Both the position numbers and the translations under genes were made by a program. A stretch of 64,000 nt of DNA, taken from assembly GCA_020050685.1 (NCBI GenBank), contig JAGVKG010000029.1:186001-250000 (forward strand). The letters run 5' to 3'. The stretch comes from Candidatus Obscuribacterales bacterium. GTDB lineage: Bacteria > Cyanobacteriota > Vampirovibrionia > Obscuribacterales > Obscuribacteraceae. Positions within the stretch are counted from its first letter, which is position 1, and each line of letters opens with the position of its first letter. Under the pieces are notes generated by a model. It searched no databases and was not told where the DNA came from. It saw only the letters and a list, made by a program, of their open reading frames with translations. Of this stretch, positions 1 through 64,000 are shown piece after piece.

Positions 1-1349
1 TTTTAGCATCCGTGCTTCTCTTACTTCTGCCTTTGCATGATTCAACACATTATTGGGTCTTGTGTTCATCTGTCACCCTCAGCCTTTTCTTCTATCTGGC
101 AAGTTTCTGGCTGACGATTCAATCCAGCCGGAAGCGCAATGCCAGTTTCCTGCTCTTGGCCGTTTTCAGTTTTGCTATTTCGATTTTCAACTATGAATCA
201 TTCCTGCCGCTTTGTTTATTGAATGTGGCATATTTGGCATTTGCCGACCGTAGATCAGAGACTGAACATCGCATCTTTCAAGTTAGAAAGTTTTTCTCTG
301 GCTTGCTGGCATTTGGTTTAGCGATTGGTTCGCTTTGGGTCTATCAAAAGGACATAGTGCCAAAACTTGTTGCTCTCAACTGGCGTCACATCGTCACCTT
401 TGATCCACTCAATATTGCTAACACATTAATCGCCGGGATCAATACAACGCTGCCAAGTCAAACCATCCCATTTTTCGGTCGTTTGATAGTCTCGCATTTT
501 CAAAGCCATCTAACGGCCATCGATGTACTCAATTTGATTTTGATTGCAGCGATTACTTGTTTTGCATTCATAAATTTCTATCGCCAAGACAAACATAATC
601 AAAGACAATATTTTGCTCTGGCGGCAATTGGTGCAGGCATCATTGTCTTGTCTTATGCAATTTTTGCCCTTAATCCAAGCTACATTCCTAATCTCAATAC
701 GATCCTCAATCGCATCAACACTGGCGCTTGCATCGGGCTCAGCCTGATCATCGCGGCCATGGTGGCACTCTTGCTTGACCTTTCCACAAGACCAGGTTTC
801 AGGCAAGCTTTATCCTTAGGTCTCTTGATCCCGCTTATTTCGTTTTTGACGCTTGCCAATTGGGCAATGGCTCAACCTTGGATTCTTTCCTGCCAGACAC
901 AAAAACATGTCTGGAATTTGATAGAAGGGCAAAAGGAAACTCTCACACCACAAGCATCGCTCATTTTAGCCAACTGCCCACGCTACACAATGTGGAGTCC
1001 GGTGTTTGATGGTGTCTGGGATTTCCAATCTATGGTACGGCTGGCAACAAACAACAAAGAAGCCAAAGGTGGCGTGGTGTCAGAGCGAATTCGCATTTAT
1101 CAAGATCACGTGGCCGATATTTCTGCCGGGTATACCTGTGGCACGTATCCATTCAAAGATATGTATTTAGTCTTTGGCCATGAACAGATACTGGTGCCGA
1201 TTCACGACGCAAAAACTTTTGTCGAGACAATTGCCGCACAAGGAATGACTTTCGATCTCAATCAAAAGTCCCTTGATACCTGGGCCAAGCAAATTGCTTT
1301 GTTTAGCAACAAAGCTAAAGCCGCCGCAAGCGCAAAGGCAGTTTATTAG
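1..1349 (+). CDS. Multi-pass membrane protein, 5' end cut by window
   Basis: The reading frame is open to the left edge with no stop before the first possible GTG at 12, so the true start probably lies outside the window. The visible 445 residues hold about eight hydrophobic membrane-spanning stretches in the first 300 residues. After them comes a soluble C-terminal part of roughly 140 residues with several cysteines, then an Ala/Lys-rich end. The look is that of a polytopic envelope enzyme such as a GT-C glycosyltransferase or polysaccharide polymerase, but I see no diagnostic motif, so no function is assigned. Its TAG stop overlaps the GTG of the next gene by one base, which implies translational coupling with the SGNH/DHHW-like protein and a shared role in cell-surface polymer modification (inference). 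Confidence 0.7.
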   Translation, partial: LASVLLLLLPLHDSTHYWVLCSSVTLSLFFYLASFWLTIQSSRKRNASFLLLAVFSFAISIFNYESFLPLCLLNVAYLAFADRRSETEHRIFQVRKFFSGLLAFGLAIGSLWVYQKDIVPKLVALNWRHIVTFDPLNIANTLIAGINTTLPSQTIPFFGRLIVSHFQSHLTAIDVLNLILIAAITCFAFINFYRQDKHNQRQYFALAAIGAGIIVLSYAIFALNPSYIPNLNTILNRINTGACIGLSLIIAAMVALLLDLSTRPGFRQALSLGLLIPLISFLTLANWAMAQPWILSCQTQKHVWNLIEGQKETLTPQASLILANCPRYTMWSPVFDGVWDFQSMVRLATNNKEAKGGVVSERIRIYQDHVADISAGYTCGTYPFKDMYLVFGHEQILVPIHDAKTFVETIAAQGMTFDLNQKSLDTWAKQIALFSNKAKAAASAKAVY

Positions 1350-2563
1350 TGGTGGCGAGTAGCAAACTACCTTCAATAAGCAAACTGGCCGGCAGTACGT
1401 TTCTGCTTACCGTCTTGATCCTTATCGGCTTTGACTTGCTAGTCTCTGCCACCGATCCCTTGAAGCGGCTGAATGCTACAGGCTTCACTTCTTTGCGCCA
1501 ATATTTTGTGGTATCAAAATTGCCTGAGTTTCTCACATCAGCACGCAAGCCGGAAATTATCATCACTGGTTCATCGCTCATGCTCTATCCAAACGTAAGA
1601 GCTGATGATGCGCTTGCCGGTCGCAGGCAAAGAACCGATGCCGCCTATGTACGTGACGTAATTGATCCTTATGCTTATGCACATTATTTGGAACAGTCGC
1701 TCAAACATCTGACTGGACGAAATTATGATATTGCCAATTTAGCAACGGCAGGTGGCATGATCTCCGATCAATTTGTCGTCTTCCGCAAATGTTTATCGGC
1801 GGACAAGAAACCTAGTCTGCTTATCTGCGACATTTCGCCGCGAGAGTTTTTGGACAATAACCAGGTCGAGCCGGACAAGACACCAGTGTATGTGGTGCTT
1901 TCTGATTTCACTTGCTTGGCTGATCTGCTTCAAGCCAAAGCAAGCGTGGATGAAACCGGCAAGGCAGCGATTGCCAATCTTTGGAGCTTCTATCGCAATC
2001 GCGGCGATTGGAAATATTTTTTCGTGCAAGTCGCTTCTGCGGCAACCGGTCATCCAACCGACATTTTCAACGCCACACAAAAAGGCCGCAGCAATAATCC
2101 CGAACCAAGCGAGCCGTCACAAAATCTTCCTGCAGAGAATTGCAAGTCGGCGGCCACTCAGCCAAAAATCGAGAGCAAACTTGCCGAAGGTCCAAAGCCA
2201 TACGTCGATATTCCCTCATATAAGGCAATGTATTTGCCGGTGAATCAGAAGAACTATCAGATTCAGTTCGGTTATCTCAAACGTTTGTTGTCTTTGGCAG
2301 AAGAAAAACATGTACCGGTTTTGCTTGTGAGTATGCCGCTAACTAAAGACAATTTGGCCTTATTGCCCAATGAGTTTCTTGCCCAAATGCAAAATCAAGT
2401 CGATTCCCTTGCCAGTCAATTTCATGCTGAAGTTGTTCAGCCTTCGGCGCAGGTGAGCTTTGATGACCAAGCTGATTTTGAAGACTCGGCACATTTGAAT
2501 GCTGACGGTGGCAAAAAACTACTTGACATTATTGCGCGTCAAATCGCAAACAATAGCCATTAA
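1349..2563 (+). CDS. SGNH/DHHW-type exported protein (DltD/AlgX-like fold)
   Basis: This 404-residue protein starts at a GTG that overlaps the upstream stop (TAGTG). Residues about 15-34 form one hydrophobic segment, giving a signal anchor. A 'GSSLMLYP' block near residue 73 resembles the GDSL/SGNH block I serine motif. Near the C-terminus 'DSAHLNADGG' matches the block V Asp-x-x-His dyad of SGNH hydrolases. Between them 'ANLATAGGM' resembles block II/III. These spaced motifs fit the extracytoplasmic SGNH-like families (DltD, AlgJ/AlgX, DUF1574) that transfer or remove acyl groups on envelope polysaccharides. The coupled polytopic membrane protein upstream would suit a membrane partner. Substrate cannot be told from sequence. 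A low-complexity Pro/Ser/Asn stretch around residues 245-275 looks like a linker. Confidence 0.6.
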   Translation: MVASSKLPSISKLAGSTFLLTVLILIGFDLLVSATDPLKRLNATGFTSLRQYFVVSKLPEFLTSARKPEIIITGSSLMLYPNVRADDALAGRRQRTDAAYVRDVIDPYAYAHYLEQSLKHLTGRNYDIANLATAGGMISDQFVVFRKCLSADKKPSLLICDISPREFLDNNQVEPDKTPVYVVLSDFTCLADLLQAKASVDETGKAAIANLWSFYRNRGDWKYFFVQVASAATGHPTDIFNATQKGRSNNPEPSEPSQNLPAENCKSAATQPKIESKLAEGPKPYVDIPSYKAMYLPVNQKNYQIQFGYLKRLLSLAEEKHVPVLLVSMPLTKDNLALLPNEFLAQMQNQVDSLASQFHAEVVQPSAQVSFDDQADFEDSAHLNADGGKKLLDIIARQIANNSH

Positions 2564-2586
2564 AGACATACCAAGCATATAGAAAT

Positions 2587-2616
2587 GATCGACTAGGCAT
2601 ACGCAACTAGCCGATC
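2587..2616. other. Intergenic hairpin
   Basis: GATCGACTAG (2587-2596) pairs with CTAGCCGATC (2607-2616) with one A/C mismatch around a 10-base loop. It lies between the SGNH-like gene and the spermidine-synthase fusion. No T-run follows on the plus strand, so it is either a weak terminator for the upstream pair or a leader hairpin for the polyamine operon. Confidence 0.35.
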
Positions 2617-2722
2617 TAGAATCTCAACGAAGTCAAGCAGCTGCATAGAAGCTGCCAAGGGATTCTTATTGCTGAATAGCGGGTACGTCGAAATTGGGTA
2701 ACTTGATTTCCGGGAGCAATAG

Positions 2723-5455
2723 ATGTCAATTCATTTGGAGCGTGGGGACGATGGGCAGGTTTCTTTTTACATCAACGGAGATCTTCAGTTCGATAGTCGC
2801 GATGAGCGCATCTATCACGAATCTTTAGCACTGCCACCACTGGCACTGGCAGAGCGCAGAAAAAATGGTTTTATTCGGGCATTGATAATTGGCGGCGGAG
2901 ATGGACTAACGGCACGCGAATTACTCAAGTCCAAACGCGTTACAAGCGTAGACTTAGTCGACTATGACTTTCGTGTTCTCAATTTGGCACAGAATGAGTT
3001 TGCCGCGCTGAATGATGGCTCGCTATTTGATCCACGTTTGAAAACCCACATTGACGATGCTTGGAACTACGTGGAAAAGGCCATTGCTGACGGGATCACC
3101 TTCGATCTGATTGTTTCCGACTTAACTGTGCCGGAAGATGCAATTGGTGCACGCATGCACTCAATTGAGTGGTATCAGATGCTCAAGAAAGTATTGTCTG
3201 CCAATGGCACCATGTCGATCAACACGGTTTCGCCATCCGCAACACCAGATGCGTATTGGTGTGTTTTGCACAGCATATTATCGGCTGGTCTTTTTGCGCG
3301 CCCCTATCGCATTCACATACCTTCGTTTGCTGCCAAAGGATATGGACTTGATTGGGGTTTTGTTCTGGTTTCGAATACACCTATATCCAGCTATGAATTT
3401 GAGAGCCATTTCCATTTAGCTCGCCCACGCTTGGAATTAACCGATGTTCAACAGCTACGCAAGCTCTTTGCCTTTCCCGAAGAGTTCGTTGCTTATCAGC
3501 CATCCTCACGCCCGGCAAGCCAAGCAAGCGATATTCTCTTGCACTATTTCAACAATGCAGAAGAACTGATAGCAGAATCTGGTGCCAGTTGGAATTCTCT
3601 TGATTTTGATTTCCGCCGCGTGAACGTACCCAGTCCCGACATCAATAAATATTTAGTCCCACGCGAAGTACGCGCCTTATTATCAACTCCGGTTGTAACG
3701 CCTGCAGAGGAAGAAGAATTACTTGGTCGTGTACTTGATTTGATGCCGGCCTTGCATCGTTTCCAGACGCGTCAAATGGTTTCTGAATTTCTCGAATCGC
3801 CGGAATCCTTCTTGAGAGCAATTGATTTGCAAGCCTTGGTATCACGACTTTTGCAACGAGCCTCGGAATTGCCACAAAAATTAGTCGAGGAATTGCAGCA
3901 CTTAAGTGAGCATGTCCGCGATTTTACAGGCGACTACGATGGTCTACTGCGCCTAGGCATGCGAGTCTTATCCATTGTCACTCTGGTTGTGGTTGTCGGC
4001 AACTTGCTTTATCCAGACAGTGTTTATGGTAAAGGCGAACATGGCGGGGGTCACACAAGTGGTGGCGCAGGACGCGGAGGCGATCGCGGTGCCGGCAATC
4101 GTGCAGGTGATCGCGCAGGCGATAGGGGATTTGACAGAGGGCGAGGTCTTGACCGCGGCTTCAACCGTGGATTTAATCGCGACTGGGGTCACCGTGCTTG
4201 GTGGGGGCACTACGGGCAGTGGCACCACTGGGGCAATTGGGGTTACTGGGGTTGGGCCCGTCCTGCATATTCCTGGGCTTATGCACCATGGTGGGGTCCA
4301 GCCTATCCGCTAGGTACAGGCTACGTCAATCTCAATTTTGGTAACGGACAATGCGTTGACGAACAAGGTAACAACTATCCGGCTCGCACCTACGGACTGG
4401 CTGATACCAGTGGTGCCGATATAACCAACACCGGCGTGCCAATGCAAACAAGTGTTACGCAGAAAATGACTGGTGATTATCGTCTGAACACAGGCGCAGA
4501 CATTCTTGCCAATGGTAATGTGGCCATTCCGCTCACCGATACTTCTTATATGCTTCTCACAGCCCAAGCAACCAATGTTGTTGATCAAACAAGCGGACAA
4601 ACAATTGTTGCCTTGTACAACGATCCGGCCTTGATCCGCCAAACAGCCATGGAAATTCGCCGGCAACGACGTTCCTTACAAAGAGCGATCAAGAAAAAGG
4701 AAGCCTCACAATCACAATCTGATTCCATGACATTCCAAAGTGGCAATCAACAAAATCAAGATGCCAATCAAGCACCAGCCTCCCCGCAAGAAATAGACAA
4801 TCTTAAATCAACGGTTGCCTTACTGAACAAGTCCTTACATTCATTAGGTCAACCACTGACCTTGGCTCCTCAAGGTGCCGGACAAGGTGATGAAACTCCT
4901 CATCAAGGTCAAGGGCAAGCGGAACGTGAAGAACTTGGACCGACACAACCGCCGGTGCCTGGTGCAATCGAGTTGATGTCGTCTGTCTGGATGTTGCAAG
5001 ATGGCAAATTTCTTGTGCTGAAGCTTGCCGACGGCAGCTTAGCTTATCTCAACAACAAGGGTTGGTATTTAGACCAAGGTGTGACACCACTCAAACATCC
5101 ATTCCCTCGCAATTTTAAAAATGTTAGTCAAGCCTTCATCGCCAAGATGGTTAAGGATAGCGATGCAGAAAAATCCAGCATGACTCAAGATTTAAATGAC
5201 GGCAAGCAAGAATTAGCAGCACTCAATCAAGATCTGGCCGACTATGAAACTGGTCCACAAGATAGCGCCAATAACGGCGACGATGACAAAGTCGATTTTG
5301 GTCACGAGCAAATCCCGAGGTCAGAAGCGATACGCCGAACCAAAGTACAAATTGCTCTCACCCAGAGAAGAATCGATGCGATTCAATCTCAGTTCAATTC
5401 ATTGCCACAAGAGCTGGCTGTCAGTCAAAAAATGCTGCAGACACTTCAAAGTTAG
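2723..5455 (+). CDS. Spermidine synthase-like domain fused to membrane/extracytoplasmic module
   Basis: The 910-residue protein begins at an ATG after GGGAG. Residues 1-230 form a SpeE-type aminopropyltransferase/methyltransferase domain. They show the 'DERIYHE' block at 27-33, the AdoMet loop GGGDG at 57-61, an acidic strand end 'VDLVDYD' at 76-82, and DDA at 111-113. The catalytic block reads 'SDLTVPED' at 132-139. Canonical SpeE has D-x-T-D-P there; the first Asp (133) is kept but the second is Val136. Residues 230-410 are helical. A signal-like hydrophobic segment follows at about 413-435, then an RG/GD-rich repeat (440-490), a Trp/His-rich tract (490-523), a globular part and coiled coils to the end. 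A bacterial SpeE is about 290 residues, so this is a fusion. SpeD lies two genes downstream and would supply decarboxylated AdoMet. An internal start at 3959 could make the C-terminal half alone. Confidence 0.75.
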   Translation: MSIHLERGDDGQVSFYINGDLQFDSRDERIYHESLALPPLALAERRKNGFIRALIIGGGDGLTARELLKSKRVTSVDLVDYDFRVLNLAQNEFAALNDGSLFDPRLKTHIDDAWNYVEKAIADGITFDLIVSDLTVPEDAIGARMHSIEWYQMLKKVLSANGTMSINTVSPSATPDAYWCVLHSILSAGLFARPYRIHIPSFAAKGYGLDWGFVLVSNTPISSYEFESHFHLARPRLELTDVQQLRKLFAFPEEFVAYQPSSRPASQASDILLHYFNNAEELIAESGASWNSLDFDFRRVNVPSPDINKYLVPREVRALLSTPVVTPAEEEELLGRVLDLMPALHRFQTRQMVSEFLESPESFLRAIDLQALVSRLLQRASELPQKLVEELQHLSEHVRDFTGDYDGLLRLGMRVLSIVTLVVVVGNLLYPDSVYGKGEHGGGHTSGGAGRGGDRGAGNRAGDRAGDRGFDRGRGLDRGFNRGFNRDWGHRAWWGHYGQWHHWGNWGYWGWARPAYSWAYAPWWGPAYPLGTGYVNLNFGNGQCVDEQGNNYPARTYGLADTSGADITNTGVPMQTSVTQKMTGDYRLNTGADILANGNVAIPLTDTSYMLLTAQATNVVDQTSGQTIVALYNDPALIRQTAMEIRRQRRSLQRAIKKKEASQSQSDSMTFQSGNQQNQDANQAPASPQEIDNLKSTVALLNKSLHSLGQPLTLAPQGAGQGDETPHQGQGQAEREELGPTQPPVPGAIELMSSVWMLQDGKFLVLKLADGSLAYLNNKGWYLDQGVTPLKHPFPRNFKNVSQAFIAKMVKDSDAEKSSMTQDLNDGKQELAALNQDLADYETGPQDSANNGDDDKVDFGHEQIPRSEAIRRTKVQIALTQRRIDAIQSQFNSLPQELAVSQKMLQTLQS

Positions 5456-5465
5456 GATGTGAACT

Positions 5466-6539
5466 ATGGACAAATTAGAAGTTCGCATCTTGGAGAATCT
5501 TGAATCCGATTCAGAGCTTGCACTGAATTGGGAATCACTTGTGCAAACTGACCCATCCTCCGGATTCATGCAAAGCCTAAATTGGGCAGAATTCAAAGGT
5601 AAGCAAGGTCTACGCCAATTTCATCTTGGATTATTTGCTGGCGAGAAATTGGTAGGCGGAGCCTTGCTTTATGGAGTGGCCGAAAGTTGCGGAGCTGGCA
5701 TTCTTGTTGCACCCGAAGGGCCAGTGCTGCCCTGGCACGATCAGGAATTAGCGTCAAGTGGCATGAAGTTGCTAATGCAGACAATTCAAAGTAAAGCCAA
5801 AGAACTTGGTATTATGGCGGTTCGCATCATTCCCAAAGTTCCTATGCCAATTCCTCGATGCTTGCGTGGCTTTGGCAAAGCGCCTGTAGATCTTTTGGAA
5901 AGTGAAACACTTTATTTGGATGTGAGCCAGAAAGAATCACAACTGTTAGCAGCAATGAAGCCGAAGGGTAGATACAATATCGGACTTTCCGAGCGTCATG
6001 GAGTGACGGTTGATATTCGCCAAGAGCCAGTTGCAGTTAGGGACTTTTACCCGATCTTCAAAGAAGCTTCTAGCAGAGATGACTTCCGCATCGAGCCACT
6101 AAATTTCTTTATTGACCTGGCTGATACGCTATGCCCTAAGGGAATAGCGCACTTTCTTTTTGCCAAACATGAAGGTGAAACACTAGCAACCATGTTGCTT
6201 GTCACCTATGGTGACAGAGCCACTTACTTATATGGTGGCATAAGCAATGGCAAGCGTAATCTCATGGCCGGCTATGCCCTGCAATGGGCAGCAATCAAAC
6301 ATGCTCAAGCGCTCGGCTGTACGACCTATGATTTTTACGGCTTCGATCAACATTGCGCACCAAGCAGTGCTTACGCGCAATTCTCCAGATTCAAGAGCAA
6401 CTTTGGTGGGCAGGTAATGCGATTTATCGGTGCTCACGACTTTTACTTCGTAGACAACTTAGCAGACGCAATAATTCGAGCCACAAAAGAAATAAATCTC
6501 GCTGAATGCTCGCAAGATGTGCAAGCAGGAGCAAGGTAA
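5466..6539 (+). CDS. FemAB/FmhB-like aminoacyltransferase (GNAT fold)
   Basis: The protein has 357 residues and starts at an ATG 10 bases after the previous stop. Members of this family transfer amino acids from aminoacyl-tRNA to lipid II or peptidoglycan stems, and related enzymes act on other acceptors. Visible signatures are 'KPKGRYNIGLSERHGV' in mid-protein (the typical K-x-R-x-N-I-x-x-A-x-R-x-G-V pattern), then 'ATYLYGGIS', 'MAGYALQWAAIKHAQALG' and 'YDFYG', which form the second acetyltransferase-like lobe. Length matches the family (330-420). It is packed between the spermidine-synthase fusion and speD, with one base separating it from speD. This suggests one transcript and a link between polyamine supply and cell-wall or envelope acylation (inference). 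Acceptor and donor are not predictable from sequence. Confidence 0.8.
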   Translation: MDKLEVRILENLESDSELALNWESLVQTDPSSGFMQSLNWAEFKGKQGLRQFHLGLFAGEKLVGGALLYGVAESCGAGILVAPEGPVLPWHDQELASSGMKLLMQTIQSKAKELGIMAVRIIPKVPMPIPRCLRGFGKAPVDLLESETLYLDVSQKESQLLAAMKPKGRYNIGLSERHGVTVDIRQEPVAVRDFYPIFKEASSRDDFRIEPLNFFIDLADTLCPKGIAHFLFAKHEGETLATMLLVTYGDRATYLYGGISNGKRNLMAGYALQWAAIKHAQALGCTTYDFYGFDQHCAPSSAYAQFSRFKSNFGGQVMRFIGAHDFYFVDNLADAIIRATKEINLAECSQDVQAGAR

Positions 6540-6540
6540 C

Positions 6541-6945
6541 ATGCAAGAGATTAAATCCCAGAACCCACAACCAATAGAAGTTAGATCTGAGGCTCCGGTA
6601 TACGAAGCGCAAGGCAAACATTTACTCCTGACACTTAGCGGTTGCGCATCGAAGCTCCTCGACAGTGAGCAATACTTACGCGGTGTTGCCCGCAATGCTG
6701 CCATTGCTGCCGGCGCTACCGTTTTGCAAGTTTTCTCCCACAAATTTTCGCCCCAAGGGATTACTGTCTTAGTTGTTTTGGCTGAAAGCCATGCCAGTCT
6801 GCACACCTATCCGGAATCCGGCGTCGTCTTTTGGGATTGTTTCACCTGCGGCCATACATGCAAACCGGACCGCAGTGCCCAGGTGCTAATTGACACACTT
6901 ATCCCAACTCACATAGATAAGCAAATCATATTACGTAGTGGTTGA
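6541..6945 (+). CDS. speD: S-adenosylmethionine decarboxylase proenzyme
   Basis: I chose ATG 6541 over the in-frame ATG 6517 because AGGAGCAAGG sits just upstream of it and it follows the femAB-like stop by one base. The 134-residue protein is a prokaryotic AdoMetDC. The self-cleavage site lies in 'AESHASLHTYPE', with processing expected between Glu82 and Ser83 to give the pyruvoyl group. His88 and Cys103 ('FTCG') fall at the same spacing as His68 and Cys83 of the Thermotoga maritima enzyme. The product, decarboxylated AdoMet, is the aminopropyl donor for spermidine synthase, whose domain is encoded at the head of this operon. The N-terminus is about 20 residues longer than the minimal family member. 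Confidence 0.95.
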   Translation: MQEIKSQNPQPIEVRSEAPVYEAQGKHLLLTLSGCASKLLDSEQYLRGVARNAAIAAGATVLQVFSHKFSPQGITVLVVLAESHASLHTYPESGVVFWDCFTCGHTCKPDRSAQVLIDTLIPTHIDKQIILRSG

Positions 6946-6980
6946 TTACTTGTGCAAGCCAGTAGATGCCTTGCTCAATG

Positions 6981-7002
6981 GTTGCGCCTTCAGTGGGGCA
7001 AC
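6981..7002. other. Hairpin after speD
   Basis: GTTGCGCC and GGGGCAAC form a stem with one mismatch around TTCAGT. It lies 36 bases after speD and has no T-tract, so it is at best a weak or factor-assisted terminator of the polyamine operon. Confidence 0.3.
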
Positions 7003-7174
7003 TACGAAACAAGGGCTTGCCTTTTGATAAAGGCGGTTTAATATTGTAAACCCGCATCTCAAATGACTCTGTGTGCGAATCGCGTGACCTCTGTTGAAGA
7101 CAGCTGGTCGTTGGCTTTATGCGTATTTCTCAACACCGGTTGCCTCTCCAAACTTCCTCGGAGGTAGTAACTTT

Positions 7175-8431
7175 ATGCCGACTAGCCCAACTTTTGAAGG
7201 TTTCATTCCAGAAGACCTTTCCGAAAAATCGACTACCGCGCCTTCTGACCAAAATCCACCAAATCGATTTAAGAGACTCGTTCAAGAACAGAGCGAGAAA
7301 GCCAGCCAAAAACTAGCTGCCGATTCATATCAGAAAGAGTTACCCAAGCATGCGGAAGAAAGCCCCGCCAAGATTTACGCCAAGACCGACCAACTGATCA
7401 TGCCTAGCTTGCCTTACGAGCGGCGCCATTTTCCCACTCCAGGCGAGGCTTCGTCCATACGCAATGGATTTAAGAGTTTGCGAATTGCCGTTGAAGAAGA
7501 CAGGTTCGATCAAAAAATCCACGACATGGTCATATCCGGGCAAATCGACAAGGATGTCTACCACTTTAGCGATTGGGTAGACCCGAAAACCGTACGCAAA
7601 TTAGGACATGCAATCATTGAAGGAAATATCAGCCGTGCCAATGAAATCATCAGTCAAATTAAAGACAAGGAAGAAGTAAAACGCACAATTGCAGTTTTAC
7701 AAAACCTTGGTCTAGTGCAAAAAGATCGTCCTCCCATCAGACCAGATGAGAACAAAGAGGCAAAAGCTCCCTCCAAGTGCGATACGGAAGTCAAATCTAT
7801 AGAAGTCAAATCAATCAGTGATAAGACAACTGTCAAAGAAGAAAACAAAAGCGATAAAACATCCATTGAGCCGCGCAAAGAAATTAGTCAAATGATGGGC
7901 ACCTGGCGCACTTTGGACAATTTGTCAAAAGAGTTAGAAGGAACCGGGCAGATCAAACAAGCGCAACTTTTAACCATACAAGATCTTCACGGTCAAATTA
8001 ATCGTTTAAATGAAGATCCTGGTGCCAGACCGTACCACTATGCCTGTCTAAAATACATGGCCAATAACTTCGGCCGTTTAGCAAATGCATCATTGTTGGA
8101 TGGCACACCGGTGATTTCCACTGATCGCCTCCAAGCAAGAGTAGATAACCTTCAAGAAGAATTACTGGTCAAACTCGTAACCCAGTCGTCACGCGAGAAA
8201 TTTCCCAAACAATACATCGAACAATTTCAACAACTTTTGCCAGCAGACACTATTCAGAAGAATCCTCAAATGCTCGAAAGAATCAATGCCGAATTACGCA
8301 AGCAGAAATCTGCTTACCGCATTCAAGCCTTGCTGCAAAACACCTCGTATTATTTGGATCAACCAAAGCAAGTGATTATCAAGCTTCTAAACACTAAAGG
8401 CAATTGGCTTGACAGTCTAACTTATCAATAG
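7175..8431 (+). CDS. Unknown hydrophilic, helical protein
   Basis: I place the start at ATG 7175, which has GGAGG at 7160-7164; an in-frame TTG at 7094 would add 27 residues without a good ribosome site. The 418-residue product has no signal peptide or membrane segment, so it is probably cytoplasmic. The first 70 residues are Pro/Ser/Lys-rich and likely disordered. A helical domain follows (about 70-190), then a charged Lys/Glu/Ser linker (about 190-235), then a second mostly helical domain to the end. I recognise no family. It stands alone, convergent with the glycosyltransferase pair and separated from speD by 229 bases, so context gives no firm clue to its job. Confidence 0.7.
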   Translation: MPTSPTFEGFIPEDLSEKSTTAPSDQNPPNRFKRLVQEQSEKASQKLAADSYQKELPKHAEESPAKIYAKTDQLIMPSLPYERRHFPTPGEASSIRNGFKSLRIAVEEDRFDQKIHDMVISGQIDKDVYHFSDWVDPKTVRKLGHAIIEGNISRANEIISQIKDKEEVKRTIAVLQNLGLVQKDRPPIRPDENKEAKAPSKCDTEVKSIEVKSISDKTTVKEENKSDKTSIEPRKEISQMMGTWRTLDNLSKELEGTGQIKQAQLLTIQDLHGQINRLNEDPGARPYHYACLKYMANNFGRLANASLLDGTPVISTDRLQARVDNLQEELLVKLVTQSSREKFPKQYIEQFQQLLPADTIQKNPQMLERINAELRKQKSAYRIQALLQNTSYYLDQPKQVIIKLLNTKGNWLDSLTYQ

Positions 8432-8450
8432 TCTGGCCATTAATAGAGAA

Positions 8451-9566
8451 TCAGCCTGGCAAGCTTGCCACATACTGGAAAATGTTTTCCGGAGGAATGT
8501 TGATCATGCATTCATTGGTGCCAAATCGACAAGTATCCTTATGACAGGGCTGACAAGGCAGTTTGTTCTGGCAAGCAAAAAGCTTGATCTCTGAGTCACC
8601 AACTGGTGGAGTGCGAAACTGAGAAGTTGCCCCGTACAATCCGACCACATGGGGCACTTTTGAGGCACCGGCAATGTGTAATGGCGCACTGTCCGGTCCA
8701 ATTGCTACGTGGACATGTTTGTAAATTGCATACATCTCTGGGATTGATGTCAGTCCAGCTAAATTGATCAACCGTTTGTCGATTTCCTTTTGATCAAAGC
8801 CTTTAAGAATCTCCTCAATCAGGGGCAAATCTGATTTCGCCCCAACCATGACCACATTCATATCGATATCGCTAAGTACTTGCTTAAGCAATCTCTGCCA
8901 ATATTCAATTGGCCAAAATTTGCTTGACCATTGCGTCCCTGGTGCCAAAGCCACTACCTTTGCTGGTCTTGCAAAAGCATTCTTCAGCAAAGATTCAACC
9001 TTCAGTTCGACTTCCGTCGATAGAGTTGGCAATTGCAATGACAGTTTGGACTTGTCACCTTCACTTATCTTTTCACCATCAAGGGCGTGAGCTAGTATTC
9101 TAAAGTGTTCATGATGTAGTTTGTCATGATCAAAATATTCTTTGTATGAAACATATTTTTCGGTATAGAAAAAGCCACTCAATTCTCGGCCGTGAGCCAG
9201 ACCAACCCGACGCTTGATCCCTGATAAACCAGCTATGACTGCGGTTTTCAGAAGTCCTTGCATATCAATTACGACATCATAATCACAAGCCTTTATTTCG
9301 GCAAAGAATTTGCCCATCTCCTCTGAAATCTCTGTCCAGCGCCCGGGATTTGCCAGTGACTTGAGCCAGCGTTTTTGAAAAATATGTATTCTGTCTATTT
9401 GTGGATGACCGGATATGGCTGGCGCCAGTTCGGCATTGATCACCCAGCCAATTTCAGCATCAGGATGATTTGTTTTCAGTAACGGCAAAATACAAAGTGA
9501 TTGAATTACGTCCCCAAGAGCGCTTAGACGAACCACTAGAATTTTCTTTGGTCGGTCAGACATCAT
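8451..9566 (-). CDS. GT9 family glycosyltransferase (ADP-heptose:LPS heptosyltransferase-like)
   Basis: ATG at 9566 overlaps the upstream TGA in an ATGA junction and has AGGAAGG about 9 bases before it; a TTG at 9575 would add three residues. The 371-residue protein opens with 'ILVVRLSALGDVIQSLCILP', the N-terminal signature of RfaF/WaaC/WaaF. The C-terminal nucleotide-sugar domain shows 'VVALAPGTQWSSKFWP', then 'LINLAGLTSIPEMYA', 'AIGPDSAPLHIAGA' and 'VVGLYGATSQFRTPP', all classic GT9 blocks. A short Cys-rich end ('CQPCHKDTCRFG') is seen in some family members. The likely role is adding heptose or a similar sugar to the LPS core at the inner membrane. It is translationally coupled to the GT2 enzyme upstream. 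Confidence 0.88.
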   Translation of the reverse strand: MMSDRPKKILVVRLSALGDVIQSLCILPLLKTNHPDAEIGWVINAELAPAISGHPQIDRIHIFQKRWLKSLANPGRWTEISEEMGKFFAEIKACDYDVVIDMQGLLKTAVIAGLSGIKRRVGLAHGRELSGFFYTEKYVSYKEYFDHDKLHHEHFRILAHALDGEKISEGDKSKLSLQLPTLSTEVELKVESLLKNAFARPAKVVALAPGTQWSSKFWPIEYWQRLLKQVLSDIDMNVVMVGAKSDLPLIEEILKGFDQKEIDKRLINLAGLTSIPEMYAIYKHVHVAIGPDSAPLHIAGASKVPHVVGLYGATSQFRTPPVGDSEIKLFACQNKLPCQPCHKDTCRFGTNECMINIPPENIFQYVASLPG

Positions 9567-10336
9567 GTTTGGCAACCTTCCTGCAAATTGCGCAAATAGC
9601 GAATTTTACGACGCACGTAATCGCTATAGATCAACTGCAATTGCAAACCAAGTTGCCCGTCTAAAAATCCGCCGCGTAGGATGTAACGATAGAAAAAAGT
9701 CCACCAAGGATGAACCAGTTCATTTAGCCAATGTGTTTTGGCTGGATTGAAACCATCAGCCAAGGCTTGCTTGGCAGAAAGGTGAGCATACTTTTCCATA
9801 GTTTGACTAAACTGTTCAAGATTGTCGTAAGCCATATTTCTCAGCGGATGCTTGAGATGACCAATACGCCCGTCAACGGCGAGAGACTCATGCACCAGGC
9901 GATTTTTAAATTTACCTGTTCCTCTTTTGAATAAACGCAAATGCGCGTCCGGATAAAAGCCACCATGGGTAATACCAGTATCACCAACGAATAAAATACG
10001 TGGCACGGTAAAACCTTCGAAACTTTCCAGCAAATCACTTTTAAGAACAGATGAAATCTCGGCAACCAGCTCTGGTGTCATAATTTCATCAGCATCTAGA
10101 CTCAAGATCCAATCGCAAGTGGCAAGACCAATGGCATAATTTTTTTGTGGTCCAAAGCCCAGCCAATCTTGATGATAGAATTTGACGCCATAGTTCTTGG
10201 CAATTTCGGTTGTTCTGTCCGTAGAGCCAGAATCAACGAAAATAATCTCATCAGCGATTGGTTTGCACGCGGAAAGCACCTGGCCGACGCCACGTTCTTC
10301 ATTGCAGGCGATGATTACTACCGAAAGTGTGGGCAT
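9563..10336 (-). CDS. GT2 family glycosyltransferase (WaaE/KdtX-like)
   Basis: With ATG 10336 the product is 257 residues and begins 'MPTLSVVIIACNEE', the usual family start. In-frame ATG 10378 and GTG 10390 would add a hydrophobic lead and no ribosome site decides clearly. The GT-A fold is shown by 'FVDSGSTDRT', the metal-binding 'SLDADE' and 'PRILFVGDTGITHGGFYPD', then 'RLFKRGTGKFKNRLVHE'. This pattern matches the WaaE/KdtX group, which adds glucose or a similar sugar to the inner LPS core. A hydrophobic/aromatic C-terminal segment (around 'LVHPWWTFFYRYILRGG') probably contacts the membrane. It overlaps the GT9 gene by four bases and the two form an LPS-core operon on the minus strand. Confidence 0.85.
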   Translation of the reverse strand: MPTLSVVIIACNEERGVGQVLSACKPIADEIIFVDSGSTDRTTEIAKNYGVKFYHQDWLGFGPQKNYAIGLATCDWILSLDADEIMTPELVAEISSVLKSDLLESFEGFTVPRILFVGDTGITHGGFYPDAHLRLFKRGTGKFKNRLVHESLAVDGRIGHLKHPLRNMAYDNLEQFSQTMEKYAHLSAKQALADGFNPAKTHWLNELVHPWWTFFYRYILRGGFLDGQLGLQLQLIYSDYVRRKIRYLRNLQEGCQT

Positions 10337-10516
10337 TAGCACTACCAGGGCGCAGATGATAAGCGCCAGCCACCTCATGACAAGGTGCACTCAGAGGAAC
10401 AACAAGTCGCTATTTTACAACGTCTCAAGCCAACGATCCTTATTGCCATTCAAGGACAATGACAACATTATGACAACTTCACGTTGAGCCATCGTTTCGA
10501 TGAGTTCTTTTGAGCG

Positions 10517-10558
10517 TGATAACCTATACGCCGTATTTGATAACCTATAGGTTATCAA
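10517..10558. promoter_or_regulatory. Perfect 22-bp palindrome plus upstream half-site, operator candidate
   Basis: TTGATAACCTA at 10537-10547 is followed directly by its exact reverse complement at 10548-10558. A further half-site, TGATAACCTAT, lies at 10517-10527, 20 bases away in direct orientation. AT-rich and without a T-tract, it does not look like a terminator. It sits about 200 bases upstream of the glycosyltransferase pair and just after the end of the next minus-strand gene, a position suited to a dimeric repressor or activator of the LPS-core genes (inference). Confidence 0.5.
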
Positions 10559-10601
10559 CCAAATCGGACACGTGCCGACTCTCCTCGCGCAAGCCTTTTA
10601 T

Positions 10602-11909
10602 TTAAAGAACAGAATTGCTGCCTAGGATCTTTTCCGCCAACTTGTTTTCAGCATTGCCTGCTTGTTGCATGTCTTTGCAGATACCTTGGGCTTGCTCAGC
10701 AATTATTTTTCTTTGGCCAATCAAATCACCAGTGGCAACTGCCTGCTTAAGTGTTTGATAACGACTGTTTACATCGGACACTAGCCCATTCAGATCGCCT
10801 AAGGCTTCTCCTGCAGCCGGCACCTTTTGAGCCGGTGCTTGCAGCTGCTGCATATTATTTTGTACAGCCTTTATGTACTCATCCATTTGAACCATACGCT
10901 TTTTTACATCATTCATCTTCATATCGATATAAGGTGAATGTTCGATGCGTGCGTAATCTTTCGCTTGCGGACCCATCACAAGCCAGCCTTGATTTTGAGC
11001 ATCCGAAACAAAGGCGTCAAGCGGATCTAACTCAGTGGCATTGTCGTGCAGATACTGGGCAATCACACCCAACCAATGTGCATCTCTACCGAACAATCGC
11101 AATTGTGTAATTACTTGCACCGTTTCCGGAGTGGAATCCTTCAAGTTGATAATCCGAAAAATTGTCTTCAGATCGTTATCGATTGTGGAAATAAATTTGC
11201 GAATGTCGACAAGTTTGGCTGCCGTCATTTCTGCATCAAATGCTTTGCTAGAGCCAATTTGCGTGGAAATCAAAGCGTAGTCGGCCATCACCGCTTTCAT
11301 TGTATTTTCTGCATCGGCAACTAGTGGTTCAAGATCTTTGGCTTTATCTTGCGGAATATCCAATGATTGGACATCACCATTGATCACTTCCAACAAATTG
11401 CCAATGTTTTGAATTGACATCACCACATACTTAGTGCGCTGTTCCGTAAAGTGTCCACTATAAATTGCAAATTTAGGAGTAGCCAGGGTCACCGGATAAG
11501 TGGAAATTGCTGGCAGCAAAACCGGGTAAGAAATATCGATCATTTTGTCTTCCAAAAATTTGGTTAGATCGTTGATTTGTCCGCCCAGAGTATCGGAGAC
11601 ACGCTGAATCTGACTAAGCGAGACCAATGAGCGCACAACTTTACCTTGCATAGTTGGCGGCAAGCTAACTTGAGTTGTTGAACTATTGGATGACACAGAT
11701 GGACTTTGGTTGGCTTGCGATTGTTGGCTTTGATTTCCGGATGTTTGCCCTGAATTAGGCTGACCTTGCGGTGACTGACCTTGCAAATAATCCTTGGGAA
11801 CTTCCACAGCTTGGGCCAACACTGGCAGACCACCAAGACCGATTCCCGGTAGATTCAAGACCAGAACACCCACGCCTACATAACTACCAATATTCTTCTT
11901 CAGTTTCAT
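10602..11909 (-). CDS. Unknown exported helical protein
   Basis: ATG 11909 has GCGAGG upstream and starts directly with a signal peptide (Lys-rich n-region, hydrophobic core, 'VLAQA' cleavage site near residue 33), so the longer in-frame start at 11987 is unlikely. The 435-residue product then has a Gln/Ser/Asn-rich linker (about 40-85) and a mostly alpha-helical remainder with several heptad-like stretches, such as 'MNDVKKRMVQMDEYIKAVQNN'. No cysteines occur in the mature part before 'GICKDM' near the C-terminus. I recognise no family. It is transcribed away from the glycine-zipper gene and toward the glycosyltransferases. An exported, periplasmic or outer-membrane-associated protein is the most that can be said. 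Confidence 0.75.
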   Translation of the reverse strand: MKLKKNIGSYVGVGVLVLNLPGIGLGGLPVLAQAVEVPKDYLQGQSPQGQPNSGQTSGNQSQQSQANQSPSVSSNSSTTQVSLPPTMQGKVVRSLVSLSQIQRVSDTLGGQINDLTKFLEDKMIDISYPVLLPAISTYPVTLATPKFAIYSGHFTEQRTKYVVMSIQNIGNLLEVINGDVQSLDIPQDKAKDLEPLVADAENTMKAVMADYALISTQIGSSKAFDAEMTAAKLVDIRKFISTIDNDLKTIFRIINLKDSTPETVQVITQLRLFGRDAHWLGVIAQYLHDNATELDPLDAFVSDAQNQGWLVMGPQAKDYARIEHSPYIDMKMNDVKKRMVQMDEYIKAVQNNMQQLQAPAQKVPAAGEALGDLNGLVSDVNSRYQTLKQAVATGDLIGQRKIIAEQAQGICKDMQQAGNAENKLAEKILGSNSVL

Positions 11910-12261
11910 AATTGCCTCGCCAGAAAGCTCACCCAATAGGCAAATTTGTACCACTTTCTCTCGAGAGACGACAGCCTTGACTATCAAGATTTATCCAAAA
12001 ATTCATCAAAAACCCCGAGACCTCGACCACGCGGCGATTGATTCAGAATTGCACCAGGAACAATTGCCTGGACGTGAGCGTCAAAATTCACAGTGGCGAG
12101 CGCCCTCGGCGCCATGGCAATCCCCAGAACAAAAATCAAAAACCAATATTCAATCAGAGCAGGGGCTATTTGTCCTGCGCTAGTGCTTCCATTGAATTCT
12201 CTTTGATCATGTCAATTCCCGTCTCTCAATTTAAACGCCATCGAGCCCGTGGAGGTGTCTG
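11910..12261. other. Divergent intergenic region, 352 bases
   Basis: This stretch separates the divergent starts of the exported helical protein and the glycine-zipper protein and must hold both promoters. I see a perfect 12-base palindrome TCTCTCGAGAGA at 11957-11968, about 50 bases upstream of the minus-strand start, as a possible operator. A GC-rich self-complementary patch (GGCGAGCGCC and GGCGCC) lies near 12092-12112. No convincing gene or consensus promoter stands out. Confidence 0.35.
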
Positions 12262-12942
12262 ATGTTCAATTACCATTCTTGGCAAAATCAATCCCTTCTA
12301 TTGCGGCTCTGCTTAATTTCTTCGTTCGTCCAATTGATACCACCGGCAATGGCAGAAACAACGATGCTTACAGGCAGAGTTTCCAGCAATATTATTCAAT
12401 TACCAGTCACTCAGATACCAGTCACTCAGGTATCAGCTACTCGCGATGCAGTATTAGAATCTCGCACCAGTGCATACACAGACCTGGCTCCCACAGGGGC
12501 AATCGTGCCGATTCAAACGAGCGCTCCCATATTGCACGTTAATCCTCAGCCACCCAGGACTGTTTACATAATGTCCAAACCCGAGGTGACGAAAGTATAT
12601 ATCCGTGACGAGCGGACATTTTGGCAGCGCCATCCCAAGGTCAAGGCCGCAACAATTGGTGCCGGAGTCGGGGCTGCCGGTGGTGCCGTGGTTGGTTTAA
12701 TTAGCGGCAGAGGAATTGTCCGCGGTGCGGCAATCGGCGCAGGGTCCGGTGCCGGTGTCGGTCTTGTACGCTCAAGTAATACTCTCAAACGTCATCCAAT
12801 TGTCCGCGACACTGCGACCGGTTCATTGGTTGGTCTCGGCATTGGTGGTGCGGCTAGTCGCCATAAAGGCTGGTTAAAAGGCGCAGGTGTCGGAGCCGCT
12901 GTTGGTCTTGGTTACGGTCTGCTCAAAAACGGACTGCAATAA
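12262..12942 (+). CDS. Exported glycine-zipper protein
   Basis: ATG 12262 follows GTGGAGGTG. The 226-residue product has a signal peptide ending near 'AMAE' (about residue 31), a Thr/Pro/Val-rich stretch, then 'PEVTKVYIRDERTFWQRHPKVK'-type basic segments. From about residue 130 on it carries Gly-rich hydrophobic helices with repeated small-xxx-small spacing ('GAGVGAAGGAVVGLISG', 'GAAIGAGSGAGVGLV', 'GSLVGLGIGGAASRH', 'GAGVGAAVGLGYGLL'). Two near-repeats of 'xxRHPxVR/Kxx[AT]T' precede zipper segments, so the C-terminal half looks internally duplicated. Glycine-zipper helices of this kind pack in membranes or form oligomers in outer-membrane proteins. It lies 57 bases upstream of the TPR gene, probably in one operon. 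Confidence 0.75.
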   Translation: MFNYHSWQNQSLLLRLCLISSFVQLIPPAMAETTMLTGRVSSNIIQLPVTQIPVTQVSATRDAVLESRTSAYTDLAPTGAIVPIQTSAPILHVNPQPPRTVYIMSKPEVTKVYIRDERTFWQRHPKVKAATIGAGVGAAGGAVVGLISGRGIVRGAAIGAGSGAGVGLVRSSNTLKRHPIVRDTATGSLVGLGIGGAASRHKGWLKGAGVGAAVGLGYGLLKNGLQ

Positions 12943-12999
12943 TGAACGAAAGAAGGTACCAAGTGAAATGCCAAAACAAAAGTATAAGGAGAAATGGTC

Positions 13000-14130
13000 A
13001 TGACTAAACTAAATCAGTTTTGCTCAGATTGCAAAGCCAAAATTGAATCAATTTGTCAGAACAAGAACCAATGTTTGATCTTAGGCTTTGGCATTATCGT
13101 TCTCATTGTGGTTGTCTTTGCCACGATTAGCACTGATTCCACACGGCTCAGAAATGAGGCAAAAAGCGCCGTCGAGAAAGGTGACCTTAAACATGCCGAG
13201 CAGGTTTTACAAAGATCTTACGAAATTGATAAAGCCAGATTCGGCGCCCAGGACCCGCGCAGCGGAGCCGATTTAGCTAAGCTAGGGTCTGTTTACCGTC
13301 AAGAAGGCAAACTATCGGAAGCCGAACAAACTCTCAAGCAATCAATAGATATTCAACAAAAGTCCATGCGTCCTCAGTTGCTCGCCTTGTCCGAAAGCTT
13401 AATCGGTCTCGGTAATGTTTATGCCGATCAAGGACGCTATGAACTGGCCGAAGATCATTTGCGTCAAGCGCTTTCGATTCGGGAAGACAACTTGGAACCC
13501 GGACATTTGGATATTGCTGAGGCAGAAAACAGCTTGGGCAAACTCTACTTTTCCGCAAGTGCGTATCCGGAGGCAGAGGCCTTATACAAAGAAGCCCTGC
13601 AAATTTATGAAAAGCCAGTCGATAAAACAACTGGCGCCGAAAGTATTAAAGCAGCCGATGTGCGCAGTAATCTTGCCTCCCTTTATTTTGTGCAAGGCAA
13701 GTTTAGCCAAGCCGAACCGCTGTTCAAATGGTCCTTGGCCATTTATCAGAAGTCTCGACCGGGCTCTCTCGATTTAGCCAATTCTTTAAATAACCTCGGT
13801 GAATTTTATCGCGCCCAAAAACGCTATGGCGACGCAGAACCTCTCTTCATACAAGCCTTGGGTATCTACAAAAAAGTATCTGGCAACGAGAGCACCTATG
13901 TAGCAAACGCCAGTAATAATCTTGGTTTGCTTTATAGACAGCAAGGCAAATTTACCGAAGCAGAGCAATTGTACAAAAGAGCAATCGCCATTTACGAAAA
14001 ACAAGGCACCAATGCCGATAGACTCTCGGTTCTCCTGCGAAACTATGCGGAGTTGCTTGCTACAACCGGAAGAATGTCGGAAGCCATGTCTCTTGAACAA
14101 AGAGCAAATAGCTTAATTGCTCGGCGATAG
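13000..14130 (+). CDS. Membrane-anchored TPR protein (kinesin light chain-type repeats)
   Basis: AGGAG at 12987-12991 is eight bases from ATG 13000 but only two from ATG 12994, so 13000 is preferred, giving 376 residues. Residues about 24-44 form one transmembrane helix after a short Cys-containing cytoplasmic tail. The rest is about eight tetratricopeptide repeats of 40-44 residues, with the kinesin-light-chain pattern 'LGxxYxxQGKxxEAExLxKxALxIxEK'. The last complete one is around 'LGLLYRQQGKFTEAEQLYKR'. TPR solenoids bind peptides or proteins, so this is an envelope-tethered scaffold facing the periplasm (topology inferred). Such repeats are abundant in Cyanobacteria and Melainabacteria. 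It follows the glycine-zipper gene and precedes the giant secreted protein by 387 bases. Confidence 0.82.
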   Translation: MTKLNQFCSDCKAKIESICQNKNQCLILGFGIIVLIVVVFATISTDSTRLRNEAKSAVEKGDLKHAEQVLQRSYEIDKARFGAQDPRSGADLAKLGSVYRQEGKLSEAEQTLKQSIDIQQKSMRPQLLALSESLIGLGNVYADQGRYELAEDHLRQALSIREDNLEPGHLDIAEAENSLGKLYFSASAYPEAEALYKEALQIYEKPVDKTTGAESIKAADVRSNLASLYFVQGKFSQAEPLFKWSLAIYQKSRPGSLDLANSLNNLGEFYRAQKRYGDAEPLFIQALGIYKKVSGNESTYVANASNNLGLLYRQQGKFTEAEQLYKRAIAIYEKQGTNADRLSVLLRNYAELLATTGRMSEAMSLEQRANSLIARR

Positions 14131-14160
14131 GAATTAAGATACGCCCTCTGGGCCTGCATC

Positions 14161-14192
14161 GAGGTTGGGCACCCCGCCTGGTGCCTGACCTC
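14161..14192 (+). terminator. Strong hairpin after TPR gene
   Basis: GAGGTTGGGCACC (14161-14173) pairs over its whole length with GGTGCCTGACCTC (14180-14192), with two G-T wobbles and a six-base loop. It starts 30 bases after the TPR stop. No T-run follows, so it is a hairpin of terminator strength without the usual tail. Confidence 0.5.
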
Positions 14193-14517
14193 GCTATATG
14201 ACGAAACTTTACATATTAAAATACATGGGAATAGAAAAATTACGCACCAGTCAGCCTTTTGGGACTTTCGCTATTTTGCGATCAAAAATATCCCCGATAA
14301 TTTAATCGGGCCCTGGCTTTCAGCCGTTTAGTCATCGACTGCTAGTGGAATAAAGAGCATGGAGTGGTGAGGGTTAAAAAATCATACAGACCTCAAGCTA
14401 AAGGTCTGAAAGGTTTCGTCTTGAATTTGTACTGGGTTGGGAAGAAATCGGGAGAGGCGCGGCGAATCTGATCGGTAGCGAGAGACTACCTTTGGGGTTC
14501 GATTTGCCTTTGAAGAC
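14193..14517 (+). promoter_or_regulatory. Leader region of the 6959-residue protein, with structured RNA candidate
   Basis: A possible promoter is TTTACA (14208-14213), an 18-base spacer, and TAGAAA (14232-14237). Downstream, CAGTC (14248-14252) can pair with GACTG (14337-14341) and enclose three hairpins: TCGC/GCGA (14268-14281), CCCGAT/ATCGGG (14293-14310) and GGCT/AGCC (14315-14325). Two more hairpins follow before the start codon: CAGACCT/AGGTCTG (14387-14408) and GGTAG/CTACC (14474-14490). The junction layout resembles a riboswitch or thermosensor leader, but it matches no class I know. Confidence 0.4.
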
Positions 14518-17500
14518 ATGAAAAAAATAAAGTGCGGTTGGCAAAGACCTAGGCTTTTGAGCGTATTGGCGTCGCTTCTAGTTCTGCAGCTATGTCTGCC
14601 TAGTGCAAGCCTCGCTCAATTTAGAGAACGGCGCGACGCGGCGAGCGCTGCGGCGCAAGCAGCACAGGCGGCCGCTCAAGCGGCATCGGCCGGCAGCGTC
14701 TTGAATTTAGATCTCTCATCCACCGCTCGCAATATTTCTGCCAGTAATCTCAATCTCACCCAAGACCTGAACATTAACGTTGGTGGCATGCAACGCATGG
14801 TCACCGGAACCGATCTTTTGACAGCAGCTGAATTTGTGGCAGCACATCAAGTCCAATCTCTAGGCAACCAAACACTGCGCCTTGGTTCCGATGGCAATGC
14901 AGTCGGCGGTCGCTTCTCTCTCTCCTCATCTCTCACCTCTTCCATTTCCAACCTTGTCGTTCCCGAAAATGTAAAACTCCACCAAGACTTCGCTCAGCTG
15001 GCCAATCTCTCAATGACCGGTGACTTGATCAACTCCGGTAAGTTCGTAGCATTTTCTTCCAGCCCAATGGTAGACAATGCAGTAATCAATGCCAACAATA
15101 TCTATAACCAAGCAGGAGCAACTCTCACCACTTTGCTCCCTCAAGGCGGTTTACCAGCTGGCATGACTTCGGCCGTCTCTAACATGAATTTGACACTCAA
15201 CGCTCTCGGTGAGATTGTCAATCAAGGTACGATTTCCAGCGCCGGCAACCTCACCATGTCTGCAGGCGGAAATATTTCCAACACTACTCAAGCAGGTTCC
15301 GCCAGTCTTGCGACCATGCAAGCCTTGGGCAATGTCAATCTTGCCTCAGGCTCTGGCGTGATGACAAACTCCGGACTAATATCGTCCTTAGCCAACAACA
15401 TCAACGTCGCATCAGTCGGTGCGAACAACATATTGATCCACAACTATGGTGGCACATTGAGCGCGCTCACAGGCTCGATCAATGTAAGAGACAGTTCTTT
15501 CGATTTGAAAAAGAATATTTCCATACTTGGTGGTGATTTATTGTCACAACAAGTGAATGCCTATTCTGGCACCGGCATTACAAGAATGAATGTCAATTCT
15601 ATGACTGGTGCTGCCAATGTCTACGCCGGAGAAGCACATATCCTGACTGAGAATGGCGACTTGAATCTCGGCGTGATGGAACTGAGTGGTGACCCAACTT
15701 ATTTCTCGCATGGCAATATCACCATATCCAGTAACCTCAATACTGCCGGAGCAGACTTAGCCATTGTTGCCGGTGGCGACATCACGACCGGTGCACCTGG
15801 TGTCAGTATCACTACAGGCGGCGGGCAATTAAATATAATTGCCGGAGCAAATTTCACCTCAAGTGGTGCACCCGGCCCGATAGTGCCGCCAGGCGCTGGT
15901 GATACCACTTCCATTTTGACCATCGATATGGATAATCCAGGAGTGGGCAATATCGATTTAACCGGTGGCGGATCAAATGACATTTCTGCCTTAAGTTCAG
16001 CAGGCACCACCGGTGGTGCCATTAATCTTATTGCATTTGGTGGCACGATTACAGTGCCAACCGGTGTGACGATTACATCGTCCGGCACAACAGTCAAGAA
16101 TAGTTCAGGCGTGGGCGGCTCTGGCAATGTGACGATTATTGCCGGTGCGGCAACCGGTACAGCCAATGCAATTAGCATCGGTGACGTCGATGCCACCAAT
16201 TCAACCAATGGCTATGGCGGTCAGGTATATGTCGTGACCTCTAGCCCTCAAGTATTTTGCGTAGACTGCTTTGACAATCCTCAAAGCGAAATTAGAATTC
16301 AAAATGGCAAGATTCTCAATGATCTATCGTCCGGAAATTCAGCTTACTTCTATTACACAATGCCAACTTATGGATCGCCCGGCACTATCCAAAATGCCTC
16401 GATCTCAACTGGCAGTTTGTTGACCAACAATGCTTTCAACACAAGCCCATTTTTCCAGACACCATATTCTGTGGTGTTTGCCATTGCCGGAGCAAATCTG
16501 TTTGTTGATGGCGATGTTTCTGCCGTCGGCGTTGGTCAAGGCTATGCCGGCGACATACTGCTCGATAGCAATATCAAGCAAGATACTCAAGCAATGTTCA
16601 CGGTTGGCAGCACAGCTTTAGTGAACGGCTTGACAGGAAGCATTATCAATAACGGTGGATCTCCCGGAGCTCTATCATTCGGTTACATCAATGGCAATAT
16701 CTCAATACAGAACTACGGCACAGGTGGTATCACCGTATCCGATACCAGTTTGATCCAAATGGTGCCTGTTGACGGCAACGGACCTGGTCTGGATATTAAT
16801 GCCATGGCTGGTACGAACTTTGGTCTTTCAGCTGGTGGTCCTGTCTATATTGCCGGAGGAACATTGGATGCCAGTGGTGTCGGCTCAGGAGATCAACACT
16901 CAGGTGGTGCAATTGGTATCACCGGCACATCAGTAACTGTGACAGGAACTGGTCCGCTTAATTTACTGGTCAATAGCGCTGGCACCGGAACCGAAGGTGG
17001 TCCCGGAGGCAGTATCAGTATCGGCACCAACACCAATATCTCAATCGGCGGCGGCGATGGACAATTTACAATTACCGGGCACGGCGCTGCATATGGCAGC
17101 GGCGTTTTTACATTTAATGCCGGTGGCGATATCGACGTTGATCCCAATTATTTTGACGTAACACCTTCTTCGCCAAACGTTAACGGGTCATTTGCCTATG
17201 CCGGGCAAGTGCAATTTTATGCAGGTAATTTAGGAGTGGGCAATGTTCGCTTTTCCGATAGCTTCCAACTGGATGGCAACGGTGCCGGTCGAGGCGGTTA
17301 TATAATCATCCGTTATAATGACCCACTCAATCCTATGACAATAGGTGGTACTGGCCCTGGAAGTTATATCGATGGCGATCTGGTGTCACTCTCTCCCCTT
17401 GGCGGTACCGGTGGCGGTATCTCACTGGAGAACATGGGTGGCACGCTCAGTCTCAACCTCAGTTCATTGATATCTACAGGTGACGAAAGTGGTGCAACAG

Positions 17501-20500
17501 GATCAATTTGTTTCAACTGCGTCTCTTATCCCCGTCTGGCAAATGCAGTAGCGATTAGTGGCAGTGGAACTATTCTCGGCGCAATATCAGAAACATCCGC
17601 GACGTCATTCAGTCTAGATCTTGAACAAGTCGGCACACAGCTTTCCATAAGACCACAGTCCTTCAATGCCGGCATTGGTACCACTGCCGGTGATGTAAGC
17701 ATAACCACACGCGATAGCGGATCAAGCGTCTACATTGTTGCAGGCTCAGGAGCTGGCATTCAGGCAAATGGAAACCTGACCATAGTCACGCCACTGCTTA
17801 CATTCGGTGCATCAACTGGCATTGGTGTCAGTCCCAATTCTCGCGGCAACATTTCGATTACCGTTCCGACTGTAGCAATGACAGCCGGCTCGACTGCAAC
17901 AATATTTGGTGCCACTGGCGGCACAATCACAGTCGGTGCACGTACTGGAACACCATTCGTATTTGACAGAGTAGGCGGTGCCAGCCTAGCAGAACTTTAC
18001 TTAGATGGTGCACCATCATATATAAGCAGTGCGGCTGCCGACACAACCATCAACAGCAACGTCAAGATTTGCTCAAACGATAACACCGTCACCTTGACTG
18101 TCACCGCCGGACAATTTATCAATAACGGCACATTGTGTACGAATTGCATTTTAAACCTTAGAGGTAATTCGTCGGCATATTTCCAAAATGCAAACGGCAG
18201 CGTATCCTTGCCAGGATTAATCGATGCCGGGGGCGGTGCTGTAGCCGCGATTGCCGGTAGCGACATTTGGGGTACTGATACAATCATTCGCAATGCCAGC
18301 TCAACTTATCTTCTTGCCGGTGCTGCAATTTCAAACTTCACGGTCACTGGTTCCAGTGCATCGCCCGGCAACATTTCCGGCATCGCTTCGATTAGCACAA
18401 CCGGAGAAATAGTTGTCGCCTCATTTGGTGGTGGCACGATTGAAGTAGGCGATCTTACCAGCCAAGGCAACAACGTGCAGGTTTACTCACAAGGAAATAT
18501 ACATATTGGCAACATTCAAAATAATCAAGGCAGTGTAGATATTCAATCGGTAAACCCAGATGTAGGTGGTGGCATTACCTTCACTATGCTAGGAACTGTC
18601 TCCTCCGGTAGTGTTACAGCAGGAGCACCCGCCTTTACTGGTTCTGTGTATACCGGCAATATTGATGCATCCGCTGGTTCTGCGTTAGGAGAGATTGCTG
18701 GCGGATCAATTTATATTCAAGCCGGGCTCTTTATGCAAACAGGTTACTTGCGTACTTACGGTGCTGCAGGCAGTTTTGGTTACCAGCATCCGCCCAGCTG
18801 CTGTGTGACCGTGTCCAATGGAGGTTCCGGTGGATCGATAACCTTGTATGCGCCGAGTGGTGGCATCATTATCAATGGCGATGTTAATTCAGCTGGTGGC
18901 GGCGGTGGTGGCAATGACTCCGGTCCTGGCTACGATGGTGGCGCCGGCGGTAACATCAATATTGATGCCCACGGATTGATTGAGATAAATGGACCAGTGA
19001 TCGCTGCCGGAGGCGGTGGTGGCGGTGGCGGTGCCAATCTCACGGCTTGCTGTTCAACCGGCGGTGGCGGTGGCAGTTTAGGAGCTGGCGGCGGACCTAC
19101 AGGTGGTGGCATATTTGTTTCTTGGGACTTAGTCAAAAACCCACTTTTGAATGCTCAACCAGGAGAAGGTGGACTGAATAGCGGACTCTGTTGCGGCTCA
19201 GGTTCCGGCGGCGATGTCGGACAAAATGGACAAGCAGGAACCGATGCTGGAACGGCTGGTGGACTTGCGGGTCTTGGTGGTGCCATTACACTCAGCGGCC
19301 GCAATGTCGCTATTACGGAAACAATTGGCAGCTACTACGGTACAACCAGCCCTTATGACTCATATTCTTTGTTCAATTGGTCCAGTGCCGGCGGAGGCGA
19401 TCTTGACGTAACCATTACTAATTTTGGGCCGGTTGTCTCCAGTACAGAATTCAACGTCAATATGAATTTGTCATCTTCCAGTCAGATAATTCCAGTCACC
19501 TTGGTACTTCCGACATATTCAGTTGCCGGATTGGAAAACAGCAACTCATCATCAGTAATCAATAATTACAGTGGACCGAATGAAATCATCTTAAGCGGTG
19601 ATCGAACAATCACCAATGGTATCAACGTCACACCTGCAGAGTGGGTAGCTCTGGTCCAAGAGTCTTTAAATAGTCAGGCGGGCATTAATCTAAATGGCAG
19701 TGGAGTAGCAACAAGTGGATTTGTTTTCCTCAATGACCGGACCATGCCAGGCAGTAATTTCACTTCCTTCACCATACCGGCAACCGTGATTGCTAAAGTC
19801 GAAACATTGGCACCATTAGCAATTACCGGCAGTGCGACAATTAACGGCACACTTGATTTTTCCTTCCCCGGCACTTATAGCTCAAGCGGCACAACAACCG
19901 TTAGTTCCGGTGCAACTATGAACTTTACCAGCGAAGGTACAATTTCGGCACCAACCTTAACAGTGAACGGCTCATTGCTCTTCCGCAACATGGGAACAAT
20001 GAATCTCACCAATCTCAACATTACCGGTAACATTGTGGCTGGACAGTGCTGCCAACAAACGATCACTATTAATGCACTCGTCACTGGTATCTTTATCACA
20101 GGCGATGCTCCAGGGACCGCCACGATTACAGCACCTGGTGGAATTTTCATCAACATGACCGCCAATCATGTTTTGACATTCAGTAATAAGCTCAATTTCA
20201 GCGGACCAATGACCATTGACTCAGGCGGTGGACTGAGCGGAATCGACTTTGCTGCAAATGCAGTTTTGGCACCAGGATCTGATCCTAATTCATCACTGAC
20301 TGACTTAAATGCTATGTCTTGGAGCTTTGGCAGCAATGCAAGTGTTAGCGCTACATCCATTTCAGCTGCTGGAGCCATGTTTGGTCCTGGCAGTCTAACA
20401 ACCACTGTCGGAGACTTTACACTCAACAATCCAAGTTCCCTCAGCTGTGCCTGCATAAGCGTAGATTCAATCACATCAGCCGGCAATATTAATATCATTC

Positions 20501-23500
20501 GTCCCAATGTCGGAGGAGGGGCTGCCGGTCTACAAGCTGGTTCGATTACAACTGGTGGAGAAATTACGGCCGACGTAGCCGGACAATTTGACATTACTAA
20601 TACAAGCGGCAGTTATGAAACCCTCACATTAGGAAGCATGACCGTAGGTGGCGATCTGAATATAGCCAACTACAACGGTGCGGTACAGATCAATGATAAC
20701 AAGGTCATCCTTTCTCGCGGCAGTATAAATATTGGCACTGCCGAACTTTACAACGACGGTTATTTAAACTCCAATCCAGTGGGCACTACGGGTTCGATTT
20801 CGGTTTCAAATCCACTGGGCGATCTTTATATCGGAAATATCGGCTATGTCTCGGCCGCACAGGGCGGGCTGGGCAATCAAGGTTCGCTGTCCCTTAGTGC
20901 CGCGGGCAACTTGGACGCTGAATTTTTATATGTATATTTAGATGCACCAAGTGGAAATTACAAAGGTGGCGATGTCAATTTATATGCAGAGACGATGACG
21001 TTCTGGGAATCACAAATTAGTGTCAACGGTTCAGGAACTGGATCCGGCGGATCTATTAGTATCACTACCACAGGCAGTCAACCCGATTTCCCTGGCAATC
21101 CAACTTCTGACATTGTTATCGGTAATGGAAATGTCTTCGGTTCGTTTACGGATTTAGTATTATCTCTGTCGGCAATTGGAGGGACATTAGGTGGAAGCGC
21201 AGGGTCAGTTTTTCTTTCTTCCGGTACAAATCTAACAGTCGATCCAGCATTTCTCAGTCTTAGTCCTGGCGTCGGTGGCAGTGGTGGCACTATTTCACTC
21301 ACGGGTAATTCCACGGGTGATGGTGGCAATATTCAGGTAACGGGCGGATTGAATGTCAACGCAAGCGTAAGCGGCAATGGCCATGGCGGATCAATTTCGA
21401 TTATCTACAACGATAGTGCCAATGATTTTCTAATCGGCTCAAGTGGCGCCAACAGTTTCATCAACGGTAGCCTTAGCGCCAATGGCGCTGGTACTGGAAA
21501 TGGTGGCTCAATTACCATTCTCGGCCTGGCTGGTCCCATGTCCGTGATCAACTCCACTCAACTTTCCGCAACAGGAACCGATGGTTCCATTTTCTTCCAG
21601 TCCAATTCTAATAATCTTTCTCTCACAGGAAACGGCTTCCTGACTGCCGATGCTATTGGATTCAGAAGCACTGCCGATGTCACTGTTAACCAACTCGAGG
21701 TTAATGGCACAGTTACCGGTCAAGCAGCGGGATATTTCTCGATTACTACTCTGGCGTCTCTAACTTTAGGAAATATTTTGGCAGGCACTACTGGTTCCGG
21801 CTCGATCACAGCCACAATGAGTAACGGCAGTTTGAATGTCGCAGACTCAGCGCAACTATTTGCCCAAGATGGCATCACATTACAAAATCTCGATACGGTC
21901 AATGGCACGATTGCAATTGGACAAAACGCTTCGATTGGTGCTTCGCTCGGCGACGTATATATAGTTATCGGCTCTATCCCAGGAAGTCCGATAACTGGAA
22001 GTCCACCAGCGAACACCACAGTTATAGAATTGGCGGGCGGTCAAGCTTACTTTGGTACTAATGGTATAACAGATACTACCCCACAAAATACCGTGTTGGC
22101 TTATGCTGCCGATGTTGTATTCGATACTAATGGTTTGCCGGCAGCTAATATATCTCTTGGTGGTGGCACTTATATTAGCGCAAATAACACGTTTACTCCT
22201 ACGCTCACCCTCGACAGCCTCGATCTGACAGATCCAACGGTAACGGCCAATGTACTGACATTGCAAGGGCTGGGAGAGATTGGCGGCACACTCATCACAG
22301 ATGGTTTTGGCATTGCCACTGGTGGCAATTTGATTATTTCGCCATCCATCCTTAGCGGTACACTCTCCTCAGAAAATATTCCGCAGTTCGTCACCCTAAC
22401 AATGCTGGGATTCTCCACTGGTACAATCGACTATGACATCACAGCTTCGAGTACAACCAAACAAGTATTAATAGAAGGCACCCATGAATTTAAGGGTAGC
22501 GCCAACTACCAAGTCTCTTACATGACTATTACAACCGATCAGTCGTTCCCGGCACTGGAGGTAACCAGCACCGGTATACTATCCTATCAAGGAAACTATT
22601 TTGCTCTCACAACCAATGGTGATATCGCAGTCGATGGTGCACTATCGTTCAGCCCAGGTGCCAGAGTATTTATGGAAACGACCGGTGCCGGCAATATTAA
22701 TATTACGAGCACCTTAACGACTACTCCTTCAGCTCTCGTTAGCGATGGCGATCTTCACCTCACATCAGCCGGAACGCTTTCTGTCGCTGATATTATTGCC
22801 AACGGCAATTCAATCGGTCACGGTGGGGGAGCGGATATTATCCTCACGGCCGCTGGCGATATCAGCACAGGCAGTTTGCAATCGATGAGCGCCACCACTA
22901 ACGGCAGCGGTGGTGTTATTGATATTGAATCAACCGGCGGTTCCGTTACGCTAGGTGGATTCGTCGACGCAAGCTCAAGAGCGGTATCAGGAAATGGTGG
23001 CGGCGGTGACGTATCGATACAAGCTCTAGGTGACATATCGATTGTCTCAATCAATGCAATCGGCAATGACTATGGGACGGATACCTATGGTGGCTCTGTA
23101 TCCATTAATTCAACCTCAGGCTCCCTAATTGCCACAAGTCCAATTCAATCATTCATTGACGTTTCCACGGATAATGCTTCAGTCAATAATCCCAGCGCTA
23201 ACGGTAAAGGATACGGAGGCTCAGTTGATATAAGCGTTTTATCAATTCCAGCTGGTGTAAACAACAACTTGACTATCCGCGCCGAAGGTGGCCATGCCGG
23301 TGGCGATGGTGGTTTTGTCACCATCAATATGAGTGGCAATGCAGACCTTGGTTTTATTAGCACTTCTGCCGATCCATTAGGTGCGACCTCCGGAATCGGT
23401 AAGGGCGGAGATATTGATATCTTTACCAATGGCACAATTGCGGCCGAAAGTTTCCGGGCAACTGGTGGTATCACTTCCGGAAGTGGTGGCAACATATCAG

Positions 23501-26500
23501 TCACCTCCAATACCTCATCCTTGTCTGGCACATTTATCAATGCCGGTGCCACAAACGGATCGGGTGGGAACATTACATTATACGCAGATGGCAATTTGAC
23601 TTTCACCGGATACATTGCCTCAGCATCCATAGGCAGCTATGGTGATGGCGGCGCTGTATCATTCTATTCAGCTAATGGCTCGGCGCAAGCAACTTTCATC
23701 GACACTGCATCATTTACAGCAGGCACTGGCGGTTCAATAATTGTTAATGGCAAAACTGGGGTGACAATCAATTTCCTCACTTCCTATGGTGGCGTTTCAA
23801 CTGGCGATGGAGGCAATATAACTGTCACAAGCCAAGGCGACATTTCAGTTTTGCAATCAGGCTCAGCCGCACGCGCTCAAGCAGCCAACGCGGTCAACAA
23901 TGCTGGAAACATTTCAATAACCACCACCGGTGGATCGATAACCATGGATACCTCTGGGCTTGCTTTAGACGCCTCTGCAGATACCAATGGCAAAGGTGGC
24001 TCAATTAATATTTCTGCTTCAGTAGGCTTTACGGCTTCGGGCATTCGGTCTTCGGGTGGCTCAGAAAGCGGTAATTCAGGCTCCATTAATCTCACTGCAA
24101 TTGACATTCAGACTGGCGATATACAAAGCAATCCTGGATTGTCGGGAGATGGTGGCAACATAACCGTTACTGCTACGGGCAACTTCAGCTCTGGTCAAAT
24201 TTATGCAAGCGGCGGGGGGTATGGCAATGGTGGAGTGATTGACATAAATGCCACAGGCAACATCGACGCACAAAGCATATATTCAAATGGCGGGTCGTAT
24301 GAAGGGAATTCCTCATCAATTACATTGGTTGCCGGGGGATTTATTGATACTGGCGTTGTTAGTACCTATGGAAATAGCGGCAATAGTGCCGACGTAAGTA
24401 TGACCGCAGGCGGCACAATCAGTGCAAACGTCTTTGCTGATGCCGGGCCTTATGGTAGTTTTGGAGGAAACATTACACTAATTTCTACTGGAGCTGATAT
24501 AGCTGCCTCCAATATTGATTCGGATGGATACAATTACGGAACTGCTGGTGATATTGTTCTTCAAGCGGCAACAGGGATTTCAGTCACCCATATATGGTCC
24601 TATGGTGGCACAAACGCAGGTAATGCTGGAGATGTCTCACTTTCCACAACATCTGGTGCGATTGATTATACATTTATAGAAGCATCGGCATTCTCGACCG
24701 GAGGCACGGCAGGAAATGTCTCGCTTGCCGGTGACAGCGTCAGTGGTGGCTACATCACGACATTCGGAGCAACGGGAATTGGTAATGCCGGCAACATAAG
24801 CATAACTGCGACGGGGTACATTGACCTCAGCAACTATATTGACGCTTCAGCCCACGGAACAGGAAGCGGCGGTAATGTAACGCTCAGTTCATCGGCAGGA
24901 ACCGTATTAGTAAGTGGCGATATAAACACCTCAGGTCGGGGGTCTGGTTACGTAGCAGGTAATATTCAGATTACATACAATTCAGCGAATGCCTTTGTTG
25001 TTGATCCAATCCCAAGTAGTTTAAACGGTGTCATAGGTTCTATCTTTGCGCAAGGAACATCAGGAGCAAGCGGTGGCACAATTGCCATCGCAAATACCGG
25101 AGCCAACATGGTTCTGGACTTAAAAGGAACCATTTCAGTTACCTCTGATAGCGGTGCATCGGGAACAATAGCATTTTCTCAAACTGGGACTGTAACTATT
25201 TTAGGTGATGCAAATGGTGAATTGCTCGGACCAGTTTCAGCATCTGGCAGCGCGATTACTGTTGACATACAAAAAGCTGGTAGCACGCTTAATCTTGGAA
25301 GCATGGAAGCGACTGCTGGTTCAATCACAATCACTTTAGGTAGCAGTGCCAGCACGATTCGCGTACTTGGTGGTGCGGGACTTTCAGCAACAGAAGGAAA
25401 TATCATCCTTGAAAATGACAATGTGAGCAGCGGATCAATTATTCTCGAAGAGAACTCTCAACTCGGTGCAGTCAGCACAGGCTCGACAGTAGGAAAAGTG
25501 ATCATTGTTATGGGACCACCACCTGGCTCCCCACTCACCGGATCCACACCAGCCAATACGGTAGTTAACAGCACAAATGGTGGCGTGGCTTATTTCGGTA
25601 CCAATAGCATTTCCGATCAAGCGCCGACAAATACAATCACCGTCGATGGCGGCCACGTTATATTCAACACCGATACTGCGGCTTCATCTGCAATTCTCTT
25701 GGGTGGTAATGTTGCAATAAGTTCAACACAATCAGGCAGTGGCCCTGTGCTCATAGTGCTAGATAGCCTTGACTTAACTGATCCGGCGATCACCACCGCA
25801 ATTCAAACCAATATCACAAATGGTTTCATTTTAGGTTCTCTCACAGTCAATGGTGGTGGCGTTGCCACTGGTGGCACAATCACTCTTGATCCATCGGTTT
25901 TAGCACCAACCCTTACTGGTGAAAATATTCCAGCCAATGTCACTGTCGAATTGAAAGGATTCTTGTCTGGAAATCCGCTAGATATATCCGTTACGGCAAC
26001 AAGCTACACAAATCAGGTGATCATTTCCGGTACGCATGCCTTTATTGTTGATGCCAGTCCATCTGATGCATTTATCAACGTTACTTCCGATCAGACAAGT
26101 CCATATATCGTCATTGCCAGTGGTGGCATTCTTTCATCAGATGCGGCGCTAACAGTTACCGCCAATGGCAGCATGTCGCTTGGTGGCAACGTAACGGCAG
26201 GGACAACACTTTCAATGTCGACAACGGCAAACAACGGCAACATTGCCATTGCCAGCACGCTCACCGGCACCACATCGGTAAGTTTGTCTGCTCACGGCAC
26301 AGGTTCAATTACACAAACTTCTGGTAGCATTTCCACAACTGGTACTTTGTCTCTCACAACAGCAGGTGGAAATATCGGCAGCCCAACACAGAATATTGTC
26401 ACCAATGCACCAACAATTACAGCAAGCACCGGCGGTGGTGCCAATGCCAGCAGCGTCTATATAAATAGTACAGCCGGTAGTGGCGTGACTTTCTCAGGCA

Positions 26501-29500
26501 CTAATCAAGCCGGCACATCGGGAACATTCTTTGTTAATGCCAGCAACAACATCGTCACCGGCAGCTCATCCACAATTTCTGCCGCCACCGTCATTCTCAA
26601 TTCTGTCTCTGGCAGCATCGGCACCAGCACTACTTCGCGATTGGAAATTGCCGGCAGCTCAACCACGAATCTAACAGCTTCCGCTCCTAATGGTGCCATC
26701 TACATCGACAGCGCGGCACCAATTGCCCTGCAAGGAAACTTAGTTGGCTCAACCATGTATGCCAATGCCACTCAAGGTAATTTTGATCTCACCTCTGCCG
26801 GACAAATCACTTCATCGTTCAGCGTTGGCACCAACTCGGCTGCCATTAGTACGATAGGAAGCGCACAAGAAGGATTAGCTTATAACCCCAGCGGTACCAG
26901 AGCCTATCTATCACACACAAACGGTCTCATTGACGTAATTGACACATCGACCAATGTTATTTTGACCACCATTACATCCGTCGGAACAGTCCTCGTAGGT
27001 ATAACAGTAAATCCTGCTGGCACTCTTGCATACGTGGCTGATTATGGCTCTGCCTCCGTAAAGATAATTGACCTATCAAACAATACCGTTAGTGGGTCAA
27101 TTACAGTGGGTACTCAACCAATTGGTATTGCATTCAATCCTACAGGAACTGTTGCTTATGTCACAAATTTTGGTAGCAACTCAGTATCTGTTATCAATAC
27201 AAGCACTAACCTAGTCACGGCGACAATTACCGTTGGTGCTACCCCGGCGACGCCAGGCATGAATTCTAGCGGTTCTACCTTATATGTACCGAATTATGGA
27301 ACTAATACAGTCTCTGTAATAGACACTGCCACCAATACTGTTTCAACCACTATCACTGTCGGCAACAATCCGTCGATTGTTAGAGTCAGCCCTAATGGTC
27401 AATTAGCTTATGTGACGAACAGAGGTGGCGATTCCATCTCGATAATTTCAACTGCCACCAATACAGTGTCCACAACCATTATCGGTGTCATGGGACCGCT
27501 CGGTGTTGCATTTAATCCTTCCGGTACGATGGCATACATCACCAATAATCTTGCTCCTGGCTACGTGTCAGCCGTAGATACAACAACAAATACAGTTGTC
27601 TCCACAATGCCAACCACAATTCAACACCCATGGCCTGTAGATGTTAACCCATCCGGTGCTCAAGCATATGTGGGAATTGACCACACAAATCAACAAGTAA
27701 ATGTAATCAACATTCCGATTCCAACCATTCAGTCTACATCCGGAGCAGTCACCTTATCGACCTCTGCAGGCGCGATTGGCAGTGCAACAACACCTGTGTC
27801 CACAAAAGCTGCAACGCTCACTATCAATTCAGCAAGTGATGCGTATGTCAGCAATGTTGGTTCTACAACCTTGGCTGCAACCGGAAGCGTACATAATTCT
27901 GCAGTTGGTACTTTCCAGGTTGCTACAACTCCAGATCTAACAACCGGCAGCGGACGAATCACCGTCAACGATACTGTCACCGTATCTGGTGGCACCATAA
28001 ATCTTCAATCAAGCGAAGGTCAATGGGGCAGCGTCAATCAGGGTGGAATTGTTCAACAACCGGGTGCCTCTCTGACGGCAAGTACAGTCAATCTAAATGA
28101 CGCACTATTTACCAACGCTGCCGGTGTCGGGGCATATGTTGGTGCCGGTACTGGTAGCGGAACAATTGGTACATCAGGACAGAATATCCTCACAACAGCT
28201 TCCACTTTGACTGCACGAACCCAAAGCGATGTATATGTTACCAATCTGGGAGCCGTTGGTCTTGGCACATCGTTTGCTGGATTCTCATCGAGCTTCAACC
28301 TGACTACAACTCCGGATGGTAGCGGAAATGGTGGCATTCAAATTAATTCCGCAGCAACTGTATCGGGAAGGACAATCTTACTCACGTCATCATCCAGCGG
28401 CACAGGCTCAGGCTCGATTACACAACAGGATGCTTTGACGACAGCAACAATACGTACACAGACAGGACAGTCTGCAACATCCGTGTTTACTGCTACAGGC
28501 ACAGGTAGTGGAGCGGATAATATATCGCTCGGCATTCGAAACAACAATGTATTCAGCGGCATATTTGTAAGAGCAAATGCAGCCGGGTCAGTCACTCTGC
28601 AATCAATAGGAGATGTAGGAGTAGCAACCGGGGCATCGTCAGCCGGAACTACGTACGCTTTGACAACAACACCGGATAGCGGCGGGCATGGTGCAATTCG
28701 AATTGTCTCCGGTGGAACTATAACAGCGCCAACCGTCAACTTAACGTCATCTTCAACCGGAGGCGGCATTGGCTGGATTGGTCAGGACGATGCGATCACT
28801 ACTGTCACTATAAATGCGGCAACACTAAATGTTAGTGCTCCCGGCACAGGTAACGGTACTTTCGTCTTTACAGGTAATCCGATACAACTGGGTACAACAA
28901 ATGGTACTTCGCCATTGACATTGAATGCCAATTCAACTTCATTTGTAAATATCAGAAATGTCGGCTCAGTTAACTTATCTGGTGCCTCCACAGCAGGTAC
29001 AGGTCAAGCATTTACGCTAAATTCCGTAGCCGATTCCGGTGGTAATGCAACAATCAACTTTAATAACTCTTCGAGCATAACGGCTAACACTGGCGGCTCA
29101 GTAACCCTTGATGCTAAGGCAATCACGACCGGAACCAGCACCACTATTACGGCTGTCGCAGGCAATATCAATTTAACCGCAAGCACTGGTTCGATAGCAG
29201 TTGGTACAGTGGCCAGCAGCTCTGTTGCCACTGGTTCTTCCGGAGACATAAACATAACAGCACTGAATGGCAATATATCAGCCACGGTTATTCGTGCAAA
29301 TGGAGTTACATCTGGTACGGGTGGCGACATTACCATCGAAGCAGGAGGAAGTATAACAACCTCAGGAAATATTGAGACTCGAGGCAAGGGCACATTTGCT
29401 AGCGGAATACTGTCCGTAACAGCCGGCACCAACATTAATCTCGGTGCGAACAACTTACTTGCTCTTTGCGACAGCTGCACACAGCCAAGCATGACTGTAA

Positions 29501-32500
29501 CTGCTGGCGGATCCATTACTGCCAAGAATATTGACAATATAGTTCAAGGAGGAAATGGAAACGGGGGCGATTTGACGGTCATAGCCGGTGGTGACATTAC
29601 GACACCGAACGGTGGGATTTATACTTGGGTTGCCGGCCCTAGCGGCAATGGTGGCAATTTAACTGTAACTTCTGGCGGCAATATAACTGCCGATTGGTAC
29701 ATCACATCAAATGGTGGCAATAGTAGTGGTGATGCCGGCGACATGAACGTTAGTGCAGCTGGCAATATCTATGCCCGGCTGGGAATCATCTCCTGGGGAA
29801 ATGGTGGCAGTAACGGCGGCGACATGACCTTAGTAGCAGGTGGCAGTATCACCACAGATAGCACAACAGCCAACCGAGGCATTGACACTTCATCGTATGG
29901 CACAGGCGGTACTGGCAATGCTGGCACTATGAGCCTGCAAGCTGGAACAAATATCACCGCAAATTACATTGCCTCGGCTTCAACTGGCACTCTCGGCAAT
30001 GGTGCGCAGATGACCCTTGTCTCAACCAATGGCAACATAACTTCCGTTGGAGCGATTTACTCATCTTCTGCCAGTGGCAATGGTGGTGACATGGTTCTTA
30101 GAGCACCAAATGGCACAATTGCTGCACAAAATAATGCTTGCTGCTTTGGTGACAACGATCCTTTGTATCCAATTTCTGCCTCAGGTGCTGGTACTGGTGA
30201 TGCCGGCAATATTACACTTCAATATTCATCTGGCAGCGCCTTCATCGTTGATGGTACAAACCATACTCTCACTAATGGCGCTGGTGGTGGCATTTCCGCA
30301 GCAGCCGCAGGATCAGGAAATGGTGGCATTATTACTCTGGTTAATAGCGGCGGTGATGTTAACGTAACATTGAATGACGCAGTAACTGCTCAGTCCACAT
30401 CCGGCACAAATGGCTCGGTAAACTTCAATTATCTGCAATCAGGAATTGGCAGCCCACCGGCAGTAAACCCGGCAAGCAACGTCAATGTGACAGGAAATAG
30501 CTCCGGTCAATTGGGTGGAGTCGTATTTGCATCGGGCGTAACGATAGATATTGATTTGCCGAATGCCCCGATTATTCTTGGAAATTTGACTGCCACTAAC
30601 GGCTCAGCCTCTGTAGTCGTAAATGGAGACATTGTTGTCGTACCTGGAAGCACGCTTAGCGTGACTGAAGGCGACTTACTTTTACAAGATCTAAATACTG
30701 TAGATGGCGCAATTACCATTGGCGAAGGAAGCACGCTTTCGGCTACAACTACCGGATCAACTTTCGGCAATGTCTACCTCGTCATCGGTACGATACCAGT
30801 ATCTCCTGTATATGGCTGGGCACCAGCGTATACATTTGCTAATCAACTTAATGGTGGCAAAATTTATTTTGGCGCCAATGGTATCGGCGATGCGCCTACA
30901 CAAAATACTGTCACCGCTGATGGTGGCAATGTGATATTCAACACAGCTTCGCTTGCCAGTTCCGCGATTACATTAGACGGCGATGTGACAATCAATGCCA
31001 CCGCCGCACCACATGGATCGACAGGACCGCTTGGAAGCCTTGACCTTACAGATCCTTCAATTACTTCGCAAATTCTTGCCCTAATTGCCGGCACCACAAT
31101 AACCGGCACACTTGATGTCGACGAATTCGGTGTAGCAACCGGTGGCAATATTACAATTGCTCCTTCAGTCTTGGCTAACACCCTGGTCGGTTACAACATT
31201 CCAGAAAACGTTACCGTGAACTTTCAAGGATTCACCTCCGACAATCAAATCACGATTAACTTAACTGGTGCCAGCTACACGACACAAGCCGTTCTTTCCG
31301 GCACTCAGCAATTCTCTGGTGGCGGCGTCGGTCTGGTTGTGATCAATTCCAACCAAGCTGGTCCGGTATTGCAAATCAACGACACTGGCAGCGTCTCTGG
31401 TGATGGTGGTGTTAGTATCGCAGTTGGCGGCAATGTAGTTGCCAACGGAATTGTTTCATCGACTGACAATTTAACAGTTCGTACAGTTGCCGGAAATGGT
31501 GGTATCGCGGTTGGTGCCAACATAGCTGGTACGGATTTGACAATTCTCACCACACAAGGCAGCGGCTCCATATCAAGAACCTCCACGACCACAACAACTG
31601 GTGTCGTATCCGGTACCACAGTCAGTCTCAATGCTGAGACTGGTTCGATCGGCACAGGCGCTTCGAACATTCAAACTGCTACTTCGACATTGACGGCTAA
31701 TACTCTTACCGGCAGTGCCTTCATCACAAACACCGGCGCCTTGAACTTAGCAACCTCATCTGTAGGCAGTACACTGCAAGTGCTGAACAACAATGCAATT
31801 ACCACAACCGGTGCAGTAAATGCAGGCATCGTCAAGCTGACAACAACTGCCAACAACGGCAGCATTACTGTAGACTCGAATGTCACCGGTGCCACCTCAA
31901 CCAATTTAACAACTCAAGGCACTGGCATCGTGACAATCAACTCCACAAGAACAGTGGCAACAACATTAGGAAATGTCAACGTCATTGCCTACGGTGTTGA
32001 TATTCAAGGCGCAATTAATTCCGGAACACGTTCAACACAATTGCGTCCAAACTCAAATGAAAATATCACTATCGCCAATACCGGTGCCTCGGCTGATCCA
32101 TTTGAAGTAAGCGCAACTGAACTCTCGCGCATCACCGCAGGTACCTTATTAATCGGCGACTTTGGTAAGAACGCTCCAATCACCTTGGCCGGCAACATGA
32201 ATGTCTCTGGCTCTGGTGCAGGCGCCTACAGCCTTGTATTCGTTAGTGGTGGCACTTACACACCAAATGCAGGAACTACGATTAACCTCGGCACGAGCAG
32301 ATCGTTATCAGTCTCAACGCAAGGCGCAGTCAGCACAGGTGCAGTAACTGGCGGCACATTCATCAGCTTCAGTTCCGCTCAAGCTATGACCGTCAACGAT
32401 GACATAACAGTCGGCACAAACGGCACCATTATTGTCCGCGGCACTTCTATTAACATCACCGGCACGCTAAACGCACCAACCGGTGAAATTCAATTGGCAC

Positions 32501-35397
32501 CATATGGAACACGTTCGATTGCTCTTGGTGGCACTGGTGGTAATGCACAATTTGAAGTTACCAATGCGTTCCTATCAAACATTTCTGCCAACTCCCTCGT
32601 ACTTGGCGATGCCATGGTTCCGGGTGGAATTACAGTTATCGCCGGCACGAATCTTTCCGCCACCAATGTCTCGCAATACAATTTGCAAAACGGCGGTAAC
32701 ATCACAAATGCAGGCACACTGACCATGGGTCTAAAATCAATGCTCATGCATGCTCAGGGCTCTGTCACCTCGGGAACTATTAATGGTGGCACGTTCGTAT
32801 CGCTTCAAGCTCAAACTAATTTGGATGTTAACGGCGCTATCACAATGTCAGGCGGATCGTTCTCTATGCAGGCTGCATCAGTTAACCTCACAGGCAGCAT
32901 AAATGTCGGACAAGGCATTGTCTACTTCGTTCCATCTTCCGATGTGGCAATCTCAGTCGGAGGCGCAAGCGGCAGTGCACCATTTGCTATAACTGATTCC
33001 ATGTTAGCCAGCGTCACAGCGACGGCAGTTGCCATTGGCAATCTGAATGTTAGCGGTGGACTGACAGTTGAAGCGGATCTCAATCCATCATCTTCCTACA
33101 ATCTCTACCTACTTAATGCTGGACCAATTTCAACAGCAGGACAGACCATCACAGTTGGCTCACGCACACTTGGCATACAATCCGGCTCAACGGTAACCAC
33201 AGGTGCAATTTCCGCAAGTGGCGGTCAAGTCACAGTCCTCGCTGGCGGCACGCTTACAGTTGATGGCGCAATCACCAACTCAGGCGCCGGCACTGTCACC
33301 CTTGCAACAACCGCCGGTAGCAACGGCGACGTTGTCCTCAATGCATCCGTATCCGGCGGCAATATTGCCACACTTTCAGCCAGTGGTTCAGGCGATATCA
33401 GTCAAACAGCCGGTACATTATCTGCTACCAGCGTCGTACTTTCAAGTGGCACAGGAAACATAGGCACGTCTTCTGCTCCGCTCGACGTAGTCGCTTCTAA
33501 TCTACGTGCAAATACTGCCGGTTCAGGTACAGTCTTTGCCGAGGTTACAGCTTCGTCCCTCACGCTTGGCTCATCATCTGCTGGTACTGACTTAAGCGTC
33601 ACAGCCAGCGGCAACCTTACCGTCGGTAGTATCGCCACCCTCAACGGTGACATTACCTTGGTAGCAAATGGTGCGCTCCTTGTTCAACCAGGCAAAATAA
33701 TATTTGCCAATGAAGGCAATCTCGTTCTGCAGAATACAAATACCGCAAGCGGCACAATTGTAATTGGACTGAATAGCGAATTGGAAGCATATACCGACAG
33801 CAATCCAAACAAAGGCAATGTAACAATCTTCATCGGTACAGTTGCCCCAACCCCAACCAACACAACAGCACCGGCAAACGTTGATGTAAATGCAGTTGGT
33901 GCGGGTCAAGCATACTTTGGAGCTAACAGCATCCTTGCTCTCAAGCCAGGTTCCGAAGATAACGTGATCAATGCCATCGATAGAGATGTTGTATTCGACA
34001 CAGGCTCACGTCCAGCCTCCGCTATTACCTTGGAAGGTAATAACGTGATCACTGCTGACCCACCAGTACGACCAATCGTCAGCATACAGCCGTCGGATTC
34101 AGGACCAGACTCTCTTAACATGACCAATGGTGTGAATCTGAATCCAACATCCGGTGGCACAGATTCTGGCTCAACAGGCTCGGGATCAACGGGTTCAGGA
34201 GCAACTGGTTCTGGTTCGACTGGCTCCGGTTCAACTGGCTCTGGATCGACAGGTTCCGGATCGACAGGTTCCGGATCGACAGGTTCCGGATCGACTGGTT
34301 CTGGATCGACAGGCTCGGGTTCGACTGGTTCTGGTTCAACCGGTTCCGGATCGACTGGCTCTGGTTCAACAGGCTCGGGTTCGACTGACTCTGGATCGAC
34401 TGACTCCGGATCAACTGGTTCTGGATCGACTGGTTCCGGATCGACTGGTTCCGGATCGACAGATTCCGGATCGACTGGCTCTGGTACCACCACGACTACA
34501 ACGGGTGGACGCAACGGAAGGAATGGTGGCACGACCACAACTACGACAACAACTGCAGGTGGCCGTAGTGGCAGAAATAGTGGCGGTACAACAACCGGTA
34601 CTACTGGCGGCACAACAACAACATCCGGTGGTCGCAGCGGAAGAAATAGTGGCACGACTACAACCACAGATTCCACCACCACAACCACATCTGGCGGCCG
34701 TAGCGGACGCACGAGCAGCACCACTACAACAAGTGGTTCATCTGATTCCTCATCCACGACTACAACTGGAAGAAAAGCTAGAACAAATGTTCCGGTTGCC
34801 TTTACACCAGTGACCACCACGCCTGGCATCTTCATGATTAGCGTTGGCACAGCTCTAGTTGAATACAGCCCAGCTGCTCAACTCAGTGCCAAAGAAATCG
34901 GTGTAGTATCACTCGATAGCGGTGAAGCAATGATTATCGCCTCAGATGACACCGTGATCAATACCGGCGGACATCAAATTACCGTTGCTGGTGGAACCAT
35001 CGCTCACATCTCCCAAGAAGATGGAGTGACCAAGGTTCGCAACCTTTATGAACAAACACCCGGCAGCAAAGGCGTACGCGCACTTGTTGATGGACAATTA
35101 GTTGCCACCTCAGCCGGTACCGAAATAATTGCTAGCTTCGATGCCAATGCACTCAATGAATCGGTCAAGAAAGATGCCATAGGCCGCCGTCAAATGCAAT
35201 CGTTTGATGTTGGTGGCGCCAAAGTCGCAACTTGCGAAATATCGCTTGTGTCACTCGTTCCTAACTCGGATTTGTTGCCACTGGTCATGCACAGCAAACA
35301 AAAGAATGATCGTGCAATCGCTGAGAAACTGATCAAGATGGCTGCCTGCCTCTCAACAGCAACCTCTAGTCACGGTCCTTACAAGAGCGGCGAATAG
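14518..35397 (+). CDS. Giant secreted modular protein, 6959 residues (paralogue 1)
   Basis: A signal peptide (about 1-33) is followed by an Ala/Gln-rich stretch (37-60) and an N-terminal module (62-160) with 'LTAAEFVAAHQ...GNAVGGRF...LVVPENV'. This module recurs at about 1690-1780 as 'VTPAEWVALVQ'. Most of the protein is Gly/Ser/Thr/Asn-rich short beta-strand repeats ('GGNITI', 'SGDVSI'), as in beta-helix adhesins. A Gly-rich tract lies at 1415-1598. A VIG/YFG/DLTDP module occurs at about 2452-2708, 3618-3885, 5375-5641 and, truncated, 6392-6525. A seven-bladed YVTN-type beta-propeller occupies 4109-4402. Then come 21 copies of a [G/D]SGST pentapeptide (6549-6653), a Thr-rich tract with four GGRxGR blocks, and a FecR-like domain (about 6765-6880). 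Cysteines occur nearly only as close pairs. A surface or matrix role is inferred; no TpsB partner or anchor is visible. Confidence 0.85.
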   Translation: MKKIKCGWQRPRLLSVLASLLVLQLCLPSASLAQFRERRDAASAAAQAAQAAAQAASAGSVLNLDLSSTARNISASNLNLTQDLNINVGGMQRMVTGTDLLTAAEFVAAHQVQSLGNQTLRLGSDGNAVGGRFSLSSSLTSSISNLVVPENVKLHQDFAQLANLSMTGDLINSGKFVAFSSSPMVDNAVINANNIYNQAGATLTTLLPQGGLPAGMTSAVSNMNLTLNALGEIVNQGTISSAGNLTMSAGGNISNTTQAGSASLATMQALGNVNLASGSGVMTNSGLISSLANNINVASVGANNILIHNYGGTLSALTGSINVRDSSFDLKKNISILGGDLLSQQVNAYSGTGITRMNVNSMTGAANVYAGEAHILTENGDLNLGVMELSGDPTYFSHGNITISSNLNTAGADLAIVAGGDITTGAPGVSITTGGGQLNIIAGANFTSSGAPGPIVPPGAGDTTSILTIDMDNPGVGNIDLTGGGSNDISALSSAGTTGGAINLIAFGGTITVPTGVTITSSGTTVKNSSGVGGSGNVTIIAGAATGTANAISIGDVDATNSTNGYGGQVYVVTSSPQVFCVDCFDNPQSEIRIQNGKILNDLSSGNSAYFYYTMPTYGSPGTIQNASISTGSLLTNNAFNTSPFFQTPYSVVFAIAGANLFVDGDVSAVGVGQGYAGDILLDSNIKQDTQAMFTVGSTALVNGLTGSIINNGGSPGALSFGYINGNISIQNYGTGGITVSDTSLIQMVPVDGNGPGLDINAMAGTNFGLSAGGPVYIAGGTLDASGVGSGDQHSGGAIGITGTSVTVTGTGPLNLLVNSAGTGTEGGPGGSISIGTNTNISIGGGDGQFTITGHGAAYGSGVFTFNAGGDIDVDPNYFDVTPSSPNVNGSFAYAGQVQFYAGNLGVGNVRFSDSFQLDGNGAGRGGYIIIRYNDPLNPMTIGGTGPGSYIDGDLVSLSPLGGTGGGISLENMGGTLSLNLSSLISTGDESGATGSICFNCVSYPRLANAVAISGSGTILGAISETSATSFSLDLEQVGTQLSIRPQSFNAGIGTTAGDVSITTRDSGSSVYIVAGSGAGIQANGNLTIVTPLLTFGASTGIGVSPNSRGNISITVPTVAMTAGSTATIFGATGGTITVGARTGTPFVFDRVGGASLAELYLDGAPSYISSAAADTTINSNVKICSNDNTVTLTVTAGQFINNGTLCTNCILNLRGNSSAYFQNANGSVSLPGLIDAGGGAVAAIAGSDIWGTDTIIRNASSTYLLAGAAISNFTVTGSSASPGNISGIASISTTGEIVVASFGGGTIEVGDLTSQGNNVQVYSQGNIHIGNIQNNQGSVDIQSVNPDVGGGITFTMLGTVSSGSVTAGAPAFTGSVYTGNIDASAGSALGEIAGGSIYIQAGLFMQTGYLRTYGAAGSFGYQHPPSCCVTVSNGGSGGSITLYAPSGGIIINGDVNSAGGGGGGNDSGPGYDGGAGGNINIDAHGLIEINGPVIAAGGGGGGGGANLTACCSTGGGGGSLGAGGGPTGGGIFVSWDLVKNPLLNAQPGEGGLNSGLCCGSGSGGDVGQNGQAGTDAGTAGGLAGLGGAITLSGRNVAITETIGSYYGTTSPYDSYSLFNWSSAGGGDLDVTITNFGPVVSSTEFNVNMNLSSSSQIIPVTLVLPTYSVAGLENSNSSSVINNYSGPNEIILSGDRTITNGINVTPAEWVALVQESLNSQAGINLNGSGVATSGFVFLNDRTMPGSNFTSFTIPATVIAKVETLAPLAITGSATINGTLDFSFPGTYSSSGTTTVSSGATMNFTSEGTISAPTLTVNGSLLFRNMGTMNLTNLNITGNIVAGQCCQQTITINALVTGIFITGDAPGTATITAPGGIFINMTANHVLTFSNKLNFSGPMTIDSGGGLSGIDFAANAVLAPGSDPNSSLTDLNAMSWSFGSNASVSATSISAAGAMFGPGSLTTTVGDFTLNNPSSLSCACISVDSITSAGNINIIRPNVGGGAAGLQAGSITTGGEITADVAGQFDITNTSGSYETLTLGSMTVGGDLNIANYNGAVQINDNKVILSRGSINIGTAELYNDGYLNSNPVGTTGSISVSNPLGDLYIGNIGYVSAAQGGLGNQGSLSLSAAGNLDAEFLYVYLDAPSGNYKGGDVNLYAETMTFWESQISVNGSGTGSGGSISITTTGSQPDFPGNPTSDIVIGNGNVFGSFTDLVLSLSAIGGTLGGSAGSVFLSSGTNLTVDPAFLSLSPGVGGSGGTISLTGNSTGDGGNIQVTGGLNVNASVSGNGHGGSISIIYNDSANDFLIGSSGANSFINGSLSANGAGTGNGGSITILGLAGPMSVINSTQLSATGTDGSIFFQSNSNNLSLTGNGFLTADAIGFRSTADVTVNQLEVNGTVTGQAAGYFSITTLASLTLGNILAGTTGSGSITATMSNGSLNVADSAQLFAQDGITLQNLDTVNGTIAIGQNASIGASLGDVYIVIGSIPGSPITGSPPANTTVIELAGGQAYFGTNGITDTTPQNTVLAYAADVVFDTNGLPAANISLGGGTYISANNTFTPTLTLDSLDLTDPTVTANVLTLQGLGEIGGTLITDGFGIATGGNLIISPSILSGTLSSENIPQFVTLTMLGFSTGTIDYDITASSTTKQVLIEGTHEFKGSANYQVSYMTITTDQSFPALEVTSTGILSYQGNYFALTTNGDIAVDGALSFSPGARVFMETTGAGNINITSTLTTTPSALVSDGDLHLTSAGTLSVADIIANGNSIGHGGGADIILTAAGDISTGSLQSMSATTNGSGGVIDIESTGGSVTLGGFVDASSRAVSGNGGGGDVSIQALGDISIVSINAIGNDYGTDTYGGSVSINSTSGSLIATSPIQSFIDVSTDNASVNNPSANGKGYGGSVDISVLSIPAGVNNNLTIRAEGGHAGGDGGFVTINMSGNADLGFISTSADPLGATSGIGKGGDIDIFTNGTIAAESFRATGGITSGSGGNISVTSNTSSLSGTFINAGATNGSGGNITLYADGNLTFTGYIASASIGSYGDGGAVSFYSANGSAQATFIDTASFTAGTGGSIIVNGKTGVTINFLTSYGGVSTGDGGNITVTSQGDISVLQSGSAARAQAANAVNNAGNISITTTGGSITMDTSGLALDASADTNGKGGSINISASVGFTASGIRSSGGSESGNSGSINLTAIDIQTGDIQSNPGLSGDGGNITVTATGNFSSGQIYASGGGYGNGGVIDINATGNIDAQSIYSNGGSYEGNSSSITLVAGGFIDTGVVSTYGNSGNSADVSMTAGGTISANVFADAGPYGSFGGNITLISTGADIAASNIDSDGYNYGTAGDIVLQAATGISVTHIWSYGGTNAGNAGDVSLSTTSGAIDYTFIEASAFSTGGTAGNVSLAGDSVSGGYITTFGATGIGNAGNISITATGYIDLSNYIDASAHGTGSGGNVTLSSSAGTVLVSGDINTSGRGSGYVAGNIQITYNSANAFVVDPIPSSLNGVIGSIFAQGTSGASGGTIAIANTGANMVLDLKGTISVTSDSGASGTIAFSQTGTVTILGDANGELLGPVSASGSAITVDIQKAGSTLNLGSMEATAGSITITLGSSASTIRVLGGAGLSATEGNIILENDNVSSGSIILEENSQLGAVSTGSTVGKVIIVMGPPPGSPLTGSTPANTVVNSTNGGVAYFGTNSISDQAPTNTITVDGGHVIFNTDTAASSAILLGGNVAISSTQSGSGPVLIVLDSLDLTDPAITTAIQTNITNGFILGSLTVNGGGVATGGTITLDPSVLAPTLTGENIPANVTVELKGFLSGNPLDISVTATSYTNQVIISGTHAFIVDASPSDAFINVTSDQTSPYIVIASGGILSSDAALTVTANGSMSLGGNVTAGTTLSMSTTANNGNIAIASTLTGTTSVSLSAHGTGSITQTSGSISTTGTLSLTTAGGNIGSPTQNIVTNAPTITASTGGGANASSVYINSTAGSGVTFSGTNQAGTSGTFFVNASNNIVTGSSSTISAATVILNSVSGSIGTSTTSRLEIAGSSTTNLTASAPNGAIYIDSAAPIALQGNLVGSTMYANATQGNFDLTSAGQITSSFSVGTNSAAISTIGSAQEGLAYNPSGTRAYLSHTNGLIDVIDTSTNVILTTITSVGTVLVGITVNPAGTLAYVADYGSASVKIIDLSNNTVSGSITVGTQPIGIAFNPTGTVAYVTNFGSNSVSVINTSTNLVTATITVGATPATPGMNSSGSTLYVPNYGTNTVSVIDTATNTVSTTITVGNNPSIVRVSPNGQLAYVTNRGGDSISIISTATNTVSTTIIGVMGPLGVAFNPSGTMAYITNNLAPGYVSAVDTTTNTVVSTMPTTIQHPWPVDVNPSGAQAYVGIDHTNQQVNVINIPIPTIQSTSGAVTLSTSAGAIGSATTPVSTKAATLTINSASDAYVSNVGSTTLAATGSVHNSAVGTFQVATTPDLTTGSGRITVNDTVTVSGGTINLQSSEGQWGSVNQGGIVQQPGASLTASTVNLNDALFTNAAGVGAYVGAGTGSGTIGTSGQNILTTASTLTARTQSDVYVTNLGAVGLGTSFAGFSSSFNLTTTPDGSGNGGIQINSAATVSGRTILLTSSSSGTGSGSITQQDALTTATIRTQTGQSATSVFTATGTGSGADNISLGIRNNNVFSGIFVRANAAGSVTLQSIGDVGVATGASSAGTTYALTTTPDSGGHGAIRIVSGGTITAPTVNLTSSSTGGGIGWIGQDDAITTVTINAATLNVSAPGTGNGTFVFTGNPIQLGTTNGTSPLTLNANSTSFVNIRNVGSVNLSGASTAGTGQAFTLNSVADSGGNATINFNNSSSITANTGGSVTLDAKAITTGTSTTITAVAGNINLTASTGSIAVGTVASSSVATGSSGDINITALNGNISATVIRANGVTSGTGGDITIEAGGSITTSGNIETRGKGTFASGILSVTAGTNINLGANNLLALCDSCTQPSMTVTAGGSITAKNIDNIVQGGNGNGGDLTVIAGGDITTPNGGIYTWVAGPSGNGGNLTVTSGGNITADWYITSNGGNSSGDAGDMNVSAAGNIYARLGIISWGNGGSNGGDMTLVAGGSITTDSTTANRGIDTSSYGTGGTGNAGTMSLQAGTNITANYIASASTGTLGNGAQMTLVSTNGNITSVGAIYSSSASGNGGDMVLRAPNGTIAAQNNACCFGDNDPLYPISASGAGTGDAGNITLQYSSGSAFIVDGTNHTLTNGAGGGISAAAAGSGNGGIITLVNSGGDVNVTLNDAVTAQSTSGTNGSVNFNYLQSGIGSPPAVNPASNVNVTGNSSGQLGGVVFASGVTIDIDLPNAPIILGNLTATNGSASVVVNGDIVVVPGSTLSVTEGDLLLQDLNTVDGAITIGEGSTLSATTTGSTFGNVYLVIGTIPVSPVYGWAPAYTFANQLNGGKIYFGANGIGDAPTQNTVTADGGNVIFNTASLASSAITLDGDVTINATAAPHGSTGPLGSLDLTDPSITSQILALIAGTTITGTLDVDEFGVATGGNITIAPSVLANTLVGYNIPENVTVNFQGFTSDNQITINLTGASYTTQAVLSGTQQFSGGGVGLVVINSNQAGPVLQINDTGSVSGDGGVSIAVGGNVVANGIVSSTDNLTVRTVAGNGGIAVGANIAGTDLTILTTQGSGSISRTSTTTTTGVVSGTTVSLNAETGSIGTGASNIQTATSTLTANTLTGSAFITNTGALNLATSSVGSTLQVLNNNAITTTGAVNAGIVKLTTTANNGSITVDSNVTGATSTNLTTQGTGIVTINSTRTVATTLGNVNVIAYGVDIQGAINSGTRSTQLRPNSNENITIANTGASADPFEVSATELSRITAGTLLIGDFGKNAPITLAGNMNVSGSGAGAYSLVFVSGGTYTPNAGTTINLGTSRSLSVSTQGAVSTGAVTGGTFISFSSAQAMTVNDDITVGTNGTIIVRGTSINITGTLNAPTGEIQLAPYGTRSIALGGTGGNAQFEVTNAFLSNISANSLVLGDAMVPGGITVIAGTNLSATNVSQYNLQNGGNITNAGTLTMGLKSMLMHAQGSVTSGTINGGTFVSLQAQTNLDVNGAITMSGGSFSMQAASVNLTGSINVGQGIVYFVPSSDVAISVGGASGSAPFAITDSMLASVTATAVAIGNLNVSGGLTVEADLNPSSSYNLYLLNAGPISTAGQTITVGSRTLGIQSGSTVTTGAISASGGQVTVLAGGTLTVDGAITNSGAGTVTLATTAGSNGDVVLNASVSGGNIATLSASGSGDISQTAGTLSATSVVLSSGTGNIGTSSAPLDVVASNLRANTAGSGTVFAEVTASSLTLGSSSAGTDLSVTASGNLTVGSIATLNGDITLVANGALLVQPGKIIFANEGNLVLQNTNTASGTIVIGLNSELEAYTDSNPNKGNVTIFIGTVAPTPTNTTAPANVDVNAVGAGQAYFGANSILALKPGSEDNVINAIDRDVVFDTGSRPASAITLEGNNVITADPPVRPIVSIQPSDSGPDSLNMTNGVNLNPTSGGTDSGSTGSGSTGSGATGSGSTGSGSTGSGSTGSGSTGSGSTGSGSTGSGSTGSGSTGSGSTGSGSTGSGSTGSGSTDSGSTDSGSTGSGSTGSGSTGSGSTDSGSTGSGTTTTTTGGRNGRNGGTTTTTTTTAGGRSGRNSGGTTTGTTGGTTTTSGGRSGRNSGTTTTTDSTTTTTSGGRSGRTSSTTTTSGSSDSSSTTTTGRKARTNVPVAFTPVTTTPGIFMISVGTALVEYSPAAQLSAKEIGVVSLDSGEAMIIASDDTVINTGGHQITVAGGTIAHISQEDGVTKVRNLYEQTPGSKGVRALVDGQLVATSAGTEIIASFDANALNESVKKDAIGRRQMQSFDVGGAKVATCEISLVSLVPNSDLLPLVMHSKQKNDRAIAEKLIKMAACLSTATSSHGPYKSGE
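34162..34476 (+). repeat. 15-base tandem repeat, 21 copies
   Basis: Twenty-one in-frame units of 15 bases encode the pentapeptide [G/D]-S-G-[S/A]-T within the giant protein. Unit sequences are close variants of GGTTCTGGATCGACT, differing mostly at third positions. The length is exactly 315 bases. Such arrays expand and contract by slippage or recombination without frameshift, so the stalk length may vary between strains. The strands also give long open antisense frames (Pro/Glu/Val repeats), which are artefacts of the array. Confidence 0.95.
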
Positions 35398-35426
35398 TTG
35401 GATATATATATAGGCGCTCTATTGCT

Positions 35427-37280
35427 TTAGTTGAAGCTTAATTTCAGCAACTCTTGCAACAAGATGAATTCTTGCGGCACGCGATTACCCAATTTTGCAA
35501 ACCATGCTTTGTGCAAGTTCACTTCTTCACGCCACATTGAATTATCGACAGCCATGAGTTTGTCAAAATTCTTCGGCGTGACAGACTCCAAACCGTTCCA
35601 ATCCATATCTTCATAGCGCGGCATCCAGCCCAATTCGGTTTGAACAGCACCGGCTTCACCGTTGATTCTATCGGTTATCCACTTAAGCACACGCATATTG
35701 TCGCCAAATCCTGGCCACAAGAATTTACCTTGTTCATCCAAACGGAACCAATTGACGGAAAAGATGCGTGGAGGATTCTTGATCTGGCGGCCGAATTGCA
35801 ACCAATGACGGAAGTAATCACCCATGTTGTAGCCGCAGAATGGCAACATTGCCATTGGATCACGGCGGACTTCACCCACCTTACCAGTTGCTGCAGCAGT
35901 CGTCTCAGATCCCATGGTAGCCGCCATGTATACGCCAAAATTCCAATTGAAGTTTTCTATAACTAATGGAACTGTGGTACTTCTTCTGCCACCAAACACG
36001 AAGGCACTAATTGGTACCCCGTCGGGATTATCCCAGTTCGCATCCAAAGAAGGACACTGTGTGGCCGATACGGTAAAGCGCGAATTTGGATGGGCTGCCT
36101 TGCGACCGCAATCTGGTGTCCATGGTTTGCCCTGCCAATCAATTAATGTGCTAGGCGGCGTGTCAGTCAATCCTTCCCACCACACATCACCATCTGGTGT
36201 CATTGCCACGTTTGTGAAAAGGCAATTTTCACGCAAAGTTTTGATGGCGTTCGGATTTGTCTTTTCTGATGTACCTGGTGCAACACCGAAATATCCGGCT
36301 TCCGGATTGACGGCATAAAGTTTGCCATCCTTGCCCTTCTTGATCCAAGCGATATCATCGCCAATGGTTGTCACTTTCCAACCTGGCATTGATTTTGGAG
36401 GAATCAACATGGCTAGATTTGTCTTGCCACAAGCGCTTGGGAATGCAGCAGCGATATAGCTCTTCTTGCCCTTAGGCGATTCAAGTCCGAGAATCAGCAT
36501 GTGTTCGGCAAGCCAATTCTCTTCCCGTCCCATAAACGATGCAATACGCAGAGCAAAACACTTCTTACCGAGCAATGCATTGCCACCATAACCAGAACCA
36601 TAAGACCAAATTTCTCTGGTCTCAGGGAAATGGACAATATATTTTTCTTCCGGATTGCAAGGCCAAGCAGAATCTTCTTGTCCGGGTGTAAGTGGTGCAC
36701 CAACCGAATGCAAGCACGGAACGAACTCACCATCTTCACCGAGTGCTTCAATTACTGCCTTGCCCATGCGGGTCATAATGCGCATGCTGACTGCTACATA
36801 AGCAGAGTCGGTAATTTCCACACCGATGTGAGCAATGTGCGAACCAAGCGGACCCATGCTGAATGGCACGACATACATTGTGCGTCCACGCATGCAACCA
36901 TCAAACAAGTGAGTCAATTTTTCCTTAGCTTGCTTTGGGTCCATCCAATTGTTGTTGGTGCCCACATCATCTTTATTGATAGTGCAAACAAAAGTGCGGT
37001 CTTCAACGCGTGCCACGTCGGATTCATCCGAGCGTGCCAAGTAGCTGTTCGGCCGTTTTTCTTGGTTAAGCTTAATCAGCTTGCCATCCTCGACAAGCTC
37101 CTGACAAAGCCTATCGTATTCCTCTTGCGAACCGTCACACCAATATATACGATCTGGCTTGGTAAGCGCAGCAACGCTTTCTACCCAGCCTCGCAAACGC
37201 GGATTCGGTACTGGATAAGCCATTGCACCACCTGAATTAGAATCGGACTTGGTTCCTGCTTTATCGATACTTGCTCTCAT
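35427..37280 (-). CDS. pckG: Phosphoenolpyruvate carboxykinase (GTP)
   Basis: The 617-residue protein is full length for GTP-type PEPCK, which interconverts oxaloacetate plus GTP with PEP, CO2 and GDP at the entry to gluconeogenesis. Visible signatures are '[16 protein letters not shown]', '[10 protein letters not shown]', the PEPCK P-loop '[14 protein letters not shown]' near residues 276-290, whose Cys is the family's reactive residue, and 'IGDDIAWI' (kinase-2). Further conserved blocks are '[19 protein letters not shown]' and '[18 protein letters not shown]'. The first 20 residues (Ser/Gly-rich) precede the conserved start around '[10 protein letters not shown]', so the true start could be an internal Met (residue 20). 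It converges with the giant protein gene 29 bases away; no obvious terminator lies between them. Confidence 0.97.
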
Positions 37281-37412
37281 CTTTTTACACTCTATAAAAC
37301 TGAAGCTGTGTGTACTAATAGGTTCAATTTTACAAGGTCATCTTTGGTCAAATTGAGCTGTAATCAAAGAGTGCTCTCATAATATAAAAATCTTAGATCG
37401 GCAGTCAAGAAG

Positions 37413-37440
37413 AAAGACCGCTGTCTCGGCAGCGGTCTTT
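37413..37440 (-). terminator. Rho-independent terminator of the TadG-like gene
   Basis: A perfect 11-base-pair stem, AAAGACCGCTG with CAGCGGTCTTT, surrounds a six-base loop. Read on the minus strand it is followed by TTCTTCTTG. It begins 37 bases after the TadG-like stop and insulates the downstream pckG. Confidence 0.88.
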
Positions 37441-37476
37441 CGATCCTATTCACAACCAATCAACGAATCTGTCTGA

Positions 37477-40400
37477 TCAGCTATGGAACTGAAGCACGGT
37501 AGTGGTTGAATACAAGTACTGAACAGTGCCACCAACTGGTGTGGTAGTCACACTCCAACCATTTCCGGACCAACTGGCACCAGCAACAGTGCCCGTATAG
37601 AACAAGAGACCACCGACTGCAAAGTAACTCTGAGCGGCACTAACACCCCAAACGTTTCCATACAAGTTGACAGCGCAGGCATTACCAACATAATAAATGC
37701 CACTCTGTCCACCGGAAGTAACATATGAATAACCTGGAGTTCCAGGGTGATATGTTACCGGCGTGTCACCAGTTCCGGCGCTAGGAATCGGACAGGTCAA
37801 CTGCCATTCGGCGGCCAATGCAGGACATTTTGGTGTACTCCAACCTTGTGCCGCACTGGTTGTTTGTCCAGCACCCTCGCACCACGGAGTGTCAATCGCT
37901 AGCTTCGGTCCATTGTCGGCTTGCATGTCGGCAAAGTAACCAGCAACATTGCTATCCGCAGTACTTGTATTAGCAGTGGAAGTTGAATAGTTCATCGCAG
38001 CTTGGTCACGAGCTTGCACTTGCCAAACTGTAGAATTGATAACCGGTTTGCGAGCAACCAGTGCTGGTTTGTTAGCTTCAATCCAGGCGACGACCGCCAA
38101 ATTATAAGCACCCCCTGTTATCTGATCTGGATCCGGGAATTCAGCACTAATAATATTGGTCTCAATTGCCTGTACATTCTGATATAAGTATTGACCCTTA
38201 AGGGTAGACACACCAGCAAACGGCGATTCACCGATTGATAGATTGATCTTGCCCTCTCCAGGATTAGTGCCGACAACATAGAAGCCAAACTTCAATTTGT
38301 CGTAAGGATTCTGTGCACTCGTAGCGGCAGCAATGGCGCATGGCAAGACGCTACCATCACGAACCTTGGAACCAATTGCCGGATCAGCAGTACGTTTATA
38401 GAAGTACAATCTGCTCTTGCCGCTGGAATCAGGCATGGCACACCAATCTTTTAATTGTGCGCTTGCATCTTGTCCAGTCGAAACAGTTCCTTCTTCCGCT
38501 TTCAGTTCCGCTATGGACGCAGCGCGACCTGGAGGAAGGAATTCGGCGCCAGCAAGAATATAGCGTCTGTCTGCTAGCTCTTCTACACCCATTCCGGTAA
38601 GTGCTTTTTGATTCTGACCAATCTTATCGACAATTCCCAAAAAGTATCTAGCATTTACCAACGCTGCATAAGCGCGTGGCAATTCTTTAAATGCTTTTTG
38701 CAGATTCACCTGAGAAGTTTGATCTATGCTCTTATTGACTGCTCTCAGATCAGCTGATGCTTGTTCTGCTGATGCAGTATCACCCTTTGATTGAGCTTCC
38801 TTGATCTGTGCTTCCAGTGCACTTCTCCTTGCTATAACACCTTTCAATGCGCTATTAGCATCTTCAAGTTCCTTCAACTTACCTAACAACAACTCCCAAG
38901 CATTTGCTTGCGTTTTGTCTGCAGCCAATGCACCGATGCGCATCGCATGCCAAAGGTCATACATCTGCACAAGTGGGTGGCCATCAACTGTTTGAATATC
39001 ACCGTCGGTCATTTTGACCAAACGGCTCGTGTCAGGCAATACAGGTAATGCTGGAACATAGCCCCAAATTTCAGATTGCTGTCTTTGATAGGCTTGCGGG
39101 TTTTTATCGTACGCATCCAAATTACGTGGATCGTGGTCCGGATCACCCTTGCTGAAATTCATCAGCGCATCAATAGTTCCTGGACCAACAGTTTGTGTAT
39201 CTGCGTATGCCGGTTGGAACCAATTATCACGATCTTGCGGTAGATTAAACGGCAAAGAAGGTAGATTGTTCGAGGCAATATTGAAACTCAATGTTGCCGG
39301 CACTTGCATGCTGTTGTTCACAATGCGTGTTTCCAATCCATAGAAACCATCTGCAGGCAGTTGTGCATTTGCAGTTGATTTCAACGATAAAGCGTTGACC
39401 ACACTATCCACATTTGGACGCAGAGTCAAAGTCTTCAGCCAGTCGTAAACCAAAAACGAAAGTGCCGTACTTGGATTCGATTTAAAATGACCGTGTAGAA
39501 GCTTGAAGTCCATAGGAGTGCTCAATGTCCCTGAACCAGGAACCGGACCACCACTAGCACGATACCATTTACCAGCACGCGACCAAGGGTCAATTCCTGC
39601 TGATCCATTACTTACATTTGCCGGTGTGGTGTTCATGATGCTAACTGGACTTGTAAAATCAACAACTGTCTTACCCAAAGAACCAAGCTTGCCACCCACT
39701 GCCTGTTGGGTCGCACCCGGATTGAGACCAGGTATGCCACCACTAGCAAAGCTGACAACTAATGATCCAGATGGGAAAACAAAGTTATCACCACCGTCAC
39801 ACTGAGCATAGCTGACTGCATTCAAAGTAGAAGTAGGTTTCGCGGTGTTCGGCTTATTAGGATCAACCTTTCCATAAGTTACACCGGTAACCTTAACATC
39901 GACGTAGACCTTCACCGCCGTTGGTGGAAGGTTTGTATTTGCGCCTGTTGGAGCGGTATCTTTAAATTTGTCTGCAGTAATCAGGGCCACATTTTTGGCA
40001 AGTGGCACAAATTGAAATACCAAATTGCTCGCCGGTCCAGTATTGCCAGCCTTATAGTCTTTGTAGCAATCATAGTAAGCTTTGCCATTCGTGACAGGAT
40101 CGGCAGATGCCGGCTTCGGACAAGGTATGTTAGAAGGTACCGACGGATCCATATAACCAGGCGTAATCACAAAGTTTAGTGGTTGATCTTTGGTATAAGT
40201 GATTGGTGGGTTGTTGGCTGTGAATGTAGCCTTAACATCACCAGGAATATCAATCTTGATACCATACTTGTCATACGCAGCACCACCGGCAACAGCAGAA
40301 ATAATTGCTGTCTTCAATAAATTAGCTGCTTGCAATGCCTTAGCTTGCTCATCTTTGATCATGTATAAGATCGCGGTATTGCCGTCAACTGAATTTGTCG

Positions 40401-40746
40401 ACGACAGCTTGCTGGCAATAATCGCATCGAGGCGCAAGGTGCCCATCAATGTATTAATGCTCTGAATCGGTCTCGGGTCTGTGCGCCCATGTTGACCAGA
40501 AGGAACGGTCAGTGCCGGCACATCATCCATTAAGCCAATTCTGCCCAACGTAGTATTCACCACAATTCGGCTCATATTCTTTGCGGCTGATAATGCCGAT
40601 GCATCAATGGCTGTGGCAGCTTCTTTATGTACTCCCACTAATTGGCTGAAGTTCAGGATAATAAAGCCGACAATGACGACTAGGACGCCAATACTAACCA
40701 AAACAAGCACTAGCGTATTGCCGTGCTTTCTATCTGTTGTACTCAT
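37477..40746 (-). CDS. Large TadG-like protein (TadE/G N-terminus, 1089 residues)
   Basis: ATG 40746 follows TTTGGAGAC and starts 'MSTTDRKHGNTLVLVLVSIG'; an upstream in-frame start at 40791 lacks a ribosome site. Residues about 12-33 form one transmembrane helix. Next comes 'AATAIDASALSAAKN' (about 42-56), the signature segment of TadG and related Flp-pilus pseudopilin-like proteins. The family is usually 300-600 residues with a von Willebrand-like or unknown extracytoplasmic part. Here about 1000 residues follow, including Thr/Asn/Pro-rich beta regions, a coiled coil (around 'LEDANSALKGVIARRSALEAQ') and a Tyr/Trp/Gly-rich C-terminus. No other tad genes are in the window. The gene has its own promoter and a strong terminator, so it is monocistronic. 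Confidence 0.75.
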   Translation of the reverse strand: MSTTDRKHGNTLVLVLVSIGVLVVIVGFIILNFSQLVGVHKEAATAIDASALSAAKNMSRIVVNTTLGRIGLMDDVPALTVPSGQHGRTDPRPIQSINTLMGTLRLDAIIASKLSSTNSVDGNTAILYMIKDEQAKALQAANLLKTAIISAVAGGAAYDKYGIKIDIPGDVKATFTANNPPITYTKDQPLNFVITPGYMDPSVPSNIPCPKPASADPVTNGKAYYDCYKDYKAGNTGPASNLVFQFVPLAKNVALITADKFKDTAPTGANTNLPPTAVKVYVDVKVTGVTYGKVDPNKPNTAKPTSTLNAVSYAQCDGGDNFVFPSGSLVVSFASGGIPGLNPGATQQAVGGKLGSLGKTVVDFTSPVSIMNTTPANVSNGSAGIDPWSRAGKWYRASGGPVPGSGTLSTPMDFKLLHGHFKSNPSTALSFLVYDWLKTLTLRPNVDSVVNALSLKSTANAQLPADGFYGLETRIVNNSMQVPATLSFNIASNNLPSLPFNLPQDRDNWFQPAYADTQTVGPGTIDALMNFSKGDPDHDPRNLDAYDKNPQAYQRQQSEIWGYVPALPVLPDTSRLVKMTDGDIQTVDGHPLVQMYDLWHAMRIGALAADKTQANAWELLLGKLKELEDANSALKGVIARRSALEAQIKEAQSKGDTASAEQASADLRAVNKSIDQTSQVNLQKAFKELPRAYAALVNARYFLGIVDKIGQNQKALTGMGVEELADRRYILAGAEFLPPGRAASIAELKAEEGTVSTGQDASAQLKDWCAMPDSSGKSRLYFYKRTADPAIGSKVRDGSVLPCAIAAATSAQNPYDKLKFGFYVVGTNPGEGKINLSIGESPFAGVSTLKGQYLYQNVQAIETNIISAEFPDPDQITGGAYNLAVVAWIEANKPALVARKPVINSTVWQVQARDQAAMNYSTSTANTSTADSNVAGYFADMQADNGPKLAIDTPWCEGAGQTTSAAQGWSTPKCPALAAEWQLTCPIPSAGTGDTPVTYHPGTPGYSYVTSGGQSGIYYVGNACAVNLYGNVWGVSAAQSYFAVGGLLFYTGTVAGASWSGNGWSVTTTPVGGTVQYLYSTTTVLQFHS

Positions 40747-40895
40747 GGTTATGTCTCCAAAAACTAAACAAAGTTGGCCGTGTCCTTCCAAAACAAGAGC
40801 TTCTGCTTAAGCAAAAACTCTCGGAACTTCAGACATGAATTACTAAGAGGCGGAATACAAAGTGGAAGTTGATGGACTTACCGCCCAGCCCAAAA

Positions 40896-40941
40896 TTGAC
40901 TTTACAAAGATTAGCTTACTCTAATCTTTGGGGCTTGTCAA
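40896..40941. promoter_or_regulatory. Overlapping divergent promoters over a perfect inverted repeat
   Basis: CAAAGATTAG (40905-40914) and CTAATCTTTG (40921-40930) form a perfect 10-base inverted repeat with a six-base spacer. On the minus strand TTGACA (40941-40936) and TAAGCT (40918-40913) are 17 bases apart and would drive the TadG-like gene. On the plus strand TTGACT (40896-40901) and TCTAAT (40920-40925), 18 bases apart, would transcribe the structured region toward 41226. The repeat overlaps both -10 elements, as an operator for a dimeric regulator would. Confidence 0.55.
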
Positions 40942-41226
40942 TATAGATATGACTTAAATCTGCGCCTGAAAGCGAATTTTAGGCTTAATTCGTGAAGCGC
41001 CGATTAAACTTGCCGGGCTACCTCCAGACGTCCGATAAAGTCTCGGGCTGTATTGCTAATCGACTGCGTCGTGCCTAATGCCCGGCATTATCCCCTGTGT
41101 GCTCTTCTCCTTATATCCTTATATAAGGAATAGGTCCCGGCTCGCGCACCTGAGCATGCTCAGAATTGCCAGTCGGGACCAGATTGCTTTTGGTCTCAGA
41201 GCTTTAGGCTATCTGAAGCGCCGCAG
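40942..41226. other. Structured non-coding region, candidate small RNA
   Basis: No credible reading frame exists here. TGCCGGGC (41011-41018) pairs with GCCCGGCA (41080-41087) and encloses AGAC/GTCT and CGAC/GTCG (41061-41071) hairpins, giving a three-way junction. Next come two tandem CCTTATAT units, the second within palindrome CCTTATATAAGG (41117-41128). Then a 10-base stem, 41133-41142 with 41171-41180, holds the palindrome CTGAGCATGCTCAG at 41150-41163. A plus-strand promoter lies upstream. The last stem could also terminate the giant gene ending at 41227. Confidence 0.4.
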
Positions 41227-44200
41227 TTAAAGGGCTTCAGATAAATTGGCGAGAGATGCGTCATCCGCATTCCAATCGTCGTCGCCTGTGTCAACCAAAG
41301 CCTCACCGTTGCCGGCTGACTCGTCGCCTTCGAAAGCGGTCGGAGCAATGGTATTAACTTGGGCGCTATCCAAAGTTATGTTGTTGCCGGCAAACAGACT
41401 ATTAATAAGTACAGCGCCGTTTAAGGTGTTGACGATCATATTGCCTTGAGTGTTTGGCAAAGTTAGCGTACCGCTACCAGTCTTACCAATCGTTATGGTG
41501 CCCTTAACCGATCCGGTCAAGGAATTCACCGTCACACCAGAAACAACATTTATTTTTGCAGGCGTTGGTCTGCCAGTCAGTGCATTTTGAATTTGGCTCG
41601 CAGAAGTACCGGCCAAAATTTCAACACCTCCACTTGTGTTTTTGTTTTGAATTTGTTGAGCAGAGAATATATTGCCTGGCTCACCACCACCACCGCCTAC
41701 ACCACCGGTAATCGTAGAACCGGCGCCACCAGCAAGAATACTGACATTGCCGCCGAGAGCTGTGAATTCACTTTGATTACCCAGAGTGATGCTATTGATG
41801 GAAGAGATGATGCTCACGTTTCCACCAAGTGAGGTAAAGCTGCTTTCGTCTCCGATGTTAATTACACCAGGCGTGAGCATGGAAATATTTCCGATCACTT
41901 TCACCCAAGTAGAAGGAATTGAATCAGTTGGGCCGAATGGAACCAAACCTGGTGTCTTTGGAGTACCAGCATTGGCATTAGCACTTATGGCAATTGAACC
42001 GTTTGGTGCTAAGACCGTTACTCCCGCGCCACCATTTATTTGATTTGATCCGCCCAGGGCAACACCAAAATATCCGGTGAAAGCCACAGTGTTCAATTGC
42101 GACTGGAAGTATCCCGTGCTCAATGAATCGGAAGCGATTCTACCGCTTGGCGTATTGACTAGCAGCTGCGCGCTGGATGTGAAGACATTGTCTCCCGTCA
42201 GCATGACGTCGCTGATAGTTGACTGCAAGGTCATGTTATTGCGGGAATCAAGTGTTGCATTCATCAAAGTCAATGTGCCACCAGACTGCACCACAAATGA
42301 TCCACCAGTACCCGATGGTCCTGTGTTGGAAACCATAAGAGAACCAGGCGTCATCAACATAATTGAACCTGTAGTTCTCAGTTGGCCAAAACCGGCGGTG
42401 GAATCGAAATATGGAGCAACAAATATTTTTGTCTTCGGAGTCTGCACACCCATGAGAATGCTGCCACCATTGAGATTGAGCGACATATTGCTGATGCTTG
42501 CATTTGCTACACCACCAGTTGGCGCAAAATTCTGAATGTTAATCGCTCCAGAATATTGCGTTCCAACACCAACCGTAGCCGTGAACTGCCCCGGTGTACC
42601 AGGATTTATACCGCTCAACATTGAGCCATTGCCCATGAACAAGTTGAAGCCTAAGGAGTGAGCAGTCAAGTTGATTGTCTGAGCCTTGATTATGCCGAAG
42701 TCTACCAGTGTTGCCTGTCCGGCAAAGTTGAGATTCAACGTAACATTATCGCTAGCGCTCAATTGACCAGTGACTTTCATCGATGCACTGGAAATATCCA
42801 TTCTGGCAACTTTAGCTACGGCATTAGTGCCCATGTCTTCGAAATTCAAGGTACCCATAATATTGATTGGGCTGACACCAGTAAATGCCGGAGGAACTTG
42901 CATGAACATATGAGCAATCGGATTTGCGTCTGTCAGCAATATGTTTACGACCAGAGAACCTGGTCCTTGAGTCTTGCTTGCATTTTGGAATACGAACAAA
43001 GTAATTGCCCGACCCATTTCATATCCCGGAATGGCTATCGTGTTGCGTCCGCCGTTAACTGCCGTATCGGATGCTTGCCCTTGTGCCGTTAATCCAAAAG
43101 TTTGCGCACCGACAGCCGAGTCACGCGAGACTTGGAACAAGGCCAATGCCTGAGCCGGTGTAACCAATTTACGAGCCGAATTTATATCGAGGGGATTGCT
43201 GAGAACATCAATCACAATGTTGGTGCCATTTTGATTGATTGTTTGCGTGCGTCCAGATGTGGTCATCGTGATACTTGTACCAACAGTCTGGGTACCAATT
43301 ACTTTTTGCGCTAAGGCGATATCTGTACCGCTCACCAAATTACCAGCAGCACCATTAACAGCGGCGCTACCAACTTGGAATAAGGCACCAGGCAAAGCAT
43401 TAATCGTTGCGGTAGGTGTGAGCATGTCAAATACTGTTGGAATTGGTTGCGTACCGTTAGTAGTGATACTAATTGCCGCAGAGGTTCCATTTGTGCCGCC
43501 AACACCGGCCGTTCCACCTGTTGTGTTGACGCTGGAATTGGTTGGGTTGTTTTTGGCAAAAATTTGTACGGTGCCAGACTCCAATGTCACAGCTCCACCA
43601 TTGCCAGCATTGACAGCACCAACTACATTGCCACCACGAGCATCGATGTAACCGTTAATTGAAATCGAGCCAACAGCAGCTACTACTGGCGTTGTACCAA
43701 ATACATTTTGCATGGTCTTCATAAGCACGGAACCAGCATTGCCACCAGTACCTGTGCCTGCACCATTGCCACCATTAACGAGAATGTTTCCGTTAACTGT
43801 TACCAACAAGCCCGTGCCGTTATTGAGAACGATGCTACCGCCATTTCCACCTGCACCTATTAGAGAACTTGCACCACTTGTGTTAATTCCACCGGTAATG
43901 TTGACGTTGCCATCACCAGAGTTCATGGTGACATTACCGCCCTGCGTGATACCAGTTAGGGTTAGGGCACCGGCAACATTTACGCCCATCAACGATGTAG
44001 CAGTTAAGTTACCAGCAGCGGTTGTTGAACCGGCAGTTGTAATTGCTCCAAGTACAGAGATATATCCATCGGTCGAAGCAAGCATTACATCGCCACCGGC
44101 AGTTCCGTTAGCTGTAATTGAATTCAAGGCAATATCCATTGCGCCGGTTGCAGTTACCGAACCGCCAGCCGATTGAGCATTGTTGGTTGTGATCTTATTT

Positions 44201-46689
44201 GTGACAATCACACCACCTAAGTTTGCGTCCATAGTCAGATCGCCGGATGCTGTTAAGCCAACAGTGGTGATTGCTCCATGCACTTCCACTCCACCTTGCG
44301 GCATCGCGGTGCCGGCAGTAATCACAATGTTGCCACCCTCTGCTTTCGTGGAGGCGGTCGTTACATTGCTATCGGTGCGGAATAAGCCACCTGCGATAAT
44401 CGAAATATCACCGGCATCACCTAAGCCAGCGGCAGTGATTCCCTTGCCGACAAGTACATTGCCGGAAAGCGCTATCAGTGTGACATTACCACCAGTACCA
44501 AGTCCGTTGTTGACATTGGTGGCATTGGTTTGAATGCTGCCGTTTGTTTGATACCAAACTGGCGAATTCTCACTCAGGTTGAAACCAACATTGATCTGAC
44601 CACTTGAGCTGGAAATATCTACATCACCGGATGTAACTGTTCCTGAGGTAATGATGTTGCCGCCAACATCCACACCTTTGCCTTCGCCAATTCCGCCGGG
44701 CGTATTACCAACCAAGGTAACTGAACCGCCGGTTGTTTTGCCCAATGTATTAATATCACCACGGATCACTTCGAAACCATTGGCGGTTTCAACATTAACA
44801 TCGCCACCAGTGGCCAAGGTTGCACCACTGGCATTGGCTGAAGTGATAATCGATCCGTTAACTTGGATTTCACTATCGGCTTTGATAATTACCGAACCGG
44901 AATTGCCACCATTCGCCGATGTTTGAATTGAGCCATTTGCACCGGATAGGTCGCCCACAGAAACTGTCGAGCCGGCCGCTGCCGGTCCAAAGGCAATGCT
45001 GCCACTAAGTGCTTGCAGTGTACCGTTTATATAAGTAGGAGTGTCAATAATTTGAGCAGTCGCTCCTTGAATATTGATATTGCCACCGGTTGCTCCCTTG
45101 GTGTTGATACCACCACCAATTTCAATAACCGACGGGGCAACAACCATAACTGATCCACCAACGTCTTTTCCGGAACTGGTATTAATTGCACCGGTGACGA
45201 TATTGCCATCAGCGCCGGCACCATTTTGGGCAACGATAGTGACGTTACCACCGCGCAGACCACTGCTCGATGTGCTGGTATTGATTTGCACGTTGAAGAG
45301 GTTGACGTTGCCACCATTGGCAGAAGGTGCACCAATTGTGTAAGCATTTGTCGTATCAGTAACCTGACCGACAGTTGCTGGCGTAATTTCAAATCCGGCA
45401 ATGATTGTCAAATCACCAGCGCGAGCACTTGTGCTGGAAAGATTGATTGACTTCACTTGCGATGTAACTGTAATACTATCGCGAGCCAAAATTGCCAAGT
45501 CTTGGCCATTGAATGTCAAACTGGAAGTTAAGCTCACACTACCTTGAGTATTAACAATCGTCGGGTCGCCGGTAAGCTCCATCGTCCCGATAGTGAGCAT
45601 GCCACCGCCGGTGGTGATGTGTGCCAAACCGCCGGCTACATTGACAATCCCATCGATTTGTTGAACATCAACTTCGACTGCACCATCGCCACCATAGAAG
45701 TTGAGCGATTTAGCCGATAGGACTCCACCCTTAACTTCCGTCAAGCGTTTTAGATCAAACTGAGAATTACGAAAGTTGATCGCACCATTGAGCGCAGAAA
45801 TTTGTCCAGCCAGATTGTTCAAGACAAGATTGGCGGTATTTGCGCAATTGAGATTCACATTACCAACGGCTGAGGCAATTACACCGTTGTTGACCAACTG
45901 ACCATTGCCAGCATACAAATTCACGCCATTTGCACCAGACATTGTTGCTTGCGATGCGTTTGTAATTGATCCCAATGCCGACAAAGTAAGAATTCCGGAA
46001 GCAGAAATTGTTCCAGCGTTAACAATGTTGGACATGGAGGAAAGAGAAAGATTCACAGGCTCGTTGGTTGCACTAACCAAAGTTGCAATTGACGAGGGAA
46101 CAACAGTTGTGATCAAACCACCTGATGCAACAGCGACATCACCGGCAGAGACAACAAAGTTGCGCCACGATTGAGTTGGTGAAGCGGTCCCAACTAAAGA
46201 ACCCATGGTGGAAAGCGTACCGGTCACATTCAAATGCGTAGCGGCCGAACCAATAGCAGTTACTCCGCTTGGCACAACCAATGATGCCAAGAGGTTTGTA
46301 TTGAGAGTACCGAGTGCAAAGTGTCCGCCAACTGCCTGACCTTCCGTGTTAAGCAAAATTTCTTGTGTGCCAGTAACTAACATTTGTCTAAAGGCAACAA
46401 ATTCTGCCGGCGTGACCAAGTCGCCCGGATTAATGGTTCTCGCAACACCGCCAACATTGATATTGACAGCCTCTGCGCCATTGAAATGAGTTTGGCTTAG
46501 AGCAACAGACTGCGCATTTGAAGCCAGATCCAGTGCCAGTGCTTCACCAGCCGTAGAGCCCTGCGTGCGGTTAGCACCAAATCGCCCCTGCGCCATTGCG
46601 TTCACGTTTGCCGTCGGCAAAATTATCAAACACATAAAAGCAAAAGCCAGAGTACGTTTGGCCAGAGCACTATCAATCCGAATACGCAT
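41227..46689 (-). CDS. Giant secreted modular protein, 1820 residues (paralogue 2)
   Basis: ATG 46689 has GGAGGAAATAAC before it and leads straight into a signal peptide ('FAFMCLIILPTANVNAMAQ'), so I reject the longer frame to 46752. Residues about 44-154 hold the N-terminal module shared with the other two giants ('LALDLAS', 'INVGGVARTINPGDLVTPAEFVAF', 'GQAVGGHFALG', 'SLVVPSGV'). A second, degenerate copy ('LVTPAQALALFQ') lies at about 1160-1244. The body is Gly/Asn/Thr/Val-rich repeats with recurring 'GGNV', 'GSVT' and 'INTSG' beta strands, suggesting a beta-helix. Full VIG/YFG/DLTDP modules are absent. The last ~27 residues ('GEALVDTGDDDWNADDASLA') match the tail of paralogue 3. A surface adhesin or matrix function is inferred. 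Divergent from the aldehyde dehydrogenase gene. Confidence 0.85.
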   Translation of the reverse strand: MRIRIDSALAKRTLAFAFMCLIILPTANVNAMAQGRFGANRTQGSTAGEALALDLASNAQSVALSQTHFNGAEAVNINVGGVARTINPGDLVTPAEFVAFRQMLVTGTQEILLNTEGQAVGGHFALGTLNTNLLASLVVPSGVTAIGSAATHLNVTGTLSTMGSLVGTASPTQSWRNFVVSAGDVAVASGGLITTVVPSSIATLVSATNEPVNLSLSSMSNIVNAGTISASGILTLSALGSITNASQATMSGANGVNLYAGNGQLVNNGVIASAVGNVNLNCANTANLVLNNLAGQISALNGAINFRNSQFDLKRLTEVKGGVLSAKSLNFYGGDGAVEVDVQQIDGIVNVAGGLAHITTGGGMLTIGTMELTGDPTIVNTQGSVSLTSSLTFNGQDLAILARDSITVTSQVKSINLSSTSARAGDLTIIAGFEITPATVGQVTDTTNAYTIGAPSANGGNVNLFNVQINTSTSSSGLRGGNVTIVAQNGAGADGNIVTGAINTSSGKDVGGSVMVVAPSVIEIGGGINTKGATGGNINIQGATAQIIDTPTYINGTLQALSGSIAFGPAAAGSTVSVGDLSGANGSIQTSANGGNSGSVIIKADSEIQVNGSIITSANASGATLATGGDVNVETANGFEVIRGDINTLGKTTGGSVTLVGNTPGGIGEGKGVDVGGNIITSGTVTSGDVDISSSSGQINVGFNLSENSPVWYQTNGSIQTNATNVNNGLGTGGNVTLIALSGNVLVGKGITAAGLGDAGDISIIAGGLFRTDSNVTTASTKAEGGNIVITAGTAMPQGGVEVHGAITTVGLTASGDLTMDANLGGVIVTNKITTNNAQSAGGSVTATGAMDIALNSITANGTAGGDVMLASTDGYISVLGAITTAGSTTAAGNLTATSLMGVNVAGALTLTGITQGGNVTMNSGDGNVNITGGINTSGASSLIGAGGNGGSIVLNNGTGLLVTVNGNILVNGGNGAGTGTGGNAGSVLMKTMQNVFGTTPVVAAVGSISINGYIDARGGNVVGAVNAGNGGAVTLESGTVQIFAKNNPTNSSVNTTGGTAGVGGTNGTSAAISITTNGTQPIPTVFDMLTPTATINALPGALFQVGSAAVNGAAGNLVSGTDIALAQKVIGTQTVGTSITMTTSGRTQTINQNGTNIVIDVLSNPLDINSARKLVTPAQALALFQVSRDSAVGAQTFGLTAQGQASDTAVNGGRNTIAIPGYEMGRAITLFVFQNASKTQGPGSLVVNILLTDANPIAHMFMQVPPAFTGVSPINIMGTLNFEDMGTNAVAKVARMDISSASMKVTGQLSASDNVTLNLNFAGQATLVDFGIIKAQTINLTAHSLGFNLFMGNGSMLSGINPGTPGQFTATVGVGTQYSGAINIQNFAPTGGVANASISNMSLNLNGGSILMGVQTPKTKIFVAPYFDSTAGFGQLRTTGSIMLMTPGSLMVSNTGPSGTGGSFVVQSGGTLTLMNATLDSRNNMTLQSTISDVMLTGDNVFTSSAQLLVNTPSGRIASDSLSTGYFQSQLNTVAFTGYFGVALGGSNQINGGAGVTVLAPNGSIAISANANAGTPKTPGLVPFGPTDSIPSTWVKVIGNISMLTPGVINIGDESSFTSLGGNVSIISSINSITLGNQSEFTALGGNVSILAGGAGSTITGGVGGGGGEPGNIFSAQQIQNKNTSGGVEILAGTSASQIQNALTGRPTPAKINVVSGVTVNSLTGSVKGTITIGKTGSGTLTLPNTQGNMIVNTLNGAVLINSLFAGNNITLDSAQVNTIAPTAFEGDESAGNGEALVDTGDDDWNADDASLANLSEAL

Positions 46690-46945
46690 GTTATTTCCTC
46701 CGCTGGCAGTAAGCGTTCGCGTAGTTAGCGAAACTTCTGTCGAGCAAAACACAAAATGGTCTTGAGGTCGTCATTTAACCATATAACTACATAGAGTATT
46801 CAAGTAATACTTTTAATGTGAGACAAAATGAAAGGCAGATGAACGCGAATTCTATGATTTATTTAAACCATGAGACAAACTGATAATCTTGCCGCTATAA
46901 CATTGTCAATACGAGAACATCTCGACCACAACAAAGGAAGAATCA
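46690..46945. promoter_or_regulatory. Divergent promoter region, paralogue 2 / aldehyde dehydrogenase
   Basis: Two direct copies of TGAGACAAA (46819-46827 and 46871-46879) lie 52 bases apart. AGTATT/AATACT (46795-46811) is an inverted repeat with a five-base spacer. CGAGA/TCTCG (46912-46924) lies just before the dehydrogenase ribosome site (AAAGGAAG). These are candidate regulator sites between two divergent genes; I could not settle on a clear -35/-10 pair. Confidence 0.3.
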
Positions 46946-48421
46946 ATGTCTTTGCAAAGTACAGATGCGCAAAAGAAAAACTCAAGTGCCACCACGGGTA
47001 GTGACACTGCAATTGCCGTAATTAATCCTGCAACTGAAGAAGTTATTGATACCGTCAAACGCGGCACCGCAGAAGATGCGAACAAAGCAGTGGCAAAAGC
47101 AAAGAGAGCCTTTCGTGAATGGTCGCGTACACCGGCAAATACACGTGCTCATTTGTTGCACGAAGCAGCGGCAAAAATGCACGCTCACAAAGACCGCATT
47201 ATCGAACTTTTGACATTGGAAGAAGGCAAACCGGTTTGCGAAAATGAAGAAGAGTTTGAATGGCTGACGAACACCTTTGATTATTATGCTGAGCTTGGCA
47301 GACATGAGCGCGGGCGCGTTTCGCCATCCGGTGAGTACACTCAATTGAACATGGTGCTCAAAGAGCCATATGGTGTTGCCGCCTGTATTATTCCTTGGAA
47401 TTATCCCTTGCTATTGATGGCGTGGAAAGTAGCACCGGCACTGGCTGCCGGCAATACAGTAGTGATCAAACCAAGTGAACTGACACCACTTTCCACACTT
47501 TATATTTTCGAAAAATGCTGGGATCACTTTCCGGATGGCGTGATCAATATTGTCACCGGATATGGTGCCGAAGTTGCAGAACCACTGGTCTTGCATCCTG
47601 ACGTTCCAGTCATAGCCTTCACCGGAAGTTTAGCAATCGGACAACGCATCGCATCACTAGCGGCACCAATGATGAAGAAGCTACATCTTGAACTTGGTGG
47701 CAAAGATGCATTTGTGATTGCAGAAGATGCCGATCCGGAAATGGCAGCTCGTGCCCTTGCCTATGCAGCACTAACAAATGCCGGTCAAGTTTGCACTTCT
47801 ACAGAGCGTGTTTATCTGCCAAGCAAAAAGGCCAAGGAATTTACGGAAGCACTAATTGCTCACGTAAAATCACTCAAACTTGGTGCCGGCATGGATCCAC
47901 AAACCGATATGGGACCGATGATCGGTGCAACCTATCGAGAAAAAGTTGAAGGACACGTTGCCGAAGCAATAGGCAAAGGCGCACGACTTTTGACTGGTGG
48001 CAAGCGTCCGGAGAAATTGAAAGTTGGCTACTACTATGAACCAACCGTACTGGCAAATGTTGATCACAACATGGTGATCATGCGCGAAGAAACATTCGGA
48101 CCAGTCATCCCTCTTATGGAATATAACTCATTCGACGAAGCGATTGAATTAGCAAACGATTGCATGTTTGGCTTGGGCGCATGCTTGCTCACAAGCGACA
48201 CTCTCAAAGCCAAGATGTTCTTGGAAGAAGTGAAAGCCGGAACCATTTGGATCAACGATCCGCTAACCGATAATTACGCTGGACCATTTGGCGGAATGAA
48301 ACTGAGCGGTGGCGCACGTGAGCTTGGTCAAGAAGGACTCGACGAATTCCGCGAAACCAAACACGTACACTGGGAATTCAACACCAAGCCGAAATCCTGG
48401 TGGTATCCCTACGGCAAATAA
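46946..48421 (+). CDS. NAD(P)-dependent aldehyde dehydrogenase
   Basis: A 491-residue member of the ALDH superfamily with a typical length. It oxidises an aldehyde to the acid in the cytoplasm. The N-terminus has 'INPATEEVIDTV', the cofactor site 'IIPWNYPLLLMAWKVAPALAAGNTVVIKPSE', and 'FTGSLAIGQRI'. The general base is Glu249 in 'LELGGKDAF' and the nucleophile Cys283 in 'NAGQVCTSTERVY'. Late blocks 'EETFGPVIPL' and 'PFGGMKLSGGARELGQEG' are intact. Such a pattern fits the betaine-aldehyde/succinate-semialdehyde group, but substrate cannot be fixed from sequence. Starts at ATG after AAAGGAAG. The gene stands alone. Confidence 0.93.
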   Translation: MSLQSTDAQKKNSSATTGSDTAIAVINPATEEVIDTVKRGTAEDANKAVAKAKRAFREWSRTPANTRAHLLHEAAAKMHAHKDRIIELLTLEEGKPVCENEEEFEWLTNTFDYYAELGRHERGRVSPSGEYTQLNMVLKEPYGVAACIIPWNYPLLLMAWKVAPALAAGNTVVIKPSELTPLSTLYIFEKCWDHFPDGVINIVTGYGAEVAEPLVLHPDVPVIAFTGSLAIGQRIASLAAPMMKKLHLELGGKDAFVIAEDADPEMAARALAYAALTNAGQVCTSTERVYLPSKKAKEFTEALIAHVKSLKLGAGMDPQTDMGPMIGATYREKVEGHVAEAIGKGARLLTGGKRPEKLKVGYYYEPTVLANVDHNMVIMREETFGPVIPLMEYNSFDEAIELANDCMFGLGACLLTSDTLKAKMFLEEVKAGTIWINDPLTDNYAGPFGGMKLSGGARELGQEGLDEFRETKHVHWEFNTKPKSWWYPYGK

Positions 48422-48530
48422 GCCCGGCTAATCTTGGATTCTAAGCATGTATCGAAATAGTAACAATTAGTGCTCTCATTTTGATTTAATCAGCACTAGC
48501 TTGGGCATAGCTTAGGCAAGGGATTTACCA

Positions 48531-49274
48531 ATGCGAATATTCGTCACCATTATCACGATAATAGCGATAATAGCTTTGCTTGATCAGCATGCTTGGGCGA
48601 CTGCCGACTTAATGTCACGCTGTCGCGGCATCGCCCAAATAGATTTACGCGGTCAAAGTATCATTGATGGCCGTGACCTTGTGGAAGAAACTTTGCACAA
48701 AGTACAAACATTCAACGACTATTCATGTGAGTGTATTTGCTTTAGTTTCCTACATCCTCAGCCGAGACAATCACAAGCACATTTTCAATTCAAGAAACCA
48801 AATTTGATTCGGGTGCAGATCTCATCGAATGATTTTCGTAATGGTTCAATAGTCGCGCGTTGCCCCGATGGAAGAATCAAAGGCGCTGGTGGCGGATTAC
48901 TGTCTGCTCTGGTTATGGATCTAGATGAGGATTCCCGCATGCTCAAGCTTCCATCGGGTCGCAACGTTCTAAAATCTGATTTCAATACTGTTCTTACGGA
49001 AATGAAGTCCGAGATTAGCGGGGGTTCAATTTGTAAAGCCACCAAAGCACCAACAACTGTGCAAGCCTTGGATGGCAAAGAGACTGTTTACGTAGTAGAT
49101 CTTTACAAACAGTCACCATCTGGAGACTCGCTAGTTCAGCGGCTGCTCATCGATCCAAATACATCTCTTCCAGTCGAATGGGCATATTTCCGCGATGGAC
49201 AAATCGTCAGCACCGTGGCCTTTCACAACATCAGTATAAACAAAGGAGTCAGTAATGATGTCTTCCAGTTATAG
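48531..49274 (+). CDS. Exported protein, LolA/DUF1571-like (weak)
   Basis: The 247-residue product has an N-terminal signal peptide (hydrophobic 'FVTIITIIAIIALL', then 'HAWA'). The mature part shows an alternating beta pattern with 'HFQFKKPNLIRVQI', 'CPDGRIKGAGGG', 'VVDLYKQ' and 'LLIDPNTSLPVEWAYFRDGQIVST'. These phrases resemble the lipoprotein-carrier LolA fold and DUF1571 family: a 'phosphate/lipid' sheet where 'P-xx-IR' and 'ID...LPV' strands are conserved. Four cysteines occur early (one CxC pair in 'CECICF'). Overlaps the next gene by 20 bases, which implies coupled translation and a shared envelope function. The family call is tentative. Confidence 0.65.
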   Translation: MRIFVTIITIIAIIALLDQHAWATADLMSRCRGIAQIDLRGQSIIDGRDLVEETLHKVQTFNDYSCECICFSFLHPQPRQSQAHFQFKKPNLIRVQISSNDFRNGSIVARCPDGRIKGAGGGLLSALVMDLDEDSRMLKLPSGRNVLKSDFNTVLTEMKSEISGGSICKATKAPTTVQALDGKETVYVVDLYKQSPSGDSLVQRLLIDPNTSLPVEWAYFRDGQIVSTVAFHNISINKGVSNDVFQL

Positions 49275-49977
49275 TGTCTCGCACACTCATCCCAATCTGC
49301 ACCAGAGAAGCGCGTTTGCGAAATCACGCTTCATAAAGTCAGTTGGAAGCATATTCATCCTGGCTCTGCTTGTCGCAGGACTAACTTTACCTGTGCTAGC
49401 AGCTGATAGCGAGAAAGCAACGACGCAATCTCAGAAAGCCAAAGCATCATCCAGTGAAGAGTACATCCTATCACTCGATGATATTAGAGATGTTGGCCTC
49501 TCTCTTCTACAAATTAGGCACCAAGCCATTTTCATTTACATGGAGGCCACACGCACACAACTTCCAACCAATGCAAGCTGCAGGATAGTCGAACCAAGCG
49601 TCATACCAGTGCATCATGCAGGCTCAAGGGAAAAATATCTTCCTTGCCGGCACGACTGGCTTGTGTTTTTTATCGGCAGCATGGAGCCTGTGATTCGCAT
49701 GATGGCGCATGACGTCAAAGACTTCCAAAGCGGAACTTACAAATTGGAAATTCCGCATGCCGACAAGGAACTGTTCAACAAACTTTGGCAAGAATGGGAA
49801 GACGGAGTGGCGCAATTGAATAAATCTCTTGATAAAACTTACGACCTGCTGAACAATGACATCACCGACAATCAAGCCATTGCCGACCAAGCAGTGGCGA
49901 TTTTCAATACGACGGAAAAGCTGGAAGACATTCGCTTGAAGGCGCATTATATGGTGCAAGCCAGTCTTAAAAAATGA
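49255..49977 (+). CDS. Unknown exported helical protein
   Basis: ATG 49255 follows AAAGGAG and overlaps the upstream gene by 20 bases. The 240-residue product has a basic N-region and a signal peptide core at about residues 29-49, ending 'PVLAAD'. The mature part is mostly alpha-helical with two cysteines ('ASCRIVEP' and 'LPCRHDW', about 22 residues apart) that could form a disulphide. A long C-terminal helical stretch ('LNKSLDKTYDLLNNDITDNQ') follows. No family is recognised. Partner of the LolA/DUF1571-like protein by position; converges with recQ 12 bases away. Confidence 0.75.
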   Translation: MMSSSYSVSHTHPNLHQRSAFAKSRFIKSVGSIFILALLVAGLTLPVLAADSEKATTQSQKAKASSSEEYILSLDDIRDVGLSLLQIRHQAIFIYMEATRTQLPTNASCRIVEPSVIPVHHAGSREKYLPCRHDWLVFFIGSMEPVIRMMAHDVKDFQSGTYKLEIPHADKELFNKLWQEWEDGVAQLNKSLDKTYDLLNNDITDNQAIADQAVAIFNTTEKLEDIRLKAHYMVQASLKK

Positions 49978-49989
49978 ACGTCGTCGCCC

Positions 49990-51957
49990 CTACGCTTCGT
50001 TGATCAATTGTAGGAACATATCGCCGTATTGCTGTAATTTCTTATCGCCGATACCGTGGACCATGCGCATTTGGGCGAGTGTTTTCGGTCTGACTTGGAT
50101 CATTTCTTTTAGTGTCGCATCACTAAAGATTACATATGGTGGCACTTTGCGCTCGTCAGCCAATGTGCGGCGGAGCTTACGCATGGCGTCAAACAAGTTC
50201 TCATCAGCATCGCTAGAGGCTTCACTTATTGAAGCTCTACCAGGTGATTTCCTGACTTGTGCTTTCTTCTTAACTAGAGATTGCATGAGTTTGACTTGAC
50301 GCTCGTTACGCATCACTTCCCAGGCATTCTTTGTCAGTGATACAACTGAGACACCAAGACCAGCAGCAGTTTCAATTTGTTCTTGCGCCAGTGCCCCTTG
50401 ATGAATCAACTGGAATATCCAATCACGTAGATCATCAATACTTTGTTCGCGCAAGATCCCATAGGTGCTTATGGCTTGATGTCCTCTATCACGAATATTT
50501 TTTGTATTGTCCCCGCGCAGGACACCAATCAAGTAAGAAACGCCATAACGCCCCTTCAGACGCGCAACACAAGAAAGGATTTTCTGTGCCAACACTTGCC
50601 CATCATCCACAGCAATTGTTTGCCCCAAGCAGATATCACACGCAGCGCACGATTCTTTGCTAAATTCCTGACCGAAATATCGAACTAAAATTCCATGGCG
50701 ACAGCTACCAATGCGACAGTAATTGCTCATTTCGTTCAGGTGAGCAATTGCACTTTCCACATAAGCGTTATCAATGCCAGCTTCGCGAGCCGATCTTTCG
50801 ATAAGTCCCTTCCAAGTAAAGAAGTCAGAGCCCGAATGTAAAAGCACACATTCTGCAGGCAGTCCGTCTCGCCCTGCACGCCCTGCTTCTTGTTGATAGT
50901 GCTCCAATGATTTCGGCATTCCCGCATGAATGACATAACGCACGTTTGATCTGTCGATTCCCATGCCAAAGGCAACCGTTGCCACCACGACATCACAACG
51001 TTCTTGCAAAAATGCATCTTGCGTTTTCACTCTAGCTTCCGCAGGCATACCGGCATGATACGGTTTTGCGCTGATTCCCGCCTTCACCAATTTCGCACAT
51101 AATTCATCGACATCCGCTCTGCTGATGCAATAAACGATGCCACCTTGTTTTGGATAACGTTCTATAACGCTCAACACTTGATCGACAAGCGAGCCGTGAC
51201 GAGAAACAACACTATATTGCAAATTGGATCGATCAAAATCACCAATCAGTATTTCCGCATCTTTCAATTCAAGTTGTTTGACAATATCCAGACGCACTCG
51301 TTCGGTCGCGGTTGCAGTATACGCATGCAAGGAAACATGCGGAAATAGCTTCCTCAATCGGCCAAGTTGCCGATATTCCGGACGAAAGTCATGGCCCCAA
51401 TGACTGACACAATGAGCTTCATCAATTGCCAAAGCCTTAAAATCAATCTGGCGCAAGAGCTCACAAAATTCATCCTGCAACAAGCGCTCAGGCGAAACAA
51501 AAAGCAATTGCACTTTTCCCAGAAGCACTTGCTTGGCTTCATCAAGTCGGCAAGCAAGATCTCTTGAACTATCAAGTCGCACAGCATTGATTCCGCAAGC
51601 CTTCAATCCATCCACTTGATCTTTCATCAGAGAAATCAAGGGAGAAACTACAACAGTAGTGCCGCCAAGCAGAACAGCCGGCGCCTGATAGCAAAGTGAT
51701 TTGCCTCCGCCCGTTGGCATTACCACCAAAGAATCCCGCGCATTCAATACAGCTTCACAAGCTTCTCTTTGCAAAGGTCTAAATTCATGAATGCCCCAAA
51801 ATTGGGCAACAATAGATTGCAACTCTGCATCCCTTGAGGATTGAGTCTGCTCATTTTTGTATATAGTTGCCGTGCGATTCCCTTGCCGCTCGTCAGACGA
51901 ATCGGCAAACTGAGAGCTAGCATGTTTATCTTTGTCCACGCCAAAATGCTCACGCAC
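49990..51957 (-). CDS. recQ: ATP-dependent DNA helicase RecQ
   Basis: 655 residues, the typical RecQ size. It unwinds DNA 3' to 5' in recombination and fork repair. Motifs in order: 'FRPLQREA' (motif 0, about 59-66), Walker A TGGGKS at 82-87, DEAH at 179-182, 'AYTATAT', 'QQEAGRAGRDG' (motif VI). The zinc-binding RQC part shows four cysteines (Cys-x5-Cys, then Cys-x2-Cys-x2-Cys) in 'CRIGSCRHG' and 'CAACDIC'. A C-terminal HRDC domain is shown by 'VPPYVIFSDATLKEMIQVRP' and 'MVHGIGDKKLQQYG'. The first 45 residues, from a GTG start with no strong ribosome site, are not conserved, so the start could lie further in. Confidence 0.95.
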   Translation of the reverse strand: MREHFGVDKDKHASSQFADSSDERQGNRTATIYKNEQTQSSRDAELQSIVAQFWGIHEFRPLQREACEAVLNARDSLVVMPTGGGKSLCYQAPAVLLGGTTVVVSPLISLMKDQVDGLKACGINAVRLDSSRDLACRLDEAKQVLLGKVQLLFVSPERLLQDEFCELLRQIDFKALAIDEAHCVSHWGHDFRPEYRQLGRLRKLFPHVSLHAYTATATERVRLDIVKQLELKDAEILIGDFDRSNLQYSVVSRHGSLVDQVLSVIERYPKQGGIVYCISRADVDELCAKLVKAGISAKPYHAGMPAEARVKTQDAFLQERCDVVVATVAFGMGIDRSNVRYVIHAGMPKSLEHYQQEAGRAGRDGLPAECVLLHSGSDFFTWKGLIERSAREAGIDNAYVESAIAHLNEMSNYCRIGSCRHGILVRYFGQEFSKESCAACDICLGQTIAVDDGQVLAQKILSCVARLKGRYGVSYLIGVLRGDNTKNIRDRGHQAISTYGILREQSIDDLRDWIFQLIHQGALAQEQIETAAGLGVSVVSLTKNAWEVMRNERQVKLMQSLVKKKAQVRKSPGRASISEASSDADENLFDAMRKLRRTLADERKVPPYVIFSDATLKEMIQVRPKTLAQMRMVHGIGDKKLQQYGDMFLQLINEA

Positions 51958-52033
51958 AGGAAATGCCTACAAGTTTACGCCGACCTGCACAAATTATGTA
52001 GTTAATTAGATGTGGTTTTCGCACAGTTGCCAA

Positions 52034-52063
52034 GCATCGCGACATGTACATATAGAGCGATGC
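52034..52063 (-). other. Hairpin downstream of paralogue 3
   Basis: GCATCGC (52034-52040) and GCGATGC (52057-52063) form a seven-base stem with a 16-base loop, about 40 bases after the stop of paralogue 3 on the minus strand. No T-tract follows, so it is only a possible terminator ahead of recQ. Confidence 0.3.
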
Positions 52064-52105
52064 ATCATCCGAGATCACACATGCTGGTAAGTCTGATCAG
52101 AGATT

Positions 52106-55100
52106 CTAATGCGATAACGTCAAAAGTTCATCGGCGATTTCTTGTTCGTCGCACTCACCTGTATCTACAAGTAGTTCGCCTTGAGCTGAGCCGTTACTAT
52201 CGGAATGAGTGAAGCTGATATTCTTTGCTTCGATTTGCACTGCGCCTTGAATTTGGATTGCCGTAGCGGGAGCCTTGCCTGCGTCGAAAATAATATTTCT
52301 GCCTTGAGCAGTAAGAAGATTGTCCGGTGCTTGTGTAGTGATACCATTCTTGCCGTAGAAAATGTTTCCGCCGGCCGTAATTGTCGTTTGAATATTGCCA
52401 GGTGCATTGCCTGGAATTGGTTTTGATGGAACCGAACCAATAACGATATTCACATTTCCTAAACCAGTTGTTGCAGATGATGCTTGAAGCATTGCCGCAT
52501 TACCAATCGTGATTGTCGGATTGGTGCTGGAAGTATTCCGAATTGTCAGCGTACCGTTAACGGCCGATACAGTCTGGTTGGCATTGACCGTGAGCGCACC
52601 AGCGGAGGCTACAAGATTTATGGAACCGTTTTCTGTACTGAGATTGTTGACTGTCAACGCACCTTTGTTGGAAACATTCATGGTGCCACCACTTTCGGAC
52701 GCTAACATGGTAAGTGCACCAGTGTTGCTAATTGCCGTGACTCCGGCACCTGTGGTGTGTGAATCGATTGTCCCATTGATGTTGGTAATAATTGGTTTGG
52801 CAAGTGCGCCGACATTACCCGTCGTACTCGATAGCACCAAACTGGACCCAACGATCAGCCCATAAGTCGATGCCACAATACTGCCAGAACCGTCAGCAGT
52901 AATTGCGACACTGCTCGCCGCGCTTCCGATGGGACCAGCAAGATAGATGGATCCATTTGATCCGGCGTTCGTACTAAAGCTAATTGTCGGAGCGTTTATC
53001 GGCCCTGGTTTCAACAGGACTAGATTGCCGGTCGCTCGAATATTCAAAGTGCCACCAGCTACCGCCTTAACGACGGACAATGTGTAGGCTGGCAATGAGC
53101 CATCTGCCCCGTTCATGTAAACATCACCTGTGGTATCAACAGATAATTTCGACGCGGTTGTTTGCAATGGCGTAGCCAAGGCACCCAAGTCTCCTGACCC
53201 GCTGGCTAAGGTCACGACTGCACCATTTATTACCTTGCCGTTTGCTTGTGTTATCGCACCGGTTCCATTGGCGGAAAGAGTTGTCTTGCCACCTACCATG
53301 CCAACATTGTTCAACAAATTAATATCACCATTGCTGCCATTCGTTTGAAGCACGAACGTACTTACACCAACGATATCTACTCCAACATCGAGATCACCGT
53401 TATTCAACAATTGGAACGTTCCGCCGGATGCAGCAAGCAATTGAGCATCACCAGTGTTGGTGATGTACACTTTGCCTTTTGTACCGGTGGTTACCGAGAG
53501 TTCTTCTGCTACTGTTTTAATTGGCAGCTTCGAGTCACCAATGCTACCCGAGCCGCTAGCGAGAGTGACGGTAGTACCTGTAATAGTATGCGCAATATTA
53601 TTGACGGTGACCGAACCTGAACCTCCGGCCGTAATCGATACCGTGCCACCAGCCTGCCCGACATTTCCTCCCAACGAAATTTTAGATCCGCCTTGCAGCA
53701 CAACTTCGTTAGCTACGATTGCACCAGTTGTTGTAAGCGATCCAGAGGTCACAACTTTGAAAGTTTCGCTTCCGGGCAGTGTCGCACCCGCGAGCACCAT
53801 TGAGCCGGTATTGTTGATGAATATACTTCCTGTGCCAGCCAACGTAAGAGCAGTAGTTGCCAAATTCACCGAGGCACCGGAGGATCCGACATCACCGCTG
53901 CCACTTGTAATTGATACTGACTTGCCAGCGACAAGAGCACCAGGAGCAGTCGTGAACGTGCCTGCACCACCGACGGTGCTAAACGTCATCAGTTGCGTGT
54001 TTTTGCCAATGCTTGTGCCGACTGCTATTCCACCTTGGTGATTCTTAACAGTCACATTACCGGCAGCCAAATTTCCTGATATCGTCAACACACTAGCATT
54101 GGTATCAAATTGAAAAATCGAAGATGCAGATGAGGCAGCCAACGTAACAGCACCAGTTCTTACATCGTTTATGAAAACATTTTTGCCTTTCGTTACAGCC
54201 GATACGCTAGCAGCATCCACCGTCAATGGCGAAAGAGCAGATGTACCCATATTGCCACTACCAGAAAGCAGCGACAGCGAGTTAGCAAAGACTGTACCGC
54301 CTGTCTGGGTGATCGCACCACTACCAAGCGCCTTGAGAGTGACGGAGCCTGATGACAATGCGGAATTGAGATCCGCACCCAGTGTAATCGCAACATTTCC
54401 ATTCAATCCACCAAGTGTCATCGTAGCTGCAGAAATGACACCTGATGTTGTCACTCCACCAGTGGTGAGAATCTGCAGTGTCGCACCAATTGTTGACGTA
54501 CCAATATTCAGTACACCAACATTATTGACGAAAGCCGATCCGGATGTGTTGACAATCAAACTATTGCCAGCTGTATTAATTGGCAAAAGCAACGAACCAA
54601 TATTTCCAGAGGTACTCGATAGTGCAATCGATAGTCCACTGATCTGCCCGTTTGCCGTGCGCACAATAGAACCACTGCCACCGGCTGACACGGTCGCGGA
54701 ATTGAAACCAAACAATCTGCCTGTCACATTAACACTGCCATTGTTTGTTGTTTCAACAGATAAATCAGTATTGCCGCCGATGATACCAGTAGCGGCGATA
54801 TCTCCACCGACAGAAAGATTGAGTGCGCCATCACTGCGTAATTGTCCTGTGCCGGCAACCACGAGTACTGGACCTGGCTGAGTGGAATTGATTGTCAGAT
54901 TGCCCACGGAGCCACCAAGTGGGCCATTGATGAAGTACATATTGCCGCCGACAATTGCTTGTTGTGTCGTGCTTGTGTTTGTCAGTGAGACACTCACCAA
55001 ATTAGTGTCATCGAAATTCATGAAAGCAACCGTCACACCGGCTGGAATGTTTTGCGCAGATAAACCGACCAAAGTCGAATCATTGGGGAAGGTAATCGAT

Positions 55101-58100
55101 CCACCAACTGCTTGTCCAAGACTATTGACGACAAGCACACCACCCAGTTCACCTTGTATTTGCAAAGTGCGCAACTCGGTGACTGTTGCCGGATCCGTAA
55201 GATCAAGACTAGAAATAATTGGACCAGTATTGCCACCGATCAAGACACTGCCAGCTAAATGAATTGCCGAACTCGAAAGCGATCCCGTATCGAATACGAC
55301 TTGCGATGACACTGCCACCACAACGTTAGTTGGACCAGCAGCACTAATGCCATTGTCTCCAAAGAAAACTTGTCCGCCGTTTGCGGTGGCGACAGATACT
55401 TGAGCATGCGTAGGTCCTTCTGCCGGTGTAACTGGAAGATCACCAATCAAAATGTGCATGTCGTTTTGCGGAGCCAATAGTAACGAATTGGCACCAACAG
55501 TGATTGAACCAGTACTCGTATCTTTGTTTGCAAGTTTCAGTGTGCCACCAAGTGCCTTAAGCGTGGACCCGGCATTCACAGTTAACGCAACATTGCTTGC
55601 ACCTGGACCATTGCCGGCAACGACATGAAGATTTCCGGCAGTCGTGTTTATCGATCCAAGTACCAGGTTATTTATTGCGCTAGTCACACTAAATGAAGCA
55701 GCGTTGCCGAAAAGAGATCCAGTAATTGATTTGAATGAAACATTTACTTGTCCTGTTCCGGCATTGAATTTGACTTGGGAGCCGGCACCTAGAGCTGATA
55801 ATGTGCCATTGCCAGAACTAACTGTAGAAACATTTCCAGCACTTGTGTCGTTGAAAAGAATATGACCGGCTGATGCGGTAATTGATGATGACGCACCGAA
55901 TGTCAGACTCAAGGCGTTGCTTACACCTGTTCCTTGAATGTTGATGTGGCCACCAGCATTTGTAATCGTGCCATTGAGCACAAGGGTCGGAGTCGAAATG
56001 GTCGCTGTACCGGCCACATCACTGATCTGCAATGTACCGTGAATGGTGGCACTTGTTGTATAAGGCAAGTTATTAACCCTATCAACCAAAGTAACGCTGG
56101 CAGGAAGAACTAGCGTTGAGAAACCACCGCCAGGAATATTGCCCTGCGAAACTGAAATTGTTCCACCCATAGCCGCACCTTGCGCACTCAATGTGACACC
56201 TTGATTGCCTGTCGCCAACTTCTGAATAATTGCTACCAATTCAGCAGGTGTTACATTGTCACCATCTTCATAAGGCACATTTGGCTGACCTTGCTTATCG
56301 ATAAAAACAGTTGTACTGCCGCCACCGGCTGGCGAAAATGTTCCACTTGCGACAGTACCCGACATTTGATTTCCATTGATGTCGATTGCACCAGCTTGAG
56401 GTCCTGCAGCAATTGCACCGAAAGTGTGACTGCCCGCACCACTTGCTCCGACTGTAAATGATCCAGACAATACTAAAGGGATGTTTGCATTTGTGCTGGT
56501 GTAATCAGCATTTACATTATATTGAACGACCGTCGCCGCACCACTTATTGTCACAGATCCACCAGAGCCAAGAGCTAAAAGTGATGCATTGCCAAATGTG
56601 GACGCGATCGTATACGGCGCCCAAAAGTCATTGGCATCACTTGCCACAATAATAGTTTGACCATCCAAAACTATTGATCCACCTGCCCCACCGGCACCAC
56701 CGGAAACAAGTCCGTCTTGATCAGATGCACCTGCTGATCCAAGAGCACCACCAGCGCCACCAACATCTCCACCTGACGCAGCTCCGCCCCCACCGCCTCC
56801 GCCACCTAGTGCACCGGCTATACCACCGGCACCCACAGAACCGGCTGCTCCCGTTGAGCTGTTCATCCAGTAATCAGGAAATGTGTTTGAGTTCCCTCCA
56901 AATCCGCGAACTTGACCGCCACCACCACCACCGCCTCCTGCGGATCCACTGCCCTTGCCACCACCGCCGGCAAGTCCCAGCGACGCACCACCGCCTCCGC
57001 CACCGGCACTAGCAGAATCTTTACCGCCGGCTCCACCGCCGCCTCCTCCTGAGGCTGAAAGATAATAGTCCACAGAAATCGTACGGGCATTAAGGTCAAT
57101 GGATCCGCCATCACCACCTTCACCACCAACGCCGCCGGCACTTCCGCCGGCACCGCCCGCGCCACCACCACCACCTGCCTCTATTGCAGTAACTTCGATG
57201 GTGCCTGATAAAGCCGTCAATATTACATCTCCACCGTTGCCACCATCACCACCTTCAGCATTTCCGATTAAGGCTGATCCGCCATTTCCTCCTGCAGCAG
57301 AGATGGCGATACATGGTGAACATGGTCCTCCCGGAAGAATTGAAATACCGCCGTTTGTCGATGTTATTGAAACATCACCAGCATGTCCGGCATTGAAGGC
57401 AATTGAATCCGATCCGCCAGCGCCACCAAATGTCTGAATGTTGAATACATTGACATTGCTTCCAGCATTAATCGTCACATTGCCACCATTGGCACCGTTA
57501 CCACCAAGGGCGGATCTGATACCATTCAAACCATTTGCCATAATCGCGCCAGCGACATTTACTTCGTTTCCTGCCGTCAGCGTCACATCTCCGTTACCAG
57601 ATTTGATGCTCACGGGTATCGTCATTCTATTGTGCGAGATCGAACCAATAGCATTTTCCAATGGGGTATTTGGGGTATTCGGAGGATTGACAGAAAGTAC
57701 ACCTGCTGCTCCACCAGATCCAGCATGAACTGGAATATCTAAATTGGGAGTAGAAGCTGGTGTCACTGGTGCATCAGCAAATACCTCGGCAAAAAATATT
57801 GCCGTACCGACAGCAGCAAAGGCAATGCCGACATAATCATGATTGACCAAGTGATATCTATGATTAAACGGGCCTATAGGCTCATCCATCATTGCCTCAT
57901 GATTCGAATCGAAAGCTTGTTTTGGTGTAAGTGTTCCACCCCAGGCGAGCCCTAAATTGTCATAGCAACAACCGGTCGAATTAGTGTTAATTCCAATTGC
58001 ACTACCACGCACGGTCGCCCCAGCACTACGCAACTCATAGTGACCGTAATAACCTGTTGAGGCAATGTATTCAATCTCGGCCTTTGCTAATTTCACCAAC

Positions 58101-60139
58101 GTCGGATCAACAATCAAAGGAGAAATATCGAGCAACTCTCGGGTTGTATTAATCGTCTCCAAGGCTTCAGCAGCCGCTTCTATCTGCCACGGATCAAAAG
58201 CATCATTAAGCCCACTGCCAAGATTTCCGACCGCACCAATTTCAATTGATGTCGGTTGTAGTGTGCCGGCGCTGAATGCATTGGCACCAGTTTGGAAAGC
58301 CCCATTAAGAATCGTCGCACTGCTGGACATATTTGGCGTAGCAGCCGAGATGCTTATATCACCGCCAGACACACCAGCCTGACTTCCAGTCCTGGATGCG
58401 CTTGCAAAAATTGCCGGCAAAGTTATCGCCGCTGTACCACCAGGGTCGGCAGTAGCGCCTGCGATTATCGTTACATTTCCATTTACTGCTCCGTTGAAAT
58501 TTGGACCTGGTCCACCACCATAAGTATTGATACTACCAGTAGTACCAAGGTTTACCGTACCAGGCGTCAATAAGCTGCCAGATCCATTGCCAGAAAATGC
58601 CACCATTAATATGTCGCCACCATTGCCACCGGTTGAATTCCAGGCAAGCGTGCCATTCGTATTGATTGAGGTCACTCCAGTCAAATCAATAGCACCACCA
58701 GTCGATGATCCGTGAGTGGTCAGTCCGGATTGTGAAATAGTCAGCGTGGTAGTGGTATCACCGTTGCCGGATGTGCCGCCAGTAATAACTGCGCCGGCAA
58801 TAATCGTTAGCTTGCCACCATTTCCACCTAATAAATTCGTGGTATCGATTGTGCCACCAGTTACGATAACATCACCTTTTGCAAGCAGCGCTAAGGCATT
58901 GCCACCAGTATTGGCAATATTAGCCAGAGTCAGAGTGCCGCCAGCATTGTAGTAAGTTGGATCACCGTTAACATTGAGATTACCAAATTTCAAATTGGAA
59001 GTGTCCGCACCAAACAGCGAATTGCTGGCATCAATATTGATCCAACCACTCACTTCACCAAGCTGGGCTTCCACCGCGCCCTTGCCAACATCAATATTCA
59101 TTTCTAGCGATAAATAATCGCCACCGAGAAGATTCATCGTTGCGGACATGGAAGTAGCCGGCATGTTGAAATTAATATTTCCACTCAACGCCTGCATCAT
59201 TCCGCCAGTACTATTGACCATCAAGGACGCAGCTGTTTGCGACTGCACATTCACGTTGCCATTCACTGCCGCAATCAGGCCAGCATTATTTATTGAATTA
59301 GCAGAAAGGTTCACACTGTTAACAGCTTGCATGACTGCGGAACTCGTAGCACCAGAGAAATTTCCGCCAGCAGCATTGGTAATTGAATTGGCCGAAACAG
59401 TCAGATTACCGGAAGACATAATCGTGCCAGCGTTAACAAATTCATTTAGTGCAGTCAGACTCAAATCCAATGGTGCGCCACTGCCACCATCGGCACCGCG
59501 GCTAGCAAAGCCACCGGACAAGCTGGAAGAAATCACACCTGTGGCGTTGTTGTAAATGTTCATGCCGGAAAGTGCGGCAACACCAACTTGGTTGTTCGAC
59601 GAAAAAACAAAAAGATGTCCCGAGTTACTTAAATTGCCAGACAAGTCCAAGCTGCCAACTGAAGCAAAATCGCTAACCACGCGCACGCCTTGAGGAATGA
59701 CTAAATTGGAAATGTCGCCGCCAAGCGTAGCTGTCGGCAGACACGCCGAAAGATTAACTCTGCCTGCCACTGCCTGTCCCAGATCATCAAGCCTGAGACT
59801 CTGACGACCGGTCATCAGCACTTGCTGCAAGGCCAAATTCTCTGCCGGGGTAAGCATGTCTTGCGGCGTGAGCTGCCGGAATCCCTCGCCCACGCGAATT
59901 GTCGCGGTTTGAAACGACCGCACCGACGCTGCCGAAACCGTGCGTTCTGTCGAACCCAAATCCAAATTAAGCGCTTGAGCCGCCGCATTGCCTGCCGGAT
60001 TAGCCGCCTGATTGGCCGCCCTCTCCGCTCGCGACTCCCAAGCCATGGCGCTTGGCGCCTGAAATTGCAGAGCAAAAAACACCAACATGAGCGCGTACGC
60101 CATGAGCCTATCTGCCATCGAATGGACACGCTTGTGCAT
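52106..60139 (-). CDS. Giant secreted modular protein with CAP domain, 2677 residues (paralogue 3)
   Basis: Signal peptide ('YALMLVFFALQFQAPSAMAW'), then an Ala/Asn/Gln-rich stretch and the N-terminal module (about 54-160: 'ALNLDLGST', 'QDMLTPAENLALQQ', 'GQAVAGRVNL', 'LVIPQGV'). A CAP/SCP-like domain lies at about 647-787 ('NTTRELLDISPLIVDPTLVK', 'YYGHYE', 'LGLAWGG', 'MMDEPIGPFNHRYHLVNHDY'). A Gly-rich tract follows at 987-1164, then a second TPAE module (1277-1364, 'NVTPAELVAIIQ'). A VIG/YFG/DLTDP module is at about 1520-1787 and a truncated one at 2514-2644. The tail 'GELLVDTGECDEQEIADELL' matches paralogue 2. The order of modules follows paralogue 1 closely. Start ATG has no clear ribosome site; in-frame ATGs at residues 8 and 13 are alternatives. 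A surface or matrix role is inferred. Confidence 0.85.
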   Translation of the reverse strand: MHKRVHSMADRLMAYALMLVFFALQFQAPSAMAWESRAERAANQAANPAGNAAAQALNLDLGSTERTVSAASVRSFQTATIRVGEGFRQLTPQDMLTPAENLALQQVLMTGRQSLRLDDLGQAVAGRVNLSACLPTATLGGDISNLVIPQGVRVVSDFASVGSLDLSGNLSNSGHLFVFSSNNQVGVAALSGMNIYNNATGVISSSLSGGFASRGADGGSGAPLDLSLTALNEFVNAGTIMSSGNLTVSANSITNAAGGNFSGATSSAVMQAVNSVNLSANSINNAGLIAAVNGNVNVQSQTAASLMVNSTGGMMQALSGNINFNMPATSMSATMNLLGGDYLSLEMNIDVGKGAVEAQLGEVSGWINIDASNSLFGADTSNLKFGNLNVNGDPTYYNAGGTLTLANIANTGGNALALLAKGDVIVTGGTIDTTNLLGGNGGKLTIIAGAVITGGTSGNGDTTTTLTISQSGLTTHGSSTGGAIDLTGVTSINTNGTLAWNSTGGNGGDILMVAFSGNGSGSLLTPGTVNLGTTGSINTYGGGPGPNFNGAVNGNVTIIAGATADPGGTAAITLPAIFASASRTGSQAGVSGGDISISAATPNMSSSATILNGAFQTGANAFSAGTLQPTSIEIGAVGNLGSGLNDAFDPWQIEAAAEALETINTTRELLDISPLIVDPTLVKLAKAEIEYIASTGYYGHYELRSAGATVRGSAIGINTNSTGCCYDNLGLAWGGTLTPKQAFDSNHEAMMDEPIGPFNHRYHLVNHDYVGIAFAAVGTAIFFAEVFADAPVTPASTPNLDIPVHAGSGGAAGVLSVNPPNTPNTPLENAIGSISHNRMTIPVSIKSGNGDVTLTAGNEVNVAGAIMANGLNGIRSALGGNGANGGNVTINAGSNVNVFNIQTFGGAGGSDSIAFNAGHAGDVSITSTNGGISILPGGPCSPCIAISAAGGNGGSALIGNAEGGDGGNGGDVILTALSGTIEVTAIEAGGGGGAGGAGGSAGGVGGEGGDGGSIDLNARTISVDYYLSASGGGGGGAGGKDSASAGGGGGGASLGLAGGGGKGSGSAGGGGGGGGQVRGFGGNSNTFPDYWMNSSTGAAGSVGAGGIAGALGGGGGGGGAASGGDVGGAGGALGSAGASDQDGLVSGGAGGAGGSIVLDGQTIIVASDANDFWAPYTIASTFGNASLLALGSGGSVTISGAATVVQYNVNADYTSTNANIPLVLSGSFTVGASGAGSHTFGAIAAGPQAGAIDINGNQMSGTVASGTFSPAGGGSTTVFIDKQGQPNVPYEDGDNVTPAELVAIIQKLATGNQGVTLSAQGAAMGGTISVSQGNIPGGGFSTLVLPASVTLVDRVNNLPYTTSATIHGTLQISDVAGTATISTPTLVLNGTITNAGGHINIQGTGVSNALSLTFGASSSITASAGHILFNDTSAGNVSTVSSGNGTLSALGAGSQVKFNAGTGQVNVSFKSITGSLFGNAASFSVTSAINNLVLGSINTTAGNLHVVAGNGPGASNVALTVNAGSTLKALGGTLKLANKDTSTGSITVGANSLLLAPQNDMHILIGDLPVTPAEGPTHAQVSVATANGGQVFFGDNGISAAGPTNVVVAVSSQVVFDTGSLSSSAIHLAGSVLIGGNTGPIISSLDLTDPATVTELRTLQIQGELGGVLVVNSLGQAVGGSITFPNDSTLVGLSAQNIPAGVTVAFMNFDDTNLVSVSLTNTSTTQQAIVGGNMYFINGPLGGSVGNLTINSTQPGPVLVVAGTGQLRSDGALNLSVGGDIAATGIIGGNTDLSVETTNNGSVNVTGRLFGFNSATVSAGGSGSIVRTANGQISGLSIALSSTSGNIGSLLLPINTAGNSLIVNTSGSAFVNNVGVLNIGTSTIGATLQILTTGGVTTSGVISAATMTLGGLNGNVAITLGADLNSALSSGSVTLKALGSGAITQTGGTVFANSLSLLSGSGNMGTSALSPLTVDAASVSAVTKGKNVFINDVRTGAVTLAASSASSIFQFDTNASVLTISGNLAAGNVTVKNHQGGIAVGTSIGKNTQLMTFSTVGGAGTFTTAPGALVAGKSVSITSGSGDVGSSGASVNLATTALTLAGTGSIFINNTGSMVLAGATLPGSETFKVVTSGSLTTTGAIVANEVVLQGGSKISLGGNVGQAGGTVSITAGGSGSVTVNNIAHTITGTTVTLASGSGSIGDSKLPIKTVAEELSVTTGTKGKVYITNTGDAQLLAASGGTFQLLNNGDLDVGVDIVGVSTFVLQTNGSNGDINLLNNVGMVGGKTTLSANGTGAITQANGKVINGAVVTLASGSGDLGALATPLQTTASKLSVDTTGDVYMNGADGSLPAYTLSVVKAVAGGTLNIRATGNLVLLKPGPINAPTISFSTNAGSNGSIYLAGPIGSAASSVAITADGSGSIVASTYGLIVGSSLVLSSTTGNVGALAKPIITNINGTIDSHTTGAGVTAISNTGALTMLASESGGTMNVSNKGALTVNNLSTENGSINLVASAGALTVNANQTVSAVNGTLTIRNTSSTNPTITIGNAAMLQASSATTGLGNVNIVIGSVPSKPIPGNAPGNIQTTITAGGNIFYGKNGITTQAPDNLLTAQGRNIIFDAGKAPATAIQIQGAVQIEAKNISFTHSDSNGSAQGELLVDTGECDEQEIADELLTLSH

Positions 60140-60449
60140 CTCAGAGCAACCAATACCCTAGTGAAGGTCCGACACATCCAACCCATATCGCTCTATGTCA
60201 GATATTCCCCCACCGCCTCTTTAATAACCAGATTTATCTTCAAATAAAAATAAAACCTGCTCGTGCATTAGGCGTCCTGCTGACCATCTCAGCCGGTATC
60301 GCTTGGCAGCCAAATTGACTAGCCAAGAAAAAAGGATCTAGTGGCATTTCTCAAGACTCTTTAGATAACCGTAGATCACATGATCAAATTCCTCCGTCAT
60401 TGGTGGACATAGTCTGACGGAGGAAAAGAATAAAAGTTGCGATTGATAT
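60140..60449. other. Intergenic region, 310 bases
   Basis: Contains the terminator of the DEAD-box gene (60389-60425) and, nearer 60140, the AT-rich sequence expected to hold the promoter of paralogue 3. Beyond that I see no gene and no strong promoter match. Confidence 0.4.
60389..60425 (-). terminator. Terminator of the DEAD-box helicase gene
   Basis: TTCCTCCGTCA (60389-60399) pairs perfectly with TGACGGAGGAA (60415-60425) across a 15-base loop. Read on the minus strand it is followed by TTTGATC, and it lies about 25 bases after the helicase stop. Confidence 0.7.
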
Positions 60450-61625
60450 TTAACCTACGCGGCGACGGCGCGGCTTAAATCTACGCTTGGTGACAACTTT
60501 GCCTTTTGGTTTGTAATCAGGATCTAGCTGCCGTCCGGTTACGCGTTCGATATCTCTGATCAAATATCTTTGTTCTTCACTGACAAAGGATAATGCCACA
60601 CCCGAGCGTCCAGCGCGACCCGTACGTCCGATACGGTGCACATAGTCTGCTGCTGAATCCGGAAGATCGTAATTCACAACGTGGGTGATACTTGGAATAT
60701 CCAATCCACGTGCGGCGATATCTGTAGCAACTAAAACAGAGAATTCACCATTGCGATAACGCTTCAATGTTCTTTCACGTTGATTTTGCGAAATGTCGCT
60801 ATGAATTTCTTCTGCTGAAACATTTGATGCACGCAATCTGCTTCTCACCTTCGATGCCTTACGGCGTGTTCTGGTGAAGATCAAGACAGATTCCATTTCT
60901 GTACCCTGGATCAACTCAAGCAACATTGCATCTTTGCCCATTTCACTCACGTGAATGATGCGCTGCTCAATGTCTTGTGGTTCGAGCTGTTTCGTGTTCA
61001 CTCTGATAGTGGCTGGATTTCTCAAGTATTGTCTAGCTATGTCTTCCACACGTCTATCGATGGTGGCAGAGAACATTAGCGTCTGACGATCGCTGGAAAT
61101 TCTTGAAATGATTTTGCGAACCTGGGGCATGAATCCCATGTCCAACATACGGTCTGCTTCATCTAAAATCAGAACCTCAACCATGGAAATATCAATGCTG
61201 CCTTGTTCCATGTGATCAAATAATCTGCCTGGTGTGGCAACAACAACATCAACACCACGTCGCAAATCTTTTATCTGCTGACCATAACCAGTGCCACCAT
61301 AAATGGCAGCTGAGCGTATGCGAGAGTTTTTGGAAAAGCGTTGGAACTGCGATTGTACTTGCAAGGCAAGCTCTCTCGTCGGTGCCAAGACCAAGCAGCG
61401 CGGATTCTTTACACCGTTATGTCCAGTGCGAAGCAGATTCTCAATTACCGGAACCGCGAATGCTGCCGTCTTGCCAGAACCTGTCTGAGCAGAGGCCATG
61501 ATGTCTTGTCCGGCCAAAATGAGTGGAATAGTTTTCTGTTGAATTTCGGTCGGCTCTGCGTACTCATTTTGTTCAAGCAAAACCAACATATTCTTGGACA
61601 AGCCAAGATCAGTAAATTGTGTCAA
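60450..61625 (-). CDS. DEAD-box RNA helicase (RhlE-like)
   Basis: 391 residues covering the two RecA-like lobes with a short basic tail. Motifs: Q motif ('EPTEIQQ', Gln29/30), Walker A 'AQTGSGKT' (46-53), PTREL (82-86), TPGR (131-134), DEAD (155-158), SAT (186-188), then 'LVATDIAARGLD' and 'HRIGRTGRAGR'. The C-terminus ends in a Lys/Arg-rich stretch ('KRRFKPRRRRVG') that would bind RNA. Such enzymes unwind short RNA duplexes in ribosome assembly or mRNA turnover, often under cold stress. The start is a TTG preceded by AAGGG at good spacing. The gene is monocistronic with its own terminator. Confidence 0.93.
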   Translation of the reverse strand: MTQFTDLGLSKNMLVLLEQNEYAEPTEIQQKTIPLILAGQDIMASAQTGSGKTAAFAVPVIENLLRTGHNGVKNPRCLVLAPTRELALQVQSQFQRFSKNSRIRSAAIYGGTGYGQQIKDLRRGVDVVVATPGRLFDHMEQGSIDISMVEVLILDEADRMLDMGFMPQVRKIISRISSDRQTLMFSATIDRRVEDIARQYLRNPATIRVNTKQLEPQDIEQRIIHVSEMGKDAMLLELIQGTEMESVLIFTRTRRKASKVRSRLRASNVSAEEIHSDISQNQRERTLKRYRNGEFSVLVATDIAARGLDIPSITHVVNYDLPDSAADYVHRIGRTGRAGRSGVALSFVSEEQRYLIRDIERVTGRQLDPDYKPKGKVVTKRRFKPRRRRVG

Positions 61626-62014
61626 TTTTAAAACCCTTATGCTAATGGCTAAAAAGCCAGAGAAGTATAGTCTCTAACAAGCGACTGAGACCCTTTACTC
61701 TGGAGAATTGCAAAGCCAAAAGAACAGCATACCGACGTAATATATATTATCTGTGTCTAACGTCGGGCTTATCAGATCAGCCTGAAGTATGGCAGGTATC
61801 CCAGAAGATGTCAATCAGACAATCGGGTGTTGTATAGAAAATTGGCGGTAATCTTCAGGCAGATGAGCATTCCATAATCTCGTATATCTGAACCGGCTAG
61901 CAAAACCGGACCCAATACAATTGCATTCGCAACAGTGCTCGGCCATTTCATTGGTATCATCGGCGGTGCCCTAAACCTCAGCAATATTCCAGCCATCTCA
62001 CCAAACAGCGCAGA
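61626..62014. other. Intergenic region with possible gene remnant
   Basis: 389 bases between the helicase start and the KaiB-like stop. A 61-codon frame on the minus strand (61811-61996) and an open plus-strand stretch ('NTIAFATVLGHFIGIIGGAL' in translation) overlap each other. Both look hydrophobic, neither has a good ribosome site with an upstream promoter, and neither resembles a family I know. It may be an eroded membrane-protein gene or chance coding potential. Confidence 0.3.
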
Positions 62015-62356
62015 TTACCCTAAGAATCCGAAAGTCTTTCGAACTTTTTCTGTGTCGCTTAAGTCTCCAGATAGTACCTTAACCTGGTCGCCCTGATGCA
62101 GAACGACACTCGGAGTTACCTTTATGTCATACATCTTCGCCACCTCCGGATTCAACGTAACATCAACGATTGCCAACTCGTAATCTCTATAATCATAATG
62201 TTCCAACGCCCGGTACAATGCTAATAGAGCACTTTGAGAGTTAGTCGGTGAAACAAATAAACTGAGTTTGAACTTAGGTTGGTTCATTTCCGATATCTCT
62301 TCAGGGCTAAAAGGATAACCGCACCAATACCTCAGAACCTGCATGACGCTGAGCAT
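62015..62356 (-). CDS. KaiB-like thioredoxin-fold protein
   Basis: The KaiB core spans about residues 29-113. 'FKLSLFVSPTNSQSALLALY' matches the KaiB beta1-alpha1 region ('LKLYVAGNTPNS-x-A'), 'YELAIVDVTLNPEVAKMYDI' matches 'YALKVIDVLKNPQLAE', 'VTPSVV' matches 'ATPTL', and 'SGDLSDTEKV' (96-105) matches 'IGDLSDREKV'. KaiB is the fold-switching partner of KaiC in the cyanobacterial clock; stand-alone KaiB-like proteins in other bacteria are linked to stress or signalling. AGGAG lies upstream of ATG 62356, supporting the 113-residue form with a 24-residue N-terminal extension ('MLSVMQVLRYWCGYPFSPEE'). An internal ATG at 62287 would give a canonical ~90-residue KaiB. No kaiA or kaiC is in the window. 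Confidence 0.8.
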   Translation of the reverse strand: MLSVMQVLRYWCGYPFSPEEISEMNQPKFKLSLFVSPTNSQSALLALYRALEHYDYRDYELAIVDVTLNPEVAKMYDIKVTPSVVLHQGDQVKVLSGDLSDTEKVRKTFGFLG

Positions 62357-62468
62357 TTTGAGTCGCTCCTAGACCAAGACATTTAGCCTGCGATGGAAAG
62401 ACTGCAGTCAACTTAACAGGTTCCGAAATAGAAATTGTGCAAAATCAGTGCAAATTAAAAATAGGCAA

Positions 62469-62494
62469 AGAGCGGGACCATTTGATCCCGCTCT
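62469..62494 (-). terminator. Rho-independent terminator of small exported protein gene
   Basis: AGAGCGGGA and TCCCGCTCT form a perfect nine-base stem around an eight-base loop; on the minus strand TTGCCTATTTTTAA follows. It lies 24 bases past the stop of the small exported protein. Confidence 0.88.
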
Positions 62495-62517
62495 GAAGTT
62501 AGATATCGAGGAGTAGC

Positions 62518-62799
62518 TTACTTGGTTGCACCGGCTGCAGGTGCAGGATTGGTAGTCGGATCCGACTTCTTTTGCTCTGCACTGACTTGTTTGTCAGGGG
62601 ATGACTGGTTAACGCTTTCCGTCGGCTTTGCCGAAGTTTGCGACAGGGCTGCCTTTGCATCGGACTGCTGCTTGTCGGATTCTTGCTGTACAGCCTTATT
62701 GGCAATCGGCTCTTGCTTTGACTCCTCAGCCAACGCAGCATATGAACTGCCCATTATTACAGCGGCTCCTAAGAGTGCAGCAACAAAACGAATATTCAT
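62518..62799 (-). CDS. Small exported low-complexity protein
   Basis: The 93-residue product starts at ATG after an excellent AGGAGG and has a signal peptide ('FVAALLGAAVIMGSSYAALA', cleavage near residue 24). The mature part is Lys/Gln/Ser/Glu/Ala-rich with no cysteine or aromatic residue and is predicted to be disordered. No family recognised. The strong ribosome site and perfect terminator suggest a well-expressed gene. Divergent from the response regulator gene across 144 bases. Confidence 0.85.
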   Translation of the reverse strand: MNIRFVAALLGAAVIMGSSYAALAEESKQEPIANKAVQQESDKQQSDAKAALSQTSAKPTESVNQSSPDKQVSAEQKKSDPTTNPAPAAGATK

Positions 62800-62878
62800 G
62801 AAACAACCTCCTATCTATAAATATTGATCACTGAACAGCTTGAAGATATCAAAGATAAAATTTAAAAGCGTGCAACTT

Positions 62879-62906
62879 TTGTGTAATTCAAGGTATTTCC
62901 TATTAA
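62879..62906 (+). promoter_or_regulatory. Candidate promoter of the two-component operon
   Basis: TTGTGT (62879-62884), 16 bases, then TATTAA (62901-62906) lies 37 bases upstream of the response-regulator start. The match to the sigma-70 consensus is moderate. Confidence 0.35.
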
Positions 62907-62943
62907 AATGCTCCGTGTCAAGTTCAGCTCGTGGTAGCAAATC

Positions 62944-63618
62944 ATGTCCAGAATTCTGATTATCGAAGACGAAGACGGCTTATCTGGGGCAATTCAAGAA
63001 TGGCTAGAAGATGAGCAGTATGTAGTGTCTGTTGTAAATAACGGACTTTCAGCTGTCACCAATTTGCAATCAGAGTCTTACGAGGCAATTGTTCTCGACT
63101 TAATGCTTCCTGGCATGAGCGGTATAGAAGTGTGTAAGGCCTACAGAACATCCGGTGGCACCACGCCAATCCTCATGCTTACTGCTAAGAACACCATAGC
63201 ATCCAAAGAAGAAGGTTTGGATAGCGGCGCAGACGACTACCTGACCAAGCCATTTGATTTGCGCGAGCTGTCAGCAAGGCTCAGGGCACTTCTTCGCAGA
63301 CCTCGAACACAACCTTTATTGATATTAGAAGCTGGGAACCTTAAATTAGACACGACCTCTCGCACTGTCACCAAGGCCGGCAAGCCACTGCGTCTGCTAC
63401 CCAAAGAATTTATGCTTTTAGAAGTCTTGATGCGACACTATGGACAGGTTTTGAGCACAGAGGATCTAATTAATCACCTCTGGAGCCCAGCTTCGGAGAT
63501 AGCACCAGATACGGTGCGCTCTCATTTGAAATCATTACGCAAGAAAATAGATGATACCTCGGAGTCTTCGCTTATCAAAACTGTTCATGGCATGGGCTAC
63601 ATGATTGAGGCACACTAA
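62944..63618 (+). CDS. OmpR/PhoB-family response regulator
   Basis: 224 residues. The receiver domain (about 1-120) has the acidic pocket 'IIEDED' (E8/D9/E10), phosphoacceptor Asp52 in 'VLDLMLPGMSG', Thr80 and Lys102 ('LTKPF'). The C-terminal winged-helix domain (about 130-222) shows 'LLPKEFMLLEVLMRHYGQVL', 'DTVRSHLKSLRKKID' and 'IKTVHGMGYMIEA', the standard OmpR DNA-binding pattern. It is followed after two bases by a histidine kinase gene, forming a standard two-component operon. The stimulus is unknown. Confidence 0.95.
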   Translation: MSRILIIEDEDGLSGAIQEWLEDEQYVVSVVNNGLSAVTNLQSESYEAIVLDLMLPGMSGIEVCKAYRTSGGTTPILMLTAKNTIASKEEGLDSGADDYLTKPFDLRELSARLRALLRRPRTQPLLILEAGNLKLDTTSRTVTKAGKPLRLLPKEFMLLEVLMRHYGQVLSTEDLINHLWSPASEIAPDTVRSHLKSLRKKIDDTSESSLIKTVHGMGYMIEAH

Positions 63619-63620
63619 CT

Positions 63621-64000
63621 ATGTTCAGAAGCTGCCGCTGGAAGATTGCACTTTGGTTCGTATCTCTGTCATCGCTCATTTATTTAGCACTGACATTTGT
63701 CGGGGGAGCCTATTTCTATAGCAGTCTGTCACGTTCAATGGACCAACAACTGAAAATTGTTGCCTCACAAATTGGTCATGCAATCGATTTGACAAGTCAG
63801 AAACCGAAGTTTCGAGAATGGTTACGAGTTGTGCAAACCGAACCGGCACGATCGCTTATGACCATGCAGCTTTTCGATCAGTCTGGAATACTGCTCGAGC
63901 ATTATGGTCCCATTGGCATTCCAAAATTATTCATGACGGAATCAGAAATCACCCGAGGCGATCTGACAATGCGGATTAGAAGCACTAAGCTTCTGCACGA
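63621..64000 (+). CDS. Sensor histidine kinase, 3' end cut by window
   Basis: ATG 63621 lies two bases after the response regulator stop. The 126 visible codons encode a first transmembrane helix ('IALWFVSLSSLIYLALTFVG', about residues 9-28) and a periplasmic sensor segment beginning 'YFYSSLSRSMDQQLKIVASQ'. This is the usual N-terminal layout of an EnvZ/BaeS-type kinase. HAMP, H-box and ATPase domains must lie beyond the window. The assignment rests on layout and operon position, since no catalytic motif is visible. Confidence 0.75.
   Translation, partial: MFRSCRWKIALWFVSLSSLIYLALTFVGGAYFYSSLSRSMDQQLKIVASQIGHAIDLTSQKPKFREWLRVVQTEPARSLMTMQLFDQSGILLEHYGPIGIPKLFMTESEITRGDLTMRIRSTKLLH

Follow-up and report, generated by a model that had tools for sequence, protein, structure and literature searches.

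Does a gene that joins a spermidine-synthase domain to a membrane and extracytoplasmic module encode a real protein, and which reaction would it catalyse with an active site that reads DLTVP? The locus belongs to a Candidatus Obscuribacterales bacterium and lies in a window of 64,000 nucleotides, the whole stretch of DNA that was analysed. Positions 2723–5455 form a single uninterrupted frame of 910 codons, from the ATG at 2723 to the stop at 5455, with GGGAG upstream of the ATG. The protein begins with a SpeE-fold domain, followed by a conserved helical linker and a single hydrophobic segment with a motif that resembles a signal-peptidase site; it ends in a module predicted to be exported (Table 1). 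Scans for promoters and terminators gave counts no better than in shuffled sequence. A DUF1574 protein (1349–2563, barely above the cut-off) is encoded directly 5′ on the same strand, at a position that is not conserved in relatives.

The N-terminal domain has the fold of aminopropyltransferases. PF01564 matched residues 29–208 (E = 1.2e-22) with 80.9 bits, above the curated cut-off of 22.9. The best NCBI model was NF002956 (PRK03612; E = 7e-60), aligned only with its catalytic half, profile positions 263–516, and with a score of 202.9 bits against a cut-off of 472. The equivalog cut-offs of TIGR00417 speE (82.9 vs. 249.55 bits) and NF002010 (110.2 vs. 260 bits) were not reached either. A structure model of residues 1–440, built from 26 family sequences, had a mean pLDDT of 81; the catalytic core was mostly above 90 (blocks mostly 85–98), and values fell to about 50–77 in the linker and membrane segment. 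Foldseek retrieved aminopropyltransferase structures down to E = 1.8e-18 (1uir, TM by target 0.69), and all 50 listed PDB neighbours were aminopropyltransferases, including 1uir, 3anx, 6bq2, 7xif and 3o4f. The strand-rich region that usually serves oligomerisation at the N-terminus is mostly missing.

Table 1. Features of the fusion gene and its neighbours in the window, and related reading frames elsewhere in the host genome.
Feature	Position	Strand	Basis or remark
Aminopropyltransferase (SpeE-fold) domain, residues 1–260	2723..3502	+	PF01564, NF002956 catalytic half, Foldseek
DLTVP, residues 133–137	3119..3133	+	Asp133 kept, second Asp replaced by Val136
Asn167	3221..3223	+	Asn in family (43/43), Gln in comparison aminopropyltransferases (61/61)
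Conserved helical linker, residues ~340–405	3740..3937	+	Conservation across phyla; helices in model, moderate confidence
Single hydrophobic segment, residues 411–429	3953..4009	+	Hydropathy
PDSVYGKG, residues 431–438, resembling a signal-peptidase I site ([VAT]-x-[AG]/K, cut at the slash)	4013..4036	+	Conservation; free module of L053
Low-complexity RG/GD-rich and Trp/His-rich tract, residues 438–528	4034..4306	+	Composition
Extracytoplasmic module (predicted), residues 541–910, beta-rich part and long helices	4343..5452	+	Relatives; model
FemAB/GNAT-fold aminoacyltransferase gene	5466..6539	+	PF02388 E = 5e-34, PF13480 E = 9e-14
speD, S-adenosylmethionine decarboxylase	6517..6945	+	PF02675 E = 5e-30; TIGR03330
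Six further PF01564-like ORFs	G000: C46:14335, C4:128034, C11:52369, C35:26285, C26:81876, C53:118644		

The fusion is real and evolutionarily conserved. A search of related genomes found the same protein with 40%–50% identity in many genera of the host's family, with two copies per genome in at least two genomes (G013 and G025). A scan of public genomes added Herpetosiphon aurantiacus (complete genome), a second member of the Herpetosiphonaceae, Armatimonadota, Geomonas and the Cyanobacteriota Calothrix, Nostoc, Sphaerospermopsis, Stenomitos and Leptolyngbya. The block up to residue 437, comprising the linker, the hydrophobic segment and a PDxxY/F[AG]KG-like motif, is conserved in all these relatives. 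Family counts refer to loci among the matches listed, and some genomes occur in both collections. In a tree calculated by a quick method and without bootstrap, all 26 family sequences included grouped in a single clade (SH-aLRT 100), with 7TM-SpeE next to it and canonical SpeE apart. The sequence-only reading had proposed SpeE motifs fused to a membrane and extracytoplasmic module and had asked for the same fusion in other genomes; the single frame, the PF01564 match and full-length orthologues of the same architecture in several phyla bear it out. Neither a frameshift or stop between two genes nor orthologues that are always split are compatible with this conservation. An assembly or gene-calling artefact that joins two genes is refuted by the orthologues and is extremely improbable: several contigs of relatives stop inside the low-complexity tract, a sign that assembly is hard there, but full-length fusions with 40%–50% identity occur in many genomes, one of them in the complete genome of H. 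aurantiacus.

For a comparison of active sites, 43 distinct family domains (identical sequences removed) were aligned with 58 7TM-SpeE and three canonical SpeE. Asp133, the GGGDG motif, Glu28, Glu33 and Trp211 are kept in every sequence. The donor-site residues are also retained in the family, with D80 in 42 of 43 domains and a conserved D/E112-A113 pair. The acceptor side differs. The second Asp of DxTDP binds the amine in known aminopropyltransferases. Position 136 is Asp in 61/61 comparison sequences (58/58 7TM-SpeE and 3/3 canonical SpeE) and never Asp among the family matches listed (0/43; V 28, A 4, Y 4 and F 4, also W, C and H). The reading of DLTVP as a site with the first Asp kept and the second replaced by Val is thus correct, and because the second Asp is absent from 43/43 family members and from 0/61 relatives, the change is far from chance. 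Position 167 is Asn in all 43 family members among the matches listed and Gln in the 61 others. Loss of the second Asp and the exchange of Gln for Asn are coupled, family-wide changes on the acceptor side and diagnostic of the clade.

The exchange of Asp for Val alone was rejected as proof of a new acceptor. Human spermine synthase, a true polyamine enzyme, also lacks the second Asp; it reads DLTAVP at the aligned site and keeps the Gln at the position-167 site (FTQGN). Its active-site residues are D201 and D276 (PMC3585406), and by residue count D276 is the first Asp of DLTAVP. Given this precedent, a site without the second Asp may still accept a polyamine. A DxTDP motif with both Asp, used as a criterion for polyamine aminopropyltransferases, is found neither in the fusion nor in the human enzyme and is no absolute requirement.

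Strongly hydrophobic windows of 19 residues are confined to residues 406–434 of the fusion, and residues 411–429 have the maximum mean hydropathy of the whole protein (2.12 over 19 residues). Only hydrophobicity underlies the predicted topology. In the preceding linker, P342, R379, P384, L391 and L394 are invariant or nearly so across phyla; around the end of the segment, N427, D432 and K437 are invariant in 26 sequences from several phyla. The following RG/GD tract (residues 438–488) and Trp/His tract (residues 487–528) vary strongly in length and composition and are poorly conserved among relatives. A search for nucleotide-level DNA repeats in the RG/GD tract found none. For the C-terminal module, long helices were predicted and the model reached a pLDDT of 77.7; a comparison with the PDB yielded no match at E ≤ 0.001, only a coiled-coil resemblance to prefoldin. 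The signal-like segment, the two tracts and the coiled coils described from the DNA were all recovered as hydrophobic windows, compositional tracts and predicted long helices.

The part behind the conserved block differs between lineages. The large module of about 370 residues is present in many Obscuribacterales, in Herpetosiphon and in Armatimonadota members; other Obscuribacterales have shorter tails. Members from Cyanobacteria and Geomonas lack the large module; their short tail is rich in Gly and Ser and contains another hydrophobic stretch. One genome (locus L053, 6488–7789, minus strand) encodes the large module free-standing, without the SpeE-like part, as a predicted secreted protein; a separate C-terminal module was found in this genome only. 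Its N-terminus resembles a signal peptide, RRRALVSIALLALTISILPEPADA|RG, at the place equivalent to the motif of the fusion. This signal-peptide-like start supports export of the module and an origin of the internal segment from a signal peptide. We infer that the hydrophobic segment tethers the enzyme and exports the C-terminal module, perhaps with a cleavage of the chain after residue 436.

A secondary start at ATG 3959, at the beginning of the signal-like segment, had also been suggested. This internal start was rejected. Few of the 26 aligned family members have Met413, which makes ATG 3959 unlikely as a used start. A clear Shine-Dalgarno sequence was not seen before it, and the conserved linker begins well upstream of Met413.

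The genomic context adds two enzymes. A FemAB gene starts 10 nt 3′ of the fusion gene. Its product is above the cut-off of PF02388 (118.2 bits, cut-off 24) and below the NCBIfam equivalog cut-offs, and the closest solved structures are of the FemX/FemA type (1ne9, 1lrz and 6snr). The substrates of functionally known FemAB members are lipid II or UDP-muramoyl peptides. Among the matches listed, 33 of 34 inspected loci (overlapping copies excluded) from several phyla have the FemAB gene directly 3′ on the same strand, with −13 to 177 nt between the fusion end and the blast-defined FemAB start. As the gene is the sole copy in the host genome, chance adjacency is negligible. The speD gene overlaps the FemAB gene by 23 nt. 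Its product is above the TIGR03330 cut-off (109.1 bits, cut-off 75.65), and the translation contains ESHASLHTYPE...FTC with Ser, His and Cys and the Pro of HTYPE. A SpeD gene is near the fusion–FemAB pair in 15 of the 34 loci among the matches listed, so it is not next door everywhere. The window encodes a 445-aa protein 3′ of SpeD (7094–8431) without significant match in Pfam or NCBIfam; it is not conserved beside the operon in relatives.

Among the matches listed from Cyanobacteria and Geomonas, the pair has a DUF4178 gene upstream in 10 loci and a DUF350 gene downstream in 8; in Armatimonadota, a DUF2617 gene lies upstream. These neighbours were confirmed with Pfam on example loci. Searches for DUF350 and DUF4178 in the host genome were negative, so the link of the host operon to operons with these genes goes via relatives. 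A DUF350 match was located shortly 3′ of the second fusion–FemAB pair of an Obscuribacterales genome (G025:C3:6166–6369), a link between the gene order of cyanobacteria and the form found in Obscuribacterales. In Herpetosiphonaceae, two related small proteins (about 124 and 280 aa), neither with a significant family match, are encoded after FemAB (L083 10529–12020 and L084 10567–12055); that of L083 sits between FemAB and SpeD.

The host genome encodes a second SpeD homologue on contig C35, together with agmatinase and deoxyhypusine-synthase-like (DHS-like) genes (L155, G000:C35:20000–32159, 8315–10821). The agmatinase is above the TIGR01230 cut-off. The best model of the DHS-like protein is ‘homospermidine biosynthesis protein’, with a score below the cut-off; DHS-like genes are present in 31 of 40 genomes of the host's family. 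The C35 cluster corresponds to a gene set of SpeD homologue, SpeB and SpeY described for homospermidine formation with an arginine-decarboxylating SpeD; one Pro separates true S-adenosylmethionine decarboxylases from the arginine decarboxylase (PMC10407285). The Pro of HTYPE in the window SpeD is taken to be this diagnostic Pro by its presumed position; the C35 protein has HTFAE there. Other PF01564 matches in the host genome are six weaker ones, SpeE-like domains in much larger proteins encoded by ORFs of 700–1265 aa, and no other close SpeE or 7TM-SpeE was found in it. Judged by gene content, the true S-adenosylmethionine decarboxylase and the only close aminopropyltransferase of the host are thus located in the fusion operon, and its bulk polyamine is probably homospermidine from the separate C35 cluster.

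These observations suggest, with about even confidence, a tethered aminopropyltransferase whose acceptor is bound to the envelope or membrane and whose product is also acted on by the FemAB enzyme. The proposed scheme is inferred in its catalytic activity, acceptor, order of steps, topology and cleavage; donor binding and catalysis are read from residue conservation only. SpeD of the operon would make decarboxylated S-adenosylmethionine. With Asp133 as base, the cytoplasmic N-terminal domain would transfer the 3-aminopropyl group. Its acceptor would not be a free diamine but most likely a molecule bound to the membrane or envelope and able to fit into a pocket that lacks the amine-binding second Asp. 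Held at the membrane by its hydrophobic segment, the enzyme could share its substrate with the FemAB-type enzyme, which would add an aminoacyl group, possibly onto the new primary amine. The near-constant FemAB neighbour and polyamines seemingly made otherwise suggest that the function is probably envelope decoration rather than the making of spermidine. A different acceptor or a regulatory role at the membrane had been proposed from the DNA. A different acceptor is plausible and better supported by the FemAB neighbour in 33/34 loci, the coupled exchange of Gln for Asn and the separate homospermidine-type cluster; a role in regulation alone is disfavoured, as the catalytic Asp and the motifs for donor binding are fully or almost fully conserved.

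The strongest rival is a membrane-bound but ordinary polyamine aminopropyltransferase, acting for instance on homospermidine or putrescine and lacking the second Asp like human spermine synthase. This is unlikely but has substantial arguments: the DLTAVP of the human enzyme at the aligned position with D276 as an active-site Asp (PMC3585406), a host that probably makes homospermidine and has SpeD in the operon, and several bacterial aminopropyltransferases that use homospermidine in E. coli tests (PMC11107197). The near-obligate pairing with FemAB has no evident role in the making of free polyamines, though, position 167 is Asn in all members whereas the human enzyme keeps Gln, and the nearest relatives are 7TM-SpeE proteins. 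A catalytically silent SpeE-like sensor of decarboxylated S-adenosylmethionine or methylthioadenosine, signalling across the membrane to the exported module, would explain conserved donor-site residues beside changed acceptor residues and the single membrane segment that connects both parts. It is improbable, since a sensor need not keep Asp133, which is present in 43/43 domains, and cyanobacterial members without the large exported module have nevertheless retained both the enzyme domain and the FemAB gene.

In a further reading, signal peptidase would cut after residue 436 and release an independent module, and the fusion would serve co-expression of two unrelated products only. The resemblance of the conserved PDxxY[AG]KG to a signal-peptidase I site and the free module of L053, predicted to be secreted, agree with this. 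The linker and the hydrophobic segment are nevertheless among the most conserved parts, even where no large module follows, and two unrelated products appear quite improbable. This reading is compatible with a tethered aminopropyltransferase and does not exclude it.

The closest known system is 7TM-SpeE/PRK03612 (NF002956) of the DUF350–DUF4178–PspA operons. Its catalytic domain is the nearest one and the sister in the tree, it is membrane-linked, and the neighbours DUF350, DUF4178, DUF2617 and SpeD recur in several phyla of the fusion family. The membrane part of 7TM-SpeE is N-terminal with seven segments; that of the fusion is C-terminal and single-pass. The fusion further differs by loss of the second Asp and the Gln, the FemAB partner, the exported module and a score below the NF002956 cut-off. 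The SpeD–SpeE operons with DUF350 and DUF4178 were proposed to affect membranes, either by monitoring polyamines or by aminopropylating other substrates (PMC11237479, citing Li et al. 2019). Canonical spermidine and thermospermine synthases (PF01564; 1uir, 3o4f and 6bq2) share the fold, donor-site motifs and catalytic Asp, but not the acceptor residues, the short N-terminus, the fusion or the genomic context. Human spermine synthase (3c6k) shares loss of the second Asp with the first kept; it is distant (profile E = 8e-7), keeps the Gln and is a soluble dimer with its own N-terminal domain. The adjacent gene product belongs to the same family as the FemX/FemA aminoacyltransferases (1ne9, 1lrz and 6snr). 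In the openly readable literature, a search found no paper on the pairing of FemAB with an aminopropyltransferase or on FemAB, aminopropyltransferase and SpeD together; subscription papers such as Li et al. 2019 may describe this link.

Polyamine-independent S-adenosylmethionine decarboxylase operons are known from neighbourhood analysis, and the aminopropylated substrate was not identified in the literature searched. For the clade of the fusion, the label ‘spermidine synthase’ given by automatic annotation is likely wrong. The family offers a tractable case: a minimal set of three genes (SpeE-like, FemAB and SpeD), an active-site signature (D136 lost, Q167 to N) open to mutational tests, and members in culturable organisms or complete genomes such as H. 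aurantiacus, Calothrix and Nostoc. Tentatively, the pair may perform a two-enzyme tailoring of the envelope: the tethered enzyme would place an aminopropyl group on a membrane lipid, a lipid-linked precursor or a cell-wall peptide, and FemAB would then add an amino acid as a cap or extension. This would be a chemistry not yet described, possibly shared by Obscuribacterales, cyanobacteria, Herpetosiphon, Armatimonadota and Geomonas.

Follow-up and report, generated by a model that had tools for sequence, protein, structure and literature searches.

As the title of Jing et al. (2002) shows, surface proteins combining a beta-propeller with a beta-helix have been in print since 2002. The archaeal surface-layer protein of that study, PDB 1l0q, shares its YVTN repeat and its fold with the domain described here. 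Proteins of this type carry a YVTN propeller together with PKD, whereas the ORF studied here gave no PKD match (8 pieces, E 0.001), and its propeller lies in the middle of a 6,959-aa bacterial protein whose family appears to be order-restricted and has an N-terminal domain of its own. Likeness was also seen to the filamentous-haemagglutinin-like exoproteins of two-partner secretion, which are giant as well, with a signal-peptide-like start and G/S/T/N-rich repeats. Three of ten N-terminal domains of the present giant family gave sub-threshold matches to Fil_haemagg, and TIGR01731 behaved likewise (3 of 10). However, no family scored above its cut-off and no POTRA_2 partner was found here; a search for literature pairing the YVTN beta-propeller with filamentous hemagglutinin found none. 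According to the accessible text of PMC6143338, BtuG is also a surface-exposed seven-bladed propeller, but it is a stand-alone lipoprotein of Bacteroidetes. Giant1-5 of Apilactobacillus kunkeei are giant extracellular paralogues which make up 6% of the genome and exchange domain sequences; they belong to an unrelated lineage with unrelated domains, and the accessible text on them does not mention a propeller. The YVTN-type propeller fold itself is ordinary. Less usual are the mid-chain site in so long a protein, the hints that the domain has moved from one paralogue to another, and the presence of three copies in a relative. The host family is little known, and no description of giant proteins of this lineage was found in the titles and abstract starts of open-licence papers.

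Propeller repeats and predicted fold

The window, that is, the whole stretch of 64,000 nucleotides analyzed from a Candidatus Obscuribacterales genome, had been described in a sequence-only reading as carrying a complete YVTN propeller at 26842-27723. We found that these positions correspond, as claimed, to residues 4109-4402 of the ORF at 14518-35397, and that the seven units are present. Their spacing was 42, 42, 42, 42, 42 and 44 residues, and residues 4107-4402 matched TIGR02276 with 143.7 bits (cut-off 27.85, E 1.1e-42). Averaged over seven consecutive 42-mers, identity peaked at the propeller (0.264), compared with a maximum of 0.178 elsewhere in the protein, and shuffling the propeller segment 2,000 times never gave more than 0.134. 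The blades were uneven: blades 2-5 were 38-52% alike, while blades 1, 6 and 7 reached 17-31% against any other. The best solved relative by sequence was 1l0q (phmmer E 1.5e-55). Lactonase family PF10282 also matched (37.1 bits, cut-off 21.7), its best stretch covering 141 residues only.

Structure prediction from the single sequence gave a pLDDT of 44.6 and was discarded. With a 40-row alignment, which included 39 relatives from 73 contig-search loci (the other 34 were left out here and in the tree because of poor coverage, internal stop codons, unusual length or lower rank), AlphaFold2 predicted a closed seven-bladed ring with pLDDT 91.0 and pTM 0.90, and 255 of 318 residues scored 90 or more. 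The 27 strands listed in the model are arranged as in a seven-bladed ring that the first strand closes, with a lone strand at residues 4107-4111, six four-strand blades and three strands ending at 4398; in blade 4 the first strand was broken up. Three structures matched the whole ring and are ties: the seven-bladed design 7big (Z 40.5, rmsd 1.4, 282 aligned over model residues 11-306), 5yzv (Z 40.3, rmsd 1.6, 284 aligned) and 1l0q (Z 39.7, rmsd 5.1, 279 aligned; Foldseek E 8.8e-27). Velcro closure, in which the first strand completes the last blade, is usual in propellers. The strand order and the full-ring matches suggest that the lone first strand serves as the fourth strand of blade 7 in the model; because it would close this blade, the two chain ends should be adjacent. 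Features are listed in Table 1.

Table 1. Window coordinates of the host ORF, the propeller and its blades, and the neighboring regions.
Feature	Position	Strand	Basis or remark
Host ORF, giant repetitive protein	14518..35397	+	6,959 aa; N-terminus signal-peptide-like by eye
N-terminal domain (residues 1-425), defining the apparently order-restricted giant family	14518..15792	+	39 own-genome matches
Seven-bladed YVTN beta-propeller (model strands span residues 4107-4398)	26836..27711	+	Repeats, family matches, model
First strand (residues 4107-4111), predicted to complete blade 7	26836..26850	+	AF2 strand list; pairing from strand order
Blade 1	26860..26985	+	
Blade 2	26986..27111	+	
Blade 3	27112..27237	+	
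Blade 4	27238..27363	+	
Blade 5	27364..27489	+	
Blade 6	27490..27621	+	44-residue step to blade 7
Blade 7	27622..27711	+	Three in-chain strands; fourth would be the first strand of the domain
Right flank (residues 4403-4560)	27724..28197	+	Common to C49 paralogue; E 3.5e-20, E 1.5e-19
C-terminal domain (residues 6681-6959)	34558..35394	+	Common to some family members; no Pfam match

The giant family and its probable export

The 425-residue N-terminal domain of the host ORF had 39 matches in its own 4.2-Mb genome and no Pfam or NCBIfam family above cut-off. Three members of the giant family lie within the window, at 14518-35397 (plus strand), 41227-46752 (minus) and 52106-60139 (minus). A single-sequence query detected the domain in 35 of the 50 family genomes; within the order, a ten-row profile detected it in 40 of 53 genomes. 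Across the phylum, it was found in one of 292 sampled genomes, which was the own genome. It was found in none of the 42 other genomes with related propellers, a set without a positive control that took 42 of the 73 related-propeller loci. By these searches, the giant family is restricted to the order. The 28 family ORFs fetched from the own genome total 125,269 residues from stop to stop, or 8.9% of the genome, a share that is approximate because several ORFs run off contig ends; the longest family frame has 14,495 codons. In a relative (G010:C6), a 3,162-aa frame is built from numerous regular repeats, each roughly 98 residues long and carrying the GxIG anchor also seen in the right flank of the propeller, and these repeats offer a clean template for rod modelling.

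A hydrophobic, signal-like stretch, as judged by eye, is present at the start of the 6,959-aa protein, which is probably exported by the Sec route; the giant-family proteins in general are probably secreted. Lysine (0.7%) and arginine (1.2%) are very low in this protein. Ahead of the C-terminal domain, about 105 residues (window 34159-34485) form near-perfect STGSG repeats, and T-rich stretches containing GGRxGRN motifs come next. A likeness of the C-terminal domain to FecR was considered and found no support in Pfam.

Known partners of large exported proteins were also searched. POTRA_2, which marks the TpsB partner, had no match in the own genome, while 5 of 14 controls were positive. The TPS domain PF05860 had no match in pieces of the host ORF and none in the own genome, a result to be read with the controls, of which 0 of 14 were positive either. 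Omp85 (BamA) had no match in the own assembly, compared with 42 of 50 family genomes; either an assembly gap or a real loss is possible, and a gap could also account for the missing POTRA_2. A monoderm organism, first considered from the missing Omp85, was dropped as an idea given the 42 positive genomes. In 40 of these 42 the match was single, mostly in frames of 650-750 aa, a pattern that looks like BamA. Since Omp85 is mostly single and BamA-like, a two-partner system with a separate partner for each giant protein is unlikely.

Distribution, flanks and origin of the propeller

In the own genome, only 3 of the 28 fetched family ORFs carry a propeller: the window ORF, C49 (1,691 aa) and C53 (1,808 aa). 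The domain is therefore not part of every homologous repeat. A stand-alone YVTN protein of 515 aa is encoded on own-genome contig C54. The propeller search matched 46 of the 50 family genomes, mostly with stand-alone proteins of about 500 aa, and diverged propellers may have been missed because this listing stops at E 0.001. Both the N-terminal domain and a propeller were present in 13 ORFs from 8 of the 50 genomes, with 15 embedded propellers in total; G002:C135 and G027:C359, which had no N-terminal match, were excluded from this count and from the tree. Nine of the 15 start between frame residues 568 and 794, and the window propeller starts deepest (residue 4107). Eight loci of relatives (L086, L087, L088, L089, L091, L093, L094 and L095) have a special blade 7, GNFxGxVGNNxxAYxxNxxxNxVSVxRxP, which is found in most embedded propellers of relatives and is absent from the window propeller and C49. 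At one of these loci (L086, G018:C86, 7180-11880, minus strand), a single ORF contains three YVTN propellers at intervals of about 2 kb. The second and third are nearly alike, probably through duplication of a propeller-plus-spacer block. Chitinophagaceae loci L100, L101, L103 and L104 have related propellers within frames of 1,322-1,692 aa.

Both flanks had been read as returning at once to beta-helix-like repeats. On the right side, recognizable GxIG-type units do resume about 20 residues past the last strand. The beta-helix assignment itself fared less well: the flanks had no Pfam, NCBIfam or PDB family match and their residue alternation was weak. Composition and this weak periodicity suggest that the flanks may be rod-like. 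The best non-self match of the right flank was the C49 protein directly after its own propeller, with 42% identity over 150 aa. Outside the own genome, the right flank matched generic units only, the best being G045:C157 (E 9.1e-12), whose fetched part has one GxIG unit. When the two flanks were joined, the score beat that of most random joins (52 of 1,500 were as good), in a test that is weak; flank scores alone (30.9 and 16.2) nearly added up to the joined score of 45.5.

Most other embedded propellers were preceded by a similar coil. A profile of the left flanks of these propellers scored the left flank of the window propeller no better than random places in the host protein (3,406 of 6,052 control positions did as well), and the corresponding right-flank profile scored its right flank better than most places: 431 of 6,041 positions were as good, or 597 of 6,041 when C49 was removed from training. 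No clear orthologue of the host ORF and no empty-site orthologue were seen among the genomes searched, in which the genus was represented by the own genome only. The earlier description of the propeller as spliced in agrees with its left edge; it does not extend to the right edge, where the flank is common to the propeller-bearing C49 paralogue. Because C49 shares the right flank and not the left, the propeller seems to have been transferred together with its right flank as a single block and not as a clean insertion.

The phylogeny of 65 propellers, including those of 39 of the 73 contig-search loci and 11 of many stand-alone family proteins, placed the window propeller as sister to that of C49 (99/95). 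Fourteen of the 15 embedded propellers fell with three outside rows in one group (97/79), the fifteenth, G002:C94, was placed elsewhere, and the stand-alone family proteins formed a clade of their own (100/100). The wider shape of this tree is unsure because four embedded rows are on very long branches. The 515-aa stand-alone protein, considered as a donor, is unlikely since it falls in the other clade (100/100). The window and C49 propellers were 46% identical; with over half of the residues different, either the transfer happened long ago or these domains change quickly. A foreign origin by composition was rejected as well: the propeller has a GC content of 0.444 compared with 0.488 for the ORF, but its codon usage does not differ from that of the host gene (a score as low or lower in 96 of 137 windows), which fits a move within the family. 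Judged from these sequence comparisons, the propeller was most likely shared via recombination with the sister gene, and the transfer may have run from a C49-like gene to the window ORF.

Possible roles of the propeller

We favor, with a probability of about 0.6, the reading that the complete YVTN propeller is a side module on an exported rod, most likely acquired by recombination within the family and presenting a ligand-binding disc. A propeller-plus-right-flank block from a C49-like gene would have been placed in a new left-hand context. Because the ends of a velcro-closed ring adjoin, a repetitive rod can accommodate such a propeller in one of its turns, and the rod would enter and leave the closed ring at one point. 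The disc would then be held at a set height along the rod for a protein, glycan or small ligand, and binding by this laterally placed disc would be its most likely function. The domain had been proposed as the ligand-binding head of the filament. This position is not borne out, as the propeller is located at 59% of the chain length (residue 4107 of 6959); since about 2,560 residues follow it, it would be a side appendage and not a tip if the rest is a rod.

The main rival to a binding disc is that the propeller acts structurally, as a spacer or a lattice contact, without a specific ligand, as in S-layer proteins; we consider this possible, though on the unlikely side, and a spacer would leave the same traces. 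Among solved structures, the closest is the YVTN domain of an archaeal surface-layer protein (1l0q), in agreement with this role, and 25 of the 28 fetched own-genome family ORFs are without a propeller, so a specific ligand is not needed by all of them. On the other hand, presence in some members only, and as a single copy in the window ORF, suits a lattice element poorly; the three propellers in one ORF of a relative fit a lattice or a non-lattice view alike. It is very doubtful that the propeller is a functionless passenger moved by recombination of repetitive genes. Dozens of copies of repetitive paralogous genes favor chance exchange, and blades 1, 6 and 7 have diverged, but the reading frame is unbroken, and all seven blades and their closure are retained in the model at high confidence. 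In addition, the common left-hand context of most other embedded propellers in relatives suggests that the arrangement is old and kept. Least likely of the readings weighed is a high-affinity catcher of a cofactor or metabolite, such as BtuG, which takes up vitamin B12 in Bacteroides. Its authors overlaid this surface-exposed seven-bladed propeller on 1l0q (accessible text of PMC6143338), yet the BtuG structure 3dsm was not among the 32 sequence matches at E 0.001, and no transport gene was recognized in the neighboring ORFs (10 proteins, two of them pieces of the host ORF).

A broader and rather doubtful idea is that the giant surface proteins of this order have a recurrent coil "socket" into which velcro-closed propellers are plugged; by spreading to further sites and paralogues, these would give each cell a variable set of binding discs, placed at various heights along very long rods. 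Apart from this idea, the locus offers a clean test case of how enormous bacterial surface proteins gain domains. A domain with adjacent ends would here have been set into a repetitive chain without breaking the chain, and the likely relative of its source can be named, namely a paralogue in the same genome (C49).
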